Below, piece by piece: positions 1 through 64,000 of a DNA stretch of 64,000 nucleotides. A program made the translations under genes and the position numbers. The stretch's first letter is position 1; each line of letters opens with the position of its first letter. Below the pieces are notes generated by a model. That model made no database searches. It was not told where the DNA came from and was given only the letters and a program-made list of their open reading frames with translations. This DNA comes from Pseudomonas allokribbensis (GTDB taxonomy: Bacteria; Pseudomonadota; Gammaproteobacteria; Pseudomonadales; Pseudomonadaceae), in NCBI RefSeq assembly GCF_014863605.1, contig NZ_CP062252.1:3791001-3855000 (forward strand). The letters are read 5' to 3'.

Positions 1-384
1 TTTGCCTTTGGCTGCTATATGATCAACGCTTGACTGCCCCCACTAAAACTGAAATACCACTAATGGCGCAATATGAGTTAAAACTGATGCATGAGCATTT
101 GCGCAACATGTGTAAGTTTCGCGACGTCATAATAAGATTTATTCCAGTTATTAAGAAAAATTATGTCAAGGACATTTCCCATCAGTAAGAGACTGAAGGA
201 TTCGATCATTAGAAGTGACCGGAAGGTCGCTATTTACCGAATGCGGAGCCGCTATGAACTTCTGCTAGCCCGTTAGCGGTCGCTTCCGAGTGTCCGCTTA
301 TGGCCGAAAGCGTTCAAGGTCATCCCCGGCGATCCATTACTTTCCACCTGCCTGAAACGCCAACATCACGCTCCCTCTTTAAAG
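1..384. other. AT-richer intergenic stretch, no gene seen
   Basis: No convincing reading frame is visible. The first 200 bases are clearly AT-richer than the rest of the window. From about 205 to 345 the composition returns to normal and contains short GGCCGAAAGCG-type pieces of the kind seen in degenerate intergenic repeats. It lies downstream of the hxcP-like gene, where other hxc genes would be expected in P. aeruginosa. Confidence 0.5.
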
Positions 385-816
385 TTACGGCCTAACCAAC
401 CTAGGCATCTCCACCCCCTCCCCCAACCTCTCCACCCCCAACCGCACCCTCTCCCCACCCTGCTCAATCACCACCCCATCCCCCTCCACCGCCACTAACT
501 TCACGCCAGGACTCACCCGTTCCCCCTGCAAAAAGCTCCTCGGCGGCCCATCGTTGAGGCTAAGTATCGCCACCGCTCCCCGACTCCCCGCCATCACGCC
601 GCTGACCTTGATCTCCACCGGCGCCGTGCGATTGGAAAACCATTGCAACGCGGGGTTGTCGCTACGTGCAGCGAGCAGTTGCGGCGTGGCGGCCGGGGTG
701 TGGGATTCGGCGGTGGTCAGGAGCAGGGATGACCAGGTGGCGATGCCGACCAGGGCGGCCAGCAGTGCGGCGGCCTGGATGATTTGGGGGGGTGAAAAGC
801 GTGCGGTGAATCTCAT
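385..816 (-). CDS. hxcP: type II secretion inner-membrane protein, GspC/HxcP-like
   Basis: GspC proteins link the inner-membrane platform of a type II secretion system to the outer-membrane secretin. This 143-residue protein has a short cytoplasmic start, one membrane segment at about residues 13-33, and a periplasmic part resembling the homology region (GVMAGSRGAVAILSLNDGPP, then an FLQGERVSPGV-type segment). It has no C-terminal PDZ domain, unlike classical XcpP. It faces away from the hxcU-hxcW pair, and together with vreAIR the order matches hxcW-hxcU-hxcP of P. aeruginosa. The symbol rests on this synteny and is less sure than the GspC family call. No further hxc gene follows within the window. 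Confidence 0.75.
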   Translation of the reverse strand: MRFTARFSPPQIIQAAALLAALVGIATWSSLLLTTAESHTPAATPQLLAARSDNPALQWFSNRTAPVEIKVSGVMAGSRGAVAILSLNDGPPRSFLQGERVSPGVKLVAVEGDGVVIEQGGERVRLGVERLGEGVEMPRLVRP

Positions 817-949
817 GGGCTGAATCTCCTTTTAGTCCCGGTGACCAGACTACGCGGCAATTCTCACGGTTTTATTTCACACGCCTTACATGTTGGCCGT
901 GCAGGATGGTTTTTTGGGACGGGGCTGGACGCAAAGGAGTGCGCATTCG

Positions 950-1402
950 ATGAACCGGTGCAGGCAGCAGGGTTTTACGCTGATCGAGTTGATGGTGGTG
1001 CTGGTGATCATCGGCATCGCCAGTGCGGCGATCAGTCTGAGTATCAAGCCCGATCCGTTGCAGTTGCTGCGCAAGGATGCCGAGCGCGTGGCGCAGTTGC
1101 TGCAGATTGCGCAGGCCGAGGCTCGCGCCGATGGCCGGCCGATTGCGTGGTTGAGCGATGGCAAGGGGTTTCGGTTCAGTCGGCGCAGTGACAATGGCAA
1201 GGGCTTTGATCATTTTGATCGGGACCCGCAGTTGCGGCCGCGTCCCTGGCAGAGTCCGAAGCTGGAGGTGCGGGTGGAGCCGAAACAGAAGGTGGTGCTG
1301 AACGCGGAGTGGATCAATCCGCCGCTGCAGTTGACGCTGTCTGACGGGCTCAATCGGTTGAGTGTGCTGCGCGATGCTTCGGGCCGGATTAGCGTGCAAT
1401 GA
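950..1402 (+). CDS. hxcU: type II secretion minor pseudopilin GspH/HxcU-like
   Basis: A minor pseudopilin thought to sit at the tip of the secretion pseudopilus. The prepilin signal is clear: a short basic leader (MNRCRQQ), then the peptidase site G|FTLIE and a hydrophobic helix of about 20 residues. The ATG at 950 is preferred because AAGGAGT lies 9-10 bases upstream; an in-frame ATG at 890 would add 20 residues before the leader and destroy the usual short prepilin start. At 150 residues it suits the GspH family. It overlaps the next pseudopilin gene by four bases (ATGA), so the two are cotranscribed. Confidence 0.8.
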   Translation: MNRCRQQGFTLIELMVVLVIIGIASAAISLSIKPDPLQLLRKDAERVAQLLQIAQAEARADGRPIAWLSDGKGFRFSRRSDNGKGFDHFDRDPQLRPRPWQSPKLEVRVEPKQKVVLNAEWINPPLQLTLSDGLNRLSVLRDASGRISVQ

Positions 1403-2007
1403 ACAGACAACAAGGTTTTACGCTGATCGAGGTGATGGTCGCGATTCTGTTGATGGCGGTGGTCAGTCTGATTGCCTGGAAGGGGCTGGACAGTGTCACC
1501 CGCGCCGACAGCCATTTGCAGGCCAGTGGCGAGCAGAGTGACAGTCTGTTACGGGCGTTGAATCAGATGCAGCGGGATGTGGAGATGCGCGCCGGGATCG
1601 AGCTGACGGAGCCGAAGAAGGTCGGCACCGAGGATGAACCGGCGACGGCCCCGCCTGCGCTTACGGTGCGCAGCAGTGACAGCAAGGGGTTTCGGCTGGA
1701 CATCATTCGGAGCGCGGCGGATCAGCCGGGGGCTTTGCAGCGGGTGCGCTGGTGGCTCAAGGGGGACACGTTGTATCGCGCGGTGGCGCCGGCGCGTAGT
1801 CGGTATCCGTTGCCGGCGCCGGCGGCTGGGGTGGCGGTGTTGGGTGAGGTGAGTGATTTGCAGGTGCGGGTTTGGGAGATGGACAAGGGGTGGCGGCAGT
1901 TGAGCGGGAATCGGCGGGAGGATCCGTTGGGGTTGGAGGTGCGGTTGACCCGGCAGACACCGCAAGGGTCGGAGAAGTACCGGCAAGTCATGGGACCCTT
2001 GCAGTGA
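1399..2007 (+). CDS. hxcW: type II secretion minor pseudopilin GspJ/HxcW-like
   Basis: A second minor pseudopilin, of the GspJ family. It starts MNRQQG|FTLIEVMVA, with prepilin leader, cleavage glycine, the Glu at position +5 of the mature protein and a hydrophobic stem. The remaining part is the globular GspJ domain, and its 202 residues match that family. Its TGA stop abuts the stop of the FecR-like gene on the other strand with no gap, so the two operons converge head to head. GspG, GspI and GspK partners are not present in the window. Confidence 0.8.
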   Translation: MNRQQGFTLIEVMVAILLMAVVSLIAWKGLDSVTRADSHLQASGEQSDSLLRALNQMQRDVEMRAGIELTEPKKVGTEDEPATAPPALTVRSSDSKGFRLDIIRSAADQPGALQRVRWWLKGDTLYRAVAPARSRYPLPAPAAGVAVLGEVSDLQVRVWEMDKGWRQLSGNRREDPLGLEVRLTRQTPQGSEKYRQVMGPLQ

Positions 2008-2979
2008 TCAGCTGAGGACGACTACGCCGCCCGGTAACTCGGTGCATTTGACGCCGTAGGCATCGCGAATCAACGCGCCTACGCCGGCCAGTTGATCGAG
2101 GGAGAAACGCGCCTGCACCCGGCGCTGGCCGAGATCGCGATTCAGCAGCAACAACATCCCCGGGCGATAGCGGTTGATCTCGTCGATCATCTGGCTCAGC
2201 GTCGCGCCGTTGAATACCAGCACCTGCTGACGCCAGTTCATCACCGCCGCCGTGTCGACGCTTTGCACCGTGCCAACCTGTTGCGCGTCGTAGGTCAATT
2301 GCTGACCCGGTTCCAGGCGCAGGCTACGACCCTCAACTTCCACTTCTACTGCGCCATCCAGGCACGTCACGCACACCTGTTGATCGAGGTTGCGCAGGTT
2401 GAACCGCGCCCTGCTCGCCCGCAGCCAACCGCCACCGGCCTGCATCGCCATCGGTAATCGCGCGGTCTGCACTTCGACTTCGCCGCTGACCAGTTCAAAA
2501 CCCTGCACGCCCTCATCCACCGAACGTTGGTTGATGCGGGTCTGGGTGTTCAGTTCCAAGCTCAAGCCATCGGCCGGTTCGACGCGACGTTGCTGGCCGA
2601 CTTCAGTGATGTAATCGGCGCCAAGCCCGGAGAACCCGCCCGGGATCGTGCCGCGCACCAGCAGGAACGCTGCCGACGCAGCAATCGCGCCGCCGAGAAA
2701 GGCCCGACGTCCAAACCGGCGTGGCGCCTGCGTCGCTTCGGCCGCCGGTTGCAGCAGGTGCCACAACGCCTTGCACTCTTCGAAGGCGCGGGCGTGTTCA
2801 GGGCTTTGGGCGCACCACTGGCGCAGCGCTCGGGCGTCGGCGACCGTGGCGCGGCCGGAGGTCAGCAGGATCAGCCAGTCGCGGGCTTCGCTTTGCAGAC
2901 GCTCGGCAGGCGTGGGCTCGGCAGGTGTCAGACGGAAGATGTTCAAACGCACAGGTACTCGACGGGTTGATCGGGACAC
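2008..2979 (-). CDS. vreR: FecR/VreR-type anti-sigma factor
   Basis: Cell-surface-signalling anti-sigma factor that holds the adjacent ECF sigma factor inactive until signalled from the periplasm. Residues 25-75 form the cytoplasmic DUF4880-type sigma-binding region (EARDWLILLTSG, then an ALRQWCAQSPEHARAFEE-type stretch). A membrane segment follows at about 93-113, then the periplasmic FecR domain and an STN-like C-terminal domain. The start is a GTG 12 bases after the sigma stop; a TTG eleven codons further in (LNIFRLT) is an alternative. Gene order vreA-vreI-vreR with neighbouring hxc genes supports the symbol. Confidence 0.8.
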   Translation of the reverse strand: MSRSTRRVPVRLNIFRLTPAEPTPAERLQSEARDWLILLTSGRATVADARALRQWCAQSPEHARAFEECKALWHLLQPAAEATQAPRRFGRRAFLGGAIAASAAFLLVRGTIPGGFSGLGADYITEVGQQRRVEPADGLSLELNTQTRINQRSVDEGVQGFELVSGEVEVQTARLPMAMQAGGGWLRASRARFNLRNLDQQVCVTCLDGAVEVEVEGRSLRLEPGQQLTYDAQQVGTVQSVDTAAVMNWRQQVLVFNGATLSQMIDEINRYRPGMLLLLNRDLGQRRVQARFSLDQLAGVGALIRDAYGVKCTELPGGVVVLS

Positions 2980-2991
2980 TCAATCGGAGCT

Positions 2992-3543
2992 TCATTCACT
3001 AGACGGTTTTCCGGCCCCGCGACCGAACCGCTGAAACACTTTTCTTTCCAGTTTGGCCGCGCAGTGTCCGAGGGCAGCCTTGATTTCCTTCTCGACCATG
3101 CGCGTGGAGATGCCGAAACGCTGGGAGATTTCCAGGTGCGGCGCTTCTTCCAGGCGTGCGGCGATGAAGATCCGGCGGCGCCGGGCCGGCAGTTCGTAGA
3201 GGGCGCTGAGCAGGGACTGGATTTCCTTTTGGCCGCCGACTACGCGCATCGGGTCCAGCGCTTCGTCGCTGACTTGCAGCAGTTCTTCGATTTCGCTGCC
3301 GGTGAGCAGCCGCGCATCGGCCTGGCGGCGGTCGGCGGCGATGTTCAGGGCCATGCGATAGAGGTAGGCGTTGGGCCGCAGCAGGTTCGGCGGCGCTTCC
3401 ATGCGGTCGACCCGCAGGTAGGTTTCGTGCAGCACGTCGTTGGCCAGGTCCTCCGAGCCGAGACGGCGTCGCAGGCGCACCCGAAAGTCCTCGTAGGACG
3501 TCAGGAACAGCTGGACCATCGAACTTTGTCCGGCGTCTTTCAT
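2992..3543 (-). CDS. vreI: ECF sigma factor, VreI-like
   Basis: Extracytoplasmic-function sigma-70 of 183 residues. Region 2 is visible (SEDLANDVLHETYLRV), as is region 4 with its helix-turn-helix (LEISQRFGISTRMVEKEIKA). The ATG at 3543 has GGAAGGAG about 11 bases upstream and overlaps the stop of vreA by four bases. Longer in-frame extensions would lie inside vreA and are not used. In P. aeruginosa VreI, together with PhoB, drives hxc and other genes in low phosphate; whether this holds here is inference. Confidence 0.82.
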   Translation of the reverse strand: MKDAGQSSMVQLFLTSYEDFRVRLRRRLGSEDLANDVLHETYLRVDRMEAPPNLLRPNAYLYRMALNIAADRRQADARLLTGSEIEELLQVSDEALDPMRVVGGQKEIQSLLSALYELPARRRRIFIAARLEEAPHLEISQRFGISTRMVEKEIKAALGHCAAKLERKVFQRFGRGAGKPSSE

Positions 3544-4229
3544 CCCCCGGAAACTCCTTCCCATTGTGTGCATTCCATGCGCTTTCCTGACGATTCGGGT
3601 AACAACAGCAACGTGACTGGCTGGCGCAATGCGCCGGGTGTCGGCCGGTCGATCCTGAGCGTGTGAAAACTGTCTACCAGCGCGGCATCGCGCCGAACAT
3701 CGCCGGTCGAGGTGACCAACCGGTTGTGCTGCACCACGCCGTCGCGACCGATCCACAGCTGCAACACCGCGCGAAAACTGCCGGGCCGGGTCAGCGGCGA
3801 GCGGCACAGGTTGCGTTCAATCGCGGCCTGTACCGCCGCGGCATAACTGCGGTTGACCGCGACGCTGGCGGGGGTCGGTTTCTCCGCCGGCATTGGCACG
3901 TCCTCGACTTGCGCTACTTGCAAGGTGAACGCGTCGTCGCGGCTGTACTTGGCCATCAACCCGCTGCCGCCGAGCATCCGGCGCAGCGCTTCGGCGGCGG
4001 TGAATTCGCCATCCACCGCCAACGAACGTCGACCGCGACTCAACTGGCTGTCGACCAGCACCGCCATGCCGGTGGCGCGACTGAACTGATCGAGAGCGCG
4101 GGCCAGTTCCTGGGCCGGGATGTGCAACGTCATGCGCATCGATGCCGGCACCGGGTCGGCGCTGGCGCGGCTCAGAAACAAGCCAAGCAGCAGCCCCAGA
4201 CAGAGCTGGCGCATGAGCGCTGAGCGCAC
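3540..4229 (-). CDS. vreA: VreA-like signalling protein with STN and TonB-like C-terminal domains
   Basis: First gene of the signalling triplet. A signal peptide is followed by a secretin/TonB short N-terminal (STN) domain at about residues 34-90, a Pro-rich linker, and a region resembling the TonB C-terminal domain at about 128-211 (YAAAVQAAIERNLCRSP, then FRAVLQLWIGRDGVV). There is no outer-membrane barrel, so unlike FpvA-type receptors it must signal as a small periplasmic protein, as proposed for VreA. The GTG at 4229 has AGGGAGG five bases upstream and is preferred; the ATG at 4214 would also leave an intact signal peptide. The sigma gene overlaps its stop. Confidence 0.75.
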   Translation of the reverse strand: MRSALMRQLCLGLLLGLFLSRASADPVPASMRMTLHIPAQELARALDQFSRATGMAVLVDSQLSRGRRSLAVDGEFTAAEALRRMLGGSGLMAKYSRDDAFTLQVAQVEDVPMPAEKPTPASVAVNRSYAAAVQAAIERNLCRSPLTRPGSFRAVLQLWIGRDGVVQHNRLVTSTGDVRRDAALVDSFHTLRIDRPTPGALRQPVTLLLLPESSGKRMECTQWEGVSGG

Positions 4230-4409
4230 AACATCCTCCCTGGCACGGCCTCGCTGCACGGCTGATGTATCCCTGAAAACCGTCATCCTGAGGGCTGTTT
4301 ATGAATCTGGTGTGACGGCCACTGCAAAAAAACCATCACGGGATCCGCGCCGCCGTTGCACTAGACTCTTGAGCTAGAGCGGCCCCTTCGGGCCGGCCAG
4401 GAGGCCAGC

Positions 4410-4724
4410 ATGAAATCACTGTGGACATTGGCGCTGAGCGGGTTGTTGTTGACGCTGTCGGGCGGCGTGCATGCCGAGCAGGCAGTGGGTTGCGTCGAGG
4501 TGACCGTGGGCGGTTACAAGGCGCCGAATTACGACTGCCTGAGCCAGCAGATGGGCAACAACCCCGACGGCGCGGCGGCTGCGCAGAAGAATCAGGAAGC
4601 GATGAATGTGCCGGTCAACAAGCGGCCGCCGAATCAGGTGGGGTTGGCGACGCCGGCGGCTACCAGTACGCGGATGGGCAATACGTTTGGCACGTCGGTG
4701 AAACCGCAGCGGCCGCCGAACTAA
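4410..4724 (+). CDS. small exported protein of unknown function
   Basis: A 104-residue protein with a clear signal peptide (MKSLWTLALSG, cleavage after VHA at about residue 22). The mature part is low in hydrophobic residues, with two cysteines that could pair (VGCVEVTV and YDCLSQQ) and a Pro/Asn/Lys-rich tail ending QRPPN. CCAGGAGG lies about nine bases before the ATG. I do not recognise the family. It is transcribed divergently from vreA, so it could share that promoter region, but nothing shows coregulation. A GC-rich hairpin (GGCCCCTTCGGGCC, near 4381) sits in its leader. Confidence 0.65.
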   Translation: MKSLWTLALSGLLLTLSGGVHAEQAVGCVEVTVGGYKAPNYDCLSQQMGNNPDGAAAAQKNQEAMNVPVNKRPPNQVGLATPAATSTRMGNTFGTSVKPQRPPN

Positions 4725-4728
4725 CTTT

Positions 4729-4831
4729 GATCGTTCCCACGCTCCTGCGTGGGAATGCAGCCCGTGACGCTCTGCGTCACTGGACGCGGAGCGTCCCCAG
4801 AGGCATTCCCACGCGGAGCGTGGGAACGATC
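4729..4831. repeat. 103-bp inverted-repeat element, copy 1
   Basis: Outer arms GATCGTTCCCAC and GTGGGAACGATC are perfect complements. Inner arms around GTGACGCTCTGCGTCAC and ACGCGGAGCGT fold as further hairpins. A second copy with the same outer arms lies at 33273-33385. Such intergenic elements are typical of P. fluorescens genomes. Confidence 0.85.
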
Positions 4832-4863
4832 ACCGTGTGGGGGGCTTGGGAGATGGCTCGTGA

Positions 4864-5304
4864 TCAATCGCTGGGAATCTGCCGAAAACTCACCGCCAGA
4901 CGATTCCAGCTGTTGATGGTGCTGACAGCCATGGTCAGGTCCACCAGCTCCGTCTCGTTGAACTGTTCCCGCGCCTGCTGATAAACATCGTCAGGCACCC
5001 GGCTATCCGCAAGCAGCGTCACCGCCTCGGTCCAGGCCAGCGCCGCCCGCTCGCGCAGATTGAAGAAGCCGCTGTCGCGCCAGACCGCGATGGCGTACAG
5101 CCGTCGATCCGTCTCCCCTGCCCGCCGCGCTTCCACCGAATGCATGTCGGTGCAGAACGCGCAGCCGTTGAGTTGCGAGGCGCGGATCTTGATCAGGTGC
5201 AGCAACGGCGCCTCGATGCTCAGGCTGCTGGTCAGCGCTTCCAGGGCAATCATCGCTTTCATGGCTTTGGGTGAAGCGCTGTAGTAATCCAGACGCGGGG
5301 ACAT
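4864..5304 (-). CDS. AhpD-like carboxymuconolactone-decarboxylase-family protein
   Basis: Probable alkylhydroperoxidase-like, thiol-dependent peroxide reductase of 146 residues. The AhpD core is visible: LIKIRASQLNGCAFCTDMHS with Cys48, Cys51 and His55 in the CxxCxxxH arrangement used for catalysis in this family. It is divergently transcribed from a MocR-type regulator across a 206-base promoter region, a common pairing in which the regulator controls the peroxidase-like gene. The physiological substrate cannot be read from the sequence. Confidence 0.85.
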   Translation of the reverse strand: MSPRLDYYSASPKAMKAMIALEALTSSLSIEAPLLHLIKIRASQLNGCAFCTDMHSVEARRAGETDRRLYAIAVWRDSGFFNLRERAALAWTEAVTLLADSRVPDDVYQQAREQFNETELVDLTMAVSTINSWNRLAVSFRQIPSD

Positions 5305-5510
5305 GGGCGGGCCTCGGGCAGCAGAAGAGTGATTTCACGGTAAGCGCTGGTGCGCCAGGGTTACAGCCCCAATTCAACGGAAAACCGGCAGACCACTGAT
5401 CCTTGACCAATTTCCGGTTTTTGCTCCGCGCAACTTCTGCCCCGCGTGCATTCGGGAGTAATCTGGCGGGCGCACAATCCGCCTCATTCGCCCCCAGGAG
5501 CCCCGTCGGT

Positions 5511-6944
5511 ATGGAACTTCATGTCGTGATCAACGGCCGCAAGGATCTGGCCGGTCAGTTGTATCAGCAACTGCGCGGCGCTATTGAATCCGGGCGTCTG
5601 GCCGCCGGCACGCAACTGCCGCCCAGCCGCTTGCTCGCCGAGCAACTGGGGATTTCGCGCAAGACCATTTCCGACACTTACGCGCAGCTGACTTACGAAA
5701 ACTTCCTCACCGGGGTGATCGGCAAAGGCACTTACGTCAACGCTCGCGCCACGCCGGTGCAGCGCAAGCAAAGTCATTCCGAGCTGGCCAGTTCCGAGGT
5801 GATCGAGAGCTGGTGCAACCTGCCGGTGTTCTTGCGCCATCCGACGCTGGAAGGCTCGCTGCGCTACGACTTCATCGGCGGTGCCACCAGCAAGGGCCAG
5901 TTCCCCCACGATGACTGGCGCCGCTGTGTGTCCCACGCCATGCGGCAAATGGCCGGCTCCAAAGGTTTCTACAGCGTGGCGGAAGGCTTGCCGGCGCTGC
6001 GCAATGCGATTGCCCGGCACATTGCGTTCTCCCGTGGCGTGAACTGCCAGGACGAAGACATCGTGGTGTGCAACGGCGCGCAGCAGGCGCTGGACCTGAT
6101 CGCCCGGGTGCTGCTGCGCCCCGGCAGTCTGGTGGCGATGGAAGATCCGGGTTATCCGCCGGCGCGGCTGCTGTTCGGCACTCACGGCGCCACCGTGGTC
6201 GGGGTGCCGGTGGATGCGGAAGGGATTCAGGTGCAGCACATTCCCGACGGCACCCGGTTGATCTACGTGACGCCGTCGCACCAGTTCCCGCTGGGCATGT
6301 CGATGAGTCAGGCGCGGCGCGAGGCCTTGCTGGCCCGGGCCTACGAGCTCGGCGCGATCATCATCGAGGACGACTATGACAGCGAGTTCCGCTACGAGGG
6401 CCGGCCGACGGATTCGCTGCACAACCTCGATCAGCGCGGCATCGTGGCTTACGTCGGCACCTTCTCCAAGACCCTGCTGCCGGAGCTGCGGCTCGGTTAC
6501 GCGATTCTGCCGCCAGCGATCCTCGAAGCGGTGATCCGTGCCAAGCAGCTCACCGATCTGCACGCTTCCACCCTGCCGCAATGGGCGCTGGCCAAGTTCA
6601 TCGCCGAGGGCTGCCTGCTCAAGCACATTCGCCGCTGCCACACCATTTACGCCCAGCGCCGCGAGCGGATCCTGGCGCGCATGGCCACCGACCTCGCGCC
6701 GTGGCTGGAGGCCGTGCCGGCGAGCGCGGGCTTTCATATGGCGGTGTTCTGCCGGGTGCCGATCGACTTGCCGCTGGTGATCGAACTGGCGAAAAAGGTC
6801 GAAGTCGGCCTATACGCCATCGACGGCTTCTATTACCAGCAGCCGGCCAGAAGCGGGATGTACTTCGGCTTCGGCGCCATCGAGACGCTGGACATCGATA
6901 TCGCGCTGGATCGCCTGCGCGACATTCTGCAACAGGTCGCCTGA
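5511..6944 (+). CDS. MocR/PdxR-type GntR regulator with aminotransferase domain
   Basis: A 477-residue transcription regulator with an N-terminal GntR winged helix (about residues 12-75, including SRLLAEQLGISRKTISDTYA) fused to a fold-type-I aminotransferase-like domain from about residue 110. The PLP-binding lysine is Lys320 in GTFSKTLLPELRLGY. The ATG at 5511 is chosen because AGGAG precedes it at 5495-5499 and GntR homology starts at once; the reading frame is open further upstream to 5403 without homology. It probably senses PLP or an aldehyde and controls the divergent AhpD-like gene. Confidence 0.88.
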   Translation: MELHVVINGRKDLAGQLYQQLRGAIESGRLAAGTQLPPSRLLAEQLGISRKTISDTYAQLTYENFLTGVIGKGTYVNARATPVQRKQSHSELASSEVIESWCNLPVFLRHPTLEGSLRYDFIGGATSKGQFPHDDWRRCVSHAMRQMAGSKGFYSVAEGLPALRNAIARHIAFSRGVNCQDEDIVVCNGAQQALDLIARVLLRPGSLVAMEDPGYPPARLLFGTHGATVVGVPVDAEGIQVQHIPDGTRLIYVTPSHQFPLGMSMSQARREALLARAYELGAIIIEDDYDSEFRYEGRPTDSLHNLDQRGIVAYVGTFSKTLLPELRLGYAILPPAILEAVIRAKQLTDLHASTLPQWALAKFIAEGCLLKHIRRCHTIYAQRRERILARMATDLAPWLEAVPASAGFHMAVFCRVPIDLPLVIELAKKVEVGLYAIDGFYYQQPARSGMYFGFGAIETLDIDIALDRLRDILQQVA

Positions 6945-7067
6945 TAGATTGGTCTAACGGATTACCCGCCGATTGGTTATTGGTGATCCGGGGGGGCAGG
7001 CCTATTCTGCACAGGCGTTATCCCTCAATGAGCAGGATTCGTCCGGCCTGATTCAGGAGTGTGAGCA

Positions 7068-7361
7068 ATGTCCAACGAAGTGATCAACACCGTACAGGTG
7101 CAGGCTGCTGCCGGCCGCTCCGAGGAGCTGGGCAAGCAGTTGCAGAAGATCGTCGAAACCCTGCGCGAAACACCGGGCTGCGATTCCTACATGGTCGACC
7201 GCTGCCCCGACGACAGCCACCGCTGGACGGTCAGTGCCCATTGGCAGTCGGAAGCGGCGATGCAGGCGCATTTCAACCGGCCTGAGGCGCAAGGGTTTAT
7301 CGATCTGATCGACAGTCGGCTGGCCAACAGCGTCGATTTCAACTCGTTTCCTATCGTTTGA
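7068..7361 (+). CDS. antibiotic-biosynthesis-monooxygenase (ABM/YgiN-like) domain protein
   Basis: A 97-residue dimeric ferredoxin-like-fold protein of the ABM family, which includes the quinol monooxygenase YgiN and haem-degrading relatives. Typical elements are the first strand (EVINTVQVQAAAGR), the helix with LGKQLQKIVETLRETPGC, and the WTVSAHWQSEAAMQAHF segment. TCAGGAG lies 13-16 bases before the ATG. It follows the MocR gene by 123 bases on the same strand and ends before a strong hairpin terminator. Substrate unknown. Confidence 0.8.
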   Translation: MSNEVINTVQVQAAAGRSEELGKQLQKIVETLRETPGCDSYMVDRCPDDSHRWTVSAHWQSEAAMQAHFNRPEAQGFIDLIDSRLANSVDFNSFPIV

Positions 7362-7376
7362 AACTCCAGAAAATTG

Positions 7377-7430
7377 CAGCCTTCGGCAGCCTCGGGGAAA
7401 CCCGCGAGGCTGCCGAAGGCTGTGGTTTTT
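7377..7430 (+). terminator. strong hairpin terminator, REP-derived
   Basis: Perfect 18-bp stem (7377-7394 with 7405-7422), extended by GGG/CCC around an AAA loop, then a run of five T. The arm sequence CAGCCTTCGGCAGC belongs to a repeat type very common between P. fluorescens genes. Confidence 0.8.
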
Positions 7431-7546
7431 CTGGTTTGCGGGGAATCAGGATTGGTCACCCGATCTTCCCGAATATTGGCCGTTTGATTAGACCGACACG
7501 CGGACTACTGTGAAGACCGACTCCCCCACTTCACAGGTGACCCGCC

Positions 7547-7948
7547 ATGAAACTCCTGCACATTTTCGCCGCCGCCCTCGCCCTGTCTGTTTCTGCCGCC
7601 GCCATGGCCCACGATGCCTCCGAGAAAATCTCGGTATTGCAGGACCAGATGCTGAAAAACGCCCCCGGCAAAAAAGCCATGATGATCGAAGTCGACTACA
7701 AACCCGGCCAGTCTTCCATCGCCCACAAACACGACGGCACGGCCATGGCGTATGTGCTCGAAGGCGAAGTGACCTCCCAGGTCAAGGGCGAACAAGCGAT
7801 CACCTACAAGAAGGGCCAGTTCTGGTACGAGCCGGCCGGTTCCGAACATCTGGTGTCGAAAAACGCCAGCAAAACCAAGCCAGCCAAGTTGCTGGTGTTC
7901 ATGGTGCTGTCGCCGGACGAGCAAGTGCTGATCCCATTGAAAAACTGA
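7547..7948 (+). CDS. exported cupin-domain protein
   Basis: A 133-residue protein with a signal peptide (cleavage after AAAMA, about residue 21) and a single cupin barrel. Motif 1 gives metal-binding histidines (IAHKHDGTAMAYVLEGEV) and motif 2 is degenerate (FWYEPAGSEHLVS). Secreted single-domain cupins of this kind bind metals or small ligands in the periplasm; the function is not known. AGGTGA lies 8-9 bases upstream of the ATG. It is a single-gene unit with its own terminator. Confidence 0.78.
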   Translation: MKLLHIFAAALALSVSAAAMAHDASEKISVLQDQMLKNAPGKKAMMIEVDYKPGQSSIAHKHDGTAMAYVLEGEVTSQVKGEQAITYKKGQFWYEPAGSEHLVSKNASKTKPAKLLVFMVLSPDEQVLIPLKN

Positions 7949-7971
7949 TGGTTGTTTAACCAGCCATAAAT

Positions 7972-8004
7972 AAAAGGCGCAAATCGTTGATTGGCGCCTT
8001 TTTT
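7972..8004 (+). terminator. Rho-independent terminator of the cupin gene
   Basis: Stem AAAAGGCGC with GCGCCTTTT around a 13-base loop, followed by TTTTATTT. Confidence 0.8.
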
Positions 8005-8189
8005 ATTTCCCGCGGCAATTAATCAAAAACGCTTACAGCCAATAAAACTATTGCATGACTGTCATTCAGCAAATTGTCAGGTTGTTTTCAGTTTCGCGGG
8101 AGTAGTCTGAGGCAACTGTCGCCGGTTCCATTTAATCAACCCCGACACCTCTGACTTTCCGACTGAAGTTGCTTCACGGGAGACTCACC

Positions 8190-8903
8190 ATGAAACTTGC
8201 CTTTGCCAGTACCTTGGCGATATCAGTTTTAGCGTTGTCCGCCTGTTCCGTTCCCACCGCTCCAAAAGCGGTTTCTTCCCTCGACACGCTGTTCACCCAA
8301 CCGGTCGGCCGCAGCAGCGCCGCCCAGGTCAAAAGTGGTCCCGGTGTCTCGCTGGGCGTCGTCTACAGCCCGAGTACCCAGACCAACCGCGAATACCTGC
8401 GCGACTATCAGGCCAACGCCGGCACCGGTTTCGGCCAGAGTTTATTGGTGCAGCCGATCCATGACGCCTACGTCGCCACTTCGAAACCGGACATGGCCGT
8501 GGACTGGGTAAAAGCCTCGCTGCAACGCCAGTTCGGCTCGGTCACGGTGTACCCGGACATGCAAAGCCTGCGTGCGGCCAACCCGGATGTGGTGGCGATC
8601 GTCGACACTCACAACCAGTTGATTACCTCGCGCAGTTCGGACATCAAGGCGGATGTGAGTGCGGACTTTTATGACGGGAAGTTGAACTACATCGGGACGG
8701 CCAAGGGGTCTGAGGCGAAAGAGTTGACGCCGGTCTGGGCGGACTTCAAGCGTTCAGAGGAGATTGTTGCGGATATTAATCAGCAACAGGAAGTTCAGGT
8801 TCGGGCGTTGCAGAAGTTTGACCAGTCGCTCAGTAATTTATTGACCAGACAGGCAGATAAAGTGTCGATGCTTGATAACAAACAAAGACATAACTTGCAG
8901 TAA
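8190..8903 (+). CDS. putative lipoprotein of unknown function
   Basis: A 237-residue predicted lipoprotein. The signal peptide ends in the lipobox LSAC with the lipidated cysteine at residue 19 (MKLAFAST, then VLALSACS). The mature part alternates strands and helices, with no family I recognise; the last third is Gln/Asp-rich (DINQQQEVQVRALQ) and may be coiled coil. The ATG at 8190 follows GGGAGA; an in-frame ATG at 8169 would only lengthen the signal peptide. It ends in a hairpin shared with the convergent gdhB gene. Confidence 0.7.
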   Translation: MKLAFASTLAISVLALSACSVPTAPKAVSSLDTLFTQPVGRSSAAQVKSGPGVSLGVVYSPSTQTNREYLRDYQANAGTGFGQSLLVQPIHDAYVATSKPDMAVDWVKASLQRQFGSVTVYPDMQSLRAANPDVVAIVDTHNQLITSRSSDIKADVSADFYDGKLNYIGTAKGSEAKELTPVWADFKRSEEIVADINQQQEVQVRALQKFDQSLSNLLTRQADKVSMLDNKQRHNLQ

Positions 8904-8922
8904 CGAGAAACCATCAGGCAAA

Positions 8923-8961
8923 AAAAAGCCCCCGCATCTCACAATGCAGGGGCTTTTTCAT
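8923..8961. terminator. bidirectional terminator between the lipoprotein gene and gdhB
   Basis: A-rich arm AAAAAGCCCCCGCA pairs with TGCAGGGGCTTTTT with one mismatch. The A and T tracts on the two sides allow use from both strands. Confidence 0.85.
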
Positions 8962-8972
8962 TCAGCGCTTAC

Positions 8973-11900
8973 TCAAGCAAGCTCAAGCTCCGCAGTCGCC
9001 GCAGCAGGCACAACTGCCTGACCGCTCAACGCCACGTCGTTCAGCTCACGGTTGGCCACCGCGTACATGGCGTAGTCGGTGCCGCTGGCGGCACGGATTT
9101 CCACCAGCATGGCGCGCCAGCGCTGGATCATCGCGTCGTGTTGCGCCATCCACAGAGCCAGACGCGCTTCCACGTCCAGATCACCGCCGCCCGCTTGCAG
9201 AACGGCGATGGTGATAGCACGTTGCTGCCAGTCGACGTCGTCGCGGAACGCTTCGCGGGCCAGGGCTTGCCAGTTGTTTTCAACCGGCAAGGCGCTGATC
9301 TGCGAGATGTACCAGGTGATGTCCAGCGCGCTGCCCACGGCGAAGTACGCCTTGGCCACTTCGGCTGGGTCCTGACCGGTCACGTCGGCCGCTTCGATGA
9401 TCGGCAGCAGCGTGTAGAGGTGGGTAGTCCCTGCCACCATACGCGCCAGCAGTTCCGGTACACCGGCTGCGACGTAAGCCTGATAACGCGCCTGCCAGTT
9501 TTCGCGGATTTCGCCGCTCAGCAGTTCGTCCAGCTTCAGGCCCAGCTCTTTCAGGTGCGGACCGAAATGCGCGACGTCACGGGCAGCGTTCTGCTCGTTG
9601 CGACGGGCACGCAGGAACCAGCGCGTAGCGCGACGGCCCAGACGCATCAGCTCGTCCATCAGCTCCAGTTGCACGTCAGCGGAGACCTGGTAGTCCAGGG
9701 CTTCGATCTGACGGAACCAGTGCGGGAGGTGGAAGATGTCACGCACGATCACGTAAGCGCCAGCCACGTTCGCCGGGGTCATGCCGGTGGACTCTTTGAG
9801 TCGCTGAACGAAGGTGATGCCCATGTGGTTGACCAGATCGTTGGCGATCTGGGTGCTGACGATTTCGCGCTTCAGACGGTGACGGCGCATGGCTTCGGCG
9901 AACTTGCTGACCAGGGTCGGCGGGAACGCGGTTTCCATGTCACGGGTCAGGTAATCGTCGTCCGGCACCAGGGAGCCCAGCAACTGCTCCTTGAGGTCGA
10001 TCTTGCTGTACGAGATCAGCACCGACAGTTCAGGACGGGTCAGACCGTGGCCTTCGGCAACGCGTTCAGCCAGTTGCTCTTCGGTCGGCAGGAACTCGAT
10101 GGCACGATCCAGCTTGCCACGGCCTTCCAGGTCGCTCATCAGACGCTTGTACTCGGCGATGCGCGCATAAGCGCGGCGGGCCGCCAGGGACAGAGCCTGA
10201 GTCTGCTTGTAGTTGTTGCCCAGCACCAGACCACCGACTTCGTCGGTCATGCTCGCCAGCAACTGGTCGCGTTGCTTGCCGGTCATGTCGCCGGCCTGAA
10301 CCACTTCGTTCAGCAGGATCTTGATGTTCACTTCGTGGTCGGAGCAGTCCACGCCACCGGCGTTGTCGATGAAGTCGGTGTTGGAACCGCCGCCATTGAG
10401 ACCGAATTCCACACGACCCAGTTGGGTCATGCCGAGGTTACCGCCCTCGCCCACGACTTTGCAGCGCAGTTCGTTGCCGTTCACGCGCAGCGCATCGTTG
10501 GCCTTGTCGCCGACATCGGCGTGGCTTTCGGTGCTGGCTTTCACGTAAGTACCGATACCACCGTTCCACAGCAGATCCACCGGCGCCTTGAGCAAGGCGT
10601 TCAGCAGTTCGGTCGGGGTCAGTTTGTCGGCCTTGATGTCGAAGCGTTCCTGCATCTGCGGGGAGATGGCAATGCTCTTCGCGCTGCGCGAGAAGATACC
10701 GCCGCCTTCGGACATGATGCTGGTGTCGTAGTCGGACCATGCCGAACGCGGCAGGTCGAACATGCGCTGACGCTCGACGAAGCTGGTGGCCGGGTTCGGG
10801 TTCGGGTCGATGAAGATGTGCATGTGGTTGAACGCAGCAACCAGTTGCAGCTTGTCGGACATCAGCAAGCCGTTGCCGAACACGTCACCGGCCATGTCGC
10901 CCACGCCGACTACAGTGATGCTGTCTTCCTGGACATTGATGCCGCGCTCGCGGAAGTGGCGCTGTACGCCAACCCACGCGCCTTTGGCGGTGATGCCCAT
11001 TTTCTTGTGGTCGTAACCGGCCGAACCACCGGACGCAAATGCGTCACCCAGCCAGAAGCCGTAGTCGATGGCGATGCCGTTGGCGATGTCAGAGAAGGTT
11101 GCAGTGCCCTTGTCCGCCGCGACCACCAGGTACGGGTCATCGTCGTCATGACGCACGACGTTGGCCGGCGGTACCAGTTTGCCGTCCTTCAGGTTGTCGG
11201 TGATGTCCAACAGACCCGAGATGAAGATGCGGTAGCAGGCGATGCCCTCGGCCGCGATCTCGTCACGGCTGCCGCCCAGTGGCAGGCGACGCGGCAGGAA
11301 GCCGCCCTTCGCACCCACCGGCACGATGACCGAGTTCTTCACTTGCTGGGCTTTTACCAGGCCGAGGACTTCGGTACGGAAGTCTTCTTCACGGTCGGAC
11401 CAGCGCAGGCCGCCACGAGCGACGTTGCCGAAGCGCAGGTGCACGCCTTCGACGCGTGGCGAGTAAACGAAGATTTCGAACTTCGGAACCGGCTTCGGCA
11501 GCTCAGGGATCAAGTGCGGGTTGAACTTGAAGCTGAAGTACGACTTGTTCTGGCCGTTGGCGTCGGTCTGGTAGAAGTTGGTACGCAGGGTCGCTTTGAT
11601 CAGGTCCAGGTAACGACGCAGGATGCGGTCTTCGTTGAGGACTTGAACGTCGTCCAGCGCGGTCAGGATCGCTTGTTCCAGACGCAGTTGCTTGTCGTCC
11701 AGATCATCGCTGCCCAGCTTGCGTGCCAGGTAGAAACGGGTCTTGAACAACCGGGTCAGTTCGCGAGCGATGTCGGTGTGGTTGTTCAGGGTGCTGGCGA
11801 TGTAGCCGAGGTCGAATCCCAGACGGATCTGCTTCAGGTAGCGAGCGTAGGCACGCAGCAGCGCGACGTCGCGCCATGGCAGGCCGGCGGTCAGCACCAG

Positions 11901-13859
11901 ACGGTTGAACGCATCGTTTTCGGCGTCGCCGCGCACGATGTGGACGAACGCGTCCTGCAGGGTGTCATTGAGCTGCTGGATGTCCAGGTCCATGCCTTCA
12001 GCGGCAGTGAACGCGAAGTCGTGGATCCAGAACTCGCGGCCGTTGTTGTGACGCAGGCGATACGGGAACTCGCCCAGCACGCGCAGGCCGAGGTTTTCCA
12101 GGATCGGCAGCACGTCGGACAGGGCCAGCGGGGTATCGGCGTGATACAGCTTGCAGTGCAGCTCGCGCGGGCCGGAAGCCAGCGGCTGGTAGAAGCTCAT
12201 GGCCAGCGGCTTCTTCTCGCTCAGGTTGAGCAGGTGCTGCATGTCGACCACGGCCGAGTGCGCAGCGAAACGCTCGCGGTAACCGGCCGGGAAGCCTTTA
12301 GGGAAGTCGGCCAGCACGTTGGTGCCGTTGGCTTCGCCGAAGGTCTCAACGGTCAGGGCGGCGTAGTCGTCCTGCCAGCTGCGGCAGGCCTGGATCACTT
12401 CGTTTTCCAGTTGCAGCGGGTCGATGTCGATGCGGTTTTTCGGGTCTACGCGCAGGATCAGTTGCACGCGGGCCAGCACGGACTCGGAGAAGAAGGTCCA
12501 GAACTCGCAGTCGGTCGCCTTCAGGCGCTCCATCAGCACTTGCTGGATTTTCTGACGGACTTCGGTGGAGTAGATGTCGCGCGGCACGTAAGCCAGGCAG
12601 TAGCAGAAACGGCCGTACGGGTCTTTGCGCAGGAACACGCGGATCTTGTTGCGTTCCTGGATCTGCACGATCGACATCACGGTGCTGAACAGTTCGTCGA
12701 CCGGGGTCTGAAACAGGTCGTCACGCGGCAGTACTTCCAGAACCTGTGCCAGTTCCTTGCCCAGGTGAGCCTTGGACTGGAAGCCGGAACGGCGCTCGAT
12801 CTCTTCGACCTTGCGGCGGATGTACGGGATGACACGTACGCTTTCGCCATACACCGACGAGGTGTACAGGCCCATGAAGCGGTGTTCCTTGATGACTTTG
12901 CCGTCGGCATCGATTTCGCGGATCGACACGTAGTCCGGGTAAGCCGGACGGTGGACGCGGCTCGGGTGCGCAGCCTTGGCGAACGACAGCAGCGTCGGTT
13001 CGCGCAGGTAGTTCACGGCGTAGTCTTCGATGTGACGGTCTTCGTTGGTCAGACCGGTGCGCAGCATCCGGGTCAGGCCGAGGAAGGAGTTCTGGTCGTA
13101 TTCGATATGGCCGCCATCGGCCTGATCGACAACGGTGAACTCTTCGTAGCCGAGGAAGGTGAAGTGGTTGCCCACCAGCCATTCCAGGAAGCTCTTGATT
13201 TCGGTCTTCTCGTCGGCTTCGACGGCGAATGCGCTGTTATCGAGCTTGGTGAGGATTTCCTGCACCTTGGCCTTCATCGGCTCGAAATCGGCAACCGCGA
13301 CGCGGACTTCACCCAGGACCTGTTCCAGCTCCTTGGTCAGCACATTCAATTCGGCCGCGTTGGCGCAGCGGTCGATTTCCAGGTACATCAGCGATTCGTG
13401 TTGTACGCCTTCGCCGGTCGAACCTTTAGGCAGGATTTCCAGCAATTCGCCCTTGCTGCCACGACGCACGCTGAGCACGGTGGTCTGCAGGGTGTGGATG
13501 CTGTAGCCGCGGCGGTTCAGCTCGGTACGCACCGAGTCCACCAGGAATGGCAGGTCGTGGTGCAGCACTTCGACCGCGGTGTGGGTCGACTGCCAGCCGT
13601 GACGTTCGTAATCGGGGTTGTAGACGCGCACTTGCGGTTGCGCGTGATCGAAGCGCTCAAGCAGGCGCCACGCAGAAAGAGTACAGCCAGCGAGGTCGGA
13701 GAGGCGACGTTGAGTCAGCTCGTCCAGGGAAATGATGCCGAAGAATTGTTCAGAGAACAGCGCCACTTGTGGCAGTGCCTGTTCACTGATGTGCTGCGCC
13801 AGTGCCGCTTGCAGTTGGTGCTGGAAGTCGGCTTTGCTGGCTGCGGTGAAGAACGCCAT
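8973..13859 (-). CDS. gdhB: NAD-specific glutamate dehydrogenase, 180-kDa class
   Basis: Very large (1628 residues) NAD-dependent glutamate dehydrogenase of the GDH180 class, which deaminates glutamate to 2-oxoglutarate plus ammonia during growth on amino acids such as arginine. About 700 residues of N-terminal regulatory ACT-like sequence precede the catalytic core. The core is recognisable from GGLRWSDREEDFRTEVLGL, NSVIVPVGAKGGFLPRR and the nucleotide-binding region around VVGVGDMAGDVFGNGLL. The C-terminal helical part is characteristic of this class. The frame is intact and length matches the P. aeruginosa enzyme closely. The convergent terminator isolates it. The opposite strand has a long open frame that is only a codon-bias shadow. 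Confidence 0.95.
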   Translation of the reverse strand: MAFFTAASKADFQHQLQAALAQHISEQALPQVALFSEQFFGIISLDELTQRRLSDLAGCTLSAWRLLERFDHAQPQVRVYNPDYERHGWQSTHTAVEVLHHDLPFLVDSVRTELNRRGYSIHTLQTTVLSVRRGSKGELLEILPKGSTGEGVQHESLMYLEIDRCANAAELNVLTKELEQVLGEVRVAVADFEPMKAKVQEILTKLDNSAFAVEADEKTEIKSFLEWLVGNHFTFLGYEEFTVVDQADGGHIEYDQNSFLGLTRMLRTGLTNEDRHIEDYAVNYLREPTLLSFAKAAHPSRVHRPAYPDYVSIREIDADGKVIKEHRFMGLYTSSVYGESVRVIPYIRRKVEEIERRSGFQSKAHLGKELAQVLEVLPRDDLFQTPVDELFSTVMSIVQIQERNKIRVFLRKDPYGRFCYCLAYVPRDIYSTEVRQKIQQVLMERLKATDCEFWTFFSESVLARVQLILRVDPKNRIDIDPLQLENEVIQACRSWQDDYAALTVETFGEANGTNVLADFPKGFPAGYRERFAAHSAVVDMQHLLNLSEKKPLAMSFYQPLASGPRELHCKLYHADTPLALSDVLPILENLGLRVLGEFPYRLRHNNGREFWIHDFAFTAAEGMDLDIQQLNDTLQDAFVHIVRGDAENDAFNRLVLTAGLPWRDVALLRAYARYLKQIRLGFDLGYIASTLNNHTDIARELTRLFKTRFYLARKLGSDDLDDKQLRLEQAILTALDDVQVLNEDRILRRYLDLIKATLRTNFYQTDANGQNKSYFSFKFNPHLIPELPKPVPKFEIFVYSPRVEGVHLRFGNVARGGLRWSDREEDFRTEVLGLVKAQQVKNSVIVPVGAKGGFLPRRLPLGGSRDEIAAEGIACYRIFISGLLDITDNLKDGKLVPPANVVRHDDDDPYLVVAADKGTATFSDIANGIAIDYGFWLGDAFASGGSAGYDHKKMGITAKGAWVGVQRHFRERGINVQEDSITVVGVGDMAGDVFGNGLLMSDKLQLVAAFNHMHIFIDPNPNPATSFVERQRMFDLPRSAWSDYDTSIMSEGGGIFSRSAKSIAISPQMQERFDIKADKLTPTELLNALLKAPVDLLWNGGIGTYVKASTESHADVGDKANDALRVNGNELRCKVVGEGGNLGMTQLGRVEFGLNGGGSNTDFIDNAGGVDCSDHEVNIKILLNEVVQAGDMTGKQRDQLLASMTDEVGGLVLGNNYKQTQALSLAARRAYARIAEYKRLMSDLEGRGKLDRAIEFLPTEEQLAERVAEGHGLTRPELSVLISYSKIDLKEQLLGSLVPDDDYLTRDMETAFPPTLVSKFAEAMRRHRLKREIVSTQIANDLVNHMGITFVQRLKESTGMTPANVAGAYVIVRDIFHLPHWFRQIEALDYQVSADVQLELMDELMRLGRRATRWFLRARRNEQNAARDVAHFGPHLKELGLKLDELLSGEIRENWQARYQAYVAAGVPELLARMVAGTTHLYTLLPIIEAADVTGQDPAEVAKAYFAVGSALDITWYISQISALPVENNWQALAREAFRDDVDWQQRAITIAVLQAGGGDLDVEARLALWMAQHDAMIQRWRAMLVEIRAASGTDYAMYAVANRELNDVALSGQAVVPAAATAELELA

Positions 13860-14375
13860 CTGTGGTACTCCGCTTGGGCTTGTTATTGATGGAAAGCGTC
13901 GCGTACAAAACCCCTTTCGGGGCGTTCCGTCGCCCTGTTCCTGAATCTCGGGCAGAGGAAACAGGGTGACAGGTGGGTGAAGCTGGACGAGACACTCAGG
14001 TCACATTCACCTTCCATGAATGGGCATCTGCAAAAACGACTGCCGGGCGCCGCTCGCGGGGCCATGGCAATGCCTTTACGGGTGCTCATCCGTTGCGCAG
14101 CTTAATGGGTGCGACAATGTGTCTGCTTGCGGTGCTGCGACATATTCGGTCATAGGCACGTAAACCGAGGCAAGTGCATCGGTAAACACTAGCATTCATG
14201 GGGCAGAACGCCGGTCTGAATCCCCGGTTTTACGGTACATGCGTGCCAGAAATGACCATTGACCTGCGTCGCGTTCACGACACATCCTCTGACACTCAGG
14301 CGAGCAGAAATTCCCGAGGGCTGGCAGAATCGCGCTTTATTGCGACCACCGAGCCCGCCGAGGCAGGAATTTCCC
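13860..14375. other. long divergent intergenic region upstream of gdhB
   Basis: No supported gene. It must hold the gdhB promoter and that of the small gene at 14376. A short hairpin (CCCCTTTCGGGG, near 13911) sits about 50 bases before the gdhB start on the transcribed side. No recognisable RNA family was seen. Confidence 0.4.
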
Positions 14376-14729
14376 ATGCAAATGACCACCGCCCTTTTGA
14401 TCGTCAACCCGTGCGACGACGAAGAAGACAACATGGCCATGCTCTGCTGCCACAGCGACAAGGGCGACATGTTTCTGATGAGCCGCTATCCGGACGAGGA
14501 TGAGCTGGAGATCACGCTGGATGGCGAGCCGTCCACCCTCGATGGCGTGAAAGTCACCTTGACCAAGACCCTGCTGAAGATCGAAATCGCCGCAGCGGAT
14601 GCTGATGCGTTGAAAGGCGATGATGTGCTGGAAATCACCTACAACCCGGACATGGTGGATCTGGCCGAGGTCGAGGAAACCCTGAAGAACATTCTGGATG
14701 GCACTGGCACCTTTATCAGCCAGATTTGA
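14376..14729 (+). CDS. conserved small acidic protein of unknown function
   Basis: A 117-residue acidic cytoplasmic protein with no signal or membrane segment. It begins MQMTTALLIVNPCDDEEDN, with AGGAAT about seven bases before the ATG; a second ATG two codons later is possible. Two short repeats of the type LTKTLLKIEIAAADAD and VEETLKNILDG suggest a compact alpha/beta fold. A gene in this position, between gdhB and the MoxR operon, also occurs in P. aeruginosa as I recall it. A tight hairpin follows the stop. Confidence 0.7.
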   Translation: MQMTTALLIVNPCDDEEDNMAMLCCHSDKGDMFLMSRYPDEDELEITLDGEPSTLDGVKVTLTKTLLKIEIAAADADALKGDDVLEITYNPDMVDLAEVEETLKNILDGTGTFISQI

Positions 14730-14742
14730 GGGTGTCTGGACC

Positions 14743-14766
14743 GGCCCTTTCGCCTGCGAAAGGGCC
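14743..14766. terminator. tight 11-bp hairpin after the small gene
   Basis: GGCCCTTTCGC and GCGAAAGGGCC pair perfectly with a two-base loop. No T-run follows, so it may be a weak terminator or an mRNA-end stabiliser. Confidence 0.55.
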
Positions 14767-14940
14767 TCAAAGAACACCGCATCTCCCCCGCCCTACAAAA
14801 TTCCAACAATTGCCCCGGTCATTTCCCGCACTTTGCGCAAAATGCCGTTAGTCGCCACCCCCTGCGATGGATTAAAGTAACGCCCCCAGCCCCGGCGTTA
14901 TCCGAACGCCTGTGGCCACCCTTTCCAGGAACAGTCATCG

Positions 14941-15900
14941 ATGGAACATCGTGAAGCGCTGCTGGCGCTGCGAACCTTTCTTTCAACGCAGATTCTCGGC
15001 CAGGAAAAACTCATCGAGCGCTTGCTCATCGCCCTGCTCGCCGACGGCCACATGCTGGTCGAAGGCGCTCCGGGTCTGGCCAAGACCAAAGCGATCAAAG
15101 AGCTCGCCGAGGGCATCGAAGCCCAGTTCCATCGCATTCAGTTCACCCCGGACCTGCTGCCCGCCGACATCACCGGTACCGAGATCTATCGCCCGGAAAC
15201 CGGCAGCTTCGTGTTCCAGCAAGGCCCGATCTTCCACAACCTGGTGCTGGCGGACGAAATCAACCGTGCCCCGGCCAAGGTGCAATCAGCCTTGCTCGAA
15301 GCGATGGCCGAACGTCAGGTCAGTGTCGGGCGCAGCACCTATGAGCTGTCGCCGCTGTTCCTGGTGATGGCCACGCAGAACCCGATCGAGCAGGAAGGCA
15401 CCTACCCGCTGCCCGAAGCGCAGCTCGACCGGTTCCTGATGCACGTAAAAATCGGTTTTCCGGACGCGGCCGTCGAACGCCGAATCCTGCAACAGGCCCG
15501 GGGCGAAGCCCTGAACGGCGAGACCAAGCCCGAACGCCGGGTCAGCCAGCAAGCGATCTTCGCCGCACGCAAGGAAATCCTCGGTCTGTACATGGCGGAC
15601 GCCGTGGAGGAATACCTCGTGCAACTGGTCATGGCCACGCGCAACCCGGCCAAGTTCGATCCGGAAATGGCCGAATGGATTGCCTACGGCGCCAGCCCCC
15701 GTGGCTCGATCGCCCTTGATCGCTGCGCCCGCGCCCACGCCTGGCTGGCCGGTCGCGACTTCGTCAGCCCGGAAGACATCCAGGCTGTGCTGTTCGACGT
15801 GTTGCGCCACCGCATCATTCTGTCGTTCGAGGCCGAAGCCGCCGGCATCGACCAGGATCGGGTGGTGCAACGGATTCTCGACGTCGTAGCCGTCGCTTGA
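14941..15900 (+). CDS. MoxR-family AAA+ ATPase
   Basis: MoxR AAA+ chaperone-like ATPase of 319 residues. Walker A is GAPGLAKT (residues 42-49, the MoxR variant with Ala before Lys), Walker B is LVLADEINRAP at about 101-111, and sensor 1 is VMATQNPIEQEGTYPLPEAQ. MoxR ATPases act with von Willebrand A proteins, often for cofactor insertion or envelope-stress tolerance. This is the first gene of a six-gene operon running to 21786 in which most genes overlap by a few bases. The encoded set resembles the Bat (Bacteroides aerotolerance) operon. Confidence 0.92.
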   Translation: MEHREALLALRTFLSTQILGQEKLIERLLIALLADGHMLVEGAPGLAKTKAIKELAEGIEAQFHRIQFTPDLLPADITGTEIYRPETGSFVFQQGPIFHNLVLADEINRAPAKVQSALLEAMAERQVSVGRSTYELSPLFLVMATQNPIEQEGTYPLPEAQLDRFLMHVKIGFPDAAVERRILQQARGEALNGETKPERRVSQQAIFAARKEILGLYMADAVEEYLVQLVMATRNPAKFDPEMAEWIAYGASPRGSIALDRCARAHAWLAGRDFVSPEDIQAVLFDVLRHRIILSFEAEAAGIDQDRVVQRILDVVAVA

Positions 15901-15905
15901 CCCCG

Positions 15906-16850
15906 ATGAACGCCTCTCTGCCGTCCGAACCGGGTATTCGCGTCAGCCTCGCCGAGCTGATCGAGATGCGTCACCGCGTGCGCGAAGTGCAGCTGTTTTC
16001 CACGCCAAGCCAGCGCAGCCCGCTGATCGGCCTGCACCACTCGAAATTCCGTGGCCGTGGCGTGGACTTCGATCAGGTGCGGGTCTATCAGGCCGGCGAC
16101 GACGTGCGCACCATCGACTGGCGCGTGACCGCGCGGACTCAAGAGCCGCACACCAAGCTGTTCCATGAAGAGCGCGAGCGGCCGATTTTCATCATGGTCG
16201 AGCAAAGCACACGGCTGTTCTTTGGCTCCGGACTGATGTTCAAGTCGGTGCTCGCGGCGCAGGCTGCAGCGTTGATCGGCTGGGCCGCGCTGGGTCACAA
16301 CGACCGGGTCGGCGGACTGGTGTTCGGCGACAACGAGCATTACGAAATCAAGCCGCGCCGCAGCAAGCAGAGCCTGCTGCAACTGCTCAACCGGCTGGTG
16401 AAGGTCAATCAGTCGCTGCACAGCGAGCGAGAGCCGGATCGCGATGCGTTTGGCGTGGCGTTGCGCCGGGCTCGTGAAGTGCTGCGCCCTGGCAGTCTGG
16501 TGATCGTGATCTGTGACGAGCGCGCACTGACCGACAGTGCCGAGCAGCAATTGAGCCTGCTGTCGCGTCATTGCGACCTGCTGATGCTGCCGCTGTCCGA
16601 TCCGCTGGATCACGCCCTGCCCGCTGCCGGGCTGCTGAGATTCGCTGAACGCGGCGCGCAACTGGAACTCGACACCCTCAACTTCGACCTGCGCCAGACC
16701 TATCGCGCCCAGGCCGAAGCACGCATCGCCCGCTGGGAACTGCTCGCGCAGAAACTGCGGGTGTTGTTGATGCCGTTGAGCACCCAGAGCGAAATGGTCG
16801 AGCAGATGCGCGAGTTCCTCAACCCGCAGCGCCCGGGGAAAGTTCGATGA
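15906..16850 (+). CDS. DUF58 domain protein of the MoxR operon
   Basis: A 314-residue soluble protein of the DUF58 family. The family signature is visible as DQVRVYQAGDDVRTIDWRVT, followed by a divergent von Willebrand-like fold. It lies five bases after the moxR stop; a TTG at 15897 overlapping that stop could also initiate. DUF58 proteins nearly always follow MoxR and are assumed to be its partners. No membrane segment is evident. The exact function is unknown. Confidence 0.88.
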   Translation: MNASLPSEPGIRVSLAELIEMRHRVREVQLFSTPSQRSPLIGLHHSKFRGRGVDFDQVRVYQAGDDVRTIDWRVTARTQEPHTKLFHEERERPIFIMVEQSTRLFFGSGLMFKSVLAAQAAALIGWAALGHNDRVGGLVFGDNEHYEIKPRRSKQSLLQLLNRLVKVNQSLHSEREPDRDAFGVALRRAREVLRPGSLVIVICDERALTDSAEQQLSLLSRHCDLLMLPLSDPLDHALPAAGLLRFAERGAQLELDTLNFDLRQTYRAQAEARIARWELLAQKLRVLLMPLSTQSEMVEQMREFLNPQRPGKVR

Positions 16851-17344
16851 ACGGCCTCGAACAACTGCAACCGCTGATTTCCCCGCCACCGATTGCCTTC
16901 TGGCCGCCAGCCCCGGGCTGGTGGTTGCTGCTTTTGTTGCTGCCGCTGATCGGCGTCGTGCTGTGGCGCCTGCGCCGTTTCATTCCGATCAAGAAGAAAC
17001 CCGTCGTGCGCGCCGAAATCCCGCTCGATCCGGTGCGCATCGCCGCGCTCGCCGAGCTGGCGCAAATGGTCAAACCCTACGACGGCGCCCCGGCCGGCGC
17101 GTGGCTGCAACAACTCAACGGCCTGCTAAAAAGGCTGTGCCGCAACCATTACCCCTACAGCCAGAGTCACACTCTCAACGGGCGCAAATGGCTGGCGTTT
17201 CTCGACAACCGCTGCCCTGCCGCTGGCCTGACTCGCTGGATGGTGCTTGTCGAGGGCGCGTACAAACCCGAATGCAAACTCGACGACAAGGCCATCGCCG
17301 GCCTGACGCAAGCCGTCGACACCTGGATCCGCAAGCATGTTTGA
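16847..17344 (+). CDS. DUF4381 membrane protein of the MoxR operon
   Basis: A 165-residue protein with a Pro-rich start and one membrane segment at about residues 22-42 (WWLLLLLLPLIGVVLWRL). A basic stretch (RRFIPIKKKP) follows, then a cytoplasmic helical domain. This matches DUF4381, found between DUF58 and VWA genes in Bat-like operons. It overlaps DUF58 by four bases and the VWA gene by eight, indicating translational coupling. It presumably anchors the MoxR/VWA complex at the inner membrane; that is inference. Confidence 0.85.
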   Translation: MNGLEQLQPLISPPPIAFWPPAPGWWLLLLLLPLIGVVLWRLRRFIPIKKKPVVRAEIPLDPVRIAALAELAQMVKPYDGAPAGAWLQQLNGLLKRLCRNHYPYSQSHTLNGRKWLAFLDNRCPAAGLTRWMVLVEGAYKPECKLDDKAIAGLTQAVDTWIRKHV

Positions 17345-18416
17345 GTTCGCCTGGCCGTGGATCTTTGTGCTGTTGCCACTGCCGTGGTTGATGCGCCTTG
17401 TGCTGCCGGTTGCGGACAGCGGCGAGCCGGCGTTGAAAGTGAGTTTCCTCGGTGACCTGGAAGGCCTCGCCCGCCGCCGCGCCCGCGCCAATCTGCCAGC
17501 CTGGCGCCAGCAAGCGCCGTTCATGCTGCTGTGGCTGTTTCTGCTGATCGCTGCCGCCCGCCCGCAATGGCTGGGCGAACCGTTGCCGATTGCCGCCAGC
17601 GGTCGCGATCTGCTGGTGGCGGTGGACGTGTCCGGCTCGATGGACTTCCCCGACATGCAATGGAACGACGAAGACGTCAGTCGCCTGTCGCTGGTCCAGC
17701 ATTTGCTCGGCGACTTCCTGGAAAGCCGCGATGGCGACCGGGTCGGTTTGATCCTGTTCGGCAGCCAGGCTTACCTGCAAGCACCGCTGACGTTTGACCG
17801 GCGCACCGTGCGCGTGTGGCTCGACGAAGCGCGGATCGGCATCGCCGGCAAGAACACCGCCATTGGCGACGCCATCGGTCTGGCGCTGAAACGTCTGCGC
17901 ATGCGCCCGGCACAGAGCCGTGTGTTGATTCTGGTCACCGACGGCGCCAACAACGGCGGCGAAATCGATCCGCTGACCGCCGCACGACTGGCCGCCAACG
18001 AAGGCGTGAAAATCTATCCGATCGGCATCGGTGCCGACCCCGAAGAAAGTGGCGCCACAGCACTGCTCGGCGGCAATCCGACCCTCGATCTCGACGAGCC
18101 GACACTCAAGGCGATTGCCGACGCTACCGGCGGCCGCTACTTCCGCGCCCGCGACGGCAAGGAACTGCAAGCGATCAAGGACACCCTCGACCAACTGGAA
18201 CCCGTGGCCCAGCAACCGACCCAGGCACGCCCGGCCCAGGCGTTGTATCAATGGCCTCTGGCATTGGCGTTGCTGTTGAGCATGTTGCTGGTTACCCGTG
18301 AATTGTGGCCGGACAACCCGTTGCAACGGCTGTTCACCAAGGAGCTGTATCTGCAAAGCCCCCTGCCTGACTGGCGCGCGCGCCTCAAGCGTTTGCGTCT
18401 GCGGAGGCGCCGATGA
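17337..18416 (+). CDS. von Willebrand factor A protein, BatA-like
   Basis: A 359-residue inner-membrane protein with membrane segments near residues 5-23, 61-75 and 300-315 flanking a VWA domain. The metal-ion-dependent adhesion site is intact: DVSGSM with Asp97, Ser99 and Ser101 after LLVAV, and TDGANNGG later. This is the layout of BatA proteins, which display a VWA domain in the periplasm. It overlaps its neighbours by eight and four bases. Confidence 0.88.
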   Translation: MFEFAWPWIFVLLPLPWLMRLVLPVADSGEPALKVSFLGDLEGLARRRARANLPAWRQQAPFMLLWLFLLIAAARPQWLGEPLPIAASGRDLLVAVDVSGSMDFPDMQWNDEDVSRLSLVQHLLGDFLESRDGDRVGLILFGSQAYLQAPLTFDRRTVRVWLDEARIGIAGKNTAIGDAIGLALKRLRMRPAQSRVLILVTDGANNGGEIDPLTAARLAANEGVKIYPIGIGADPEESGATALLGGNPTLDLDEPTLKAIADATGGRYFRARDGKELQAIKDTLDQLEPVAQQPTQARPAQALYQWPLALALLLSMLLVTRELWPDNPLQRLFTKELYLQSPLPDWRARLKRLRLRRRR

Positions 18417-20149
18417 TCGCCCTCTGGCCGCACTGGTTCCGTCCCTGGTGGTTACTGTTGTTGCCGCTGCTCGGCTGGTTGATCTGGCAGCTCTGGCACC
18501 GGCAGAAACGCGCCGGGCGCTGGCAGATGATTCTGCCGCCAGCGTTCCATGCCGCATTGCTCAGTGGCGGCAGCGGTCGCGACAGCAAACTGCCGTGGGT
18601 TGCGTTGGGCGTTGCGTGGTTGCTGACGATCCTGGCGCTGCTCGGGCCGAGCTGGGAGCGCGTCGAACAGACCAGCCAGAAACCGGCGGATCCGCTAGTA
18701 GTTGTGCTGGAGCTGACCCCGGAAATGCTCGCCACCGACTCGCCGCCCACGCGTCTGGAGCAAGCCCGGCGCAAGCTGTTCGATCTGTTGAAGGCGCGCA
18801 GCGATGCGCAGACCGCCATTGTGGTTTACGCGGGCAGCGCTCATACATTGGTGCCGCTGTCGGATGACCTGGCGACCAGCCGCAATCTGCTCGACGCCCT
18901 CAAGCCGTCGCTGATGCCAGAGAGCGGTCATCGCGCCGATCTTGCTGTGAGCAAGGCGCTGGCCTTGCTGGAGCAAGGCTCACTGGGTCAGGGACGCATC
19001 CTGCTGATCGGCTCTTCGCTGTCCGATGAGGAACGCCAAGGCATTCGCCATGCGTTGAGCGGGCAATCGGCGCAGTTGCTGATGCTCGGCATCGGCACCG
19101 CCGAGGGCGCGCCGATTGCTCAGGAGGACGGCAGTTTCCTCAAGGACGCCCAGGGTGCTATCCGCGTGCCGCAACTCGACAGTCCCGGCCTCGGCGCCTT
19201 CCTCAATTCGGTGGGCGGCGAGTACCACAGCGCACGGCTGGATGAGTCGGATCTGGGCAGCCTTGGACTGCTCAATGGCCCGCGTAGCCTGCGCAACGAC
19301 GGCCAGACCCTGCGCCTCGATACCTGGGCCGATCAGGGTTACTGGCTGCTGTTGCCGCTGTTGCTGCTTGCCGCGTGTGCCGGGCGCCGTGGCTGGTTGT
19401 TCTGCCTGCCGCTGCTGTTTTGCCTGCCACAGCCGAGCTACGCTTTTGATTTCGAAGACCTGTGGTTGCGCCCCGATCAACAGGGTTTGCACCTGCTCAA
19501 GCAGAAGCGTCCTGCCGAAGCGGCGAAACACTTCGAAGATCATCAGTGGCAAGGGCTGGCGTTGTACGAGGCTGGCGACTACAGTGGCGCCGCCCAGCGT
19601 TTCGCCGAAGGCAGCGATGCCCGCGCCCACTACAATCGTGGCAACGCATTGGCGAAAAGCGGTGAGCTGGAAGCGGCGATCGATGCCTACGAACAGGCTC
19701 TGGAGTTGCAGCCGGATTTGCGCCCGGCGCTGACCAACAAGGCGCTGGTGGAAAACCTGCTCAAGCAGAAAAACACGCCGCCGCCGACCGAGCCCGAGAA
19801 GCAACCGACGCAGCAGAACGTGCCGGGCGACGAACCACCGCCCGCCACTGCACCGCCACCGACGGTCAAGAATGATGCGCCAAGCGAAGCCCAGCCCGCG
19901 GAGTCGGCCAGCGAACCGCCGCCGACCACCCCGCCGCAGCCAGGCCCCAACGAAGTGCCCAACAGCGCGCCGGACGAAGAACAGAACACCAGCCCGACGC
20001 TGCGCCCCAGCGAAGACAACGTCGAAGGCGAGCAACGCCAGGCACTGGAACAGTGGCTGGGCAAGATCCCGGACGATCCGGGCGAACTGCTGCGACGCAA
20101 ATTCTGGTACGAACAGCAACAACATCAGGATCAGGAAAACACTCGATGA
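18413..20149 (+). CDS. VWA and TPR protein, BatB/BatC-like fusion
   Basis: A 578-residue protein joining a membrane-anchored VWA domain (about residues 90-280), a second membrane region (WLLLPLLLLAACAGRRGWLF) and a TPR region (about 375-450, including ARAHYNRGNALAKSGELEAA). A long Pro/Glu/Thr-rich tail follows. In Bacteroides the corresponding parts are separate BatB and BatC. The usual DxSxS metal site is replaced by ELTPE (Glu100 to Glu104), so metal binding is probably lost. It overlaps BatD by four bases. Confidence 0.85.
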   Translation: MIALWPHWFRPWWLLLLPLLGWLIWQLWHRQKRAGRWQMILPPAFHAALLSGGSGRDSKLPWVALGVAWLLTILALLGPSWERVEQTSQKPADPLVVVLELTPEMLATDSPPTRLEQARRKLFDLLKARSDAQTAIVVYAGSAHTLVPLSDDLATSRNLLDALKPSLMPESGHRADLAVSKALALLEQGSLGQGRILLIGSSLSDEERQGIRHALSGQSAQLLMLGIGTAEGAPIAQEDGSFLKDAQGAIRVPQLDSPGLGAFLNSVGGEYHSARLDESDLGSLGLLNGPRSLRNDGQTLRLDTWADQGYWLLLPLLLLAACAGRRGWLFCLPLLFCLPQPSYAFDFEDLWLRPDQQGLHLLKQKRPAEAAKHFEDHQWQGLALYEAGDYSGAAQRFAEGSDARAHYNRGNALAKSGELEAAIDAYEQALELQPDLRPALTNKALVENLLKQKNTPPPTEPEKQPTQQNVPGDEPPPATAPPPTVKNDAPSEAQPAESASEPPPTTPPQPGPNEVPNSAPDEEQNTSPTLRPSEDNVEGEQRQALEQWLGKIPDDPGELLRRKFWYEQQQHQDQENTR

Positions 20150-21786
20150 CCCGTTTCACCGCTCTCTTGCTGCCCCTGCTGATCTGCACGGCCACCGCCC
20201 AGGCGGCCGGGCTGACGGCCAGTGTGGATCGCAGTCGCCTGAACTCCGGCGAGACGGTCGAACTCACCCTCGAATCCAACGATGTCACGCAGTTCGGCAA
20301 ACCTGATCTGACCCCGCTGGAACCGTTGTTCGAAGTGCGCGGCACGCGCCAGGTCAACCAGCTGAACACCCTCAACAACGAGAACCGCGCCACCACCCGC
20401 TGGATCATCACTCTGTTGCCGAAACAGAACGGCAGCGTGGAAATTCCGCCGTTGAAACTCGGCGAAACCGAGAGCCAGCCGATCACCGTGCAGGTGGTCG
20501 AAAGCGACGTTCACGAAGAAAAGAATGCGCTCGACCCGGTGTTCATCGAGTCCAGCCTCGACCAGTCCAGCGTCTACGTGCAGGCCCAGGCCGTCCTGAC
20601 CCTGCGCATCTACCATTCGGTTTCGCTGTACGACGACAGCAGCGTGACTCCGTTGCAGATCGTCGACGCGCGCATCGAGCAACTGGGCGACACGCGCACC
20701 TACGAAAAAGACATCAACGGTGTTCGGCATGGCGTGATCGAGATGCGCTACGCGATCTATCCGCAGCACAGTGGTTTGCTGACCATCACTCCGCAGACCT
20801 TCAGCGCCACATTGGTCGACACCCAACCGGCAAAAGACCCCACCGCCCAAGGGCCGAAAACCGGCAAGTTGCTGCGAGTCACGTCCTCGGAAATCCCGCT
20901 GACCGTCAAACCCAAACCGATCACTTATCCGAGCGATGCGCCGTGGCTGCCGGCCCGCAGCCTGAGCCTGAGCGAGAGCTGGAATCCGGAGCCGGATCAC
21001 ACGCAGGTCGGCGACTCTCTGACCCGCAGCCTGACCCTCAAGGTCGAAGGCCTCGCCAGTTCACAACTGCCCGCCCTGCCCGCCACCGAGGCCAATGGCT
21101 TGCGCCGCTACCCGGACCAACCCGTGCTCAACAACCAGAGCAGCGAACGCGGTCTGATCGGCAGCCGTGAAGAACGCGAAGCGCTGGTGCCGAGCCGCAG
21201 CGGTTCGATCGAACTGCCGACCGTGGACGTGGTGTGGTGGAACACCTTCGAAGATCACCTGGAACACACCAGCCTGCCGGCGCGCACCCTGCAAGTGGTG
21301 AACAACCCAAGTCTGCAGGTCGACACCCCGGCCGGCAGCGCACCATCATTCAACGCCGCCGACAGTGAAGCGCTGTGGTGGTGGAAACTCAGCACACTGA
21401 TTCTTGCCTGTACCACCCTGCTCGGCTTCGGCCTGTGGTGGCGTGCCCGCTGGCAACCGGCGATCCTGCGCGCCGCGCAAACCGGCCCGAGCCCGCGCAC
21501 CCTGCTCGACGACATCAAACGCGCCAGCCAGGCCAACGACCCCCACGCCACCCGCCAGGCCCTCGACGCGTGGGCCCGTCAGCAGCCGGAAACCCTGGCG
21601 GATATGGCGGCGCGGTTTGTGCCGTTGTCGGATGCGCTCGATGGTTTGAACGGCGCGCTGTACAGCGAGACCGGGCAGCATTGGCAGGGTGAGGATCTGT
21701 GGCGGGCGATCCGGACGATTCCGACGGCGGAGCGGGTGCAGGATCCGGTGGGTGATAGCGGGTTGCCGCCGCTTTATCCGAAGTAA
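20146..21786 (+). CDS. BatD-like protein
   Basis: The last gene of the MoxR operon encodes a 546-residue BatD protein: signal peptide (cleavage after AQA, about residue 17), tandem beta-sandwich domains starting LTASVDRSRLNSGETVELTL, then a membrane segment at about 409-427 (LSTLILACTTLLGFGLWW) and a short cytoplasmic tail. The ATG at 20146 is used because it gives a proper signal peptide and an ATGA overlap; the frame is open further upstream inside the preceding gene. Probably works with the VWA proteins in the periplasm. Confidence 0.85.
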   Translation: MTRFTALLLPLLICTATAQAAGLTASVDRSRLNSGETVELTLESNDVTQFGKPDLTPLEPLFEVRGTRQVNQLNTLNNENRATTRWIITLLPKQNGSVEIPPLKLGETESQPITVQVVESDVHEEKNALDPVFIESSLDQSSVYVQAQAVLTLRIYHSVSLYDDSSVTPLQIVDARIEQLGDTRTYEKDINGVRHGVIEMRYAIYPQHSGLLTITPQTFSATLVDTQPAKDPTAQGPKTGKLLRVTSSEIPLTVKPKPITYPSDAPWLPARSLSLSESWNPEPDHTQVGDSLTRSLTLKVEGLASSQLPALPATEANGLRRYPDQPVLNNQSSERGLIGSREEREALVPSRSGSIELPTVDVVWWNTFEDHLEHTSLPARTLQVVNNPSLQVDTPAGSAPSFNAADSEALWWWKLSTLILACTTLLGFGLWWRARWQPAILRAAQTGPSPRTLLDDIKRASQANDPHATRQALDAWARQQPETLADMAARFVPLSDALDGLNGALYSETGQHWQGEDLWRAIRTIPTAERVQDPVGDSGLPPLYPK

Positions 21787-21886
21787 GCGAAAGAACACCA
21801 GCAAACGACATCAAACGATGCCGCACGTCGCGCTCGAATTCGTTTCTGGCAAGATCAGCAGACCACTCGACGTGGTCTTCCCTCCT

Positions 21887-22318
21887 TCATTTGCTTGTAA
21901 GCAGATGCTCGAGATTCAACACCGACACCCGCCCTGCCTGGTTGTTTTCCTGCTTTGCTCGCTCGATGGCCGACGCAATCAGAGCGAAGCACTTTCCCGC
22001 TTCCACACCTGAGCTTGTCATCGACCTGATAGCGTCCAGCGCCGCATACCTGACGGTTTCGCTTTCGTGAAACATGAGATCCAGCAATACAGCCAGGGCG
22101 CGCTCATCAGCAACACTCCCCATGGATTCGCACATGCGCAAAATCCAGAATTCACTCTTGCCATTGACGGCCGCCAGCAGTTCCGACCAGTCGGTGTCGG
22201 AAAACTCTTCAAGTATCCCGGACGCGTTCACAACTTCGACATCCGACCAGTAATCGGTCGGAACCTCATCATCAGCGTATTGGCTTATACAAACATCAAA
22301 CCTGGAATACATACTCAT
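21887..22318 (-). CDS. HEAT-repeat-like small protein, candidate immunity protein
   Basis: A 143-residue acidic cytoplasmic protein. The middle (ADERALAVLLDLMFHESE, then VRYAALDAIRSM) has the helix-pair pattern of HEAT/PBS-lyase repeats. Small acidic HEAT-like proteins of this size are common as immunity partners of polymorphic toxins, and every other gene in this run is of similar type. GGAG precedes the ATG by eight bases, and it starts 19 bases after the next gene's stop, so they form an operon. No toxin gene is adjacent. The immunity role is inference. Confidence 0.6.
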   Translation of the reverse strand: MSMYSRFDVCISQYADDEVPTDYWSDVEVVNASGILEEFSDTDWSELLAAVNGKSEFWILRMCESMGSVADERALAVLLDLMFHESETVRYAALDAIRSMTSSGVEAGKCFALIASAIERAKQENNQAGRVSVLNLEHLLTSK

Positions 22319-22337
22319 AGGTCATCTCCGGCTACGC

Positions 22338-22760
22338 TCAGTCGACACCAGTAAAGTCCACATAAACAGCCTCGACGATAGCGTCCTCCTCACCCATTTC
22401 AGGTGCGTAGAACCGCAGGCCCAGACGGGTCACATTGAAGCCTGAGTTATTGAAAAGCAGAAACTCGCCTTGCTCTATCAGAAACTGTTGAACGACAAGC
22501 ACTTCTTCGCCTGCCAACCGCTGACCGCGCCAGGCGAATTGAGCCCATTTCAAAAACTCAACGCCGACGACCATCAAGGCATTATCGAAGTAGACATGAA
22601 GTCCCAAATCATCATATGCATCGGTTGGGATAGCGGAATCCGGACTTTTCAAAAACTCGTCAAAGGGGCTTTCGAGGGCCGACCTCGAATCTTCACGGGT
22701 CATACCTGCGCAAATCAGTCCAAGGTCTCCTGGGCCAAGCAAGTCAAAATCAATGGTCAT
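22338..22760 (-). CDS. small acidic protein of unknown function, candidate immunity protein
   Basis: A 140-residue acidic alpha/beta protein beginning MTIDFDLLGPGDLGLICAGM. It has alternating strands (LGLHVYFDNALMVVGVEF) and a strand-rich C-terminus (LGLRFYAPEMGEEDAIVEAV). The N-terminal pattern, with a Gly-rich turn followed by TREDSRSALESPFDEF, is seen in small proteins linked to toxin/immunity loci, but I do not recognise a named family with confidence. Base composition is lower in GC than the flanking operons. Confidence 0.55.
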   Translation of the reverse strand: MTIDFDLLGPGDLGLICAGMTREDSRSALESPFDEFLKSPDSAIPTDAYDDLGLHVYFDNALMVVGVEFLKWAQFAWRGQRLAGEEVLVVQQFLIEQGEFLLFNNSGFNVTRLGLRFYAPEMGEEDAIVEAVYVDFTGVD

Positions 22761-22775
22761 TCATTAAAGCCTTTC

Positions 22776-22820
22776 AAAAAGGGGACAGATTTATTTAATT
22801 ATTTTAAGCCCGCCCCTGTC
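22776..22820. repeat. degenerate copy of the GGGGACAGATTTATT palindrome
   Basis: AAAAAGGGGACAGATTTATTT is intact on the left; the right arm is decayed to CGCCCCTGTC. Same repeat as at 23734, 24316 and 24882. It lies in the gap between two candidate immunity genes. Confidence 0.8.
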
Positions 22821-22831
22821 GCCGTCACTGT

Positions 22832-23296
22832 TCACCGCCCATACCTTTCGAGAAACGCCTCATCACTCGAGTCAACGGTAAACAACGCTTGCTCGTATCC
22901 CTCAAGGTCATCGTTCAACCAGGTTTCTCCAGGTCGCAGCAGATGAAACTTCACCGTCGCATCGAATTTGTCACCTGAAATGGCTCCCTGCAGAACACCC
23001 GGCAGACCGGATTTGTTCCACGTTTCAAACACTGAAGACAAGTACGAGAGCGCGCATGCCAAAAACTCGGTTTTTACGTAATCATCGATATGGATCGAAT
23101 TAACGAAGCACTCATACCCCGTTCTATCCGGGAAGTTCTTCAGGCTTGCGTTCCTCTGGAAGCTATCCAGGTTCGCCAGAAAAACACAGCCATCCCGCTC
23201 TACGAAACCGGACCTTGCAATATCCGCCAACTCCCCGACCAGAGAAGCACGTCCCACCCGACGGAGCATTTTCTCCATTTCACTGTTAAATCTCAC
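22832..23296 (-). CDS. small protein of unknown function in the immunity-like array
   Basis: A 154-residue cytoplasmic protein starting at GTG with a G-rich stretch just upstream; an ATG six codons later (MEKMLRRVGR) is an alternative. No signal or membrane segment. It combines a helical start, a central strand pair (GCVFLANLDSF) and a C-terminal part beginning KFHLLRPGETWLNDDL. No family recognised. Same strand, size and composition as its neighbours, and only 18 bases from the CdiI-like gene, so likely in the same transcript. Confidence 0.55.
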   Translation of the reverse strand: MRFNSEMEKMLRRVGRASLVGELADIARSGFVERDGCVFLANLDSFQRNASLKNFPDRTGYECFVNSIHIDDYVKTEFLACALSYLSSVFETWNKSGLPGVLQGAISGDKFDATVKFHLLRPGETWLNDDLEGYEQALFTVDSSDEAFLERYGR

Positions 23297-23314
23297 ACAT
23301 CCCCCCCAACTTAT

Positions 23315-23704
23315 CTACACGGCGTCAAGCACCCTTCTCAAGGCTGAAGCAGCCCCTAACAACTCGGCGTCAGCACTCAAGCGTTTCACTTCGGCCACAG
23401 CAACAACAGCCTTGCGGGATGCTTCGACATTCTCGTGCCAATACACAGCTCTCAAACCCGCCAGCGCAACCAGCAACTCACCGTCATATCTATCGCCTTC
23501 CAGAACGTCATCGGTCAGTAAAGCGATGCCGATGGGCAACATTTCCCGCACATACAAATCCTGCCTCAATGCACGACAAACATCTCCCACACTCAGGCAA
23601 TCCAAGGGCGTATCACGCACGGACAAATACCACTCATCTAAAGACGAGAGCTGTCTCGAAGTCCCATAAAAATCCGGCCCTTGCTCCAAATCTCGAAACC
23701 TCAT
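23315..23704 (-). CDS. CdiI-like contact-dependent-inhibition immunity protein
   Basis: A 129-residue protein resembling the CDI immunity family typified by LSVGDVCRALRQDLYVREML, followed by a DVLEGDRYDGELLVAL-type segment. Such proteins bind and neutralise the C-terminal toxin of a CdiA-type exoprotein. The ATG at 23704 has TTGGGAG seven bases upstream and is preferred over the GTG at 23734 that lies at the edge of the palindromic repeat. No cdiA or cdiB is in the window, so it is an orphan. A shortened relative of the same gene is found at 24918-25000. Confidence 0.7.
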   Translation of the reverse strand: MRFRDLEQGPDFYGTSRQLSSLDEWYLSVRDTPLDCLSVGDVCRALRQDLYVREMLPIGIALLTDDVLEGDRYDGELLVALAGLRAVYWHENVEASRKAVVAVAEVKRLSADAELLGAASALRRVLDAV

Positions 23705-23733
23705 ATCCGGCTCCCAAGCCCTATCGCTGAACA

Positions 23734-23785
23734 CACTAAAAGGGGACAGATTTATTAAATCAAATAAATCTGTCCCCTTTTAGTG
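23734..23785. repeat. perfect GGGGACAGATTTATT palindrome
   Basis: Two 23-bp arms (23734-23756 and 23763-23785) are exact complements around the six-base centre AAATCA. The same sequence recurs at 24316. Palindromes of this sequence occur in several gammaproteobacteria, often near REP-associated transposases; no transposase is present here. Confidence 0.9.
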
Positions 23786-23832
23786 CACTTTTAGTGCACT
23801 TTTAGTGCAAAAAACCGTGCCCACTTTTAGTG
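23777..23832. repeat. 11-bp direct repeats CTTTTAGTGCA
   Basis: Three exact tandem units at 23777-23787, 23788-23798 and 23799-23809 grow out of the right arm of the palindrome. A partial fourth (CTTTTAGTG, 23824-23832) abuts the stop of the next gene. This looks like slippage at the repeat edge. Confidence 0.85.
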
Positions 23833-24243
23833 TTACAACTCAAGCACCACAACCTCAGTGGATCCTTTTGGTAGCTCCAGAAGATACTTCCACTGTTCCA
23901 AAATCTTGTGCCATTCCTGCAATGTGAACCTGCTTTGCGGCTGCCCGGTCCAGTCATCGTTGACCAAAATATCGACTTGTACCCCATCGGGACTCATATT
24001 CAACAAGACGTCATTTCCGCCATCGCAAACCGATGTCTCAACGCCCGCCTCTATTGATGAGATGGCAGCCAGCATGCGATCACAATCCTCCGGAACCTGG
24101 GCGATAGCATCTAGGACGCTGCACACATAAAGCTCATAACGCTGCGCATCCTCTTGACCAGGTAAAACTTCAGCCACGTCATGGAAAACCTCTCCGGCGA
24201 CGGGATACTTCCCTGCCGACCTGCGAAAAAACTTCAGCTTCAT
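23833..24243 (-). CDS. immunity-like protein, paralogue 1 of a tandem pair
   Basis: A 136-residue acidic protein, roughly 55-60% identical by eye to the product of 24439-24852 along its whole length. Shared stretches include QRY(E/D)LYVCSVL, GGNDVLL and GVQVDI(L/Q)VNDDW. The ATG at 24243 aligns with the start of the paralogue; an ATG one codon earlier and a TTG at 24255 are alternatives. No family recognised with certainty. Its position in an array of small immunity-like genes suggests a related role. Confidence 0.65.
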   Translation of the reverse strand: MKLKFFRRSAGKYPVAGEVFHDVAEVLPGQEDAQRYELYVCSVLDAIAQVPEDCDRMLAAISSIEAGVETSVCDGGNDVLLNMSPDGVQVDILVNDDWTGQPQSRFTLQEWHKILEQWKYLLELPKGSTEVVVLEL

Positions 24244-24315
24244 CATTAAACTCAATACTTATGGCTTATATACAGGGTAAACAGTCGTTCTCGGCGAGAT
24301 ATAATCAAAAGAATC

Positions 24316-24383
24316 AAAAGGGGACAGATTTATTAAATCAAATAAATCCGTCCCCTTTTAGCGATCGTCCCCTTTTAGCGATC
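24316..24383. repeat. GGGGACAGATTTATT palindrome with a duplicated right edge
   Basis: Arms 24316-24334 and 24341-24359 pair with one mismatch around AAATCA. The right edge is then repeated: GTCCCCTTTTAGCGATC occurs at 24350-24366 and again at 24367-24383. This mirrors the edge duplications at 23777. Confidence 0.88.
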
Positions 24384-24438
24384 AGCTGAAAAATCTCCTG
24401 GATAATTTTTACGTCTTCAGTGATCACTCCATGCCTCC

Positions 24439-24852
24439 TTACGGCAAACTCAGCATCAAGACTTCCTGGGAATCTTCTGGCATCTCGAGCAGGCGCTTCC
24501 ATTGTTCGAGAACCTTACGCCACTCCTTCAGCGTGAATCTGCCCTGCGGCTGTCCGATCCAGTCATCGTTGACCTGAATATCAACTTGCACGCCTGTAGC
24601 ATCCATGTACAGGAGCACATCATTTCCACCCTCGACAATGGAACTCTCGATGCCGTCTTCAATGGATGAAATGGCGTTGATGATGCGTTCACAACTCGAA
24701 GGTATTTGAGCGATAGCCATGAGTACACTGCACACGTAAAGATCATACCGTTGCGAATCCGCCTGATCCGGAAGCGCCGCTGCCGAAGCGTAGAAGACCG
24801 GGCCTATCACAGGATGGATCCCCCCGTAGGCGTAATAAAATTTCAGATCCAC
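24439..24852 (-). CDS. immunity-like protein, paralogue 2 of a tandem pair
   Basis: A 137-residue acidic protein related over its full length to the product of 23833-24243. The GTG at 24852 is chosen because it aligns with the paralogue's ATG and has AAGG about six bases upstream; a TTG at 24876 would extend it by eight residues. Conserved features are a central helix (CSVLMAIAQIPSSCERI), a strand pair around VQVDIQVNDDW and a Trp-containing helix (KEWRKVLEQWKRLLEM). The two genes are separated by a copy of the palindrome, suggesting duplication at the repeat. Confidence 0.65.
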   Translation of the reverse strand: MDLKFYYAYGGIHPVIGPVFYASAAALPDQADSQRYDLYVCSVLMAIAQIPSSCERIINAISSIEDGIESSIVEGGNDVLLYMDATGVQVDIQVNDDWIGQPQGRFTLKEWRKVLEQWKRLLEMPEDSQEVLMLSLP

Positions 24853-24881
24853 ATTCACCCTTGATTGTTTATTCAAATAAA

Positions 24882-24900
24882 AGCGAGGACAGATTTATAT
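24882..24900. repeat. half-copy of the GGACAGATTTAT repeat
   Basis: AAAAGCGAGGACAGATTTATATTC keeps one arm only. It lies between the paralogue gene and the CdiI-like remnant. Confidence 0.65.
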
Positions 24901-24917
24901 TCATCACGAACATCACG

Positions 24918-25000
24918 GCACACCTGCAAGCACCCAGCTCAAGGCTAAAGCGTTCCGGACCTTGCTCCAGATCCCGAAATCTCATGCTCGGCTCCCAAAT
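24918..25000 (-). pseudogene. internally deleted CdiI-like immunity gene
   Basis: On the minus strand, TTGGGAGCCG and then an ATG at 24985 begin a reading MRFRDLEQGP that matches the first ten codons of the CdiI-like gene at 23704. The following bases (GCTTTAGCCTTGAG, then GGGTGCTTG) match the last codons of that same gene (GCTTCAGCCTTGAG, GGGTGCTTG). About 320 bases of the middle are missing and the two ends are joined out of frame. The rest of 24877-25211 contains no other gene and must hold the sbcD promoter. Confidence 0.75.
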
Positions 25001-25211
25001 CAGTCGCAAGGGCCGATCCGATCCTGACTGATATCAATATAGTGGCGCGATGGTAGATATCGGGTGTAGGGCCGTCAATTAAGGATTCGCCGAGATCGTC
25101 CCACCCCACCTCCCGGACAAGCCTGCCCGTCGCAATAATCTGTAAACTCTCCCCTCTTTCGCCGCCCTCTCCTCCAGGCGGCCATCACCTCTTTATATTG
25201 CGGAGTCAGCC

Positions 25212-26456
25212 TTGCGTCTGTTTCACACCTCCGACTGGCACCTTGGGCAGAACCTGCACGGCCAGGAGCGCGATTTCGAGCACGCCTGTTTTCTCGAGTG
25301 GCTGCTGCGCCAATTGAAGCTGGCGCAGCCGGACGTGCTGCTGATCGCCGGCGACATCTTCGACACGGTGAACCCGCCGGTCAAAGCCCAGGAACGTCTC
25401 TACGATTTCATCGTCAGCGCCCACGAGCAGCAGCCGTTGCTGACTATCGTGATGATCGCTGGCAACCACGATTCCGGCTCGCGGATCGAACTGCCCGCGC
25501 CGCTGATGCGGCGTTTGCGCACCCATGCGTTGGGTCGGGTATTGTGGCTCGACGACGGCCAGCTCGATGCGGAACGCTTGTTGCTGCCGCTGCCGAATGC
25601 GTCCGGCGAGATCGCCGCGTGGTGCCTCGCGCTGCCGTTCCTGCGGCCTGCCGAAGTGACCGGCGCGCATCTGGGTGACAACTATCTGCGCGGTATTGGC
25701 CAGGTGCATGAATGGCTGATCGAAGCGGCCAACGCCAAGCGCCAGTCGGGCCAGGCACTGGTCGCCATCAGTCACGCGCACATGGCCGGTGGGTCGGTGT
25801 CGGAAGACTCCGAACGCAGTCTGATCATCGGCAACGCCGAAGCCCTGCCGGCCAGCCTGTTCGGGTCGAGCATCAGCTATGTCGCCCTCGGCCATTTGCA
25901 CAAGCCGCAGAAGGTCAACGGTGAAGAACGGATTCGCTACAGCGGCTCGCCGATCCCGTTGTCGTTTTCGGAAATCAGTTATCAGCATCAGGTGCTCGAC
26001 GTCGTTCTGGACGGCGAAACCCTGGTCAGCGTCGAGCCAATGCTGATTCCCCGCTCCGTCAACCTGCAACGTCTCGGCCCTGCGCCGTTGGCGGAAATCC
26101 TGCTGCAACTGGCCGACCTGCCGAACATCGACCTGCTGGCCGAAACCCAGCGCCAGCCGTGGCTGGAAGTCCGAGTCCGACTCGATGAGCCACAACCAGA
26201 CTTGCGCCATCAAGTCGAAAGCGCCCTGCAAGGCAAAGCCGTGCGACTGGTGCGGATCGCGGCGGAGTACGCGGGCAACCGCGGCGTTGACGGCACAGAA
26301 GACAGCAGCGCGCTGATCGAACTGGACCAACTCACCCCGCAGGAATTGTTCAGCCGCGCGTGGCTCGACAATTACGGCAACGAGGTCGATGAGCAAACCC
26401 TCAAGGACTTCGCCCAGTTGCTGCAAGACGTACAAATGGAGGGCGAGCAGCCATGA
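25212..26456 (+). CDS. sbcD: exonuclease SbcD (Mre11-like nuclease subunit)
   Basis: Nuclease subunit of the SbcCD complex, which processes DNA hairpins and double-strand ends. The 414-residue protein starts at TTG with GCGGAG upstream; homology begins at residue 1 (MRLFHTSDWHLGQNL). Mn-dependent phosphoesterase motifs are intact: Asp8/His10, GDIFD (47-51), GNHD (84-87) and GHLHKPQ. It overlaps sbcC by four bases, as expected for a 1:1 complex. Confidence 0.95.
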   Translation: MRLFHTSDWHLGQNLHGQERDFEHACFLEWLLRQLKLAQPDVLLIAGDIFDTVNPPVKAQERLYDFIVSAHEQQPLLTIVMIAGNHDSGSRIELPAPLMRRLRTHALGRVLWLDDGQLDAERLLLPLPNASGEIAAWCLALPFLRPAEVTGAHLGDNYLRGIGQVHEWLIEAANAKRQSGQALVAISHAHMAGGSVSEDSERSLIIGNAEALPASLFGSSISYVALGHLHKPQKVNGEERIRYSGSPIPLSFSEISYQHQVLDVVLDGETLVSVEPMLIPRSVNLQRLGPAPLAEILLQLADLPNIDLLAETQRQPWLEVRVRLDEPQPDLRHQVESALQGKAVRLVRIAAEYAGNRGVDGTEDSSALIELDQLTPQELFSRAWLDNYGNEVDEQTLKDFAQLLQDVQMEGEQP

Positions 26457-29400
26457 AGATTCTCGCCATTCGTTTGAAGAACCTTGCTTCGCTGGCCGGC
26501 CCGTTCGAGATCGACTTCACCGCCGAGCCGCTGGCCAGCGCCGGTCTGTTCGCCATCACCGGCCCGACGGGTGCCGGCAAAAGTACCTTGCTCGATGCCC
26601 TGTGCCTGGCGTTGTTTGGCTCTGTGCCGCGTTTGAACAACACCAGCCGTGACGCCAAGGTGCCGGACGCCGACGGCGAAATCGCCACTGGCGACCCACG
26701 CACACTGCTGCGGCGCGGCACGGGTGAAGGTTTTGCCGAAGTGGATTTTGTCGGCGTCGATGGTCGCCGTTATCGCGCTCGCTGGGAAGCCAACCGCGCC
26801 CGGGAAAAGGCCGGCGGCAAGTTGCAGGCCAGCCGCCAGAGCCTGCGTGACATCGATCAGGATCAACTGCTCGCCAGCCAGAAAGGCGAATACAAGGTTC
26901 AGCTCGAAGCGGCGCTGGGCCTGAATTTCGAACAGTTCACCCGCGCCGTGCTGCTGGCCCAGAGCGAGTTCAGTGCGTTCCTCAAGGCCGATGACAACGA
27001 CCGCAGCGAACTGCTGGAAAAACTCACCGATACGGCGCTCTACACCCGCCTCGGCCGACGCGCGTTCGACAAGACCAAAGAGGCGCGCGAAGCCCACAAG
27101 CAGTTGCAGGATCAAGCCACCGGCGTGACCCCGCTGCCGCCCGAGGCTCGCGCCGAACTCGACGAACGTTTCAACGCCGCCCAGCAGCAACTGAAGTTGC
27201 AGCAGGCCCAGCTCAAACAGCTTGAGCAACAACATACCTGGCTCAAGGATCTGCACCTGTTGCAGGACGCGCAGCAGGCGGCCGCCGAGCAACTGCAGAG
27301 CGCCGAACACGAGCGCGAAACGCTGGCCGGCGAACGCCTGCGATTGACACGTCTGGAACAACTCGCCCCGCAACGGCATCAGTTCGCCCGCAAGGCTGAG
27401 ATCGATTCACTACTGACGCCATTGGCGGCGCAAATCAGCGCGCACACCCAGCAACAAGGCGAGCTGACTGAACGCCAGACTCAACTTGAGCAAGACCTCA
27501 GTGCTGCACAAATCGCCCTGACCCAGGCACAGACGCAACAGAGCGAAAGCGCGCCGCTGTTGCGTCAGGCCTTCGATGAACAAAGCACCCTCGCCCGCCT
27601 CGCCAGGGAAGTCGCCTCCGGCGCCGAAGCGAAGCAGAGCGCCGAACAGGCCTGCACTCAAGGCCAGAGCGCAATCCAGACCCTGCTCGACCAACAGAAA
27701 ATGGTCGCCGAACGCTTGCAACGTATTGCCACCGATCTTGAGCAAAGTGCTCACCTGACACCGTTGAGCGAAGCGTGGAATGCCTACCGCGACCGCTTGC
27801 AGCAACTGATGCTGATCGGCAACCGGTTGAACAAGGGCGAGAGCGAACTGGCGAATCTCGAACAGAACGCCGCCCGCGCCACCGAAGAACTGGCTACACA
27901 AAAGCAGCAGCTTGAAGTGCTGTTCAAGGAGGCCGGTGCCGAGCCGGACGCCGTCGCCGAGCAGATCGGCATCCTCGGCACTCTGTTGCAGGACAACCGC
28001 AAGCAACTGCGCGCCGTCGAAGACCTGACACGCCTTTGGGCCAGTCAGCAGGATCTGGACAAACGTGGTGCCGAGCTGCAACAGCGCCAGCTCGATGCGC
28101 AACAGGAGCGCGAGCGCCTGACCCAGGACGGGGTGAAAACCAAGTCTGAACTGACCGTTACCGAACAAACCCTTAACGTCACCCGTGAACTGCTCGAACG
28201 CCAGCGTCTGGCCCGCAGTGCCAGTGTCGAAGAACTGCGTGCGCAATTGCAGGACGACCAGCCGTGCCCGGTCTGCGGCAGCAACGAACACCCGTATCAC
28301 CAGCCGGAAGCCTTGTTGCAAAGCCTCGGCCGTCACGATGAAAGCGAGCAGGCCAGCGCGCAGCAAGCGGTCGATCAACTGAAGGAAAAACTCACCGAGC
28401 TGCGAACCAGCGTCGGTGGTGTGATTGCCCAACAGAAAGAGTTGCTGCAACAGCAGGAACAACTGGCGACCCAACAGCAAACGCTGACGCCGAGCATCGA
28501 GGCTCATCCGCTGGCCGCGCCGTTGCTGAATCAGGACAGCGACAAACGCGCTGCCTGGCTCACTCGCCAGAACGATCAACTGAACCAGAGCATCACGCAG
28601 GACGAACAGCGTCAGGCGGCCCTGCTCACCTTGCAACAGGATGCGGCGCGCCTGACCCAGCAATTGCGTCACGCCGAAACCGCACACCAGCAAGCGGCGC
28701 AGCACCTGAGCAATCAACAGCGCGAGCTGAGCGCTGACCGACAGCGTCTGGACGAAGAGCTCGCAGCCTTCGCCACGCTGCTGCCCTCCGAGACTCACGA
28801 AGCCCTGCGCGCCGAGCCGGCCGCGACCTTCATGCAGCTTGACCGGCAGATCGCCGAGCGACTGGCGCTAGTCGATCAGCAAAAGGAAGAACTGGCTGAG
28901 CAACAACAACGCCAGCAGACGCTTGAGAAGGAACAGGATCGTCAGCAAAGCCGCGTGCAGCAACTGCAAAACGCTGAACAGCAACTCAACGCGCTGACCG
29001 CTCAGCAACAGGCCAGCCAAGAGAAACTGACGCAATTGCTGGGCGATCACAACTGCGCCGAACACTGGCAGCAGCAGCTTGAACTGGCGGTAGAACAGGC
29101 ACGCAACGCCGAATCCACCACGACTCAGGCACTGCAAGGCGTGCACACGCAACTCGTGCAAATCGCCGCCGAACTCAAAGCGCAGCAGGAGCGTTTGCAG
29201 GCGCTGGAAACCGAAGAGCGCGATCTGGCCGGCAAGATTGCCGACTGGCGTGCTCGCCATCCGGAACTGGATGACGGCGGCCTCGAAGATCTGTTGCGGG
29301 TCGATGACGCGCAGGTCGGCGAGTTGCGCGAGCGTTTGCAGCGCAACGAAAAAGCCCTGGAACACGCCAAAGTGCTGTTGCAGGAACGTGATCGCCAGTT

Positions 29401-30094
29401 GCTCGAACATCAGGCGCAGCACAACGGCAACCTCGAAGCCGAACAACTCACTGTCGCCCTCGCCGACGTACAGAACCAGTGCAGCGCGAGCGAACAGCTC
29501 TGCGCCGAGCTGCGTGCCGAGCAAGTCGAAGATCAGCGCCGACAGAACGCCAATTCCGCGCTGGCGCAGCAGATCGCCGACGCCTATGCCGAGTATCAGC
29601 GCTGGGCGCGTCTCAATGCCTTGATCGGCTCGGCCACCGGTGACACCTTCCGCAAGATCGCCCAGGCCTACAACCTCGACCTGCTGGTGCATCACGCCAA
29701 CGTGCAGCTGCGGCAACTGGTCAAGCGCTACCGCCTGAAACGTGGTGGCAGCATGCTCGGCCTGCTGGTGATGGACACCGAAATGGGCGACGAGCTGCGC
29801 TCGGTGCATTCGCTGTCCGGCGGCGAAACCTTCCTGGTGTCGCTGGCGCTTGCACTGGGCCTGGCCTCGATGGCGTCGAGCACGCTGAAAATCGAATCGC
29901 TGTTCATCGACGAAGGCTTCGGCAGCCTCGATCCGGAATCCCTGCAACTGGCCATGGATGCCCTCGACGGCTTGCAGGCTCAGGGTCGCAAGGTCGCGGT
30001 GATTTCCCACGTGCAGGAAATGCACGAGCGGATTCCGGTGCAGATTCAGGTGCAGCGCCAGGGCAATGGCTTGAGCACACTGGAGGTGAAATGA
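26453..30094 (+). CDS. sbcC: exonuclease SbcC (Rad50-like ATPase subunit)
   Basis: SMC-like ATPase of SbcCD, 1213 residues. Walker A is GPTGAGKS (37-44). Two very long Gln-rich coiled coils flank the zinc hook CPVC (Cys605, Cys608). The C-terminal lobe has the signature LSGGETFLVSLALALG and Walker B (LFIDEGFGSLD). The dimer joins through the hook and moves SbcD on DNA. Overlaps sbcD and the GST gene by four bases each, so the three form one operon. Confidence 0.95.
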   Translation: MKILAIRLKNLASLAGPFEIDFTAEPLASAGLFAITGPTGAGKSTLLDALCLALFGSVPRLNNTSRDAKVPDADGEIATGDPRTLLRRGTGEGFAEVDFVGVDGRRYRARWEANRAREKAGGKLQASRQSLRDIDQDQLLASQKGEYKVQLEAALGLNFEQFTRAVLLAQSEFSAFLKADDNDRSELLEKLTDTALYTRLGRRAFDKTKEAREAHKQLQDQATGVTPLPPEARAELDERFNAAQQQLKLQQAQLKQLEQQHTWLKDLHLLQDAQQAAAEQLQSAEHERETLAGERLRLTRLEQLAPQRHQFARKAEIDSLLTPLAAQISAHTQQQGELTERQTQLEQDLSAAQIALTQAQTQQSESAPLLRQAFDEQSTLARLAREVASGAEAKQSAEQACTQGQSAIQTLLDQQKMVAERLQRIATDLEQSAHLTPLSEAWNAYRDRLQQLMLIGNRLNKGESELANLEQNAARATEELATQKQQLEVLFKEAGAEPDAVAEQIGILGTLLQDNRKQLRAVEDLTRLWASQQDLDKRGAELQQRQLDAQQERERLTQDGVKTKSELTVTEQTLNVTRELLERQRLARSASVEELRAQLQDDQPCPVCGSNEHPYHQPEALLQSLGRHDESEQASAQQAVDQLKEKLTELRTSVGGVIAQQKELLQQQEQLATQQQTLTPSIEAHPLAAPLLNQDSDKRAAWLTRQNDQLNQSITQDEQRQAALLTLQQDAARLTQQLRHAETAHQQAAQHLSNQQRELSADRQRLDEELAAFATLLPSETHEALRAEPAATFMQLDRQIAERLALVDQQKEELAEQQQRQQTLEKEQDRQQSRVQQLQNAEQQLNALTAQQQASQEKLTQLLGDHNCAEHWQQQLELAVEQARNAESTTTQALQGVHTQLVQIAAELKAQQERLQALETEERDLAGKIADWRARHPELDDGGLEDLLRVDDAQVGELRERLQRNEKALEHAKVLLQERDRQLLEHQAQHNGNLEAEQLTVALADVQNQCSASEQLCAELRAEQVEDQRRQNANSALAQQIADAYAEYQRWARLNALIGSATGDTFRKIAQAYNLDLLVHHANVQLRQLVKRYRLKRGGSMLGLLVMDTEMGDELRSVHSLSGGETFLVSLALALGLASMASSTLKIESLFIDEGFGSLDPESLQLAMDALDGLQAQGRKVAVISHVQEMHERIPVQIQVQRQGNGLSTLEVK

Positions 30095-30675
30095 ACACGC
30101 TGTATTCGTTCCGCCGCTGCCCGTATGCGATGCGCGCGCGGATGGCCCTGCGTTATTCGGGCGTGCCGGTGGAGATCGTCGAAGTCAGCCTCAAGGCCAA
30201 ACCGGCCGAGATGCTGGCGATCTCGCCCAAAGGTACGGTGCCGGTGCTGGATGCGGAGGGTCAGGTGATCGATGAAAGCCTGGAGATCATGCGCTGGGCA
30301 CTGGCGCAGAACGATCCGCAGGGCTGGTTGCTGGGTGGGGACTCACGGATTGCCGAGTTGATCGAAACCAACGATCAAGTGTTCAAGGTGCACCTGAATC
30401 GCTACAAGTACGCCGAGCGCTATCCGGAACAACCGATGGAGGTTTATCGCGCCGAAGGTGCGTTGTTCCTGCAGAAGCTGGATGAGTTGCTCGAAGGCCA
30501 CGACTACTTGTTGACCGATCATCCTTGTCTGGCCGATATCGCGCTGCTGCCCTTCGTTCGCCAGTTCGCCCATGTCGATCGCGAATGGTTTGCTCAGACA
30601 CCTTACGTGCGGTTGCAGGGTTGGTTGCAGCGGTTCCTGGAATCAGATCTGTTCACCGCCATCATGAAAAAGTAA
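30091..30675 (+). CDS. glutathione S-transferase family protein
   Basis: A 194-residue GST-fold protein. The thioredoxin-like N-terminus starts MNTLYSFRRCPYAMRARMAL (Cys10 in the active-site region), carries the cis-proline segment KGTVPVLDAEG, and ends in ESLEIMRWAL; the all-helical C-terminal domain follows. It is slightly shorter than most cytosolic GSTs. The four-base overlap with sbcC makes it the third gene of that operon, although a functional link with DNA repair is not established. Substrate unknown. Confidence 0.85.
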   Translation: MNTLYSFRRCPYAMRARMALRYSGVPVEIVEVSLKAKPAEMLAISPKGTVPVLDAEGQVIDESLEIMRWALAQNDPQGWLLGGDSRIAELIETNDQVFKVHLNRYKYAERYPEQPMEVYRAEGALFLQKLDELLEGHDYLLTDHPCLADIALLPFVRQFAHVDREWFAQTPYVRLQGWLQRFLESDLFTAIMKK

Positions 30676-30679
30676 GCGC

Positions 30680-30937
30680 TTACGCCAACACTTCGCACAT
30701 CCCTATCGCCGAGCAATCCACCTCGAACGGCCCGAAGAACTCGGCCGAGGTTTTCACGGGTGGATTGCCGGCCAGCAGCCCCAACGCATTGGCGCGTTCG
30801 ATGTTGTGGGCGATGGTGTGGTTGGCCTCTATGGCCCGGGCCAGACCGCCGACCGAGCCCTGACCGAATCCCAGAAGAGACGTGCCGTTGGTCATGATCG
30901 CCAGACCGGCGATGATCCAGAATCTGTAGCCTTTCAT
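30680..30937 (-). CDS. small exported or membrane-anchored protein of unknown function
   Basis: An 85-residue protein with an N-terminal hydrophobic segment (MKGYRFWIIAGLAIMTNG), either a signal anchor or a signal peptide, then a Gly/Ala-rich stretch and two cysteines near the end (VDCSAIGMCEVLA). It overlaps the upstream 70-residue membrane protein by four bases, and its stop is convergent with the GST gene only four bases away. Family not recognised. Confidence 0.6.
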   Translation of the reverse strand: MKGYRFWIIAGLAIMTNGTSLLGFGQGSVGGLARAIEANHTIAHNIERANALGLLAGNPPVKTSAEFFGPFEVDCSAIGMCEVLA

Positions 30938-31146
30938 GCTCCGACGGCTCCCGCGAGTTCAACTGAATCCACCGCTGCGCTTTGCGAGCGGAGTTCGAAC
31001 TGGACGCCGGGATGCGCGATCTGGATCGGTGCATCGAAGCTGTGCTGCGATTGGGACGAGAGGCTGACGAACAGCACCATGACCAGGTACAGACCGATGG
31101 CCAGGTAGGCGCCGCGTTTGGCGGAAGTGATGATTGAACTGGCCAT
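30934..31146 (-). CDS. small single-span membrane protein of unknown function
   Basis: A 70-residue protein: cytoplasmic basic start (MASSIITSAKRG), one membrane helix at about residues 12-30 (AYLAIGLYLVMVLFVSL), then a periplasmic tail. Translationally coupled to the next small gene by an ATGA overlap. GGAGCACA precedes the ATG. The pair may act together at the inner membrane; nothing more can be said from sequence. Confidence 0.6.
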   Translation of the reverse strand: MASSIITSAKRGAYLAIGLYLVMVLFVSLSSQSQHSFDAPIQIAHPGVQFELRSQSAAVDSVELAGAVGA

Positions 31147-31308
31147 GATGTGTGCTCCGTGGACAATGTTTCGACGCCCACAGAATCAATCAAAAAAGCC
31201 GGGGTAACCACTCAGGGTTTGGCATAGTAACCATCAGCTTCGTTGATTATTTAGCCGGTCTATCCCGCCGTTTGAAAATACCTATTACCTGTCGGTGCGC
31301 ACGCAAAA

Positions 31309-31381
31309 AACTGCCCAAGGCTGCGATCTTTTGATTTTGCTTTTGATAAACAAGATCAAAGGATCGCAGCCTTGGGCAGTT
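31309..31381 (-). terminator. 20-bp-stem terminator for the 59-residue exported protein gene
   Basis: Arms 31309-31328 and 31362-31381 are perfect complements around a 33-base loop. Read on the minus strand, the second arm runs into a stretch of six T. The arm GATCGCAGCCTTGGGCAG is related to the hairpin at 7377. Confidence 0.8.
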
Positions 31382-31400
31382 CCAGGACGTGACGGAAATT

Positions 31401-31580
31401 TCAGTGTTGAGCTTTGTGATCCAGGGCGGCGTAGAAGTTGGCGCTCTGTTGCAGATATTTCTGGGTGTAGCTCTGGGTGTGGGATTTTTTGTCGCTGATT
31501 TCAACGTTGGCGCTGGCTGGCAGAGCGACGGTGGCGGAGATAGCGGAAGCGGCGATGATCGAGAAGAGATTGAAGTTCAT
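31401..31580 (-). CDS. 59-residue exported protein of unknown function
   Basis: A very small secreted protein. The signal peptide (MNFNLFSIIAASAISATVAL) is cut after PASA at about residue 24. The mature peptide is about 35 residues, polar and His/Gln/Lys-rich (DKKSHTQSYTQKYLQQSA). The ATG at 31580 has GAGGG about eight bases upstream; an in-frame start at 31634 would place the hydrophobic segment too far inside. A strong terminator follows. Small periplasmic peptides of this style are common in Pseudomonas but unassigned. Confidence 0.65.
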   Translation of the reverse strand: MNFNLFSIIAASAISATVALPASANVEISDKKSHTQSYTQKYLQQSANFYAALDHKAQH

Positions 31581-31736
31581 GGCGGTAACCCTCGTGTTCG
31601 GTTGGCTTGCTTGCCCGGTTGGGCCGTGAAGCAAACTTAACGCTCGAGGGTCGCTCGCTTGAAATGCTTTGCACCATTACCTGTTATCAGCAGGATTAAT
31701 ACAAAGCTTCAGGCCCCGTAGACCGGGGCCTGCGGC

Positions 31737-32912
31737 TTATTGACGCAGCAGAAACTTGAGGTCGCTCGGGGCGTCCATCGGCAGTTTTTGCACGGTTTTA
31801 CCGAGCAGTCCGGTCTTGCCGTCGCGTTCAACCACGACAATCTGGTTGCTTTTCTGGTTGGCGATCAGCAGGAATTTACCGCTCGGATCGAGGCTGAACT
31901 CGCGCGGGTGATCGCCTTCCACCGAACGCCGTTGCAGCTCCTTGAGCTGGCCGGTAGCCGGGTCGATGGCGAACACCAGCAGCTGATTGGCAGTGCCACG
32001 GTTGCTGACGTAGAGGAATTTGCCATCGGCAGACGCGTGCAGCGCCGCAGCGGCTTTGTCCGAGGTCGGCTGGCCGGCTGCCAGGTCGACCATTTGCGTC
32101 TGGGTCAGCACGCCGTCGTTGTAGTCGAACACCGCAACCTGCGCGCTCATTTCCATGGTCAGCCAGACATGCTTGCCGTCAGCGCTGAACAGCAGATGAC
32201 GCGGCCCGCTGCCCGCTGGCAATTGCACCGAGGCGGTTTTTGCCGGGGTCAGCGGCAGGTCCGGATTGGCTTTCGGGTCGAATTGGTAGACAAAGACTTT
32301 GTCTGCGCCCAGGTCGTTGGAGAACACATAACGACCGTCCGGCGAGGAAATCGTCGAGTGCACATGGTTCGAGGCCTGACGTTCAGGGTTGACCCGACTC
32401 GCCGGGTGAGCGCTCATCTGCACCACCGGTTTGAGTTTGCCGTCGCTGCCGACCGGCAACACCGCGAGGGTGCCGCCCGGATCTTCGACCACGGAATAGT
32501 TGCTGACGAACAGATGGCTGGCGTCGCCGCTGAGGCTGGAATGGGTCGGCTCGTTGCCCAGGCTCTGGACCTGATTGATCAGGGTCAGGGCGTGGGTCTT
32601 CGGATCGATCGAATAGCTGCTGACGCGACCGACCGGGTCTTTCTGGCCAGGGCCGTTTTCATTGACCACGAACACCCGGTGCTGATCCTTGGACAGGGTC
32701 AGCCACGACGGGTTTTCGCTCTTGATCACTTGCAGCGGCTTGGCATCGATCTGGCCGGTGGCGCTGTCGAAGTTCATCCGGTAGATGCCCTGGCTGGTGC
32801 CGGCGGTGTAGGAGCCGACCAGCAACTGGAAGCTCTCGGCTGACGCGCTGGAAAGGCCCATCGCACCAACGCTGCCGGCCATCAGCAACGGCCAGAATTT
32901 ACGCATGTTCAT
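31737..32912 (-). CDS. lactonase-family beta-propeller protein
   Basis: A 391-residue exported seven-bladed propeller of the 6-phosphogluconolactonase-like (YbhE/cycloisomerase 2) family. A signal peptide (cleavage after ASA, about residue 25) shows that it works in the periplasm, unlike cytoplasmic Pgl. Family motifs include GSYTAGTSQGIYRMNFD, NEPTHSSLSGD, HVHSTISSPDGRYVFSNDLG and GSGPRHLLFSADGKH. It overlaps the upstream 105-residue gene by four bases. The natural lactone is unknown. Confidence 0.88.
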   Translation of the reverse strand: MNMRKFWPLLMAGSVGAMGLSSASAESFQLLVGSYTAGTSQGIYRMNFDSATGQIDAKPLQVIKSENPSWLTLSKDQHRVFVVNENGPGQKDPVGRVSSYSIDPKTHALTLINQVQSLGNEPTHSSLSGDASHLFVSNYSVVEDPGGTLAVLPVGSDGKLKPVVQMSAHPASRVNPERQASNHVHSTISSPDGRYVFSNDLGADKVFVYQFDPKANPDLPLTPAKTASVQLPAGSGPRHLLFSADGKHVWLTMEMSAQVAVFDYNDGVLTQTQMVDLAAGQPTSDKAAAALHASADGKFLYVSNRGTANQLLVFAIDPATGQLKELQRRSVEGDHPREFSLDPSGKFLLIANQKSNQIVVVERDGKTGLLGKTVQKLPMDAPSDLKFLLRQ

Positions 32913-33226
32913 TCGGCTTCATCCTCGTCGTCGGCGCTGCTGAGTACATCGCCGAGGTACACCAGACGGTGTTCGCCGACCGTTTTGGTGTCGCTGGCAA
33001 AACCGACGATCAACCAGCTCTGCAGGTCCTGGTCAAACGTCGCCGCTTCAACCTGAGCCGGCGTGAACTCCCAATGCCTGGCCGTTCGGCCATCGATGCA
33101 CTCGATGTGCAGATTGTCGTCTTCATCGAGGGCGAATTCGAAGGCGTGCAGGCCGTCGATTTCGACCATACCGCAGTGTTCGAGGGCGTTGAGAAGGGTG
33201 TCGGTTACGGCAGTCATGGCAATCAT
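32909..33226 (-). CDS. small acidic cytoplasmic protein of unknown function
   Basis: A 105-residue acidic protein with mostly beta pattern (HAFEFALDEDDNLHIECI, then SWLIVGFASD) and an Asp/Glu-rich C-terminus. There is no signal peptide, although the coupled downstream lactonase is exported. The start could be at 33226 or three codons later at 33217; neither has a strong ribosome site. Family not recognised; the operon link to the lactonase is clear from the ATGA overlap. Confidence 0.65.
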   Translation of the reverse strand: MIAMTAVTDTLLNALEHCGMVEIDGLHAFEFALDEDDNLHIECIDGRTARHWEFTPAQVEAATFDQDLQSWLIVGFASDTKTVGEHRLVYLGDVLSSADDEDEAE

Positions 33227-33272
33227 GTCTTTCAGGGGGAAAGTGGCAATGATAGCTCAAAGCCCCGCTCTT

Positions 33273-33385
33273 GATCGTTCCCACGCTCCGCGTGGGAATG
33301 CCTCAAGGGACGCTCCGCGTTCCAGCTCTCGAATGGGACGCAGAGCGTCCCGGGCTGCATTCCCACGCAGAGCGTGGGAACGATC
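33273..33385. repeat. 113-bp inverted-repeat element, copy 2
   Basis: Same outer arms as at 4729-4831 (GATCGTTCCCAC and GTGGGAACGATC) with a similar inner hairpin of GGGACGCTCCGCGT and ACGCAGAGCGTCCC type. It lies between a promoter and the end of the sugar-acid operon and could act as its transcript end. Confidence 0.85.
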
Positions 33386-33398
33386 GATCCAGTTCGGC

Positions 33399-34979
33399 TT
33401 AGAGAGCCTCGCGCGAGGGTTTGCCATCCACCAGCCGCTGAATGCGCAGCGGGTTGGCATTTTTCAGCGGTTCCGGCAGCAGGCTGTCGGGATAGTTCTG
33501 GAAGCACACCGGGCGCAGGAAACGATCGATCGCCAGGGTGCCGACCGAGGTGCCGCGAGCATCGGACGTCGCCGGATACGGCCCGCCATGAACCATCGAA
33601 TCGCACACTTCGACACCGGTCGGGTAACCGTTGAGCAGGATCCGCCCGACCTTCTGTTCCAGCAACGGCGTCAGTTCCGGGAACTGCACGAAGTCCGCCG
33701 GCTCGCCGATGATCGTCGCGGTGAGTTGCCCATGAAGCCCCTTCAACGCCGCGTTCAGTTGCGCCTGATCCGCCACTTCAACGATCACTGTGGTCGGGCC
33801 GAACACTTCTTCCTGAAGCACTTCATCGCCGTCGATCAACAGGCTGGCATCAGCCTTAAACAACTGCGGCTGCGCCTGATTGCCCTGCTGCGGATTACCG
33901 GCCAGATGCTCGATGCCGGCATGCGCCAACAGTTTTTCCAGACCTTTGCCGTAGCTGCCGAGGGTGCCGGCATTGAGCATCGTTTGCGCCGGTTGGTCGC
34001 CGATCAACGCCGCGACCTGCTCAACGAACGCCGTGAACTGCGGCGAGCGAATGCCGATCACCAAACCCGGGTTGGTACAGAACTGACCGCAGCCCTGCAC
34101 CACCGACGCGGTCAGATCACGGGCAACAGTTTCCGAACGAACTGTCAGGGCCTGGGGCAGAACGATTACCGGGTTGATGCTCGACATCTCGGCGAACACC
34201 GGGATCGGCTGTGGACGCGCGGCGGCCATGTCACACAGTGCCCGTCCACCTCGCAGCGAACCAGTGAAGCCCACGGCCTGAATCGCCGGATGCTTGACCA
34301 GCCACTCGCCGACTCCGCCGCCGTAGATCATGTTGAACACACCGGCCGGCATCGCGGTTTTTTCCGCCGCCCGAATGACCGCGTCAGCCACGAGCTCGGC
34401 CGTGGCCATATGGCCGCTGTGAGCCTTGAACACCACCGGGCAACCGGCGGCCAGCGCCGACGCGGTGTCGCCGCCAGCGGTGGAGAATGCCAGCGGAAAG
34501 TTACTGGCACCGAACACCGCCACAGGCCCGAGGCCGATGCGGTATTGACGCAGATCGGGGCGCGGCAGCGGCTGACGATCCGGCAACGGCAGGTCGATGC
34601 GCGCACCGTAGAAATCACCGCGCCGCAGCACTTTGGCGAACAGCCGCATCTGGCTACTGGTGCGTCCGCGTTCACCCTGAATCCGCCCGGCAGGCAACGC
34701 TGTTTCGCGACAGACCACTGCGACGAAATCGTCGCCCAGCGCATCCAGCTCATCGGCAATCGCATCGAGAAACTGCGCACGGCGCTCGGCGCTCAGGCTG
34801 CGATAGGTGGGATACGCAGCAGCCGCCGCTTTGGCAGTGGCGTCCACTTCCTCTTGCGTCGCCTGGATGAAATCGTGAGGCAATGCCTCGCCCGTCGTGG
34901 CATCGATGCTGTGCAGTTTGACACTACCCGCCGCGCTGCGACGCCCGCCGATGTAGTTGTGACCGAGAATCTGAGTCAT
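33399..34979 (-). CDS. 2-oxoglutarate semialdehyde (2,5-dioxovalerate) dehydrogenase
   Basis: A 526-residue NAD(P)-dependent aldehyde dehydrogenase of the KGSADH branch, oxidising 2-oxoglutarate semialdehyde to 2-oxoglutarate, the last step of non-phosphorylative pentose or sugar-acid pathways. Markers are VAVFGASNFPLAFSTAGGDT, the catalytic-base Glu in VFAEMSSINPV and the catalytic Cys in GCGQFCTNPG. The neighbouring AraD1-type and IlvD/Edd dehydratases give the two preceding steps, so substrate assignment is well supported. Nine bases separate it from the upstream gene. Confidence 0.9.
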   Translation of the reverse strand: MTQILGHNYIGGRRSAAGSVKLHSIDATTGEALPHDFIQATQEEVDATAKAAAAAYPTYRSLSAERRAQFLDAIADELDALGDDFVAVVCRETALPAGRIQGERGRTSSQMRLFAKVLRRGDFYGARIDLPLPDRQPLPRPDLRQYRIGLGPVAVFGASNFPLAFSTAGGDTASALAAGCPVVFKAHSGHMATAELVADAVIRAAEKTAMPAGVFNMIYGGGVGEWLVKHPAIQAVGFTGSLRGGRALCDMAAARPQPIPVFAEMSSINPVIVLPQALTVRSETVARDLTASVVQGCGQFCTNPGLVIGIRSPQFTAFVEQVAALIGDQPAQTMLNAGTLGSYGKGLEKLLAHAGIEHLAGNPQQGNQAQPQLFKADASLLIDGDEVLQEEVFGPTTVIVEVADQAQLNAALKGLHGQLTATIIGEPADFVQFPELTPLLEQKVGRILLNGYPTGVEVCDSMVHGGPYPATSDARGTSVGTLAIDRFLRPVCFQNYPDSLLPEPLKNANPLRIQRLVDGKPSREAL

Positions 34980-34988
34980 GGGATCTCC

Positions 34989-35981
34989 TTAAAGGGTGCC
35001 GATGCTGTCCGGTTGAAAAACGGCTTCAACCGGGGCGATGCCATTGACCAGCGGCGCACCGAATTCGGCCTGGCTGATCTCGAACACATCGCCCGGCCGA
35101 GTGCGGATGCCATCGGCAAACGACAGGGTCGCCGTGCCGAAAAAGTGAATGTGCACGTCGCCGGGACGCAGGAACTGGCGGTACTTGAAGTGGTGGTATT
35201 CGAGGTTCGCCAGGCTGTGGCACATGTTGGCCTCGCCGCTGAGGAATTCGTTCTGCCACAGCACTTCGCCGTCGCGCAGGATGCGGCTGGTACCGGCCAG
35301 GTGCTGCGGCAATTCACCCACGCGCAGCTCCGGGCCGTAGCTGCAACTGCGCAGTTTCGAATGGGCCAGGTACAGGTAGTTCTTGCGCTCCATGACGTGA
35401 TCGGAGAACTCGTTGCCCACCGCGAAACCGAGGCGATACGGCTTGCCGTCGTGACCGATGATGTAGAGGCCGGCCATCTCAGGCTCCTCGCCGGCGTCTT
35501 CGGCAAACGGTGGCAGCGGGAACGGCTGACCGGGGCGCACGACAATGCTGCCGTCGCCCTTGTAGAACCATTCCGGCTGTACGCCGGCCTGCCCCGCTGC
35601 TGGTTTGCCACCCTCCACGCCCCATTTGAAGATGCGCATGGTGTCGGTCATCGCCGCTTCGTCGCCGGCCTGCTGGTGCATCTTGTCTCGGGCCGACGCG
35701 CTACCGAGGTGCGTGAGGCCGGTGCCGCTGACCAGCAGGTGCGCCGGGTCCGGGTGATCCAGCGGCGGCAGGATGCGCAGCTTGGCCAACAGTTCGGCGT
35801 AATCGTGGCTGATGCCGAGACCGAGGGTCTGCACCTGTTGCGCCAGCGTGCCGCCAGCCTCGATCGCCGCCAGTGCCAGATCGCGCACCGTGCGCGCATC
35901 CTGCACTTCACGCACCAGACCGCCCTCGACGACCCCGACGCGGCGCTCGCCGTTACTCAATTCGAATTGAACCAGATGCAT
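34989..35981 (-). CDS. AraD1-type FAH-family 2-keto-3-deoxy sugar-acid dehydratase
   Basis: A 330-residue protein of the fumarylacetoacetate hydrolase superfamily, GguC/AraD1 branch. It would convert a 2-keto-3-deoxy pentonate to 2-oxoglutarate semialdehyde. Visible features are the start MHLVQFELSNGERRVGVVEG, the SGTGLTHLGSA segment and the C-terminal FLRPGDVHIHFFGTATLSFA. Context (dehydratase upstream across the promoter, semialdehyde dehydrogenase downstream) fits the L-arabinonate-type pathway; the sugar itself, L-arabonate or a stereoisomer, is not decided by sequence. Confidence 0.88.
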   Translation of the reverse strand: MHLVQFELSNGERRVGVVEGGLVREVQDARTVRDLALAAIEAGGTLAQQVQTLGLGISHDYAELLAKLRILPPLDHPDPAHLLVSGTGLTHLGSASARDKMHQQAGDEAAMTDTMRIFKWGVEGGKPAAGQAGVQPEWFYKGDGSIVVRPGQPFPLPPFAEDAGEEPEMAGLYIIGHDGKPYRLGFAVGNEFSDHVMERKNYLYLAHSKLRSCSYGPELRVGELPQHLAGTSRILRDGEVLWQNEFLSGEANMCHSLANLEYHHFKYRQFLRPGDVHIHFFGTATLSFADGIRTRPGDVFEISQAEFGAPLVNGIAPVEAVFQPDSIGTL

Positions 35982-36016
35982 GATGTTCTCCTGTTAAGAC
36001 AAATCCTGGATCGATA

Positions 36017-37339
36017 TCAGGTGCGGGTCGCACCGCGAGCACTGGCGGCGAACTGATCAACCGGCAATACGTGTTTGCGCTCCAGCAAGCGATAGACGAT
36101 GCCCGTCAGAACCAGCCCGAACACCATCACCCCGGACAGGAAGTACAGGCCCGAAGCGAGGTTGCCGGTGTATTCCTTCAACGCGCCGATCACGAACGGT
36201 CCGATGTAACCGCCGAGGTTGCCCACCGAGTTGATCAAGGCAATACCCGCCGCCGCACTGGCACCGGCGAAGAAGCGCCCTGGCAAGGTCCAGAACACCG
36301 CCGTGCAGGAAAACAGCGCGAACGCCACCAGACACAACGCCGCCAGTTGCGCCACCGGCAAGGACAACCAGGCACTGAGGAACAGGCCGATGGCGCCCAG
36401 CACATAGAGCACCGCCAGATGCCCGTAGCGATCGTTCATGCGGTCGGAACTGCGCGGCACGATCAGCAGCCCGACAATGCCGAAGATGTATGGCACCGAC
36501 GACACGAAACCGGTCACCAGATCGCTGCCGCCGAACTGTTTGATCAGGGTCGGCAGCCACAGGCCCAGACCATAGATGCTCAGGGTCACCGGCAGATAGA
36601 ACAGCGCCAGCAGCAACACGCGTTTGTCCTTGAGCGCATGCAGCGGATTGCCGTGGCGGGTCTGGCCGTATTCCTGCAGATCCTTTTTCAACTCGCCTGT
36701 CAGCCAGTCCTTCTCGGCCTGATCCATCCATTTCACTTGCTGCGGGCCGTCCGGCAGCCAGCGCAGCACCGGCCAGGTCAGCAGGATCGCCGGGGTGCCG
36801 ATGACGATGAACAGCCACTGCCAGCCATGCAGACCGAGAATGCCATCCATGCCCAGCAGGCCGCCGGACACGGGGCCGGTGATCATCATCGCGATGGGTT
36901 GGGAAAGGATGAACAGCCCGAGGATCTTGCCGCGATGGCGCACCGGGAACCATTGGGTGATGTAGTACAGAACGCCGGGAAAGAACCCCGCCTCCGCCGC
37001 GCCGAGCAGAAAGCGCATCACGTAGAAACTGTGCGGGCCCTGAACGAACGCCATGCCGATGGTGATCGCGCCCCAGGTGATCATGATCCGCGCGAACCAG
37101 CGCCGCGCACCGAAGCGTTCGAGCATCAGGTTGCTGGGGATCTCCAGCAGAAAGTAGCCAATGAAAAACAGCCCGGCGCCGAGGCCGTAGGCGGCATCGC
37201 CGATACCGATGTCGGCGCCCATGTGCAGCTTGGCGAAGCCGACGGCGGAGCGATCCACATAGGCGATCAGGTACAGCAGGATCAGGAAGGGAATCAGTTT
37301 CAGCGTGATGCGCCGGACAAGCCGCAGTTCCTGGCTCAT
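36017..37339 (-). CDS. MFS transporter, anion:cation symporter family
   Basis: A 440-residue major-facilitator transporter with 12 hydrophobic segments. The beginning (LKLIPFLILLYLIAYVDRSA, then GIGDAAYGLGAGLFFIGY) and the ERFGARRWFARIM motif are typical of the ACS family that imports sugar acids such as tartrate, glucarate or galactonate. As first gene of the leftward operon with the AraD1 and KGSADH genes, it probably imports the acid these enzymes consume. Its promoter faces that of the dehydratase gene and contains two predicted GntR operators. Confidence 0.9.
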   Translation of the reverse strand: MSQELRLVRRITLKLIPFLILLYLIAYVDRSAVGFAKLHMGADIGIGDAAYGLGAGLFFIGYFLLEIPSNLMLERFGARRWFARIMITWGAITIGMAFVQGPHSFYVMRFLLGAAEAGFFPGVLYYITQWFPVRHRGKILGLFILSQPIAMMITGPVSGGLLGMDGILGLHGWQWLFIVIGTPAILLTWPVLRWLPDGPQQVKWMDQAEKDWLTGELKKDLQEYGQTRHGNPLHALKDKRVLLLALFYLPVTLSIYGLGLWLPTLIKQFGGSDLVTGFVSSVPYIFGIVGLLIVPRSSDRMNDRYGHLAVLYVLGAIGLFLSAWLSLPVAQLAALCLVAFALFSCTAVFWTLPGRFFAGASAAAGIALINSVGNLGGYIGPFVIGALKEYTGNLASGLYFLSGVMVFGLVLTGIVYRLLERKHVLPVDQFAASARGATRT

Positions 37340-37432
37340 GAGATCGGTCTCCGATTGTTGTTTTTATGGAACCTCGGGGGACGCCTCTCGCGGAAAACCG
37401 CCAGGGCCATCCCTCCGTCGAAAACGACTATA

Positions 37433-37443
37433 TAGTAATACTA
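37433..37443. promoter_or_regulatory. predicted FCD-GntR operator 1
   Basis: TAGTAATACTA is an exact match to the FadR/FCD-family pattern TNGTNNNACNA and a perfect palindrome around one base. It lies in the 193-base divergent promoter between the MFS and dehydratase genes. The regulator at 39391 is the likely binder. Confidence 0.65.
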
Positions 37444-37507
37444 ATTACCCAACAACACTTCCAAACCGTCGATTTTGCGCTTATGTTTAGCCGAAGCTCG
37501 CAAACAA

Positions 37508-37518
37508 TAGTCTTACAA
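37508..37518. promoter_or_regulatory. predicted FCD-GntR operator 2
   Basis: TAGTCTTACAA is a second match to TNGTNNNACNA, 15 bases upstream of the dehydratase ATG, a position suited to blocking transcription. Confidence 0.6.
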
Positions 37519-37532
37519 TAAGAGAATCGATC

Positions 37533-39269
37533 ATGTCTGATAAGCAACCCACCCTGCGCTCCGCCCAATGGTTTGGCACGGCCGACAAGAACGGCTTCAT
37601 GTACCGCAGCTGGATGAAGAATCAGGGCATCGCCGACCATCAGTTCCATGGCAAACCGATCATCGGTATCTGCAACACCTGGTCGGAACTGACGCCGTGC
37701 AACGCGCACTTCCGCCAGATCGCCGAGCACGTCAAACGTGGGGTGATCGAGGCTGGCGGGTTTCCGGTGGAGTTCCCGGTGTTCTCCAATGGCGAATCGA
37801 ACCTGCGCCCGACTGCCATGCTTACCCGCAACCTGGCGAGCATGGACGTCGAGGAAGCGATTCGCGGCAACCCAATTGACGGCGTGGTGCTGCTGACCGG
37901 TTGCGACAAAACCACCCCGGCGCTGCTGATGGGCGCGGCCAGTTGCGACGTGCCGGCCATCGTCGTCACCGGCGGGCCGATGCTCAACGGCAAGCACAAG
38001 GGCAAGGACATTGGCTCCGGCACGGTGGTCTGGCAGCTCAGCGAACAGGTCAAGGCCGGCACCATCACGATTGACGACTTCCTAGCGGCCGAGGGCGGCA
38101 TGTCCCGTTCGGCCGGCACCTGCAACACCATGGGCACCGCCTCGACCATGGCCTGCATGGCTGAAGCACTGGGCACGTCCCTGCCGCACAACGCGGCGAT
38201 TCCGGCGGTGGATGCGCGGCGTTATGTACTGGCGCACATGTCCGGCATGCGCGCGGTGGAAATGGTGCGCGAGGACTTGAAGCTGTCGAAGATCCTGACC
38301 AAGGAGGCTTTCGAAAACGCGATCCGGGTCAACGCGGCGATTGGCGGCTCGACCAACGCGGTGATCCACCTGAAAGCCATCGCCGGGCGCATTGGCGTCG
38401 AGCTGGAACTGGACGACTGGACCCGGATGGGTCGCGGCATGCCGACCATCGTCGACCTGCAACCGTCCGGGCGTTTTCTGATGGAAGAGTTCTACTACGC
38501 GGGCGGCTTGCCTGCGGTGCTGCGTCGCCTCGGCGAGGCCAATCTGATTCCGAATCCGGACGCACTGACCGTCAACGGCAAATCCATCGGCGAGAACACC
38601 AAGGACGCACCGATCTACGGTGAAGACGAAGTCATCCGTACCCTCGACAATCCGATCCGCGCTGACGGCGGCATCTGTGTGTTGCGCGGCAATCTGGCGC
38701 CACTCGGCGCAGTGCTCAAGCCATCCGCCGCCACACCGGAACTGATGCAGCACCGTGGCCGCGCGGTCGTATTCGAGAACTTCGATATGTACAAGGCGCG
38801 GATCAACGACCCGGAGCTGGACGTCGATGCGAACTCGATTCTGGTGATGAAAAACTGCGGGCCGAAGGGTTATCCGGGCATGGCCGAAGTCGGCAACATG
38901 GGTTTGCCGGCCAAGCTGCTGGCACAGGGCGTGACCGATATGGTGCGCATCTCCGACGCGCGCATGAGCGGCACGGCGTACGGCACCGTCGTGTTGCACG
39001 TCGCCCCGGAAGCGGCGGCCGGCGGGCCTTTGGCGGCAGTGAAAGAAGGCGACTGGATCGAGCTGGACTGCGCCAGTGGGCGTTTGCACCTGGATATTCC
39101 GGACGCCGAACTGGCGGCGCGCATGGCGGATCTGCAACCGCCACAACAGCTGTTGGTGGGGGGTTATCGTCAGTTGTACATCGACCATGTGTTGCAGGCG
39201 GATCAGGGGTGTGATTTTGATTTTCTGGTGGGTTGTCGAGGTGCTGAGGTCCCTCGCCACTCGCACTGA
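37533..39269 (+). CDS. IlvD/Edd-family sugar-acid dehydratase
   Basis: A 578-residue iron-sulfur dehydratase of the IlvD/Edd family, converting an aldonate to its 2-keto-3-deoxy acid. Cluster ligands are visible (CNTWSELTPCN, GCDKTTPA, SAGTCNTMGTAS). The N-terminus resembles L-arabinonate dehydratase rather than dihydroxyacid dehydratase (RSAQWFGTADKNGFMYRSW). It is divergent from the importer, AraD1 and KGSADH genes, and together they take an aldonate to 2-oxoglutarate. L-arabonate is the best guess; xylonate or related acids are possible. Confidence 0.88.
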   Translation: MSDKQPTLRSAQWFGTADKNGFMYRSWMKNQGIADHQFHGKPIIGICNTWSELTPCNAHFRQIAEHVKRGVIEAGGFPVEFPVFSNGESNLRPTAMLTRNLASMDVEEAIRGNPIDGVVLLTGCDKTTPALLMGAASCDVPAIVVTGGPMLNGKHKGKDIGSGTVVWQLSEQVKAGTITIDDFLAAEGGMSRSAGTCNTMGTASTMACMAEALGTSLPHNAAIPAVDARRYVLAHMSGMRAVEMVREDLKLSKILTKEAFENAIRVNAAIGGSTNAVIHLKAIAGRIGVELELDDWTRMGRGMPTIVDLQPSGRFLMEEFYYAGGLPAVLRRLGEANLIPNPDALTVNGKSIGENTKDAPIYGEDEVIRTLDNPIRADGGICVLRGNLAPLGAVLKPSAATPELMQHRGRAVVFENFDMYKARINDPELDVDANSILVMKNCGPKGYPGMAEVGNMGLPAKLLAQGVTDMVRISDARMSGTAYGTVVLHVAPEAAAGGPLAAVKEGDWIELDCASGRLHLDIPDAELAARMADLQPPQQLLVGGYRQLYIDHVLQADQGCDFDFLVGCRGAEVPRHSH

Positions 39270-39284
39270 CACCACCATGCCTCC

Positions 39285-39308
39285 TGTGGGAGCAAGCCCG
39301 CTCCCACA
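39285..39308. repeat. REP-like hairpin TGTGGGAGC
   Basis: TGTGGGAGC and GCTCCCACA pair around six bases. This is a very common intergenic element in P. fluorescens-type genomes and may end the dehydratase transcript. Confidence 0.75.
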
Positions 39309-39390
39309 TTTGCTCTGTATCTGCCTCAAGATTGTGTGGTGCCTGCTATGATGCGCGGCATCTCCATCGTTCAGGATCGCCCCGCGCCCC

Positions 39391-40110
39391 ATGGATTACC
39401 GCAAACCTTCCGACCGCAAAAGCATGCACTCGCGCATCGTCCAGGAACTGGGCATGCAGATTGTTTCCGGACGCTTTTTGCCTTGCGACAAACTGCCCGC
39501 CGAAGCCTTGCTCTGCGAGGAGTACGCGGTCAGTCGGCCGGTGTTGCGCGAAGCCACGCGGGTGTTGGTGGCCAAGGGGCTGGTGTACTCGAAACCGCGC
39601 GTCGGCACGGTGGTCAAGCCGCGCCGCGAATGGCACATGCTCGACCCGGACGTATTGCACTGGCTGATGCAAAGCAGCCCGCAAAATGAATTCTTCAATG
39701 TGCTGACCAGCGTGCGCAGCATCATCGAACCGGCAGCTGCCGCCCTCGCCGCCCAACACGCCACCGATGCCGACATCGCCGCCATCGGCGAAGCCTACCA
39801 GCGCATGGAAGCCGCGCCGACGCCGGAAGCGTTGCTGCAACCGGATCTGGATTTCCACAGCCGGATTGCCGATGCGACCCATAACGACTTGCTGGCGAAT
39901 CTGTGCAACATGCTGTCGGTGGCGATTGCCGAGGCGTTGAAGCATTCGAATCAGCGGCCGAATCTCCATGAGTTGGCGTTGCCTCGGCATAAGGCCATTT
40001 TGACGGCGATAGAGAACCGGGATGCGTTGGGGGCTCGGCATGCGACGTTGGTGCAACTGGATGATGCGCGGAGCGCTTTGAGTGTTGTGCTTGGTACTGA
40101 AATTTCTTAA
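39391..40110 (+). CDS. GntR-family regulator, FCD subfamily (sugar-acid operon)
   Basis: A 239-residue repressor-type regulator. The winged helix occupies about residues 10-75 (KLPAEALLCEEYAVSRPVLREAT), and the FCD ligand-binding domain follows with metal-site residues in PDLDFHSRIADATHNDLL. Relatives respond to galactonate, glucarate and other sugar acids. It follows the dehydratase on the same strand after a 121-base gap containing a REP-like hairpin. The two TNGTNNNACNA sites in the divergent promoter are its probable targets. Confidence 0.85.
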   Translation: MDYRKPSDRKSMHSRIVQELGMQIVSGRFLPCDKLPAEALLCEEYAVSRPVLREATRVLVAKGLVYSKPRVGTVVKPRREWHMLDPDVLHWLMQSSPQNEFFNVLTSVRSIIEPAAAALAAQHATDADIAAIGEAYQRMEAAPTPEALLQPDLDFHSRIADATHNDLLANLCNMLSVAIAEALKHSNQRPNLHELALPRHKAILTAIENRDALGARHATLVQLDDARSALSVVLGTEIS

Positions 40111-40132
40111 GACTTGAGACCGCTTGCCCCAT

Positions 40133-40165
40133 AAAAAAGCCGCAACCCTAAAGTTGCGGCTTTTT
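40133..40165. terminator. bidirectional terminator between the GntR and RND genes
   Basis: AAAAAGCCGCAAC pairs with GTTGCGGCTTTTT around CCTAAA. Both flanks carry the A/T tract needed for termination in either direction. Confidence 0.9.
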
Positions 40166-40181
40166 CGTTTCAGCGGCCCAA

Positions 40182-42566
40182 TCAGTGGGCAAACAACGAG
40201 TTCCCCTTCTGCCCCGCCAGTTTCTCCGGCTTGATCAGGAACTTGGCCAGTGCCGGCAGCAGCCACAGCGCACCGAACATGTTCCACAGCAGCATGAAGG
40301 TCAGCATCAGGCCCATGTCGGCCTGGAACTTGATCGCCGAGAAAATCCAGGTGCACACACCGATGGCCAGGCACAGACCGGTGAACAGCACCGCTTTACC
40401 GGTGGATTTCAGGGTCTGGTAATAGGCTTCCTGCAACGGCAGGCCGGCACGCAGGAAACTTTCCAGACGGCTGTAGATGTAGATGCCGTAGTCCACGCCG
40501 ATCCCCACGCCCAGCGCCACCACCGGCAACGTCGCGACCTTCACGCCGATACCCATGAACGCCATCAGCGCGTTGCCGAGTACCGAGGTCAGCACCAGCG
40601 GAAGCACGATGCACAGGGTCGCCGCCCAGGAACGGAAGGTGATCATGCACATCACCGCCACGCAGATGTACACCAGCACCAGGATGGTCAGTTCGGCCTG
40701 TTTGATGACTTCGTTGGTCGCAGCCTCGATCCCGGCGTTACCGGCCGCCAGGATGAATTCCAGACCCTCTTTGTTGTTGTCCTTGGCGAATTCCTGCACC
40801 GCATGCACCGCACGATCCAGGGTTTCAGCCTTGTGATCGTTGAGGAACACCAGCACCGGCGCCAGCGAGCAACTGTTGTTGTACAGGCCGTCGGCACGGG
40901 CGATGGAGTTGTTCAGCACGTCCGGGTTGCGCGACAGGGTTTCCCATTTCAGGTTGCCCTCGTTCATGCCCTTGATCATCTGCTTGGACACGGTCACCAA
41001 CGAGATCGCCGACTGCACGCCCTCGGTGTTCTGCATTTTCCACATCAGCTCATCGATCGGCGCCATGGCTTCGTAGCGCGAACAGCCTTCGGACTTGGTC
41101 TTGACCATCACCACCAGTACGTCGGAGCTGGTGGAATAGTTGTTGATGATGAAGTTGTTGTCCTTGTTGTAGCGCGAGTCCGGACGCAATTCCGGCGCGC
41201 CCTGGTCGAGGTCGCCGATCTTCAGGTTCTGGCTGTACCAGAGGCCGCCACCGAAAGCGATCAGAGCGAGCGCAATGGACACCGGTGCGACTTTCGGGCT
41301 GGCAAAGTTCGACAGCAGGCGCCAGAACGGGTGTTCGCGGTTGGCGTCCTTCTTGCTCTTGGCCACCGCACGCTTGCTGATGCCGACATAGGAAATCGCC
41401 ACCGGCAATAGAATCAGGTTGGTGAACACGATCACCGCCACGCCGATGGACGCGCCGATGGCCAGTTCACGGATCACGCCGATGTCGATGATCAGCAGCG
41501 TGATGAAGCCCACCGCATCCGCGAGAATCGCGATCATCCCCGGCAGGAATAGTTGCCGGAATGTGCGCCGCGCGGCGGTCAGGGCGTTGTCCGCCTCGCT
41601 CGATTGCAGGGCGATACCGTTGATCTTCTGCACGCCGTGGGAAATCCCGATGGCGAAGATCAGGAACGGCACCAGCATCGAATACGGATCGAGGCCGAAA
41701 CCGAAGAAGTGCATCAACCCCAGTTGCCAGACCACCGCCACCAGCGTGGTGCTCAACACCGCCACGGTACTGCGCAGGCAGTTGGTGAACCACAACAGCA
41801 GAATCAGGGTGATGACGAAGGCGACGCCGAAGAACATCACCACCATCACCAGACCGTCGATCAGGTCACCGACCTTCTTGGCGAAACCGACGATGTGGAT
41901 CTTGACGTTGGGGTTCTGCGCTTCGAACTTGTTGCGGATCTTGTCTTCCAGTTCATGGGAGAACTGGCGGTAGTCCAGCGCCAGCAACTTGCCCTGGTCC
42001 TGCGGGTCCGGGTAGGACTCCAGCAGCGGGATGTCGACGATGCTCGACTTGAAGTCGTTGGCCACCAGACGCCCGACCTGACCCGACTTGAGCACGTTGT
42101 TGCGCAGCATGTCGAGGCTGTCCTGGGAGCCGTCGTAGCTCTGCGGAATCACTTCACCGCCGGCAAAGCCTTCCTCGGTCACTTCGGTCCAGCGTACGCT
42201 CGGGCTCCACAGCGACTTCAGGCCGGAACGGTCGACGCCGGAGATGTAGAACACCTCGTCGTTGATCTGGCGCAGGGTCTCCATGTACTCCTTGGAGAAG
42301 ATGTCACCGTCCTTGGCTTCCACCGAAATGCGCACGGTGTTGCCCAGGTTCGTCAGATCGTTGCGGTGCTCCATCATCTTCTCGATGAACGGATGCTTGA
42401 GCGGGATCATTTTTTCGAAACTGGTGGACGGCCGGATCAGCGTGGCCTGCCAGAACAGGAAAATGCTGACCAGCAGGCAGATCACGATCACTGCCGGGCG
42501 GTTGTTGAAGATCAGGCGTTCGAGAAACGTCGCCTTGTCCTGATGATGAGTGCTCAAGGAAGTCAT
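40182..42566 (-). CDS. RND-superfamily (MMPL-like) membrane exporter
   Basis: A 794-residue protein with 12 predicted membrane helices in two repeats, each with one helix followed by a large periplasmic loop and five helices. Repeat-1 core GLVMVVMFFGVAFVITLILL and repeat-2 core VATLPVVALGVGIGVDYGIY are typical of the MMPL/HpnN-like RND branch, which moves lipids or hydrophobic compounds rather than drugs through TolC. A YCF48-like gene 28 bases upstream shares the operon. In other pseudomonads these two accompany DUF1302 and DUF1329 genes, absent here. Confidence 0.85.
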   Translation of the reverse strand: MTSLSTHHQDKATFLERLIFNNRPAVIVICLLVSIFLFWQATLIRPSTSFEKMIPLKHPFIEKMMEHRNDLTNLGNTVRISVEAKDGDIFSKEYMETLRQINDEVFYISGVDRSGLKSLWSPSVRWTEVTEEGFAGGEVIPQSYDGSQDSLDMLRNNVLKSGQVGRLVANDFKSSIVDIPLLESYPDPQDQGKLLALDYRQFSHELEDKIRNKFEAQNPNVKIHIVGFAKKVGDLIDGLVMVVMFFGVAFVITLILLLWFTNCLRSTVAVLSTTLVAVVWQLGLMHFFGFGLDPYSMLVPFLIFAIGISHGVQKINGIALQSSEADNALTAARRTFRQLFLPGMIAILADAVGFITLLIIDIGVIRELAIGASIGVAVIVFTNLILLPVAISYVGISKRAVAKSKKDANREHPFWRLLSNFASPKVAPVSIALALIAFGGGLWYSQNLKIGDLDQGAPELRPDSRYNKDNNFIINNYSTSSDVLVVMVKTKSEGCSRYEAMAPIDELMWKMQNTEGVQSAISLVTVSKQMIKGMNEGNLKWETLSRNPDVLNNSIARADGLYNNSCSLAPVLVFLNDHKAETLDRAVHAVQEFAKDNNKEGLEFILAAGNAGIEAATNEVIKQAELTILVLVYICVAVMCMITFRSWAATLCIVLPLVLTSVLGNALMAFMGIGVKVATLPVVALGVGIGVDYGIYIYSRLESFLRAGLPLQEAYYQTLKSTGKAVLFTGLCLAIGVCTWIFSAIKFQADMGLMLTFMLLWNMFGALWLLPALAKFLIKPEKLAGQKGNSLFAH

Positions 42567-42594
42567 AGCCCCGCCTTCTTATTATTGATTCGGC

Positions 42595-43623
42595 TCATTT
42601 GCCCAGCTCGGTGCCGTTGGGCGTGGTGGTGTGGACGCCACCCTGCCCGCTCAGGATCAGATTGCCATTGCCGGCGGCGGTGACCGACGACAGCGAGATG
42701 CGATCCGGGCGGTTGAACACGCTGAAGGTTTCACCGTTGTCGCTGCTGCTGATCACCGTGCCGCCGTTGCCGACGATGACGATCGAGCCGTCTTCGAGGA
42801 GCGTGGCGCCGGACAGGCCGAATTCCAGCGCACCGCGCGCCGCCTTGAGTTCGACTTGCTGCCAGGTGCTGCCGAAATCAGTGGAGCGGTAGAGGTTGCC
42901 GCGCAGCCCGTAGGCCAGCAGCGTGGAAGGCTGGGCGGTGCCGATCACACCGAACAGCGAGCCCTGATACGGGCCTTCGATTTTTTCCCAGGTCTGGCCC
43001 CAGTCGGCGGAGCGGAACATCGCGCCCTGTTCACCCACGATGAACAGCCCGGCGTCTTTCACGGCGGCGATGGCGTTGAGGTGAAACTGGTCCTGGTTGT
43101 CGAGGCGGTCGCTGACGTCTTGCCAGTTCTTGCCGCCGTCGGTGGTCTCGAGCAATGCGCCGTAGGCACCCACGGCCAAGCCGTTGTTGACGTCCTTGAA
43201 CCAGAGGTCGAGCAGCGGCGATTCGCGCTTGAGGTCTTCGAACTGTTTGGTCCAGGTCAGGCCGCCGTCTTCGCTGGCGAGGATCTGCGCGTCATGGCCG
43301 ACGGCCCAGCCGTGTTTGTCGTCGACGAAATACACGGCCGTCAGCAACTGGCGGCTTGGCACCTTGGCCTGGGTCCAGGTCTTGCCCTGGTCGTCGGAGT
43401 AGAGAATGTGCCCGCGATCACCGACCGCCACCAGCCGTGAACCGGCGTGAACGACATCGAGCATCAGGCTTTTCGGGGCCTTGGCCGATTCGATGGCGTA
43501 GACCACGTCGGCTGGCGCTTCGGCGGCCAGTACGGGCGCCGACAAGGTGGCAAAGCCCAGCAGAGAGAGTGCTGTGGCCAGCAACGCGGTGTTGCGAAAC
43601 GCCGGCGGGCGGCAACGACTCAT
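42595..43623 (-). CDS. YCF48-like BNR-repeat exported protein
   Basis: A 342-residue protein with a signal peptide (cleavage after VLAAEA, about residue 33) and a beta-propeller built of BNR/Asp-box repeats: SDDQGKTWTQAKV, SEDGGLTWTKQFE, TTDGGKNWQDVS, SADWGQTWEKIE and STDFGSTWQQVE. This resembles the YCF48/HCF136 photosystem II assembly factor fold, in bacteria found next to RND exporters. It is the first gene of the operon, with GGGAAGG before the ATG. Probably a periplasmic partner of the exporter. Confidence 0.85.
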   Translation of the reverse strand: MSRCRPPAFRNTALLATALSLLGFATLSAPVLAAEAPADVVYAIESAKAPKSLMLDVVHAGSRLVAVGDRGHILYSDDQGKTWTQAKVPSRQLLTAVYFVDDKHGWAVGHDAQILASEDGGLTWTKQFEDLKRESPLLDLWFKDVNNGLAVGAYGALLETTDGGKNWQDVSDRLDNQDQFHLNAIAAVKDAGLFIVGEQGAMFRSADWGQTWEKIEGPYQGSLFGVIGTAQPSTLLAYGLRGNLYRSTDFGSTWQQVELKAARGALEFGLSGATLLEDGSIVIVGNGGTVISSSDNGETFSVFNRPDRISLSSVTAAGNGNLILSGQGGVHTTTPNGTELGK

Positions 43624-43897
43624 AGACCTTCCCCTATTTATTATTGTTAGGCCATTCGGCCTTCAAGGGCGCCGCAAGTGTGCTCCAGCGACGGTTGGTC
43701 AGAAGCATAGTCCTGAAACCCGCAATCCAGAGCCACTTCGGAAGCTGGCTCATCCTATCGGGCATTCGAAACGTCTGACAATCGGCGCAACGTTATCTTT
43801 TGTTAACCGAAAGGGATTACAGCAGCGGCTGAATGCACGGGCATTCGTCCGACTGATGGGCGGGAATCTTGCGTGGGGGACTTGCACGATCGGTATT

Positions 43898-43909
43898 ATG
43901 GTATACCAT
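43898..43909. promoter_or_regulatory. TGGTATACCA operator upstream of the catabolic operon
   Basis: ATGGTATACCAT is a perfect 12-base palindrome 41 bases before the ATG at 43950. The core recurs at 49500 and in variant form at 50695. Sites of this form are bound by FCD-GntR proteins such as VanR; the regulator at 47841 is the natural candidate. The rest of the 43624-43949 gap shows no gene. Confidence 0.7.
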
Positions 43910-43949
43910 CAGACGCACAGACACTCTTTATCCCCCTACGGAGCAGCTC

Positions 43950-44540
43950 ATGAGTTTCGAAATTCGCAAGATCGTCAGCTATGTCGAAGAGACCTTCATT
44001 GAAGGCGGCAAGGCTTCCGACACCCCGGTGACCATGGTGGGCCTGGCCGTCGTGATGAAGAACCCGTGGGTCGGCAATGGCTTTGTCGAAGACCTCAAGC
44101 CGCAGATCCGCGCAAACTGCTCTGACCTCGGCGCGATGATGGTCGAGCGTCTGGTGGGCATCATCGGTGGCGCCGAGAAAATCGAGGCTTACGGCAAAGC
44201 GGCAGTCGTCGGTGCGGACGGCGAGATCGAACACGCCTCGGCGGTGATCCACACCCTGCGCTTTGGCAATCACTACCGCGAAGCGGTCAAGGCCAAGAGT
44301 TACCTGAGCTTCACCAACAAGCGCGGCGGTCCGGGCACCTCGATCCAGATCCCGATGATGCACAAGGACGACGAAGGCCTGCGCTCGCACTACATCACCC
44401 TGGAAATGCAGATCGAAGATGCCCCGCGCGCCGACGAAATCGTCGTGGTACTCGGTTGCGCCGACGGTGGCCGTCTGCACCCGCGCATCGGCAACCGCTA
44501 CATCGATCTGGAAGAACTGGCCGCCGAAAAAGCCCAGTAA
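43950..44540 (+). CDS. amino-acid-synthesis-family protein (DUF1185)
   Basis: A 196-residue protein of the 'amino acid synthesis' (DUF1185) family, whose reaction is not established. It begins MSFEIRKIVSYVEETFIEGG and carries family-type stretches such as TMVGLAVVMKNPWVG and AAVVGADGEIEHASAVIHT. The ATG at 43950 has GGAG six bases upstream; an open extension to 43869 would run through the operator and is rejected. First gene of an operon with hydrolase, dehydrogenase, flavin reductase and CMD genes. Confidence 0.8.
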   Translation: MSFEIRKIVSYVEETFIEGGKASDTPVTMVGLAVVMKNPWVGNGFVEDLKPQIRANCSDLGAMMVERLVGIIGGAEKIEAYGKAAVVGADGEIEHASAVIHTLRFGNHYREAVKAKSYLSFTNKRGGPGTSIQIPMMHKDDEGLRSHYITLEMQIEDAPRADEIVVVLGCADGGRLHPRIGNRYIDLEELAAEKAQ

Positions 44541-44571
44541 TCAAAACAAGAAGGCATTGCAGGAGCGCTCC

Positions 44572-45405
44572 ATGATTCGGCATACCGCTGAACTCACCCC
44601 GGCCGGCACCAGTTATCTGGCGACCGGCCAGGGCCACCCCGTGGTGTTGATCCACGGCGTGGGCCTGAACAAAGAAATGTGGGGCGGCCAGATCGTTGGC
44701 CTGGCCACGCAATATCGGGTGATCGCCTACGACATGCTCGGACACGGCGCCAGCCCGCGACCGGCCAGCGGCACCGCCCTGCTCGGTTATGCCGATCAGT
44801 TGCTGGAGTTGCTCGACCACCTGCAATTGCCGCTGGCGTCGGTGATCGGTTTTTCCATGGGCGGTCTGGTGGCGCGGGCCTTCGCCCTGCATTACCCGCA
44901 GCGCCTGAAAAGCCTGGTGGTGCTCAACAGTGTGTTCAACCGTAGCGAAGAGCAACGCGCCGGGGTCATCGCTCGCACCGCGCAAGCCGCCGAACATGGA
45001 CCGGACGCGAATGCCGAAGCGGCGCTGTCGCGCTGGTTCAGCCGCGAATACCAGGCGGCCAATCCGGCGCAGATCGCCGCGATCCGCCAGACCCTGGCCG
45101 GCAATGATCCGCAGGGCTACCTGACCACCTACGAATTGTTCGCCACCCAGGACATGTACCGCGCCGACGACCTGGCCAGCATCCAGGCGCCGACGCTGAT
45201 CGCCACCGGCGAGCTGGACCCCGGATCGACCCCGGAAATGGCCGAGCAACTGGCCGCGCGCATTCCCGGCGCGAAGGTTGCCGTGCTGCCCGAGCAACGG
45301 CATATGATGCCGGTAGAGTCGCCGCGACTGGTCAATCAGCTGCTGCTGGAATTTCTCGAAACCGCACACGCCCGACAAAACCCTATAAAGGGGATCGTTG
45401 CATGA
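44572..45405 (+). CDS. alpha/beta-hydrolase (RutD/PcaD-like)
   Basis: A 277-residue alpha/beta hydrolase. The nucleophile elbow is GFSMGG, the oxyanion region is LIHGVGLNKEMWGG, and the C-terminal histidine is in QRHMMPVESPRL. Closest in style to RutD and 3-oxoadipate enol-lactonases, which cleave small esters, lactones or carbamates. The ATG at 44572 follows AGGAG; the reading frame is open upstream but overlaps the previous gene. It overlaps the dehydrogenase gene by four bases, so they should act on one pathway. Confidence 0.85.
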   Translation: MIRHTAELTPAGTSYLATGQGHPVVLIHGVGLNKEMWGGQIVGLATQYRVIAYDMLGHGASPRPASGTALLGYADQLLELLDHLQLPLASVIGFSMGGLVARAFALHYPQRLKSLVVLNSVFNRSEEQRAGVIARTAQAAEHGPDANAEAALSRWFSREYQAANPAQIAAIRQTLAGNDPQGYLTTYELFATQDMYRADDLASIQAPTLIATGELDPGSTPEMAEQLAARIPGAKVAVLPEQRHMMPVESPRLVNQLLLEFLETAHARQNPIKGIVA

Positions 45406-46883
45406 CACTCGCACGCTTCCAGATGTGCATCGGCGGAGAATGGGTCGACGCCCTCTCCGGCAAGACCTTCGAAAGCCTCAACCCGGCGCTGGCCGAGCCC
45501 TGGGCCGAACTGCCCGATGCGGACGAGGCCGACGTAGAACGCGCCGTCCAAGCCGCGCAAACCGCCTTCGACAGCCCGGCGTGGCGTGGCCTGACCGCCA
45601 CCGCGCGCGGCAAACTGTTGCGTCGTCTCGGTGACCTGATCGCTGAAAACAAGGAAAAACTGGCGCAGCTGGAAAGCCGCGACAACGGCAAACTGATCCG
45701 CGAAACCCGGGGTCAGGTCGGTTATCTGCCGGAGTTCTTCCACTACACCGCGGGCCTTGCCGACAAGCTTGAAGGCGGCACCCTGCCGCTGGATAAGCCC
45801 GACCTGTTTGCCTACACCGTGCACGAAGCCATGGGTGTGGTCGCCGCGATCATTCCGTGGAACAGCCCGCTCTATCTGACCGCGATCAAACTGGCGCCGG
45901 CGCTGGCGGCGGGCAACACCATCGTGATCAAACCGTCCGAGCATGCCTCTGCGACCATTCTGGAACTGGCGCGCCTGGCCCTCGAAGCCGGGATTCCACC
46001 GGGCGTGGTCAACGTTGTCACCGGTTACGGCCCGAGCACCGGCGCTGCCCTCACCCGCCATCCGCTGATCCGCAAGATCGCCTTCACCGGCGGCGCAGCC
46101 ACGGCCCGGCATGTGGTGCGCAGCAGCGCCGAAAACTTCGCCAAGCTGTCGCTGGAACTGGGCGGCAAGTCACCGAACATCATCTTCGCCGACGCGGATC
46201 TGGATAGCGCGATCAACGGCGCGATTGCCGGGATTTACGCGGCGTCCGGGCAGAGTTGCGTATCCGGTTCGCGACTGCTGGTACAGGACGAAATCTACGA
46301 CGAGTTCGTCAGCCGACTGGTGGAACGCGCCCAGCGCATCCGCATCGGCAACCCGCAGGACGACAGCAGCGAAATGGGCCCGATGGCCACCGCGCAGCAA
46401 CTGGCCGTGGTGGAAGGTCTGGTGGCCGACGCCATTGCCGAAGGTGCGCGCCTGCGTCTGGGCGGCAAGCGGCCGAGCGGTGTGGGCGACGGCTGGTTCT
46501 ACGAACCGACGCTGTTCGAGTGCGACCGCAACTCGATGAAGATCATGCAGGAAGAAGTGTTCGGCCCGGTGGCCTCGGTCATCCGCTTCAAGGATGAAGC
46601 CGAAGCGCTGGCGATTGCCAACGACTCGCAGTTCGGCCTCGCCGCCGGTATCTGGACCCGCGACCTGGGCCGCGCCCATCGACTGGCCCGGGACGTGCGC
46701 TCGGGGATCATCTGGGTCAACACCTACCGCGCGGTGTCGGCGATGGCACCGATCGGCGGTTTCAAGAACAGTGGCTATGGACGCGAAAGCGGCATCGATT
46801 CGGTGCTGGCCTACACCGAACTGAAAACGGTGTGGATCAACCTCTCTCAGGCGCCGATGCCTGATCCGTTTGTGATGCGCTAG
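45402..46883 (+). CDS. NAD(P)-dependent aldehyde dehydrogenase
   Basis: A 493-residue aldehyde dehydrogenase with the standard fold. The catalytic base lies in LSLELGGKSPNI, the nucleophile Cys in ASGQSCVSGSRL, and the cofactor-binding segment is VVAAIIPWNSPL. The family name beyond this (betaine, aminobutyraldehyde, benzaldehyde) cannot be fixed by sequence; the neighbouring polyamine-type importer makes an amino-aldehyde plausible. Four-base overlap with the hydrolase. Confidence 0.88.
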   Translation: MTLARFQMCIGGEWVDALSGKTFESLNPALAEPWAELPDADEADVERAVQAAQTAFDSPAWRGLTATARGKLLRRLGDLIAENKEKLAQLESRDNGKLIRETRGQVGYLPEFFHYTAGLADKLEGGTLPLDKPDLFAYTVHEAMGVVAAIIPWNSPLYLTAIKLAPALAAGNTIVIKPSEHASATILELARLALEAGIPPGVVNVVTGYGPSTGAALTRHPLIRKIAFTGGAATARHVVRSSAENFAKLSLELGGKSPNIIFADADLDSAINGAIAGIYAASGQSCVSGSRLLVQDEIYDEFVSRLVERAQRIRIGNPQDDSSEMGPMATAQQLAVVEGLVADAIAEGARLRLGGKRPSGVGDGWFYEPTLFECDRNSMKIMQEEVFGPVASVIRFKDEAEALAIANDSQFGLAAGIWTRDLGRAHRLARDVRSGIIWVNTYRAVSAMAPIGGFKNSGYGRESGIDSVLAYTELKTVWINLSQAPMPDPFVMR

Positions 46884-46895
46884 GAGTCCTGCGAC

Positions 46896-47381
46896 ATGAT
46901 CGAACCCGGCATTTACAAAGACGTCATGAGCTCGTTTCCGTCCGGGGTCACGGTGGTCACCACCCTCGACCCGGATGGCGGCATCGTCGGCATCACCGCC
47001 AGCGCCTTCAGTGCGCTGTCGATTGACCCGGCGCTGGTGCTGTTCTGTCCCAACTACGCCTCCGACACCTACCCGGTGCTGCGCGACAGCAAGCGTTTCG
47101 CGATCCATTTGCTGTCCGCCGACCAGACCGCCGAGGCCTACGCCTTCGCCGGCAAAGGCAAGGACAAGGCCAACGGCATCGACTGGCATTTGAGCGAGCT
47201 CGGTAACCCGATCCTCGCCAAGGCCACGGCGATCATCGAGTGCGAGTTGTGGCGCGAATACGACGGTGGCGACCACGCGATCATCGTCGGCGCGGTGAAG
47301 AACCTGATCCTGCCGGCGCAACCGGTGACGCCGATGATCTATCACAAGGGCAAGCTCGGCGCCCTGCCGACACTGGGTTGA
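46896..47381 (+). CDS. flavin reductase domain protein
   Basis: A 161-residue FMN-binding split-barrel protein of the flavin reductase family (MSSFPSGVTVVTTLDPDGG, then GITASAFSALSIDPALVLFC). Such proteins supply reduced FMN or FAD to a separate monooxygenase. No oxygenase is encoded in this operon or elsewhere in the window, so its partner is either distant or the protein has another role. GGAGTCC lies upstream; it starts 12 bases after the dehydrogenase stop. Confidence 0.88.
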   Translation: MIEPGIYKDVMSSFPSGVTVVTTLDPDGGIVGITASAFSALSIDPALVLFCPNYASDTYPVLRDSKRFAIHLLSADQTAEAYAFAGKGKDKANGIDWHLSELGNPILAKATAIIECELWREYDGGDHAIIVGAVKNLILPAQPVTPMIYHKGKLGALPTLG

Positions 47382-47392
47382 GCGGAGGACAC

Positions 47393-47782
47393 ATGAGCCA
47401 CGAAAAATATGAGCAGGGCCTGAAGATCCGCACCCAGGTGCTCGGCGAAGCCTATGTGCAGCGCTCGATCGAGAACGCCGACGACTTCACCCGCCCGCTG
47501 CAGGAAATGGTCACCGAATACTGCTGGGGCCATGTCTGGGGACGCGAGGGTCTGTCGCTCAAGGAGCGCAGCATGATCAACCTGGCGATGATCTCCGCGT
47601 TGAACCGCCCGCATGAACTCAAGCTGCATGTGCGCGGCGCCTTGCGTAACGGCCTGAGTCGTGAGCAAATACGCGAAATTCTGCTTCAGGTCGGTATTTA
47701 TTGCGGCGTCCCGGCAGCCGTGGACAGTTTCCGGCTCGCCCGTGAAGCCTTCGCCGAAGCCGACGCCGAGGCCTCCAGTTAA
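47393..47782 (+). CDS. carboxymuconolactone-decarboxylase-family protein (PcaC-like)
   Basis: A 129-residue CMD-family protein. Unlike the AhpD-like protein at 4864 it lacks the CxxC pair and has the PcaC-type core (GREGLSLKERSMINLAMISA, then GALRNGLSREQIREILLQ). These proteins decarboxylate or isomerise ring-cleavage lactones, consistent with the PcaD-like hydrolase in the same operon. AGCGGAGG precedes the ATG at 47393. Confidence 0.85.
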   Translation: MSHEKYEQGLKIRTQVLGEAYVQRSIENADDFTRPLQEMVTEYCWGHVWGREGLSLKERSMINLAMISALNRPHELKLHVRGALRNGLSREQIREILLQVGIYCGVPAAVDSFRLAREAFAEADAEASS

Positions 47783-47840
47783 CCCCTCGGCTGTTTGAAT
47801 GCCCGTCTGGCATGGACAGCCACACTAAAGAGCGGACCCC

Positions 47841-48605
47841 ATGAAACGCCTGCCACTCGACGACAGCTTCAAGGTCAATCGCAACCCCGTCACCCTGCGC
47901 GAAATCGTGCTGGATAAACTGCGAAGCGCCATCATGAACTTCCAGCTGCTGCCGGGCGATCGCCTGGTGGAGCGCGATCTGTGCGATCGCCTGGGTGTCA
48001 GCCGTACGTCGGTGCGTGAAGCCTTGCGTCACCTGGAATCCGAGGGCCTGGTGGAGTTCGCCGACGCCAAGGGCCCGCGTGTGGCAATCATCACCCTCGC
48101 CGATGCGGTCGACATCTATGAGCTGCGCTGCGTGCTCGAAGGCCTGATCGTCCAGCTGTTCACCCTGCGCGCCAAGGCCAAGGACATCAAGGCCCTGGAA
48201 AAAGCCCTCGACGAGAACCGCAAGGCGCTCAAGGACGGCGAACTGCAACAGGTAATCGACTCGGTGCAGGGTTTCTACGACGTGCTGCTGGAAGGCTCCG
48301 GCAACCATGTCGCGGCCACTCAGCTGCGCCAGTTGCAGGCACGCATCAGCTATCTGCGGGCGACGTCGGTGTCCCAGGAAAACCGTCGCGGCGCGAGTAA
48401 CCAGGAAATGGAAAAAATGGTCGAGGCGATCAAGAGCGGCGATCCGCTGGCGGCGCATCAGGCGTGCGTCGATCACGTTCGCGCGGCCGCTGCGGTGGCC
48501 CTCGATTATCTCAAGCGCAAACAGGAAGAAACCGGCACCGTACTCAAAGGCACGCCGCCGATCACCCTGCCCATCCCGCTGAAAGAACCGCGCATAGGTC
48601 ACTGA
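47841..48605 (+). CDS. GntR-family regulator, FCD subfamily (catabolic regulon)
   Basis: A 254-residue regulator with a winged helix at about residues 15-80 (LVERDLCDRLGVSRTSVREA) and an all-helical FCD domain. It sits inside the gene cluster whose transcription units are preceded by TGGTATACCA palindromes, the expected site type for this family, so it is probably the pathway-specific repressor. No such site lies directly before it. It is followed after one base by the Nudix gene. Confidence 0.85.
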   Translation: MKRLPLDDSFKVNRNPVTLREIVLDKLRSAIMNFQLLPGDRLVERDLCDRLGVSRTSVREALRHLESEGLVEFADAKGPRVAIITLADAVDIYELRCVLEGLIVQLFTLRAKAKDIKALEKALDENRKALKDGELQQVIDSVQGFYDVLLEGSGNHVAATQLRQLQARISYLRATSVSQENRRGASNQEMEKMVEAIKSGDPLAAHQACVDHVRAAAAVALDYLKRKQEETGTVLKGTPPITLPIPLKEPRIGH

Positions 48606-48606
48606 C

Positions 48607-49170
48607 ATGTTCAGCCCGAGCTTTTGCCCGAAATGCGGTGGCGCTGACCTCGGTCAGCAAGTGCCGCCGGGCGATACGCACGAGCGCCTGATGTGCCGGG
48701 GCTGCGGCTACATCCACTATGTGAACCCGAAGATCATCGCCGGCTGCATCATCGAGCAGGACGGCAAATACCTCTTGTGCCAACGGGCGATCCCCCCGCG
48801 CGCCGGCACCTGGACTTTGCCCGCCGGTTTCATGGAAAGCGGCGAAACCACCGAACAGGCCGCCCTGCGCGAAGTCTGGGAAGAAAGCGGCGTACGCGCG
48901 GAAATCGTCTCGCCGTACTCGATCTTCAGCGTGCCGAAAATCAGCGAGGTCTACATCATCTTCCGCGCCCTCGCGCTGGAGATCACCGGCCAGTACGGCC
49001 CGGAAACCCTCGACTACAAATTCTTCGCCCCCGAAGACATTCCGTGGGACCAGATCTACTACCCGGCGATCCGGCAGATCCTCGAACGCTACATCGAGGA
49101 ACGCCAGGCCGGGGTCTATGGCATGTACATGGGCAATGACGACAGCGGCAAGATTCATTTCATGCGTTGA
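48607..49170 (+). CDS. Nudix hydrolase with N-terminal zinc ribbon
   Basis: A 187-residue Nudix pyrophosphohydrolase. A zinc ribbon (CPKC at 7-10, CRGC at 30-33) precedes the Nudix box at residues 74-96 with catalytic REVWEESG. Ribbon-bearing Nudix enzymes of this size include NADH and FAD pyrophosphatases; given the flavin reductase and RibB genes nearby, FAD to FMN plus AMP is an attractive but unproved reaction. It is coupled to the GntR gene. Confidence 0.85.
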   Translation: MFSPSFCPKCGGADLGQQVPPGDTHERLMCRGCGYIHYVNPKIIAGCIIEQDGKYLLCQRAIPPRAGTWTLPAGFMESGETTEQAALREVWEESGVRAEIVSPYSIFSVPKISEVYIIFRALALEITGQYGPETLDYKFFAPEDIPWDQIYYPAIRQILERYIEERQAGVYGMYMGNDDSGKIHFMR

Positions 49171-49179
49171 TCGTGCTGC

Positions 49180-49473
49180 TTACGGCGCCATTCCTTCTAC
49201 GATGATGATTTCCGCCTTCGCCCATTCCTCGCGATAACCTTTCGCTTCCTGATACGCCGCCGAGCGATAGCACGCCACCGCCTGCTCGTAGCTGTCGAAC
49301 TCGATCACCACGCTGCGCTGAGGCGTCGTCCGCCCTTCCATCGCTTCGCTGCGCCCGCCTCTGGCTAAAAACTTCGCGCCGAACTCGGCGAACGCTTTTG
49401 GCGCGCGCTCGGTGTATTGGCTGTAGTGATCGGGATCGGTGATGTCCACGTGTGCAATCCAGTACGCCTTCAT
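49180..49473 (-). CDS. DUF1330 protein
   Basis: A 97-residue dimeric alpha/beta-barrel-type protein of the DUF1330 family (MKAYWIAHVDITDPDHYSQY, then a GRTTPQRSVVIEFDSYEQA-type segment). It is encoded on the minus strand within the plus-strand cluster, and its 5' end lies 26 bases from the TGGTATACCA site at 49500. That operator may therefore control both this gene and the RibB gene divergently. Catalytic role unknown. Confidence 0.82.
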   Translation of the reverse strand: MKAYWIAHVDITDPDHYSQYTERAPKAFAEFGAKFLARGGRSEAMEGRTTPQRSVVIEFDSYEQAVACYRSAAYQEAKGYREEWAKAEIIIVEGMAP

Positions 49474-49499
49474 AGTGACCTCTCAGTTGAATTTGTATT

Positions 49500-49511
49500 A
49501 TGGTATACCAC
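49500..49511. promoter_or_regulatory. TGGTATACCA operator between DUF1330 and RibB genes
   Basis: ATGGTATACCAC matches 11 of 12 bases of the site at 43898. It lies in the 65-base divergent region, overlapping where the leftward and rightward promoters must be. A spurious ATG within it opens a longer frame into the RibB gene. Confidence 0.7.
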
Positions 49512-49538
49512 GAATTTCATCCACATCGAGAGTCCAGC

Positions 49539-50648
49539 ATGGCCTTCAACAGCATCGAAGAAATCATCGAAGATTATCGCCTCGGCAAAATGGTGTTGCT
49601 GGTCGATGACGAAGACCGGGAAAACGAAGGCGACCTGCTGCTGGCCGCCGACCGTTGCACGCCCGCGGCGATCAGTTTCATGGCCCGTGAGGCTCGGGGG
49701 CTGATCTGCCTGACGTTGACTGACGATCATTGCCAGCGCCTGGGGCTGGAGCAAATGGTGCCGAGCAATGGCAGCGTGTTCAGTACCGCGTTCACGGTTT
49801 CCATCGAAGCGGCGGTCGGCGTGACCACCGGCATTTCCGCTGCTGACCGCGCCTGCACGGTTGCTGCTGCGGTGGCGCCCAATGCTCGCGCAGAAGACCT
49901 GGTGCAGCCCGGCCATATCTTTCCGTTGCGCGCCAAGGAAGGTGGCGTGCTGACCCGTGCCGGTCACACCGAGGCCGGTTGTGATCTGGCGCGGCTGGCG
50001 GGTTTCACACCTGCTTCGGTGATCGTCGAAGTGATGAACGACGACGGCACCATGGCCCGCCGCCCGGATCTGGAAGTCTTTGCGCGCAAGCACGGGATCA
50101 AGATCGGCACCATCGCCGATCTGATCCACTATCGCCTGAGCACCGAACACACCATCGAGCGCATCGGCGAGCGGGAGTTGCCGACGGTGCATGGCACCTT
50201 CCGTTTGATCACTTTCGAAGATCGCATCGAGGGTGGTGTGCACATGGCGATGGTCATGGGCGAATTGCGTCGCGAAGAACCGACGCTGGTGCGCGTGCAT
50301 GTGATCGATCCGCTACGGGATCTGGTCGGCGCCGAGTACAGCGGGCCGACGAACTGGACGCTATGGGCAGCGCTGCAGCGGGTCGCGGCCGAAGGGCATG
50401 GCGTGGTCGTGGTGCTGGCCAATCATGAGTCGTCGCAGGCGTTGCTGGAGCGGGTGCCTCAGCTGACTCAACCGCCACGGCAGTTCAGTCGTTCGCAATC
50501 GCGGATCTATTCCGAGGTAGGAACCGGGGCGCAGATTCTGCAGAACCTGGGCGTCGGCAAGCTGCGTCACCTGGGCCCGCCGCTCAAATACGCCGGTTTG
50601 ACCGGCTACGATCTTGAGGTGGTCGAGAGTATTCCGTTCACCGAATAA
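49539..50648 (+). CDS. ribB: 3,4-dihydroxy-2-butanone-4-phosphate synthase with degenerate GTP-cyclohydrolase-II domain
   Basis: A 369-residue RibBA-like protein. The N-terminal DHBP synthase domain is intact ([11 protein letters not shown] at 23-33; [15 protein letters not shown] further on) and makes the four-carbon unit of riboflavin from ribulose 5-phosphate. The C-terminal half has the GTP-cyclohydrolase-II fold but lacks the three zinc cysteines, so that activity is lost, as in several Pseudomonas RibB proteins. The ATG at 49539 gives the canonical [10 protein letters not shown] start. Probably an extra, pathway-controlled ribB copy raising flavin supply. Confidence 0.88.
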
Positions 50649-50694
50649 CCCCGTTTGCCAGATAGCCGGTAAGGCAAAGTGCTTGCACAATGTT

Positions 50695-50719
50695 TGGAAT
50701 ACCATAATATGATATTCCA
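50695..50719. promoter_or_regulatory. double variant TGGTATACCA operator before the importer genes
   Basis: TGGAATACCA (50695-50704) and TGATATTCCA (50710-50719) differ from TGGTATACCA by one and two bases. Together they form a 25-base near-palindrome about 95 bases before the binding-protein ATG. Confidence 0.6.
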
Positions 50720-50814
50720 TAGACCGGACGACCTTAAAAACCGTCCAGCTACTGCTCCCGACAGGCGGGCAACAACGCAAGCCCGCTCAAAAACACAACA
50801 ATGAGGGCGTAAAA

Positions 50815-51840
50815 ATGGTGTTGAACAAAGCTGCAACCGCGATCTTTCTTGCGGGACTGCTGAGCGTGACCGGTCAGGCCGCGATGGCCGCCGAGAGTGT
50901 GAACTTTGTCAGCTGGGGCGGTAGCACCCAGGATGCGCAGAAACAGGCCTGGGCCGATCCATTCAGCAAGGCCAGCGGCATCACCGTTGTGCAGGACGGC
51001 CCGACCGACTACGGCAAACTCAAAGCCATGGTCGAAAGCGGCAACGTGCAATGGGACGTCGTTGATGTCGAAGCCGACTTTGCCTTGCGTGCCGCGTCCG
51101 AAGGACTGCTCGAACCCCTCGATTTCAAACAGATCCAGCGCGACAAGATCGACCCGCGTTTCGTCAGCGACTACGGCGTCGGTTCGTTCTTCTTCTCCTT
51201 CGTCCTCGGCTACAACGAGGGCAAACTCGGCGCCAGCAAACCGCAGGACTGGAGCGCGCTGTTCGACACCAAGACCTTCCCCGGCAAACGCGCCCTGTAC
51301 AAATGGCCGAGTCCCGGCGTGCTTGAACTGGCGTTGCTCGCCGACGGCGTTCCAGCAGACAAGCTCTACCCGCTGGACCTCGATCGCGCGTTCAAGAAAC
51401 TCGACACCATCAAGAAAGACATCGTCTGGTGGGGCGGCGGCGCGCAGTCGCAGCAACTGCTGGCCTCCGGTGAAGCGAGCATGGGGCAGTTCTGGAACGG
51501 CCGGATTCACGCCCTGCAAGAAGACGGCGCACCGGTCGGCGTGAGCTGGAAGCAAAACCTGGTCATGGCCGACATTCTGGTGGTGCCAAAGGGCTCGAAA
51601 AACAAGGACGCGGCGATGAAGTTCCTGGCCAGCGCCAGCAGTGCCAAGGGCCAGGCCGACTTCTCCAACCTGACCGCCTACGCCCCGGTCAACGTCGACA
51701 GCGTGGCGCGTCTGGACTCGACGCTGGCCCCGAACCTGCCGACTGCCTACGCTAAGGATCAGATCACTCTTGATTTCGCGTACTGGGCCAAGAACGGCCA
51801 GGCCATCGCGACACGGTGGAACGAATGGCTGGTCAAATGA
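50815..51840 (+). CDS. ABC transporter substrate-binding protein, PotD-like
   Basis: A 341-residue periplasmic binding protein for a spermidine/putrescine-type importer. Signal peptide cleaved after AMA at about residue 25. The start of the mature protein (ESVNFVSWGGSTQDAQKQAW) and the YGVGSFFFSFVLGYNEGKLG segment are typical of the PotD/POPT cluster, which binds polyamines and other cationic or opine-like molecules. GAGGG lies eight bases before the ATG. It overlaps the first permease by four bases. Confidence 0.88.
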   Translation: MVLNKAATAIFLAGLLSVTGQAAMAAESVNFVSWGGSTQDAQKQAWADPFSKASGITVVQDGPTDYGKLKAMVESGNVQWDVVDVEADFALRAASEGLLEPLDFKQIQRDKIDPRFVSDYGVGSFFFSFVLGYNEGKLGASKPQDWSALFDTKTFPGKRALYKWPSPGVLELALLADGVPADKLYPLDLDRAFKKLDTIKKDIVWWGGGAQSQQLLASGEASMGQFWNGRIHALQEDGAPVGVSWKQNLVMADILVVPKGSKNKDAAMKFLASASSAKGQADFSNLTAYAPVNVDSVARLDSTLAPNLPTAYAKDQITLDFAYWAKNGQAIATRWNEWLVK

Positions 51841-52784
51841 AAATGGCGGCCACCGCGTCCCGTCCCTCCACTGCCGCCGGGAGCGCCGCCAGCGCTGCCG
51901 GGTCGGCCGCCGGAAAAAAGGCCAGTGCCATGGCGCCAGCCCCGTCCCTCAAGCAACGCTGGCGCGGCGCCGGCAACCTCGCGCCGGCGCTGCTGTTCCT
52001 CGGCCTGTTCTTTCTTGCGCCGTTGATTGGCTTGTTGCTGCGCGGCGTGCTGGAACCGGTGCCGGGCCTTGGCAACTATGAACAACTGTTCGCCAACTCG
52101 GCTTATGCCAGGGTGCTGTTCAACACCTTTTCGGTGGCCGGACTGGTGACCGTGTTCAGCCTGCTGCTGGGTTTTCCGCTGGCCTGGGCAATCACCCTGG
52201 TGCCACGGGGCTGGGGCCGCTGGATTCTCAACATCGTGCTGCTGTCGATGTGGACCAGCCTCCTCGCCCGCACCTATTCGTGGCTGGTGCTGTTGCAGGC
52301 TTCGGGCGTCATCAATAAAGCGTTGATGGCCGTGGGCATCATCGATCAGCCACTGGAAATGGTGCACAACCTGACCGGCGTGGTGATCGGCATGAGCTAC
52401 ATCATGATCCCGTTCATCGTGCTGCCATTGCAGGCGACCATGCAGGCGATCGACCCGATGATTCTGCAGGCCGGTTCGATCTGTGGCGCCAGCCCGTGGA
52501 CCAACTTCTTCCGGGTGTTCCTGCCGCTGTGCCGGCCGGGGCTGGCGTCCGGCGGGTTGATGGTGTTCGTGATGTCGCTCGGTTACTACGTCACCCCGGC
52601 GCTGCTGGGCGGGGCGCAGAACATGATGCTGCCGGAGTTCATCATTCAGCAGGTGCAGTCGTTCCTCAACTGGGGTCTGGCCAGCGCCGGCGCCGCGTTG
52701 CTGATCGTCATCACCCTGGTGCTGTTCTACTTCTACCTGAAGCTCCAGCCGGAATCCCCGGTTGGCGCCAGTAACGCGAGGTAA
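51837..52784 (+). CDS. ABC transporter permease, PotB-like
   Basis: A 315-residue inner-membrane permease with six hydrophobic segments. The EAA-type loop is QAGSICGASPWTNFFRVFLP. An unusual Ala/Ser/Lys-rich N-terminal extension of about 40 residues precedes the first membrane segment. The ATG at 51837 overlaps the binding-protein stop; ATG 51843 is an alternative. Works with the next gene as a heterodimeric channel. Confidence 0.87.
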   Translation: MKMAATASRPSTAAGSAASAAGSAAGKKASAMAPAPSLKQRWRGAGNLAPALLFLGLFFLAPLIGLLLRGVLEPVPGLGNYEQLFANSAYARVLFNTFSVAGLVTVFSLLLGFPLAWAITLVPRGWGRWILNIVLLSMWTSLLARTYSWLVLLQASGVINKALMAVGIIDQPLEMVHNLTGVVIGMSYIMIPFIVLPLQATMQAIDPMILQAGSICGASPWTNFFRVFLPLCRPGLASGGLMVFVMSLGYYVTPALLGGAQNMMLPEFIIQQVQSFLNWGLASAGAALLIVITLVLFYFYLKLQPESPVGASNAR

Positions 52785-52790
52785 GCCGAC

Positions 52791-53600
52791 ATGCTCCTGA
52801 CTCCCAATGCCATGAGCCGCCGGATGCGCTTCGGCCTGTACGCCACCACCGGGCTGATCGCGCTGTTTCTGCTGCTGCCGATCGTCTTCATTGTCCTGCT
52901 GTCGTTCGGCTCGTCCCAATGGCTGGTGTTCCCGCCGCCGGGCTGGACGCTGAAATGGTATGGCCAGTTTTTCTCGAATGCGGACTGGATGAGCGCAGCA
53001 CTGGCCAGCCTCAAGGTTGCGGTACTGACCATGATCTGCGCCGTCGCCCTCGGTTTGCCGACTGCCTTTGCGCTGGTTCGCGGGCGCTTTCCCGGTCGGG
53101 AAATGCTCTACGGCCTGTTCACCCTGCCGATGATTGTGCCGCTGGTGATCATCGCCGTGGCGGTGTACGCGCTGTTCCTCAAGCTCGGTTATACCGGGAC
53201 GATGTTCGCCTTCGTCGTCAGCCATGTGATCGTCGCGCTGCCGTTCACCATCATCTCGATCATCAACTCGCTGAAGCTGTTCGATCAGTCGATTGAGGAC
53301 GCGGCAGTGATCTGCGGTGCGTCACGCTTGCAAGCGGTGCTCAAGGTGACCTTTCCGGCGATTCGTCCGGGGATGGTGGCCGGCGCCCTCTTCGCCTTTC
53401 TGGTTTCGTGGGACGAAGTGGTGCTCAGCGTGATGATGGCCAGCCCGACCCTGCAAACCCTTCCCGTGAAAATGTGGACCACCCTGCGCCAGGACCTGAC
53501 GCCCGTAATCGCCGTCGCCTCGACGTTGCTGATCGGCCTGTCGGTGTTGGTCATGGTGATCGCCGCCGCCCTGCGCCGGCGCAACGAAATCAGCGCCTGA
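52791..53600 (+). CDS. ABC transporter permease, PotC-like
   Basis: A 269-residue permease with six membrane segments. The EAA loop is DAAVICGASRLQAVLKVTFP, and the first helix lies in LIALFLLLPIVFIVLLSF. It starts six bases after the first permease; an internal ATG seven codons downstream (MSRRMRFGL) could also initiate. It belongs to the PotABCD-type importer at 50815-54772. Confidence 0.88.
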   Translation: MLLTPNAMSRRMRFGLYATTGLIALFLLLPIVFIVLLSFGSSQWLVFPPPGWTLKWYGQFFSNADWMSAALASLKVAVLTMICAVALGLPTAFALVRGRFPGREMLYGLFTLPMIVPLVIIAVAVYALFLKLGYTGTMFAFVVSHVIVALPFTIISIINSLKLFDQSIEDAAVICGASRLQAVLKVTFPAIRPGMVAGALFAFLVSWDEVVLSVMMASPTLQTLPVKMWTTLRQDLTPVIAVASTLLIGLSVLVMVIAAALRRRNEISA

Positions 53601-53617
53601 GCGCCCAGGAGTACGAC

Positions 53618-54772
53618 ATGAGTGCCGTGATCAAAGACGCATCCCAGCAGAACGACAAACCCCTGGTCAGCCTGCGCAACCTGAACAAGCACTACGGCGA
53701 ATTCGCGGCCGTGGACAACATCTCGCTGGACATCAAGGACGGCGAATTCCTGACCTTCCTCGGCTCCAGCGGCTCGGGCAAAAGCACCACGCTGTCGATG
53801 CTCGCCGGCTTCGAAACCCCGAGCAGCGGCGAGATCCTGGTCAACGGCCAGTCGCTGGTCAACGTGCCGCCGCACAAGCGCGACATCGGCATGGTGTTCC
53901 AGCGTTATTCGCTGTTCCCGCATCTGTCAGTGCGCGACAACATCGCGTTCCCGCTGGCGATCCGCAAACTCGCGGCTGCCGAACGCGACAAACGTGTCGA
54001 TGCGATGCTGAAACTGGTGCAGCTCGAGCAATTCGCCCATCGCCGCCCTTCGCAACTGTCCGGCGGCCAGCAGCAACGGGTCGCCATCGCTCGCGCTCTG
54101 GTCTATGAGCCACGCATTCTGTTGATGGACGAACCTCTTGGTGCGCTGGACAAGAAACTGCGTGAAGACTTGCAGGATGAATTGCGCCAGTTGCACCGTC
54201 GTCTCGGCATCACCATCGTCTACGTGACCCACGATCAGGAAGAAGCCATGCGCCTGTCACAGCGCATCGCGATTTTCAGTCACGGCAAGATTGTCGGGCT
54301 CGGCAGCGGTTATGACCTGTACCAGAATCCGCCGAATGCGTTTGTGGCGTCGTTCCTTGGCAACTCGAACTTCCTCAAGCTCAAGGCTCAGGGCAACGGG
54401 GCGGCGAGTTTTGAAGGTCAGTCACTGTCGATTCGCCTCACCGCTGGATTGCAGACCGGGCAGGATGTGCTGCTGATGGTGCGCCCGGAAAAGGCTTTGG
54501 CGTTGAGTGTGCAGCAAGCGGCGAGTGAGCCGTTGGTAGCTGGCTGGAATGAGGTGTCGGCGAAGGTGGTTGAAGTGCTGTTTCTGGGTGAGAGCCAGAC
54601 GTGCAGTGTGGTCACGCCGGGTGGCACGTCCATGACCGTGAAAGCATTGTCGGCGGCTGGGATGCCGTTGAAGGCCGGGGATCCGGTGCAGGTGCGTTGG
54701 GCGACAGCAGATGCATGCGTCTACACCGAGTGGGCCAAGAGCGATCTGAACAAAGCCGCAGGCGCACACTGA
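53618..54772 (+). CDS. ABC transporter ATP-binding protein, PotA-like
   Basis: A 384-residue ATPase. Walker A is GSSGSGKST (49-57), the Q-loop is GMVFQRYSLFPH, the signature is LSGGQQQRVAIARAL, Walker B is ILLMDEPLGALD and the switch His is in YVTHDQEEAM. The C-terminal TOBE domain follows, as in PotA/FbpC transporters. The ATG at 53618 follows CAGGAG. It completes the importer and is closed by a hairpin. Confidence 0.92.
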   Translation: MSAVIKDASQQNDKPLVSLRNLNKHYGEFAAVDNISLDIKDGEFLTFLGSSGSGKSTTLSMLAGFETPSSGEILVNGQSLVNVPPHKRDIGMVFQRYSLFPHLSVRDNIAFPLAIRKLAAAERDKRVDAMLKLVQLEQFAHRRPSQLSGGQQQRVAIARALVYEPRILLMDEPLGALDKKLREDLQDELRQLHRRLGITIVYVTHDQEEAMRLSQRIAIFSHGKIVGLGSGYDLYQNPPNAFVASFLGNSNFLKLKAQGNGAASFEGQSLSIRLTAGLQTGQDVLLMVRPEKALALSVQQAASEPLVAGWNEVSAKVVEVLFLGESQTCSVVTPGGTSMTVKALSAAGMPLKAGDPVQVRWATADACVYTEWAKSDLNKAAGAH

Positions 54773-54800
54773 TTCAACAGATATTTGCGTGTCACTCTCT

Positions 54801-54837
54801 GGCCACCACAACGTCGGGTTGTGGTGGCCATTTTTTT
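54801..54837. terminator. terminator after the ABC importer genes
   Basis: GGCCACCACAAC pairs with GTTGTGGTGGCC around a five-base loop, followed by seven T. The convergent map gene ends at its edge. Confidence 0.9.
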
Positions 54838-55627
54838 AAACGATGGCCGTGTAGCCTTCGATCTGGTCCGGCCAGGCCGTCAACACTTCAAACCCATCCT
54901 CCGTCACCGCCACCATGTGCTCCCACTGCGCCGACAATGACTGATCCTTGGTCACCACCGTCCAGCCATCTGCCAGGCTCTTCACATGACGCTTGCCAGC
55001 ATTGAGCATCGGCTCGATCGTGAAGATCATGCCCGCTTTCAGCTTCAGGCCCTGCTCCGGATAACCGTAATGCAGCACTTGCGGCTCATCGTGGTAGACC
55101 TTGCCGATCCCGTGCCCGCAATACTCGCGCACCACGCTGAATCCTTCCTTTTCCGCCAGGCTTTGAATCGCATGGCCGATGTCGCCCAGCGTCGCGCCCG
55201 GCCGCACCATACGGATGCCGGCGCACATGGCGTCGTAAGTGGTCTTGATCAGGTGCCGCGCCTCGGGCGTCGGTTCGCCGACCACGTACATGCGGCTGGT
55301 GTCGCCGAACCAGCCATCCTTGATGACGGCGATGTCGAGGTTGACGATGTCGCCATCCTTCAGCACCCGGCTCGATGGAATGCCATGGCAGACCACTTCG
55401 TTGACCGACGCGCAGACGGTTTTCGGGAAGCCGTGATAACCGACGTTGGCCGGAATCGCTTTCTGCACGTTGACGATGTAGTCGTTGCACAGCCGGTCGA
55501 GCTGATCGGTGGTGACGCCAGCCTTGACGTGCGGCACCAGCATCGCCAGTACCTCGGCGGCCAGTTGGCCGGCCACGCGGGACTGGGCGATTTCAGCTTG
55601 GGTGTTGATCTTGATCGGGTTTCTCAT
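54836..55627 (-). CDS. map: methionine aminopeptidase, type I
   Basis: Removes the initiator methionine from new proteins. At 263 residues it matches type I MAP. The five metal ligands are present: Asp98, Asp109, His172, Glu205 and Glu236. It is probably a second copy, because the housekeeping pseudomonad map gene lies beside rpsB. It is translationally coupled to a ParD-like antitoxin gene by an ATGA overlap, an unusual pairing that recurs in this genus. Confidence 0.92.
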   Translation of the reverse strand: MRNPIKINTQAEIAQSRVAGQLAAEVLAMLVPHVKAGVTTDQLDRLCNDYIVNVQKAIPANVGYHGFPKTVCASVNEVVCHGIPSSRVLKDGDIVNLDIAVIKDGWFGDTSRMYVVGEPTPEARHLIKTTYDAMCAGIRMVRPGATLGDIGHAIQSLAEKEGFSVVREYCGHGIGKVYHDEPQVLHYGYPEQGLKLKAGMIFTIEPMLNAGKRHVKSLADGWTVVTKDQSLSAQWEHMVAVTEDGFEVLTAWPDQIEGYTAIV

Positions 55628-55884
55628 GCCTTGGCTGCCTCTTGAACCGGGATGTTCTGCGCGGCATCGGCCAGGGCACAGATTTGTTGCAGATCCAGAC
55701 CACCCGCCTGCTCGGCGCGAATCAGCAACCGGCAGATGGCGTGGTGATCAAGGTCGGGATAGAGCTCGGCGAGCATGCCGATGCGCATCCAGTGCTCGGC
55801 CTGCGCGTTGATCGAGCGGCTGAGTGCGTTGCTGGAGATGCGCAGATTCTCGTGCATGTCCTCTGAAATCTTCACAATGCCCAT
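55624..55884 (-). CDS. ParD-like antitoxin-family protein
   Basis: An 86-residue protein beginning MGIVKISEDMHENLRISSNA, the ribbon-helix-helix start of ParD-like DNA-binding proteins, followed by SRSINAQAEHWMRIGMLAEL. No ParE toxin is adjacent; the partner gene encodes methionine aminopeptidase. It probably autoregulates through the palindrome at 55896-55919 just upstream of its start. Whether it binds MAP directly is unknown. Confidence 0.82.
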   Translation of the reverse strand: MGIVKISEDMHENLRISSNALSRSINAQAEHWMRIGMLAELYPDLDHHAICRLLIRAEQAGGLDLQQICALADAAQNIPVQEAAKA

Positions 55885-55895
55885 GGCAATTTCCG

Positions 55896-55919
55896 ATACG
55901 AAATGTATATGGTTCGTAT
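55896..55919. promoter_or_regulatory. palindrome ATACGAA-N10-TTCGTAT before the ParD-like/map operon
   Basis: Two perfect 7-base arms, AT-rich centre with TGTATAT, 12 bases upstream of the ParD-like start codon. The spacing suits a ribbon-helix-helix dimer of dimers. Confidence 0.6.
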
Positions 55920-56181
55920 ATTAATCGTACGCCGCCACGGATTGCAAACTTTGCTCGTCCACTAAATCGCAGGCAAAAAAAAGCTGCCGAAGTTGGCAGC
56001 CAAAATCATGAAAAGCACGCGATGTATTGGGGGCAAGAATAGGCGGCCGATAATGACAGTGTCATGACAGCGATGAATTCATTGAACCGCCCCGCCCGCG
56101 TCATCAGGTTGTCATCGAACCCACGGCAGAATCCTCGCAAACCGTCCCGAGCCTCCCGACGGAAGATTTGCAAGGACTCCC

Positions 56182-57117
56182 ATGAAAGAAGACACCTCGC
56201 TGTTTGCTGCCATCGATCTGGGCTCGAATGCGTTTCGCATGATGATTGGCCAGTCGGTACGCAGCAGAAAGGGCTTCATGATTCAGGAGGTCAAAACCTT
56301 GCGCGAGCCAGTGCGGCTGGCCGAAGGTTTCGACGGCCGAGCATTGGACGAAATGGCGCTGGATCGCGGTTGGCAGGCCTTGGCGCGGTTCGGCAAGAAG
56401 CTTCGCGGTTTCGAGCCCGGTCGTGTGCGAGCAGTGGCCACCAGCGCCGTGCGCGAGGCAGACAACGCGCAGTTGTTCCTGGCCAGCGCGGAACGGCACC
56501 TGGGGTTTCGCATCGATGTGATTTCCGGGCATGAAGAAGCGCGCCTGGTCTACGCCGGTGTGGCCCACACCCTGCCGGTCGCCGATGACATGCGCCTGGT
56601 GGTCGATATTGGCGGTGGCTCCACCGAACTGATTCTCGGCCAGGGCTCTCAGCCGCTGCTGACCGAAAGCATTGCCATCGGCAGCGGCACCTTGAGCGCG
56701 CGCTACTTTCGCAATGGCGAGATTTCTGCCGGCGCCCTGCAAGAAGCCGAACGGGTCGCCATCCTGCAATTCGAAAAAGTCGCCCGTCGCTATCGCGCCC
56801 AGGGCTGGCAGCAGACGATCGGCTCTTCGGGCACCGCGCGGATGCTCGCCAAGGTGCTCAAGGCCAATCGCCTGAACGATTACGGCCAAAGCGGCATCAC
56901 CTACGGCGGCCTGCTGCGGCTGTCGTTGCGCCTGCTGGAAGTCAGCAATGTTCAACAGCTGAAACTGGCCGGCCTGCAACCCCATCGCCAGAGCATTCTG
57001 CCCGGCGGCCTGGTGGTCATGCTGGCGGCATTCAAGGTGTTCGGGATCGCGCAAATGGTGCCGTCCGAGCCGGGATTGCGACTGGGGGTTCTGCACGGCC
57101 TGATGAGCAATCACTGA
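56182..57117 (+). CDS. short Ppx/GppA phosphatase family protein
   Basis: A 311-residue member of the exopolyphosphatase/pppGpp-phosphohydrolase family. The ASKHA phosphate loops are clear: AAIDLGSNAFRMMIG near the start and VVDIGGGSTELILG in the middle. It lacks the C-terminal HD-like domain of full-length Ppx/GppA (about 500 residues), so it resembles the shorter single-module type. The role is polyphosphate or (p)ppGpp turnover by family. Monocistronic, and divergent from the map operon. Confidence 0.88.
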   Translation: MKEDTSLFAAIDLGSNAFRMMIGQSVRSRKGFMIQEVKTLREPVRLAEGFDGRALDEMALDRGWQALARFGKKLRGFEPGRVRAVATSAVREADNAQLFLASAERHLGFRIDVISGHEEARLVYAGVAHTLPVADDMRLVVDIGGGSTELILGQGSQPLLTESIAIGSGTLSARYFRNGEISAGALQEAERVAILQFEKVARRYRAQGWQQTIGSSGTARMLAKVLKANRLNDYGQSGITYGGLLRLSLRLLEVSNVQQLKLAGLQPHRQSILPGGLVVMLAAFKVFGIAQMVPSEPGLRLGVLHGLMSNH

Positions 57118-57376
57118 GCGATTTTCGCTGCAGGATTTTCACTGCCGAATCAAGCCATCCGTGACGCCGAAGACGCCCTTTGAATACTCAATGACGCCTC
57201 TGTGTAAACCTCTGTAAATCGCTCCCTTCCCCTCTCTGATTTCGTTCTATCGTTAGATCGAAATGGCTGAATTGCACGCTGACTAAAGGTTGCGACAGTT
57301 GATGTCTGCGCCTATGTTGCACGCGAGCTTTTCCCCCGCGAATGGAACGCGATCAACACCACAAAGAGGTGAAGAA

Positions 57377-58753
57377 ATGTCAAAGGAATCACGCCCTGCC
57401 GTACTTGGGCTGATCGGCAATACTCCGCTGGTACAAGTCACCCGCTTCGATACCGGCCTGTGCACCCTGTTTCTCAAACTCGAATCCCAGAACCCCGGCG
57501 GATCGATCAAGGATCGTATCGGCCTGGCGATGATTGACGCCGCCGAACGCGACGGTCGCCTGCAACCCGGCGGCACGATCGTTGAAGCCACCGCCGGCAA
57601 CACCGGCCTGGGCCTGGCACTGGTTGGCCGCGCCAAGGGCTACCGCGTCGTGCTGGTCGTGCCGGACAAGATGTCCACGGAGAAAGTCCTGCACCTCAAG
57701 GCCATGGGCGCCGAAGTGCACATCACCCGCTCCGATGTCGGCAAGGGTCACCCCGAGTACTACCAGGACGTCGCCGCCCGTCTGGCGAAAGACATTCCCG
57801 GCGCCTTTTTCGCCGACCAGTTCAACAACCCGGCCAACCCGCTGGCCCACGAATGCAGCACTGCACCGGAAATCTGGGCGCAGACCGAGCATGACCTGGA
57901 CGCCATCGTGGTCGGCGTCGGCTCGGCCGGCACGCTGACCGGCCTGACCCGTTTCTTCAAACGCGTGCAGCCGGATCTTGAAATGGTCCTGGCCGACCCG
58001 GTCGGTTCGGTGATGGCTGAATACAGCCGCAGCAAGCACTTGGGCACTGCCGGATCGTGGGCGGTGGAAGGCATCGGCGAAGACTTCATTCCGTCGATCA
58101 CCGACCTGTCGAGCGTGCGTAGCGCCTACTCGATCAGCGACGAAGAAAGCTTCGATCACGCCCGCCAGTTGCTGAAAGCCGAAGGCATCCTCGGTGGTTC
58201 GTCCACCGGCACCCTGCTCGCCGCCGCGCTGCGTTACTGCCGTGAGCAGACCGTGCCGAAACGTGTGGTCAGCTTCGTCTGCGACACCGGTACTCGCTAC
58301 CTGTCGAAGGTCTACAACGACCAATGGATGACCGATCAGGGCCTGTTGCAGCGCAAACGCTACGGCGATCTGCGCGACCTGATTGCCCGACGTTTCGAAG
58401 ACGGCAAAGTCGTCAGCGTCGGCCCGGACGACACGCTGATGACCGCGTTCCAGCGCATGCGCCTGGCCGATGTCTCGCAGTTGCCGGTGCTGGTGGATGG
58501 CAAACAATTGGTCGGCGTGATCGACGAATCGGACATTCTGGTTCGCGTACACGAAGACGCCTCGCTCTTCAGCAAACCCGTCGCCCATGCGATGACAGAC
58601 AAGTTGCAAACCCTCGCCCCCGGCGCCACGCTGGCTGAACTGGAAGCCGTGCTCAGCAGCGGCCTGGTGGCGATCATTGCCGACGCTTCCGGCTTCCACG
58701 GCCTGATCACCCGCGTCGACATGCTCAATCAGTTACGGAGATCCCTCGCATGA
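57377..58753 (+). CDS. cystathionine beta-synthase
   Basis: Condenses serine and homocysteine to cystathionine, first step of reverse transsulfuration. A fold-type-II PLP enzyme with Lys45 in PGGSIKDR, phosphate-binding segment EATAGNTGLG and a GGSSTGTLLA loop. A C-terminal CBS-domain pair lies at about residues 335-458. There is no haem-binding N-terminus. AAGAGGTGA precedes the ATG at 57377. It overlaps the lyase gene by four bases. Confidence 0.92.
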   Translation: MSKESRPAVLGLIGNTPLVQVTRFDTGLCTLFLKLESQNPGGSIKDRIGLAMIDAAERDGRLQPGGTIVEATAGNTGLGLALVGRAKGYRVVLVVPDKMSTEKVLHLKAMGAEVHITRSDVGKGHPEYYQDVAARLAKDIPGAFFADQFNNPANPLAHECSTAPEIWAQTEHDLDAIVVGVGSAGTLTGLTRFFKRVQPDLEMVLADPVGSVMAEYSRSKHLGTAGSWAVEGIGEDFIPSITDLSSVRSAYSISDEESFDHARQLLKAEGILGGSSTGTLLAAALRYCREQTVPKRVVSFVCDTGTRYLSKVYNDQWMTDQGLLQRKRYGDLRDLIARRFEDGKVVSVGPDDTLMTAFQRMRLADVSQLPVLVDGKQLVGVIDESDILVRVHEDASLFSKPVAHAMTDKLQTLAPGATLAELEAVLSSGLVAIIADASGFHGLITRVDMLNQLRRSLA

Positions 58754-59928
58754 GTCAGCACGACAAGAACGCCCGCCCTCAGGGCTTCGCCACCCGCGTG
58801 ATCCACGCAGGGCAAACGCCGGACCCGACCACCGGCGCGCTGATGCCGCCGATCTACGCCAACTCGACGTACCTGCAAGACAGCCCTGGCGTACATAAGG
58901 GTTTCGACTACGGCCGCTCGCACAACCCGACGCGTTTTGCGCTGGAGCGTTGCGTGGCGGATCTGGAAGGCGGCACCCAGGCCTTCGCCTTCGCTTCCGG
59001 GCTGGCGACGATTTCCACCGTGCTCGAACTGATCGACGCCGGCTCGCACATCGTGTCCGGCAATGACCTGTACGGTGGCACGTTCCGCCTGTTCGACAAG
59101 GTGCGCCAGCGCAGTGCCGGGCATCGTTTCAGCTACGTCGACCTGGCCGATCTGTCGGCGTTCGAAGCCTCGTTGCAGGACGACACGCGCATGGTCATGG
59201 TCGAGACCCCGACCAACCCGCTGCTGAGCCTGTCCGACCTCGCCGCCATCGCCCGTATCTGCAAGGCGCGCGGGATCATCTGCGTGGCCGACAACACCTT
59301 CGCCAGCCCATGGATCCAGCGTCCGCTGGAACTGGGTTTCGACATCGTGCTGCACTCGACCACCAAATACCTGAACGGTCACTCCGACGTGATCGGCGGC
59401 ATCGCGGTTGTCGGTGACAATCCGGCGCTGGCCGAGCGCTTGGGTTTCCTGCAAAACGCCGTCGGTGCCATCTCCGGTCCGTTCGACGCCTTCCTCACCC
59501 TGCGCGGCGTGAAGACGCTGGCGCTGCGCATGGAGCGTCATTGCAGCAACGCACTGGAGCTGGCGCGCTGGCTGGAGCAACAGCCGCAGGTCAAACGCGT
59601 CTACTACCCGGGCCTGGAATCCCATCCGCAGCACGAACTGGCCAAGCGTCAGATGCGTGGTTTCGGCGGGATGATTTCCCTGGATCTGAACAGTGATCTG
59701 GCAGGCGCTCGCCGCTTCCTGGAGAACGTGCAGATCTTCGCTTTGGCCGAAAGCCTTGGCGGTGTGGAAAGCCTGATCGAGCACCCGGCGATCATGACCC
59801 ACGCGACCATCCCGGCCGAAACCCGTGCCAAGCTCGGCATCGGTGACAGCCTGGTGCGTCTGTCGGTGGGCGTCGAGGACATCGAAGACCTGCGGGCGGA
59901 TCTGGCGCAGGCGCTGGCCAGTATCTAA
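58750..59928 (+). CDS. cystathionine gamma-lyase/synthase
   Basis: A 392-residue Cys/Met-metabolism PLP enzyme. The PLP lysine is Lys206 in [14 protein letters not shown], and other family motifs are YGRSHNPTR and [13 protein letters not shown]. Coupled to cystathionine beta-synthase, it most likely acts as the gamma-lyase that releases cysteine, 2-oxobutyrate and ammonia. Lyase and synthase cannot be separated by sequence alone. A compact terminator follows. Confidence 0.92.
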
Positions 59929-59941
59929 CCCGCAAAAACGT

Positions 59942-59968
59942 CAAAGCCCGCACGATGCGGGCTTTGGT
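59942..59968 (+). terminator. terminator of the transsulfuration operon
   Basis: CAAAGCCCGCA and TGCGGGCTTTG pair perfectly around CGA. Confidence 0.85.
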
Positions 59969-60476
59969 GTTTGAGTAGGCGGCCAGTGCTGGTCTCTGGC
60001 TTACGAGGTTTATCAGGACTCTCACAGTACAGGCAATGTGCTCTGCTGCTTCACACGGCATAAGGGCTGGAACCCAGCGCGGGGTTCTTTCTAACCGTGT
60101 ACCCTTCGGAACGCGCCCAACGCTTCCTCGCTATCCGCTTGCGCATCAGTCTGCGTCTTCGCCTACATTCTTGAGCCTAGCAAACACGCCACAATCCGCC
60201 GCGCGGTTTTTAGATTGATTTTCTTCTAGCGCTTGCCTGCAAGGAAGGTAACCGACTATCGCCTGCAAGCCCCTTAAGCCTGCCACCCGCCGAGGGCGAA
60301 CTATACTTTTCAGTTCGCTGTCCGGATTTCATGTAAACCGTCGACACCTGTGCGCCTTGGGGTGCGCCCGTGCCAATCGCCAATCTGGTTAACCCCGGGC
60401 CAACGAGCCTTCCGTCGAGGATCCAATGACGGGCAATGCTCGGATGCTTTGTGGCTGATGGGTCGTGGAGAAAATC
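59969..60476. other. 508-base intergenic region, possible long leader or RNA
   Basis: No supported protein gene. It contains short complementary stretches and, near 60355, a GCGCCTTGGGGTGCGC hairpin, which could belong to a structured leader or small RNA before the repeat-protein gene. No known RNA family recognised. Confidence 0.35.
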
Positions 60477-61244
60477 ATGAAACACAAGCTTTGGTCAGGC
60501 GTCGTCCTGGCGGTCGCTGCATCGGTTGTGGTGATGCCCAGTGTCTGGGCTGCGCAGGCTCAGGCGCTGGCGTCTGACGGGGCGGATCATGTCAAGGCCG
60601 GGGCGGTTGCTTCGGATGGTTCAGATCATGTCGGCGCCGGGGCTGTGGCTTCTGATGGTTCAGATCATGTCGGTGCAGGAGCAGTCGCCTCTGATGGTTC
60701 CGATCACGTTGGCGCCGGAGCTGTAGCTTCTGATGGTTCAGATCATGTCGGTGCAGGAGCAGTCGCCTCTGATGGTTCTGATCATGTTGGCGCCGGAGCT
60801 GTAGCTTCTGATGGTTCCGATCACGTTGGCGCCGGAGCCGTAGCTTCTGATGGTTCCGATCACGTTGGCGCCGGAGCCGTAGCTTCTGATGGTTCCGATC
60901 ACGTTGGCGCCGGAGCGGTGGCTTCGGATGGTTCCGATCACGTTGGTGCCGGAGCGGTGGCTTCGGATGGTTCGGATCATGTGGGCGCGGGAGCAGTAGC
61001 TTCAGATGGTTCTGATCACGTTGGCGCTGGCGCTGTAGCTTCTGACGGTTCCGATCACGTTGGCGCTGGCGCTGTAGCTTCTGACGGTTCCGACCACGTC
61101 CGCGCGGGCGCCCTCGCCTCCGATGGCGGCGATAAAGTGGGGGCCAGTCGATTCGCGTCCACTCGCGTTGGCGTAGGCTCTGACCAGGTCGCTTCCGCCC
61201 TCATGAACGGCAGCTATTCGGATCAGTTCAATAGTCCTCAGTGA
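60477..61244 (+). CDS. exported protein of 13-residue tandem repeats
   Basis: A 255-residue protein with a signal peptide (MKHKLWSGVVLAVAAS, cleaved after VWA at about residue 25) and then fourteen consecutive 13-residue units with consensus ASDGSDHVGAGAV. A degenerate fifteenth unit (ASDGGDKVGASRF) and a 29-residue tail ending SYSDQFNSPQ follow. The Asp-Gly-x-Asp spacing recalls Ca-binding repeats without matching RTX. Function unknown; a surface or matrix structural role is possible. The ATG at 60477 has GGAG eight bases upstream; a GTG at 60465 is less likely. Confidence 0.85.
   Translation: MKHKLWSGVVLAVAASVVVMPSVWAAQAQALASDGADHVKAGAVASDGSDHVGAGAVASDGSDHVGAGAVASDGSDHVGAGAVASDGSDHVGAGAVASDGSDHVGAGAVASDGSDHVGAGAVASDGSDHVGAGAVASDGSDHVGAGAVASDGSDHVGAGAVASDGSDHVGAGAVASDGSDHVGAGAVASDGSDHVGAGAVASDGSDHVRAGALASDGGDKVGASRFASTRVGVGSDQVASALMNGSYSDQFNSPQ
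60570..61115 (+). repeat. fourteen 39-bp tandem repeats in coding frame
   Basis: Exact period 39. Units differ mainly at synonymous positions (GATCATGTC, GATCACGTT, GATCATGTG for the same residues), and neighbouring units share variants, which points to recent local duplication combined with selection for the protein sequence. Confidence 0.95.
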
Positions 61245-61251
61245 TGCTTGC

Positions 61252-61286
61252 CGGCGCAACCAGCCAACGACTGGTTGCGCCGTATT
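61252..61286 (+). terminator. hairpin terminator after the repeat-protein gene
   Basis: CGGCGCAACCAG and CTGGTTGCGCCG pair perfectly around a seven-base loop, followed by TATTT. Confidence 0.75.
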
Positions 61287-61395
61287 TGCACATTTATGCT
61301 TTCGATCGGCTTGCAACGTCAGGAAGCCCGCATGACAGACTAATGGACTCGTGAAGAGTCTACGACGCGCAATTGAATCAATGTTTGCGCGCGCA

Positions 61396-62166
61396 TCATT
61401 TCGGGCCACTCATTCCGCCATCGCCACCGCCACGGCGCTTTCTCCCGGAACCGGGACTGGCACTGGAGTCCGAACCTTGCGCCGGCCCGGCTTTAACATT
61501 TGCATTAGCGTGCTGTTTGGATTGTTCAGCCTTGAACCATACATGCAGCGCTGTAATGCTTTCAAATCGCTCGGAGCAAAACTCACCGCTTCCATCCTTG
61601 TAACCAACCACTAGACACACTTCGCTTCCTTTCGTCCCTTGCGAAGTCGTCGCCACGAGCAGATCGATATACTTTGCAAACTCTTCTACCGGCAACGCGT
61701 ACTTCGCGTTACCAGAAAACAGATCTTTCGCATATATGTGCAACTTAATCTTGTCTTTATCTTCACAACGTTCAGTAAGGCACCCTGCCTTTCCAGATGG
61801 GACATTCCTAAGCACTTCTACGTTGCACACCGCATTCCTGTAAATATAGAGAACCTGCTTCCCGTCGTTATCATCTCCAGCAAACAGATGGCAGCTGTCG
61901 TGCAGTTCCCGGAGTTGCGGGTCTGAAAAGACAGCAGAACAAACCGCATAAACACGGTCAACTTTACTATTCTCCGTTTTGCTTTTTAATACCGTATCCT
62001 TGAATTCAATCAGGCTGTAATTAGCCAGATTGGTAAAGATGGTATCGGCCAAAAGCTTTTCGTCCTGCCCACCGGTTGGAAACTGTTTGAACGTCGCCGA
62101 ACATTCTCGCGCGGCAGTAAGCAAATTATCGACAAATGCCGATATCACACCCGATTCATTTTGCAT
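61396..62166 (-). CDS. cytoplasmic protein of unknown function with basic Gly/Ser-rich tail
   Basis: A 256-residue protein preceded by a strong AGGGAGGGAG ribosome site. It has no signal peptide. An alpha/beta region spans about residues 30-215, with six cysteines and acidic loops (HLFAGDDNDGKQVLYI). The tail after residue 220 is Gly/Ser/Arg-rich (PGSGRKRRGGGDGG). Base composition is lower in GC than most neighbours, suggesting acquisition. I do not recognise the family; an effector or toxin-related role would be speculation. Confidence 0.65.
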   Translation of the reverse strand: MQNESGVISAFVDNLLTAARECSATFKQFPTGGQDEKLLADTIFTNLANYSLIEFKDTVLKSKTENSKVDRVYAVCSAVFSDPQLRELHDSCHLFAGDDNDGKQVLYIYRNAVCNVEVLRNVPSGKAGCLTERCEDKDKIKLHIYAKDLFSGNAKYALPVEEFAKYIDLLVATTSQGTKGSEVCLVVGYKDGSGEFCSERFESITALHVWFKAEQSKQHANANVKAGPAQGSDSSASPGSGRKRRGGGDGGMSGPK

Positions 62167-62285
62167 CCAACTCCCTCCCTAGAATTCAAGTAGCACGTTA
62201 TCTGCGTGCAAAAACGGAGAAGGTTATCACGCTCAGAGCGTTTGACGTTTCGCCCGGCGCATACCCGATGGTTTGCAAATGAACA

Positions 62286-63284
62286 TCAAGGATCAACCTG
62301 CGCCATCAGCTCAGGCACCGATTCCTGCCGTTTCGCATAACGCTGCGCCAGCACCGCGCAGACCATCAATTGAATCTGATGGAACAGCATCAATGGCAGG
62401 ATCAACACGCCAATCGTGCTGCCGGCAAACAGCACCTGCGCCATCGGCACTCCAGTGGCCAGGCTCTTTTTCGAGCCGCAGAACAAAATGGTGATGCGAT
62501 CTTCCTGGCTGAAGCCGAATGCCTTGCCCAACACCGTCGACGCCAGCAGTACCAGCCCCAGCAGAATGCAGCAGGCCACCACGAGACCGAGCAGGTCTAC
62601 CACCGGAATCTGATGCCAGATGCCTTCGTTCACCGCCTCGCTGAACGCGCCGTAGACCACCAGCAGAATCGAACCCTGATCGACAAATTTCAGCCAGTTC
62701 TTGTTGCGACCGACCCAGGCGCCGATCCAGCGGCGGGCGATCTGACCGGCGATGAACGGCAGCAGCAGTTGCACACTGATTTTCAGGATCGCGTCGACGG
62801 TTGAACCGCCGTCACCATGCACATTCAGCAACAGCGTCACCAGCAACGGCGTAAGAAAGATCCCGAACAGGCTGGACGCCGCCGCACTGCAGATCGCCGC
62901 CGGAATATTCCCCCGGGCCAGCGACGTGAAGGCAATCGCCGACTGCACCGTGGCCGGCAGCGCACAGAGGTAGAGCATGCCCATGTACAGGTTGTCGCCC
63001 ACCAGCGGCGACAGCATCGGTTTGAGCGCCAGACCCAACAGCGGGAACAAGACAAAGGTCAGACCGAATACCAGCAAATGCAGGCGCCAGTGGCCGGCGC
63101 CGGCGATGATCGATTCGCGCGAAAGCTTGGCGCCGTGCAGGAAAAACAGCAGCGCAATCGCGATATTGGTCAGCCAGCCGAAGCCGACCGCGACCTGACC
63201 ACTGGCGGGCAGGAAGCTGGCGAGCAGCACCACGCCGATCAGGGTCAGGGTGAAGTTGTCGGGCAAGAATCTTGGGCGCGTCAT
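62286..63284 (-). CDS. bile acid:sodium symporter family transporter
   Basis: A 332-residue membrane protein with about ten helices, of the BASS/SBF family (PF13593-like branch). Markers are FLHGAKLSRESIIAGAGHWR, YLCALPATVQSAIAFTSLAR and CGSKKSLATGVPMAQVLF. Bacterial members import organic anions with sodium; the substrate is unknown. The gene is divergent from the AraC regulator across 84 bases, and the regulator may control it. Confidence 0.88.
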   Translation of the reverse strand: MTRPRFLPDNFTLTLIGVVLLASFLPASGQVAVGFGWLTNIAIALLFFLHGAKLSRESIIAGAGHWRLHLLVFGLTFVLFPLLGLALKPMLSPLVGDNLYMGMLYLCALPATVQSAIAFTSLARGNIPAAICSAAASSLFGIFLTPLLVTLLLNVHGDGGSTVDAILKISVQLLLPFIAGQIARRWIGAWVGRNKNWLKFVDQGSILLVVYGAFSEAVNEGIWHQIPVVDLLGLVVACCILLGLVLLASTVLGKAFGFSQEDRITILFCGSKKSLATGVPMAQVLFAGSTIGVLILPLMLFHQIQLMVCAVLAQRYAKRQESVPELMAQVDP

Positions 63285-63368
63285 GGTTTGCTCATCCGGG
63301 GGTTGCCAGTACGTGGAAGCGACTCTAACGTGACTGGAAATTACCGACTAACGCCGAAGAGCCTCAAG

Positions 63369-64000
63369 ATGCCGCCAAAAGGACACGACAAGAGCGTCAG
63401 ACGCAGCATCCCCGGGCTGCCCAGCCTTCCGCGTCCGTTGTACGGACGCACCGAATCGCTGCCCAATCGTGCCCTGACCCGCCGCCACAGTCATCCGTGG
63501 GTGCAGTTGTCTTACGCGATTCAGGGTGTACTTGAAGTGCAGACTGCCGCCGGTCGTTTCGTTGCGCCGCCGGAGCGGGCCGTGTGGATTCCGGCGGGTG
63601 TGCCGCATCGGGTATTCAGTTCGCCGCACACGGAAATGCGCAGTCTGTACATCGATTGCAGTGTGGCGAGCTGGGCGCTGGAGCGTTGTCATGTGCTCGG
63701 CGTCAGTGATCTCTTGCGTGAGCTGATTCGGGCCTTCAGTCAGATTCCTGTCGAGTATGACCAGAGCGGCCCTCACGGACGTTTGGCGCAGGTGATCCTC
63801 GATCAACTGGCCGAAGCCCCGCAAATCGACCTGATGCTGCCACTGCCCCAGGACCTTCGTTTGCGGCAGATCTATCAAAGTCTCGAGCAACATCCGGAAC
63901 AGCAGACCACACTCAGCCACTGGAGCGAAAAGTTCGGCGTGACCGAGAAAACCCTCAGCCGGCTGTTCCTGCGCGATACCGGCCTGACCTTCCGCGCATG
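63369..64000 (+). CDS. AraC-family regulator, cut by the window edge
   Basis: The first 210 residues of an AraC-family transcription regulator. The N-terminal cupin-like sensing domain is recognisable by RRHSHPWVQLSYAIQGVLEV and RAVWIPAGVPHRVF. The start of the DNA-binding domain is visible near the end (TLSHWSEKFGVTEKTLSRLF). The frame is open to the last base, so the gene continues. It lies divergent to the SBF transporter and probably regulates it. Confidence 0.88.
   Translation, partial: MPPKGHDKSVRRSIPGLPSLPRPLYGRTESLPNRALTRRHSHPWVQLSYAIQGVLEVQTAAGRFVAPPERAVWIPAGVPHRVFSSPHTEMRSLYIDCSVASWALERCHVLGVSDLLRELIRAFSQIPVEYDQSGPHGRLAQVILDQLAEAPQIDLMLPLPQDLRLRQIYQSLEQHPEQQTTLSHWSEKFGVTEKTLSRLFLRDTGLTFRA

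Follow-up and report, generated by a model that had tools for sequence, protein, structure and literature searches.

A predicted FCD-GntR operator marks a likely trigonelline-type catabolic regulon in a Pseudomonas genome

The Rut pathway of pyrimidine degradation comprises a luciferase-like oxygenase, a flavin reductase, an alpha/beta hydrolase and a nucleobase-type permease. Plants commonly contain trigonelline, which is widespread as an osmolyte both in plants and in marine settings. The cluster for its degradation (tgn) in Acinetobacter baylyi ADP1 has an aldehyde dehydrogenase and a hydrolase. PMC7913881 and PMC8269262 cite Perchat et al. (2018) for this cluster. PMC7913881 gives TgnF, a helper of succinate-semialdehyde oxidation, as a DUF1185 homologue. 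According to PMC4494728, sites of FadR-subfamily GntR regulators combine a TKGT with an ACMA box, GT and AC being separated by 2 nt in the case of UxuR.

Palindromic sites of the TKGT-N2/3-ACMA type were present in the promoter regions of genes linked to an FCD-GntR regulator in the window, i.e. the whole analysed stretch of 64,000 nt of Pseudomonas DNA. An earlier note had reported near-identical palindromes before a catabolic operon, a divergent DUF1330/RibB pair and an ABC importer, with an FCD-GntR regulator encoded in the middle of the cluster; coordinates and Pfam assignments agreed with both statements. All noted palindromes were found in place: ATGGTATACCAT at 43898-43909, ATGGTATACCAC at 49500-49511 and a double variant made up of TGGAATACCA at 50695-50704 and TGATATTCCA at 50710-50719. 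The predicted operators and the genes are as follows.

43894..43913, + strand: predicted operator 1, TATTATGGTATACCATCAGA, before the catabolic operon
43950..44540, + strand: AA_synth (DUF1185, PF06684) protein (Pfam)
44572..45405, + strand: alpha/beta hydrolase, TgnD-like (Pfam)
45402..46883, + strand: aldehyde dehydrogenase (Pfam), TgnC-like by family and neighbourhood only
46896..47381, + strand: flavin reductase, the first of two in the regulon (Pfam)
47393..47782, + strand: carboxymuconolactone decarboxylase (CMD) family protein (Pfam)
47841..48605, + strand: FCD-type GntR regulator, proposed TgnR-like repressor (Pfam FCD and GntR)
48607..49170, + strand: NUDIX hydrolase with zinc ribbon (Pfam; BLASTP)
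49180..49473, - strand: DUF1330 protein, divergent from RibBA (Pfam)
49496..49515, + strand: predicted operator 2, TATTATGGTATACCACGAAT, between DUF1330 and RibBA
49539..50648, + strand: RibB-RibA fusion, flavin precursor synthesis (Pfam, NCBIfam)
50695..50719, - strand: predicted operator 3, a double site (TGGAATACCATAATATGATATTCCA on the + strand), before the ABC importer (37 promoters aligned)
50815..51840, + strand: ABC importer substrate-binding protein (Pfam)
51816..52784, + strand: ABC importer permease 1 (Pfam)
52791..53600, + strand: ABC importer permease 2 (Pfam)
53615..54772, + strand: ABC importer ATPase (Pfam)

The regulator showed an N-terminal GntR helix-turn-helix (PF00392, 62.2 bits) and a C-terminal FCD domain (PF07729, 88.5 bits), both above cut-off. 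Its neighbours have relatives in other loci: the aldehyde dehydrogenase is 51-56% identical to the one adjoining the oxygenase in loci L145-L148, the CMD-family protein also occurs in L147, L149, L155 and L156, and relatives of the substrate-binding protein (61-69%) lie beside the pathway in L145, L148 and L156. The genome holds three copies of the RibB-RibA fusion, this one included. The sequence 7 kb past the window end encodes an NCS1 permease and, as a pair missing from the window's own cluster, a flavin reductase and a luciferase-like monooxygenase. Two more sites lie between them, and the flavin reductase (PF01613) and the oxygenase (PF00296) sit behind the same palindrome. The predicted operators number five and fall into two groups some 20 kb from each other.

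The palindrome of the earlier note is real, but 10 bp proved too short a description, as the conserved site, TATTAYGGTATWCCA, exceeds the 10-mer and lies within a palindrome of about 20 bp. On the minus strand, operator 3 reads TATTATGGTATTCCA at 50695-50709. Alignment of 24 promoters on operator 1 showed a conserved TTGCAC hexamer upstream (43882-43887), and a TTGCAC/TTGCAA hexamer was conserved upstream of the operator in three of the four promoter groups aligned. These hexamers agree with TTGACA at only three to four of six bases; a promoter scan gave no pair reaching the threshold for AA_synth and ranked other pairs top for the importer and RibBA. No description of the operator was found among the papers listed in a literature search, which does not establish its absence from print.

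The exact 10-mer TGGTATACCA occurred twice in the 6.57-Mb genome, in both cases at the noted places, compared with about 3.2 copies expected by composition and two of the reversed-pattern control; at up to one mismatch, 32 places were found versus 45 for the control. Enrichment of the bare 10-mer was sought genome-wide against both standards and none was observed, and it was dropped as evidence. Within the window, 20 matches at up to two mismatches were obtained against a shuffle mean of 7.27 (sd 2.49, largest 17; 100 shuffles). In the genome search proposed in the earlier note, the longer motif TATTATGGTATACCA at up to one mismatch matched five genome sites, all of them in the regulon and two of them beyond the window, with about 0.1 expected. 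At up to three mismatches it matched 18 times versus seven for the reversed control, mostly background. Three of the 30 one-mismatch places of the 10-mer are regulon members; the TATTA/TAATA extension was absent at eight non-regulon places (seven stretches, L026-L032), and in a genome scan none of the remaining 19 came within three mismatches of the 15-mer. That the palindromes merely arose by chance over AT-rich -10 regions would agree with the frequency of the bare 10-mer, which is no higher than composition or the reversed control predicts. The longer motif, its placement, promoter conservation and co-occurrence with the regulator speak against this, and we regard chance as next to negligible. 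The non-random feature is that both exact 10-mers lie in promoter regions of one cluster, at a distance of 5.6 kb, and share the longer motif.

Distribution across genomes pointed in the same direction. In a first set of 57 relatives, the site was present in exactly the 22 genomes having both regulator and oxygenase. Among 149 genomes of the genus (36 of them also belonging to the first 57), it was found in 85 of 85 with the regulator, scored as present at E <= 1e-80, and in one of 64 without; the regulator gene of this single genome is broken across frames. The reversed-pattern control was found in none of the 149. The exact core preceded AA_synth in all 20 fetched relatives (L033-L052), and the site, allowing up to one mismatch, preceded RibBA in 31 of 31 and DUF1330 in 29 of 29 distinct upstreams. 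Less favourable to the model, a site was present in 83 of 104 upstreams of the second reductase and in 49 of 94 of the oxygenase, and in L042 the second reductase is without a site of its own. The unit of NCS1 permease, reductase and oxygenase adjoins the AA_synth operon together with both sites in L044, L049, L050 and L052, and in G003, G007, G009, G015 and G029 the units are widely separated, each with its own site. Outside the genus, the site occurs next to a related GntR gene and to the operon's first gene in Acinetobacter, Leisingera and Mesorhizobium, and in Sinorhizobium with one mismatch; in L145-L148 it lies beside AA_synth and a GntR of 37-42% identity. Against the model, the site is missing from an Arthrobacter locus whose oxygenase is 78% identical and whose GntR reaches only 31%, and locus L149 of R. 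phaseoli has neither such a GntR nor the site.

The site and the genes share their inheritance, so that their joint distribution is in itself no proof of binding. A second FCD-GntR is encoded in the window at 39391-40110, and TKGT/ACMA sites are common to many FadR-subfamily regulators, so that the palindrome might be bound by this protein or by an unlinked one. We consider this very improbable: of the 86 site-bearing genomes among the 149, 85 have an intact orthologue of the 47841 protein and one has the split gene, and in other classes the site lies beside relatives of the same protein. Control by the second FCD-GntR was rejected, as the stretch holding its unit (35611-41782) contained no match at up to two mismatches. 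The earlier claim of a pathway-specific regulon is backed by the co-occurrence with the 47841 regulator, by the conserved promoters and by the same site near related GntR genes in other classes, which supports the palindrome as the predicted operator of such a regulon.

The earlier note named no pathway. We consider it likely that a TgnR-like repressor controls a regulon for trigonelline-type (N-methylpyridinium) catabolism that includes transporters and a flavin-supply gene of its own. When no inducer is present, the FCD-GntR protein would occupy the palindrome of about 20 bp, cover the promoter spacer and -10 region and exclude RNA polymerase; trigonelline or an early ring-cleavage product would free it from the DNA. 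The five operators would induce six transcription units. Four belong to the window, namely the catabolic operon including the regulator gene, DUF1330, RibBA and the ABC importer; the NCS1 permease and the flavin reductase/monooxygenase pair, 7 kb past its end, are the other two. The pyridinium ring of trigonelline (N-methylnicotinate) would be opened by the two-component FMN oxygenase, and the product would be oxidised by the aldehyde dehydrogenase and then split by the alpha/beta hydrolase, the DUF1185 protein aiding succinate-semialdehyde oxidation; RibBA, perhaps also the NUDIX protein, would supply flavin. With a switch before each unit and its recurrence by related regulators and genes in distant bacteria, joint induction of the gene set is very likely; the set probably degrades trigonelline.

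Luciferase-like oxygenase and flavin reductase of the TgnB/TgnA types are present, an assignment by family only. The name 'flavin-dependent trigonelline monooxygenase, oxygenase component' was carried by four of 120 listed oxygenase homologues (P0046, P0055, P0082 and P0117; 76-83%), and one of 120 listed hydrolase homologues (P0170, 87%) bears the TgnD name, (E)-2-((N-methylformamido)methylene)succinate hydrolase; such names are automatic and rare. Other named homologues among those listed were SsuD/LLM-class or alkanal monooxygenases for the oxygenase, and pimeloyl-ACP methyl ester carboxylesterases or 3-oxoadipate enol-lactonases for the hydrolase. On pSymA of S. meliloti and in Mesorhizobium, AA_synth, hydrolase, reductase, oxygenase, aldehyde dehydrogenase and a related ABC importer were found. 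The oxygenase belongs to a Pseudomonas/Actinobacteria clade and is 44-51% identical to six rows of the Acinetobacter/rhizobial/Leisingera clade, and with the clades apart the substrate could differ. The regulon may be real and serve another N-heterocycle, such as a different N-methylpyridinium carboxylate or some nucleobase-like compound imported by the NCS1 permease, with ring opening by an FMN oxygenase of this kind. The best match of this permease was to the CytX model for hydroxymethylpyrimidine, at 87.4 bits against a cut-off of 309.85. This counts for another substrate, as do the distinct oxygenase clade, the generic names of most named homologues listed, and the CMD, DUF1330 and NUDIX proteins, which are not known to have been placed in the published pathway. 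Importer, permease, DUF1185, hydrolase, aldehyde dehydrogenase and operator are, however, common to both clades, with cross-clade identities of 61-69% for the substrate-binding protein and 56% for NCS1 in A. junii, and such specific database names as exist indicate trigonelline. Another substrate is judged unlikely and carries the most weight among the alternatives. Matches to protocatechuate models were also inspected, and the PcaC/PcaD branch was rejected: PcaD scored 168.9 of 255.85 bits, and PcaC (TIGR02425) scored 154.7 bits on the CMD protein, just below its cut-off of 155.7.

The NUDIX protein, whose Nudix box looks intact on reading, is by BLASTP a homologue of the C-terminal portions of flavin reductases from rhizobia, Leisingera and Acinetobacter, where the box is degenerate. 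A Nudix fold may thus have been co-opted to deliver or retain the flavin used in ring cleavage. Tentatively, and with more doubt than confidence, we suggest a regulon with built-in flavin supply, in which a RibBA copy, two flavin reductases and NUDIX are co-induced with the FMN oxygenase. The operator links this spare RibBA, and the DUF1330, CMD and NUDIX proteins of unassigned role, to one pathway. Being readable from sequence, it offers a means to find whole trigonelline-type regulons with their scattered parts, such as an oxygenase outside the main cluster, and with its regulator it is a candidate natural inducible switch in soil pseudomonads.

Compared with known systems, the locus contains the same four protein types as the Rut pathway, but RutD (90.3 of 238.5 bits) and RutF (64.2 and 69.4 of 254.75 bits) fell far below cut-off, and no RutA model appeared for the oxygenase among the matches listed (25 of 30); a Rut pathway was thus rejected. 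With FadR-subfamily (FCD) GntR regulons it shares the helix-turn-helix and FCD domains and a TGGT-AT-ACCA core fitting TKGT/ACMA with the 2-nt spacing of UxuR, whereas its operator extends towards TATTATGGTATACCATAATA; unlike in TM0439 (3sxy), two of the three histidine positions are not His. It differs from the ADP1 tgn cluster in combining an NCS1 permease with an ABC importer, in its five predicted operators at two places, and in the presence of a RibBA copy, of CMD, NUDIX and DUF1330 proteins and of a further flavin reductase. The two clusters also showed no separate succinate-semialdehyde dehydrogenase gene; a second aldehyde dehydrogenase occurs in some relatives (L153, L154, L164 and L170). 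By protein family it resembles the tgn cluster in its two-component flavin oxygenase and DUF1185 helper, as described in PMC7913881 and PMC8269262. The system is a known kind of regulon, found here in an additional, well-supported instance.

Three near-identical palindromes, proposed in an earlier note to define the regulon of the FCD-type GntR regulator at 47841-48605 (plus strand), were present where the note had placed them when the window sequence was inspected, i.e. before the AA_synth catabolic operon (operator 1), between DUF1330 and RibBA (operator 2) and before the ABC importer (operator 3). The pattern TGGTATACCA at up to two mismatches occurred 20 times in the window, whereas shuffled sequence averaged 7.27. 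Both exact copies of this 10-mer in the whole genome (6,565,027 bases, of which the window takes up 3791001-3855000) lay inside the window cluster; about 3.2 were expected from composition, and the reversed-pattern control also gave two. At up to one mismatch, the 32 places found genome-wide were fewer than the 45 of the reversed control. The bare count of TGGTATACCA is thus no excess over composition, and the weight rests on placement and on the longer shared sequence. TATTATGGTATWCCA could be read at both exact sites and, on the minus strand, at the third site. The genome search for further promoter sites that the earlier note had suggested, carried out with the longer motif TATTATGGTATACCA, gave five sites at up to one mismatch (about 0.1 expected), two of them outside the window. 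The sole two-mismatch match was operator 1 on the opposite strand, and at three mismatches the matches were mostly background (18 in all, against 7 for the reversed control). The two outer sites were located 7 kb past the window end, in the stretch L025 of the source genome (G000):

G000:3862054-3862068, additional site (motif scan)
G000:3862227-3862241, additional site (motif scan)
L025 5563-6975, minus strand, NCS1-family permease, flanking the two sites
L025 7295-7780, flavin reductase (second in the regulon), on the opposite flank
L025 7848-8891, luciferase-like monooxygenase, next after the second reductase

Both sites lay in the gap separating the permease from the reductase and monooxygenase. 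The window cluster has a flavin reductase and no FMN-dependent oxygenase; the L025 unit provides one.

Among 20 stretches from relatives (L033-L052), the exact core was found before AA_synth in all 20 and between DUF1330 and RibBA in 13/13 where the region was visible, while TGGAATACCATAATA preceded the importer binding protein in 12/12 where visible, a count that omits the additional binding protein of L051 (63%), which has no TGGAATACCATAATA. The short stretch L024 held none of these genes. A wider set comprised 118 stretches (window, L025, L033-L052, L053-L132, L150, L151 and L157-L170), with genes of at least 60% identity whose alignments began no later than residue 4; each distinct 150-bp upstream counted once, and sites were scored at up to one mismatch within 250 bp. 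Sites were observed upstream of AA_synth (26/26 distinct upstreams), DUF1330 (29/29), RibBA (31/31), the binding protein (37/37, one with a different site), NCS1 (78/79), the second reductase (83/104) and the oxygenase (49/94). The low rates of the last two probably reflect capture of the first reductase by the same search and the frequent operon-internal position of the oxygenase.

In an operator-anchored alignment, TATTATGGTATACCATCAGA was kept in 24 AA_synth promoters. A TTGCAC/TTGCAA hexamer was conserved upstream of the operator in three groups of promoters (AA_synth, binding protein, second reductase), and not in the RibBA group (nine promoters aligned); the NCS1 hexamer was TTGTGA. Sixteen bases past the hexamer, sequences read by eye showed TACCAT in enzyme promoters and TAATAT in transporter promoters; therefore the operator would span the spacer and -10 region. 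A promoter scan backed this pair for the second reductase and returned it for NCS1 among other results and not as sole top pair. It gave different pairs upstream of the binding protein, RibBA and DUF1330, and none at its threshold upstream of AA_synth. We infer this placement and, with it, steric repression.

The 47841 regulator (as a close orthologue), the oxygenase and TATTAYGGTATWCCA were each found in 22/57 relatives, and these were the identical 22 genomes, matched by handle; the reversed control matched once in all 57. In a second sample of 149 genus genomes (36 overlapping with the first, 113 new), the regulator (E <= 1e-80) was present in 85 and the site in those 85 and in G464, where the regulator gene (L168 5211-5956) is split over two frames and the operators are intact; the split may reflect genuine gene loss or a misassembly. 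The site occurred in 63/63 new genomes with the regulator and 1/50 without; the reversed control was found in 0/149. Co-occurrence is limited as an argument, genes and sites being co-inherited. It gains force from genomes in which the units are dispersed: in G003, G007, G009, G015 and G029 they are far apart or on separate contigs, yet every unit retains its own site.

In other genera of the order, the oxygenase was found at E <= 1e-60 in eight genomes, and sites at up to one mismatch lay near the genes in 7/7 (L150-L156; G315 left out). Sites adjoining a GntR gene and AA_synth as first gene were also found in Acinetobacter junii (tattaTGGTATACCAtaaga), Leisingera (tatgaTGGTATACCAtatta), Mesorhizobium (tagcaTGGTATACCAtaaga) and on Sinorhizobium meliloti pSymA (tatgaTGGCATACCAtaaga, one mismatch), the GntR proteins being 37-42% identical to the 47841 regulator. 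Two of six plasmid loci had no site: in Arthrobacter the GntR was 31% identical, and in R. phaseoli no GntR matched. Among the loci examined the site therefore tracks this regulator type. Operator and regulator are conserved across bacterial classes. The listed annotation lacks the regulator gene beside the pSymA cluster (L145 5426-6295), whose C-terminal part diverged from the alignment, as if frame-shifted. The 47841 regulator carries Tyr and Met at two of the three histidine positions of TM0439 (3sxy), histidines that have a metal role, and may bind its effector without need for metal.

Further genes in the window were:

36017-37339, minus strand, MFS transporter (name from sequence reading)
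37533-39269, dehydratase-like gene (name from sequence reading)
39391-40110, second FCD-GntR (Pfam)

These look like a separate catabolic unit, and no matching palindrome was found within 36017-40110. The minus strand just upstream of the regulon (40182-43623) encodes two proteins, named from sequence reading as an RND-type membrane protein and a YCF48-like one; the pair was at the same place in 6/20 relatives (L033-L038).

The genome has three RibBA copies; the two besides the one behind operator 2 are 57% and 47% identical. The Arthrobacter cluster includes genes for riboflavin kinase and a NUDIX protein. The NUDIX protein of the window (48607-49170) matched C-terminal parts of flavin reductases and of the fused protein of L148 (E 6e-7), with E-values computed for a set of seven sequences; the Arthrobacter reductase gave no such match (E 3.9). 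The homologous reductases, each with a C-terminal Nudix-like part and degenerate box, were:

L149 5456-6448, flavin reductase, E 3e-18
L145 8066-9004, flavin reductase, E 3e-10
L146 8078-9004, flavin reductase, E 5e-10
L147 9039-9998, flavin reductase, E 5e-9

In the alignment, read by eye, the Nudix box was not intact in the matching parts, and Pfam did not score those of L145, L146 and L147 as NUDIX. We hypothesise a flavin-supply strand of the regulon (RibBA, NUDIX).

S. meliloti catabolises trigonelline. The gene set of pSymA and Mesorhizobium (AA_synth, hydrolase, ALDH, reductase, oxygenase, ABC importer) corresponds to the core of the regulon here; in Mesorhizobium, reductase and hydrolase are fused in one gene. 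Two papers state that TgnA/TgnB carry out ring opening (PMC8269262) and that the DUF1185-type TgnF boosts succinate-semialdehyde oxidation in Acinetobacter baylyi ADP1 (PMC7913881). By automatic annotation, 4 of 120 oxygenase homologues listed (1789 found) were named flavin-dependent trigonelline monooxygenase and 1 of 120 hydrolase homologues listed (642 found) TgnD. Other names among the matches listed were mostly generic (LLM class, SsuD-like and alkanal monooxygenase; pimeloyl-ACP methyl ester carboxylesterase and 3-oxoadipate enol-lactonase). In the oxygenase tree, the Pseudomonas and Actinobacteria proteins formed a clade apart from a six-row clade with Acinetobacter, rhizobial, Leisingera and other members (support 100/100), so the substrate might be a related compound instead of trigonelline. 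Trigonelline-type catabolism is probably what the regulon serves. Some relatives have a second aldehyde dehydrogenase between flavin reductase and CMD (L170 6593-8101; L164 about 1969), perhaps a candidate for the SSA dehydrogenase missing here.

Co-occurrence with the 47841 regulator and conserved placement before the units indicate that the palindrome regulon is real and had been read correctly in outline. The P. allokribbensis genome is predicted to hold a five-operator regulon bound by a TgnR-like FCD-GntR protein.
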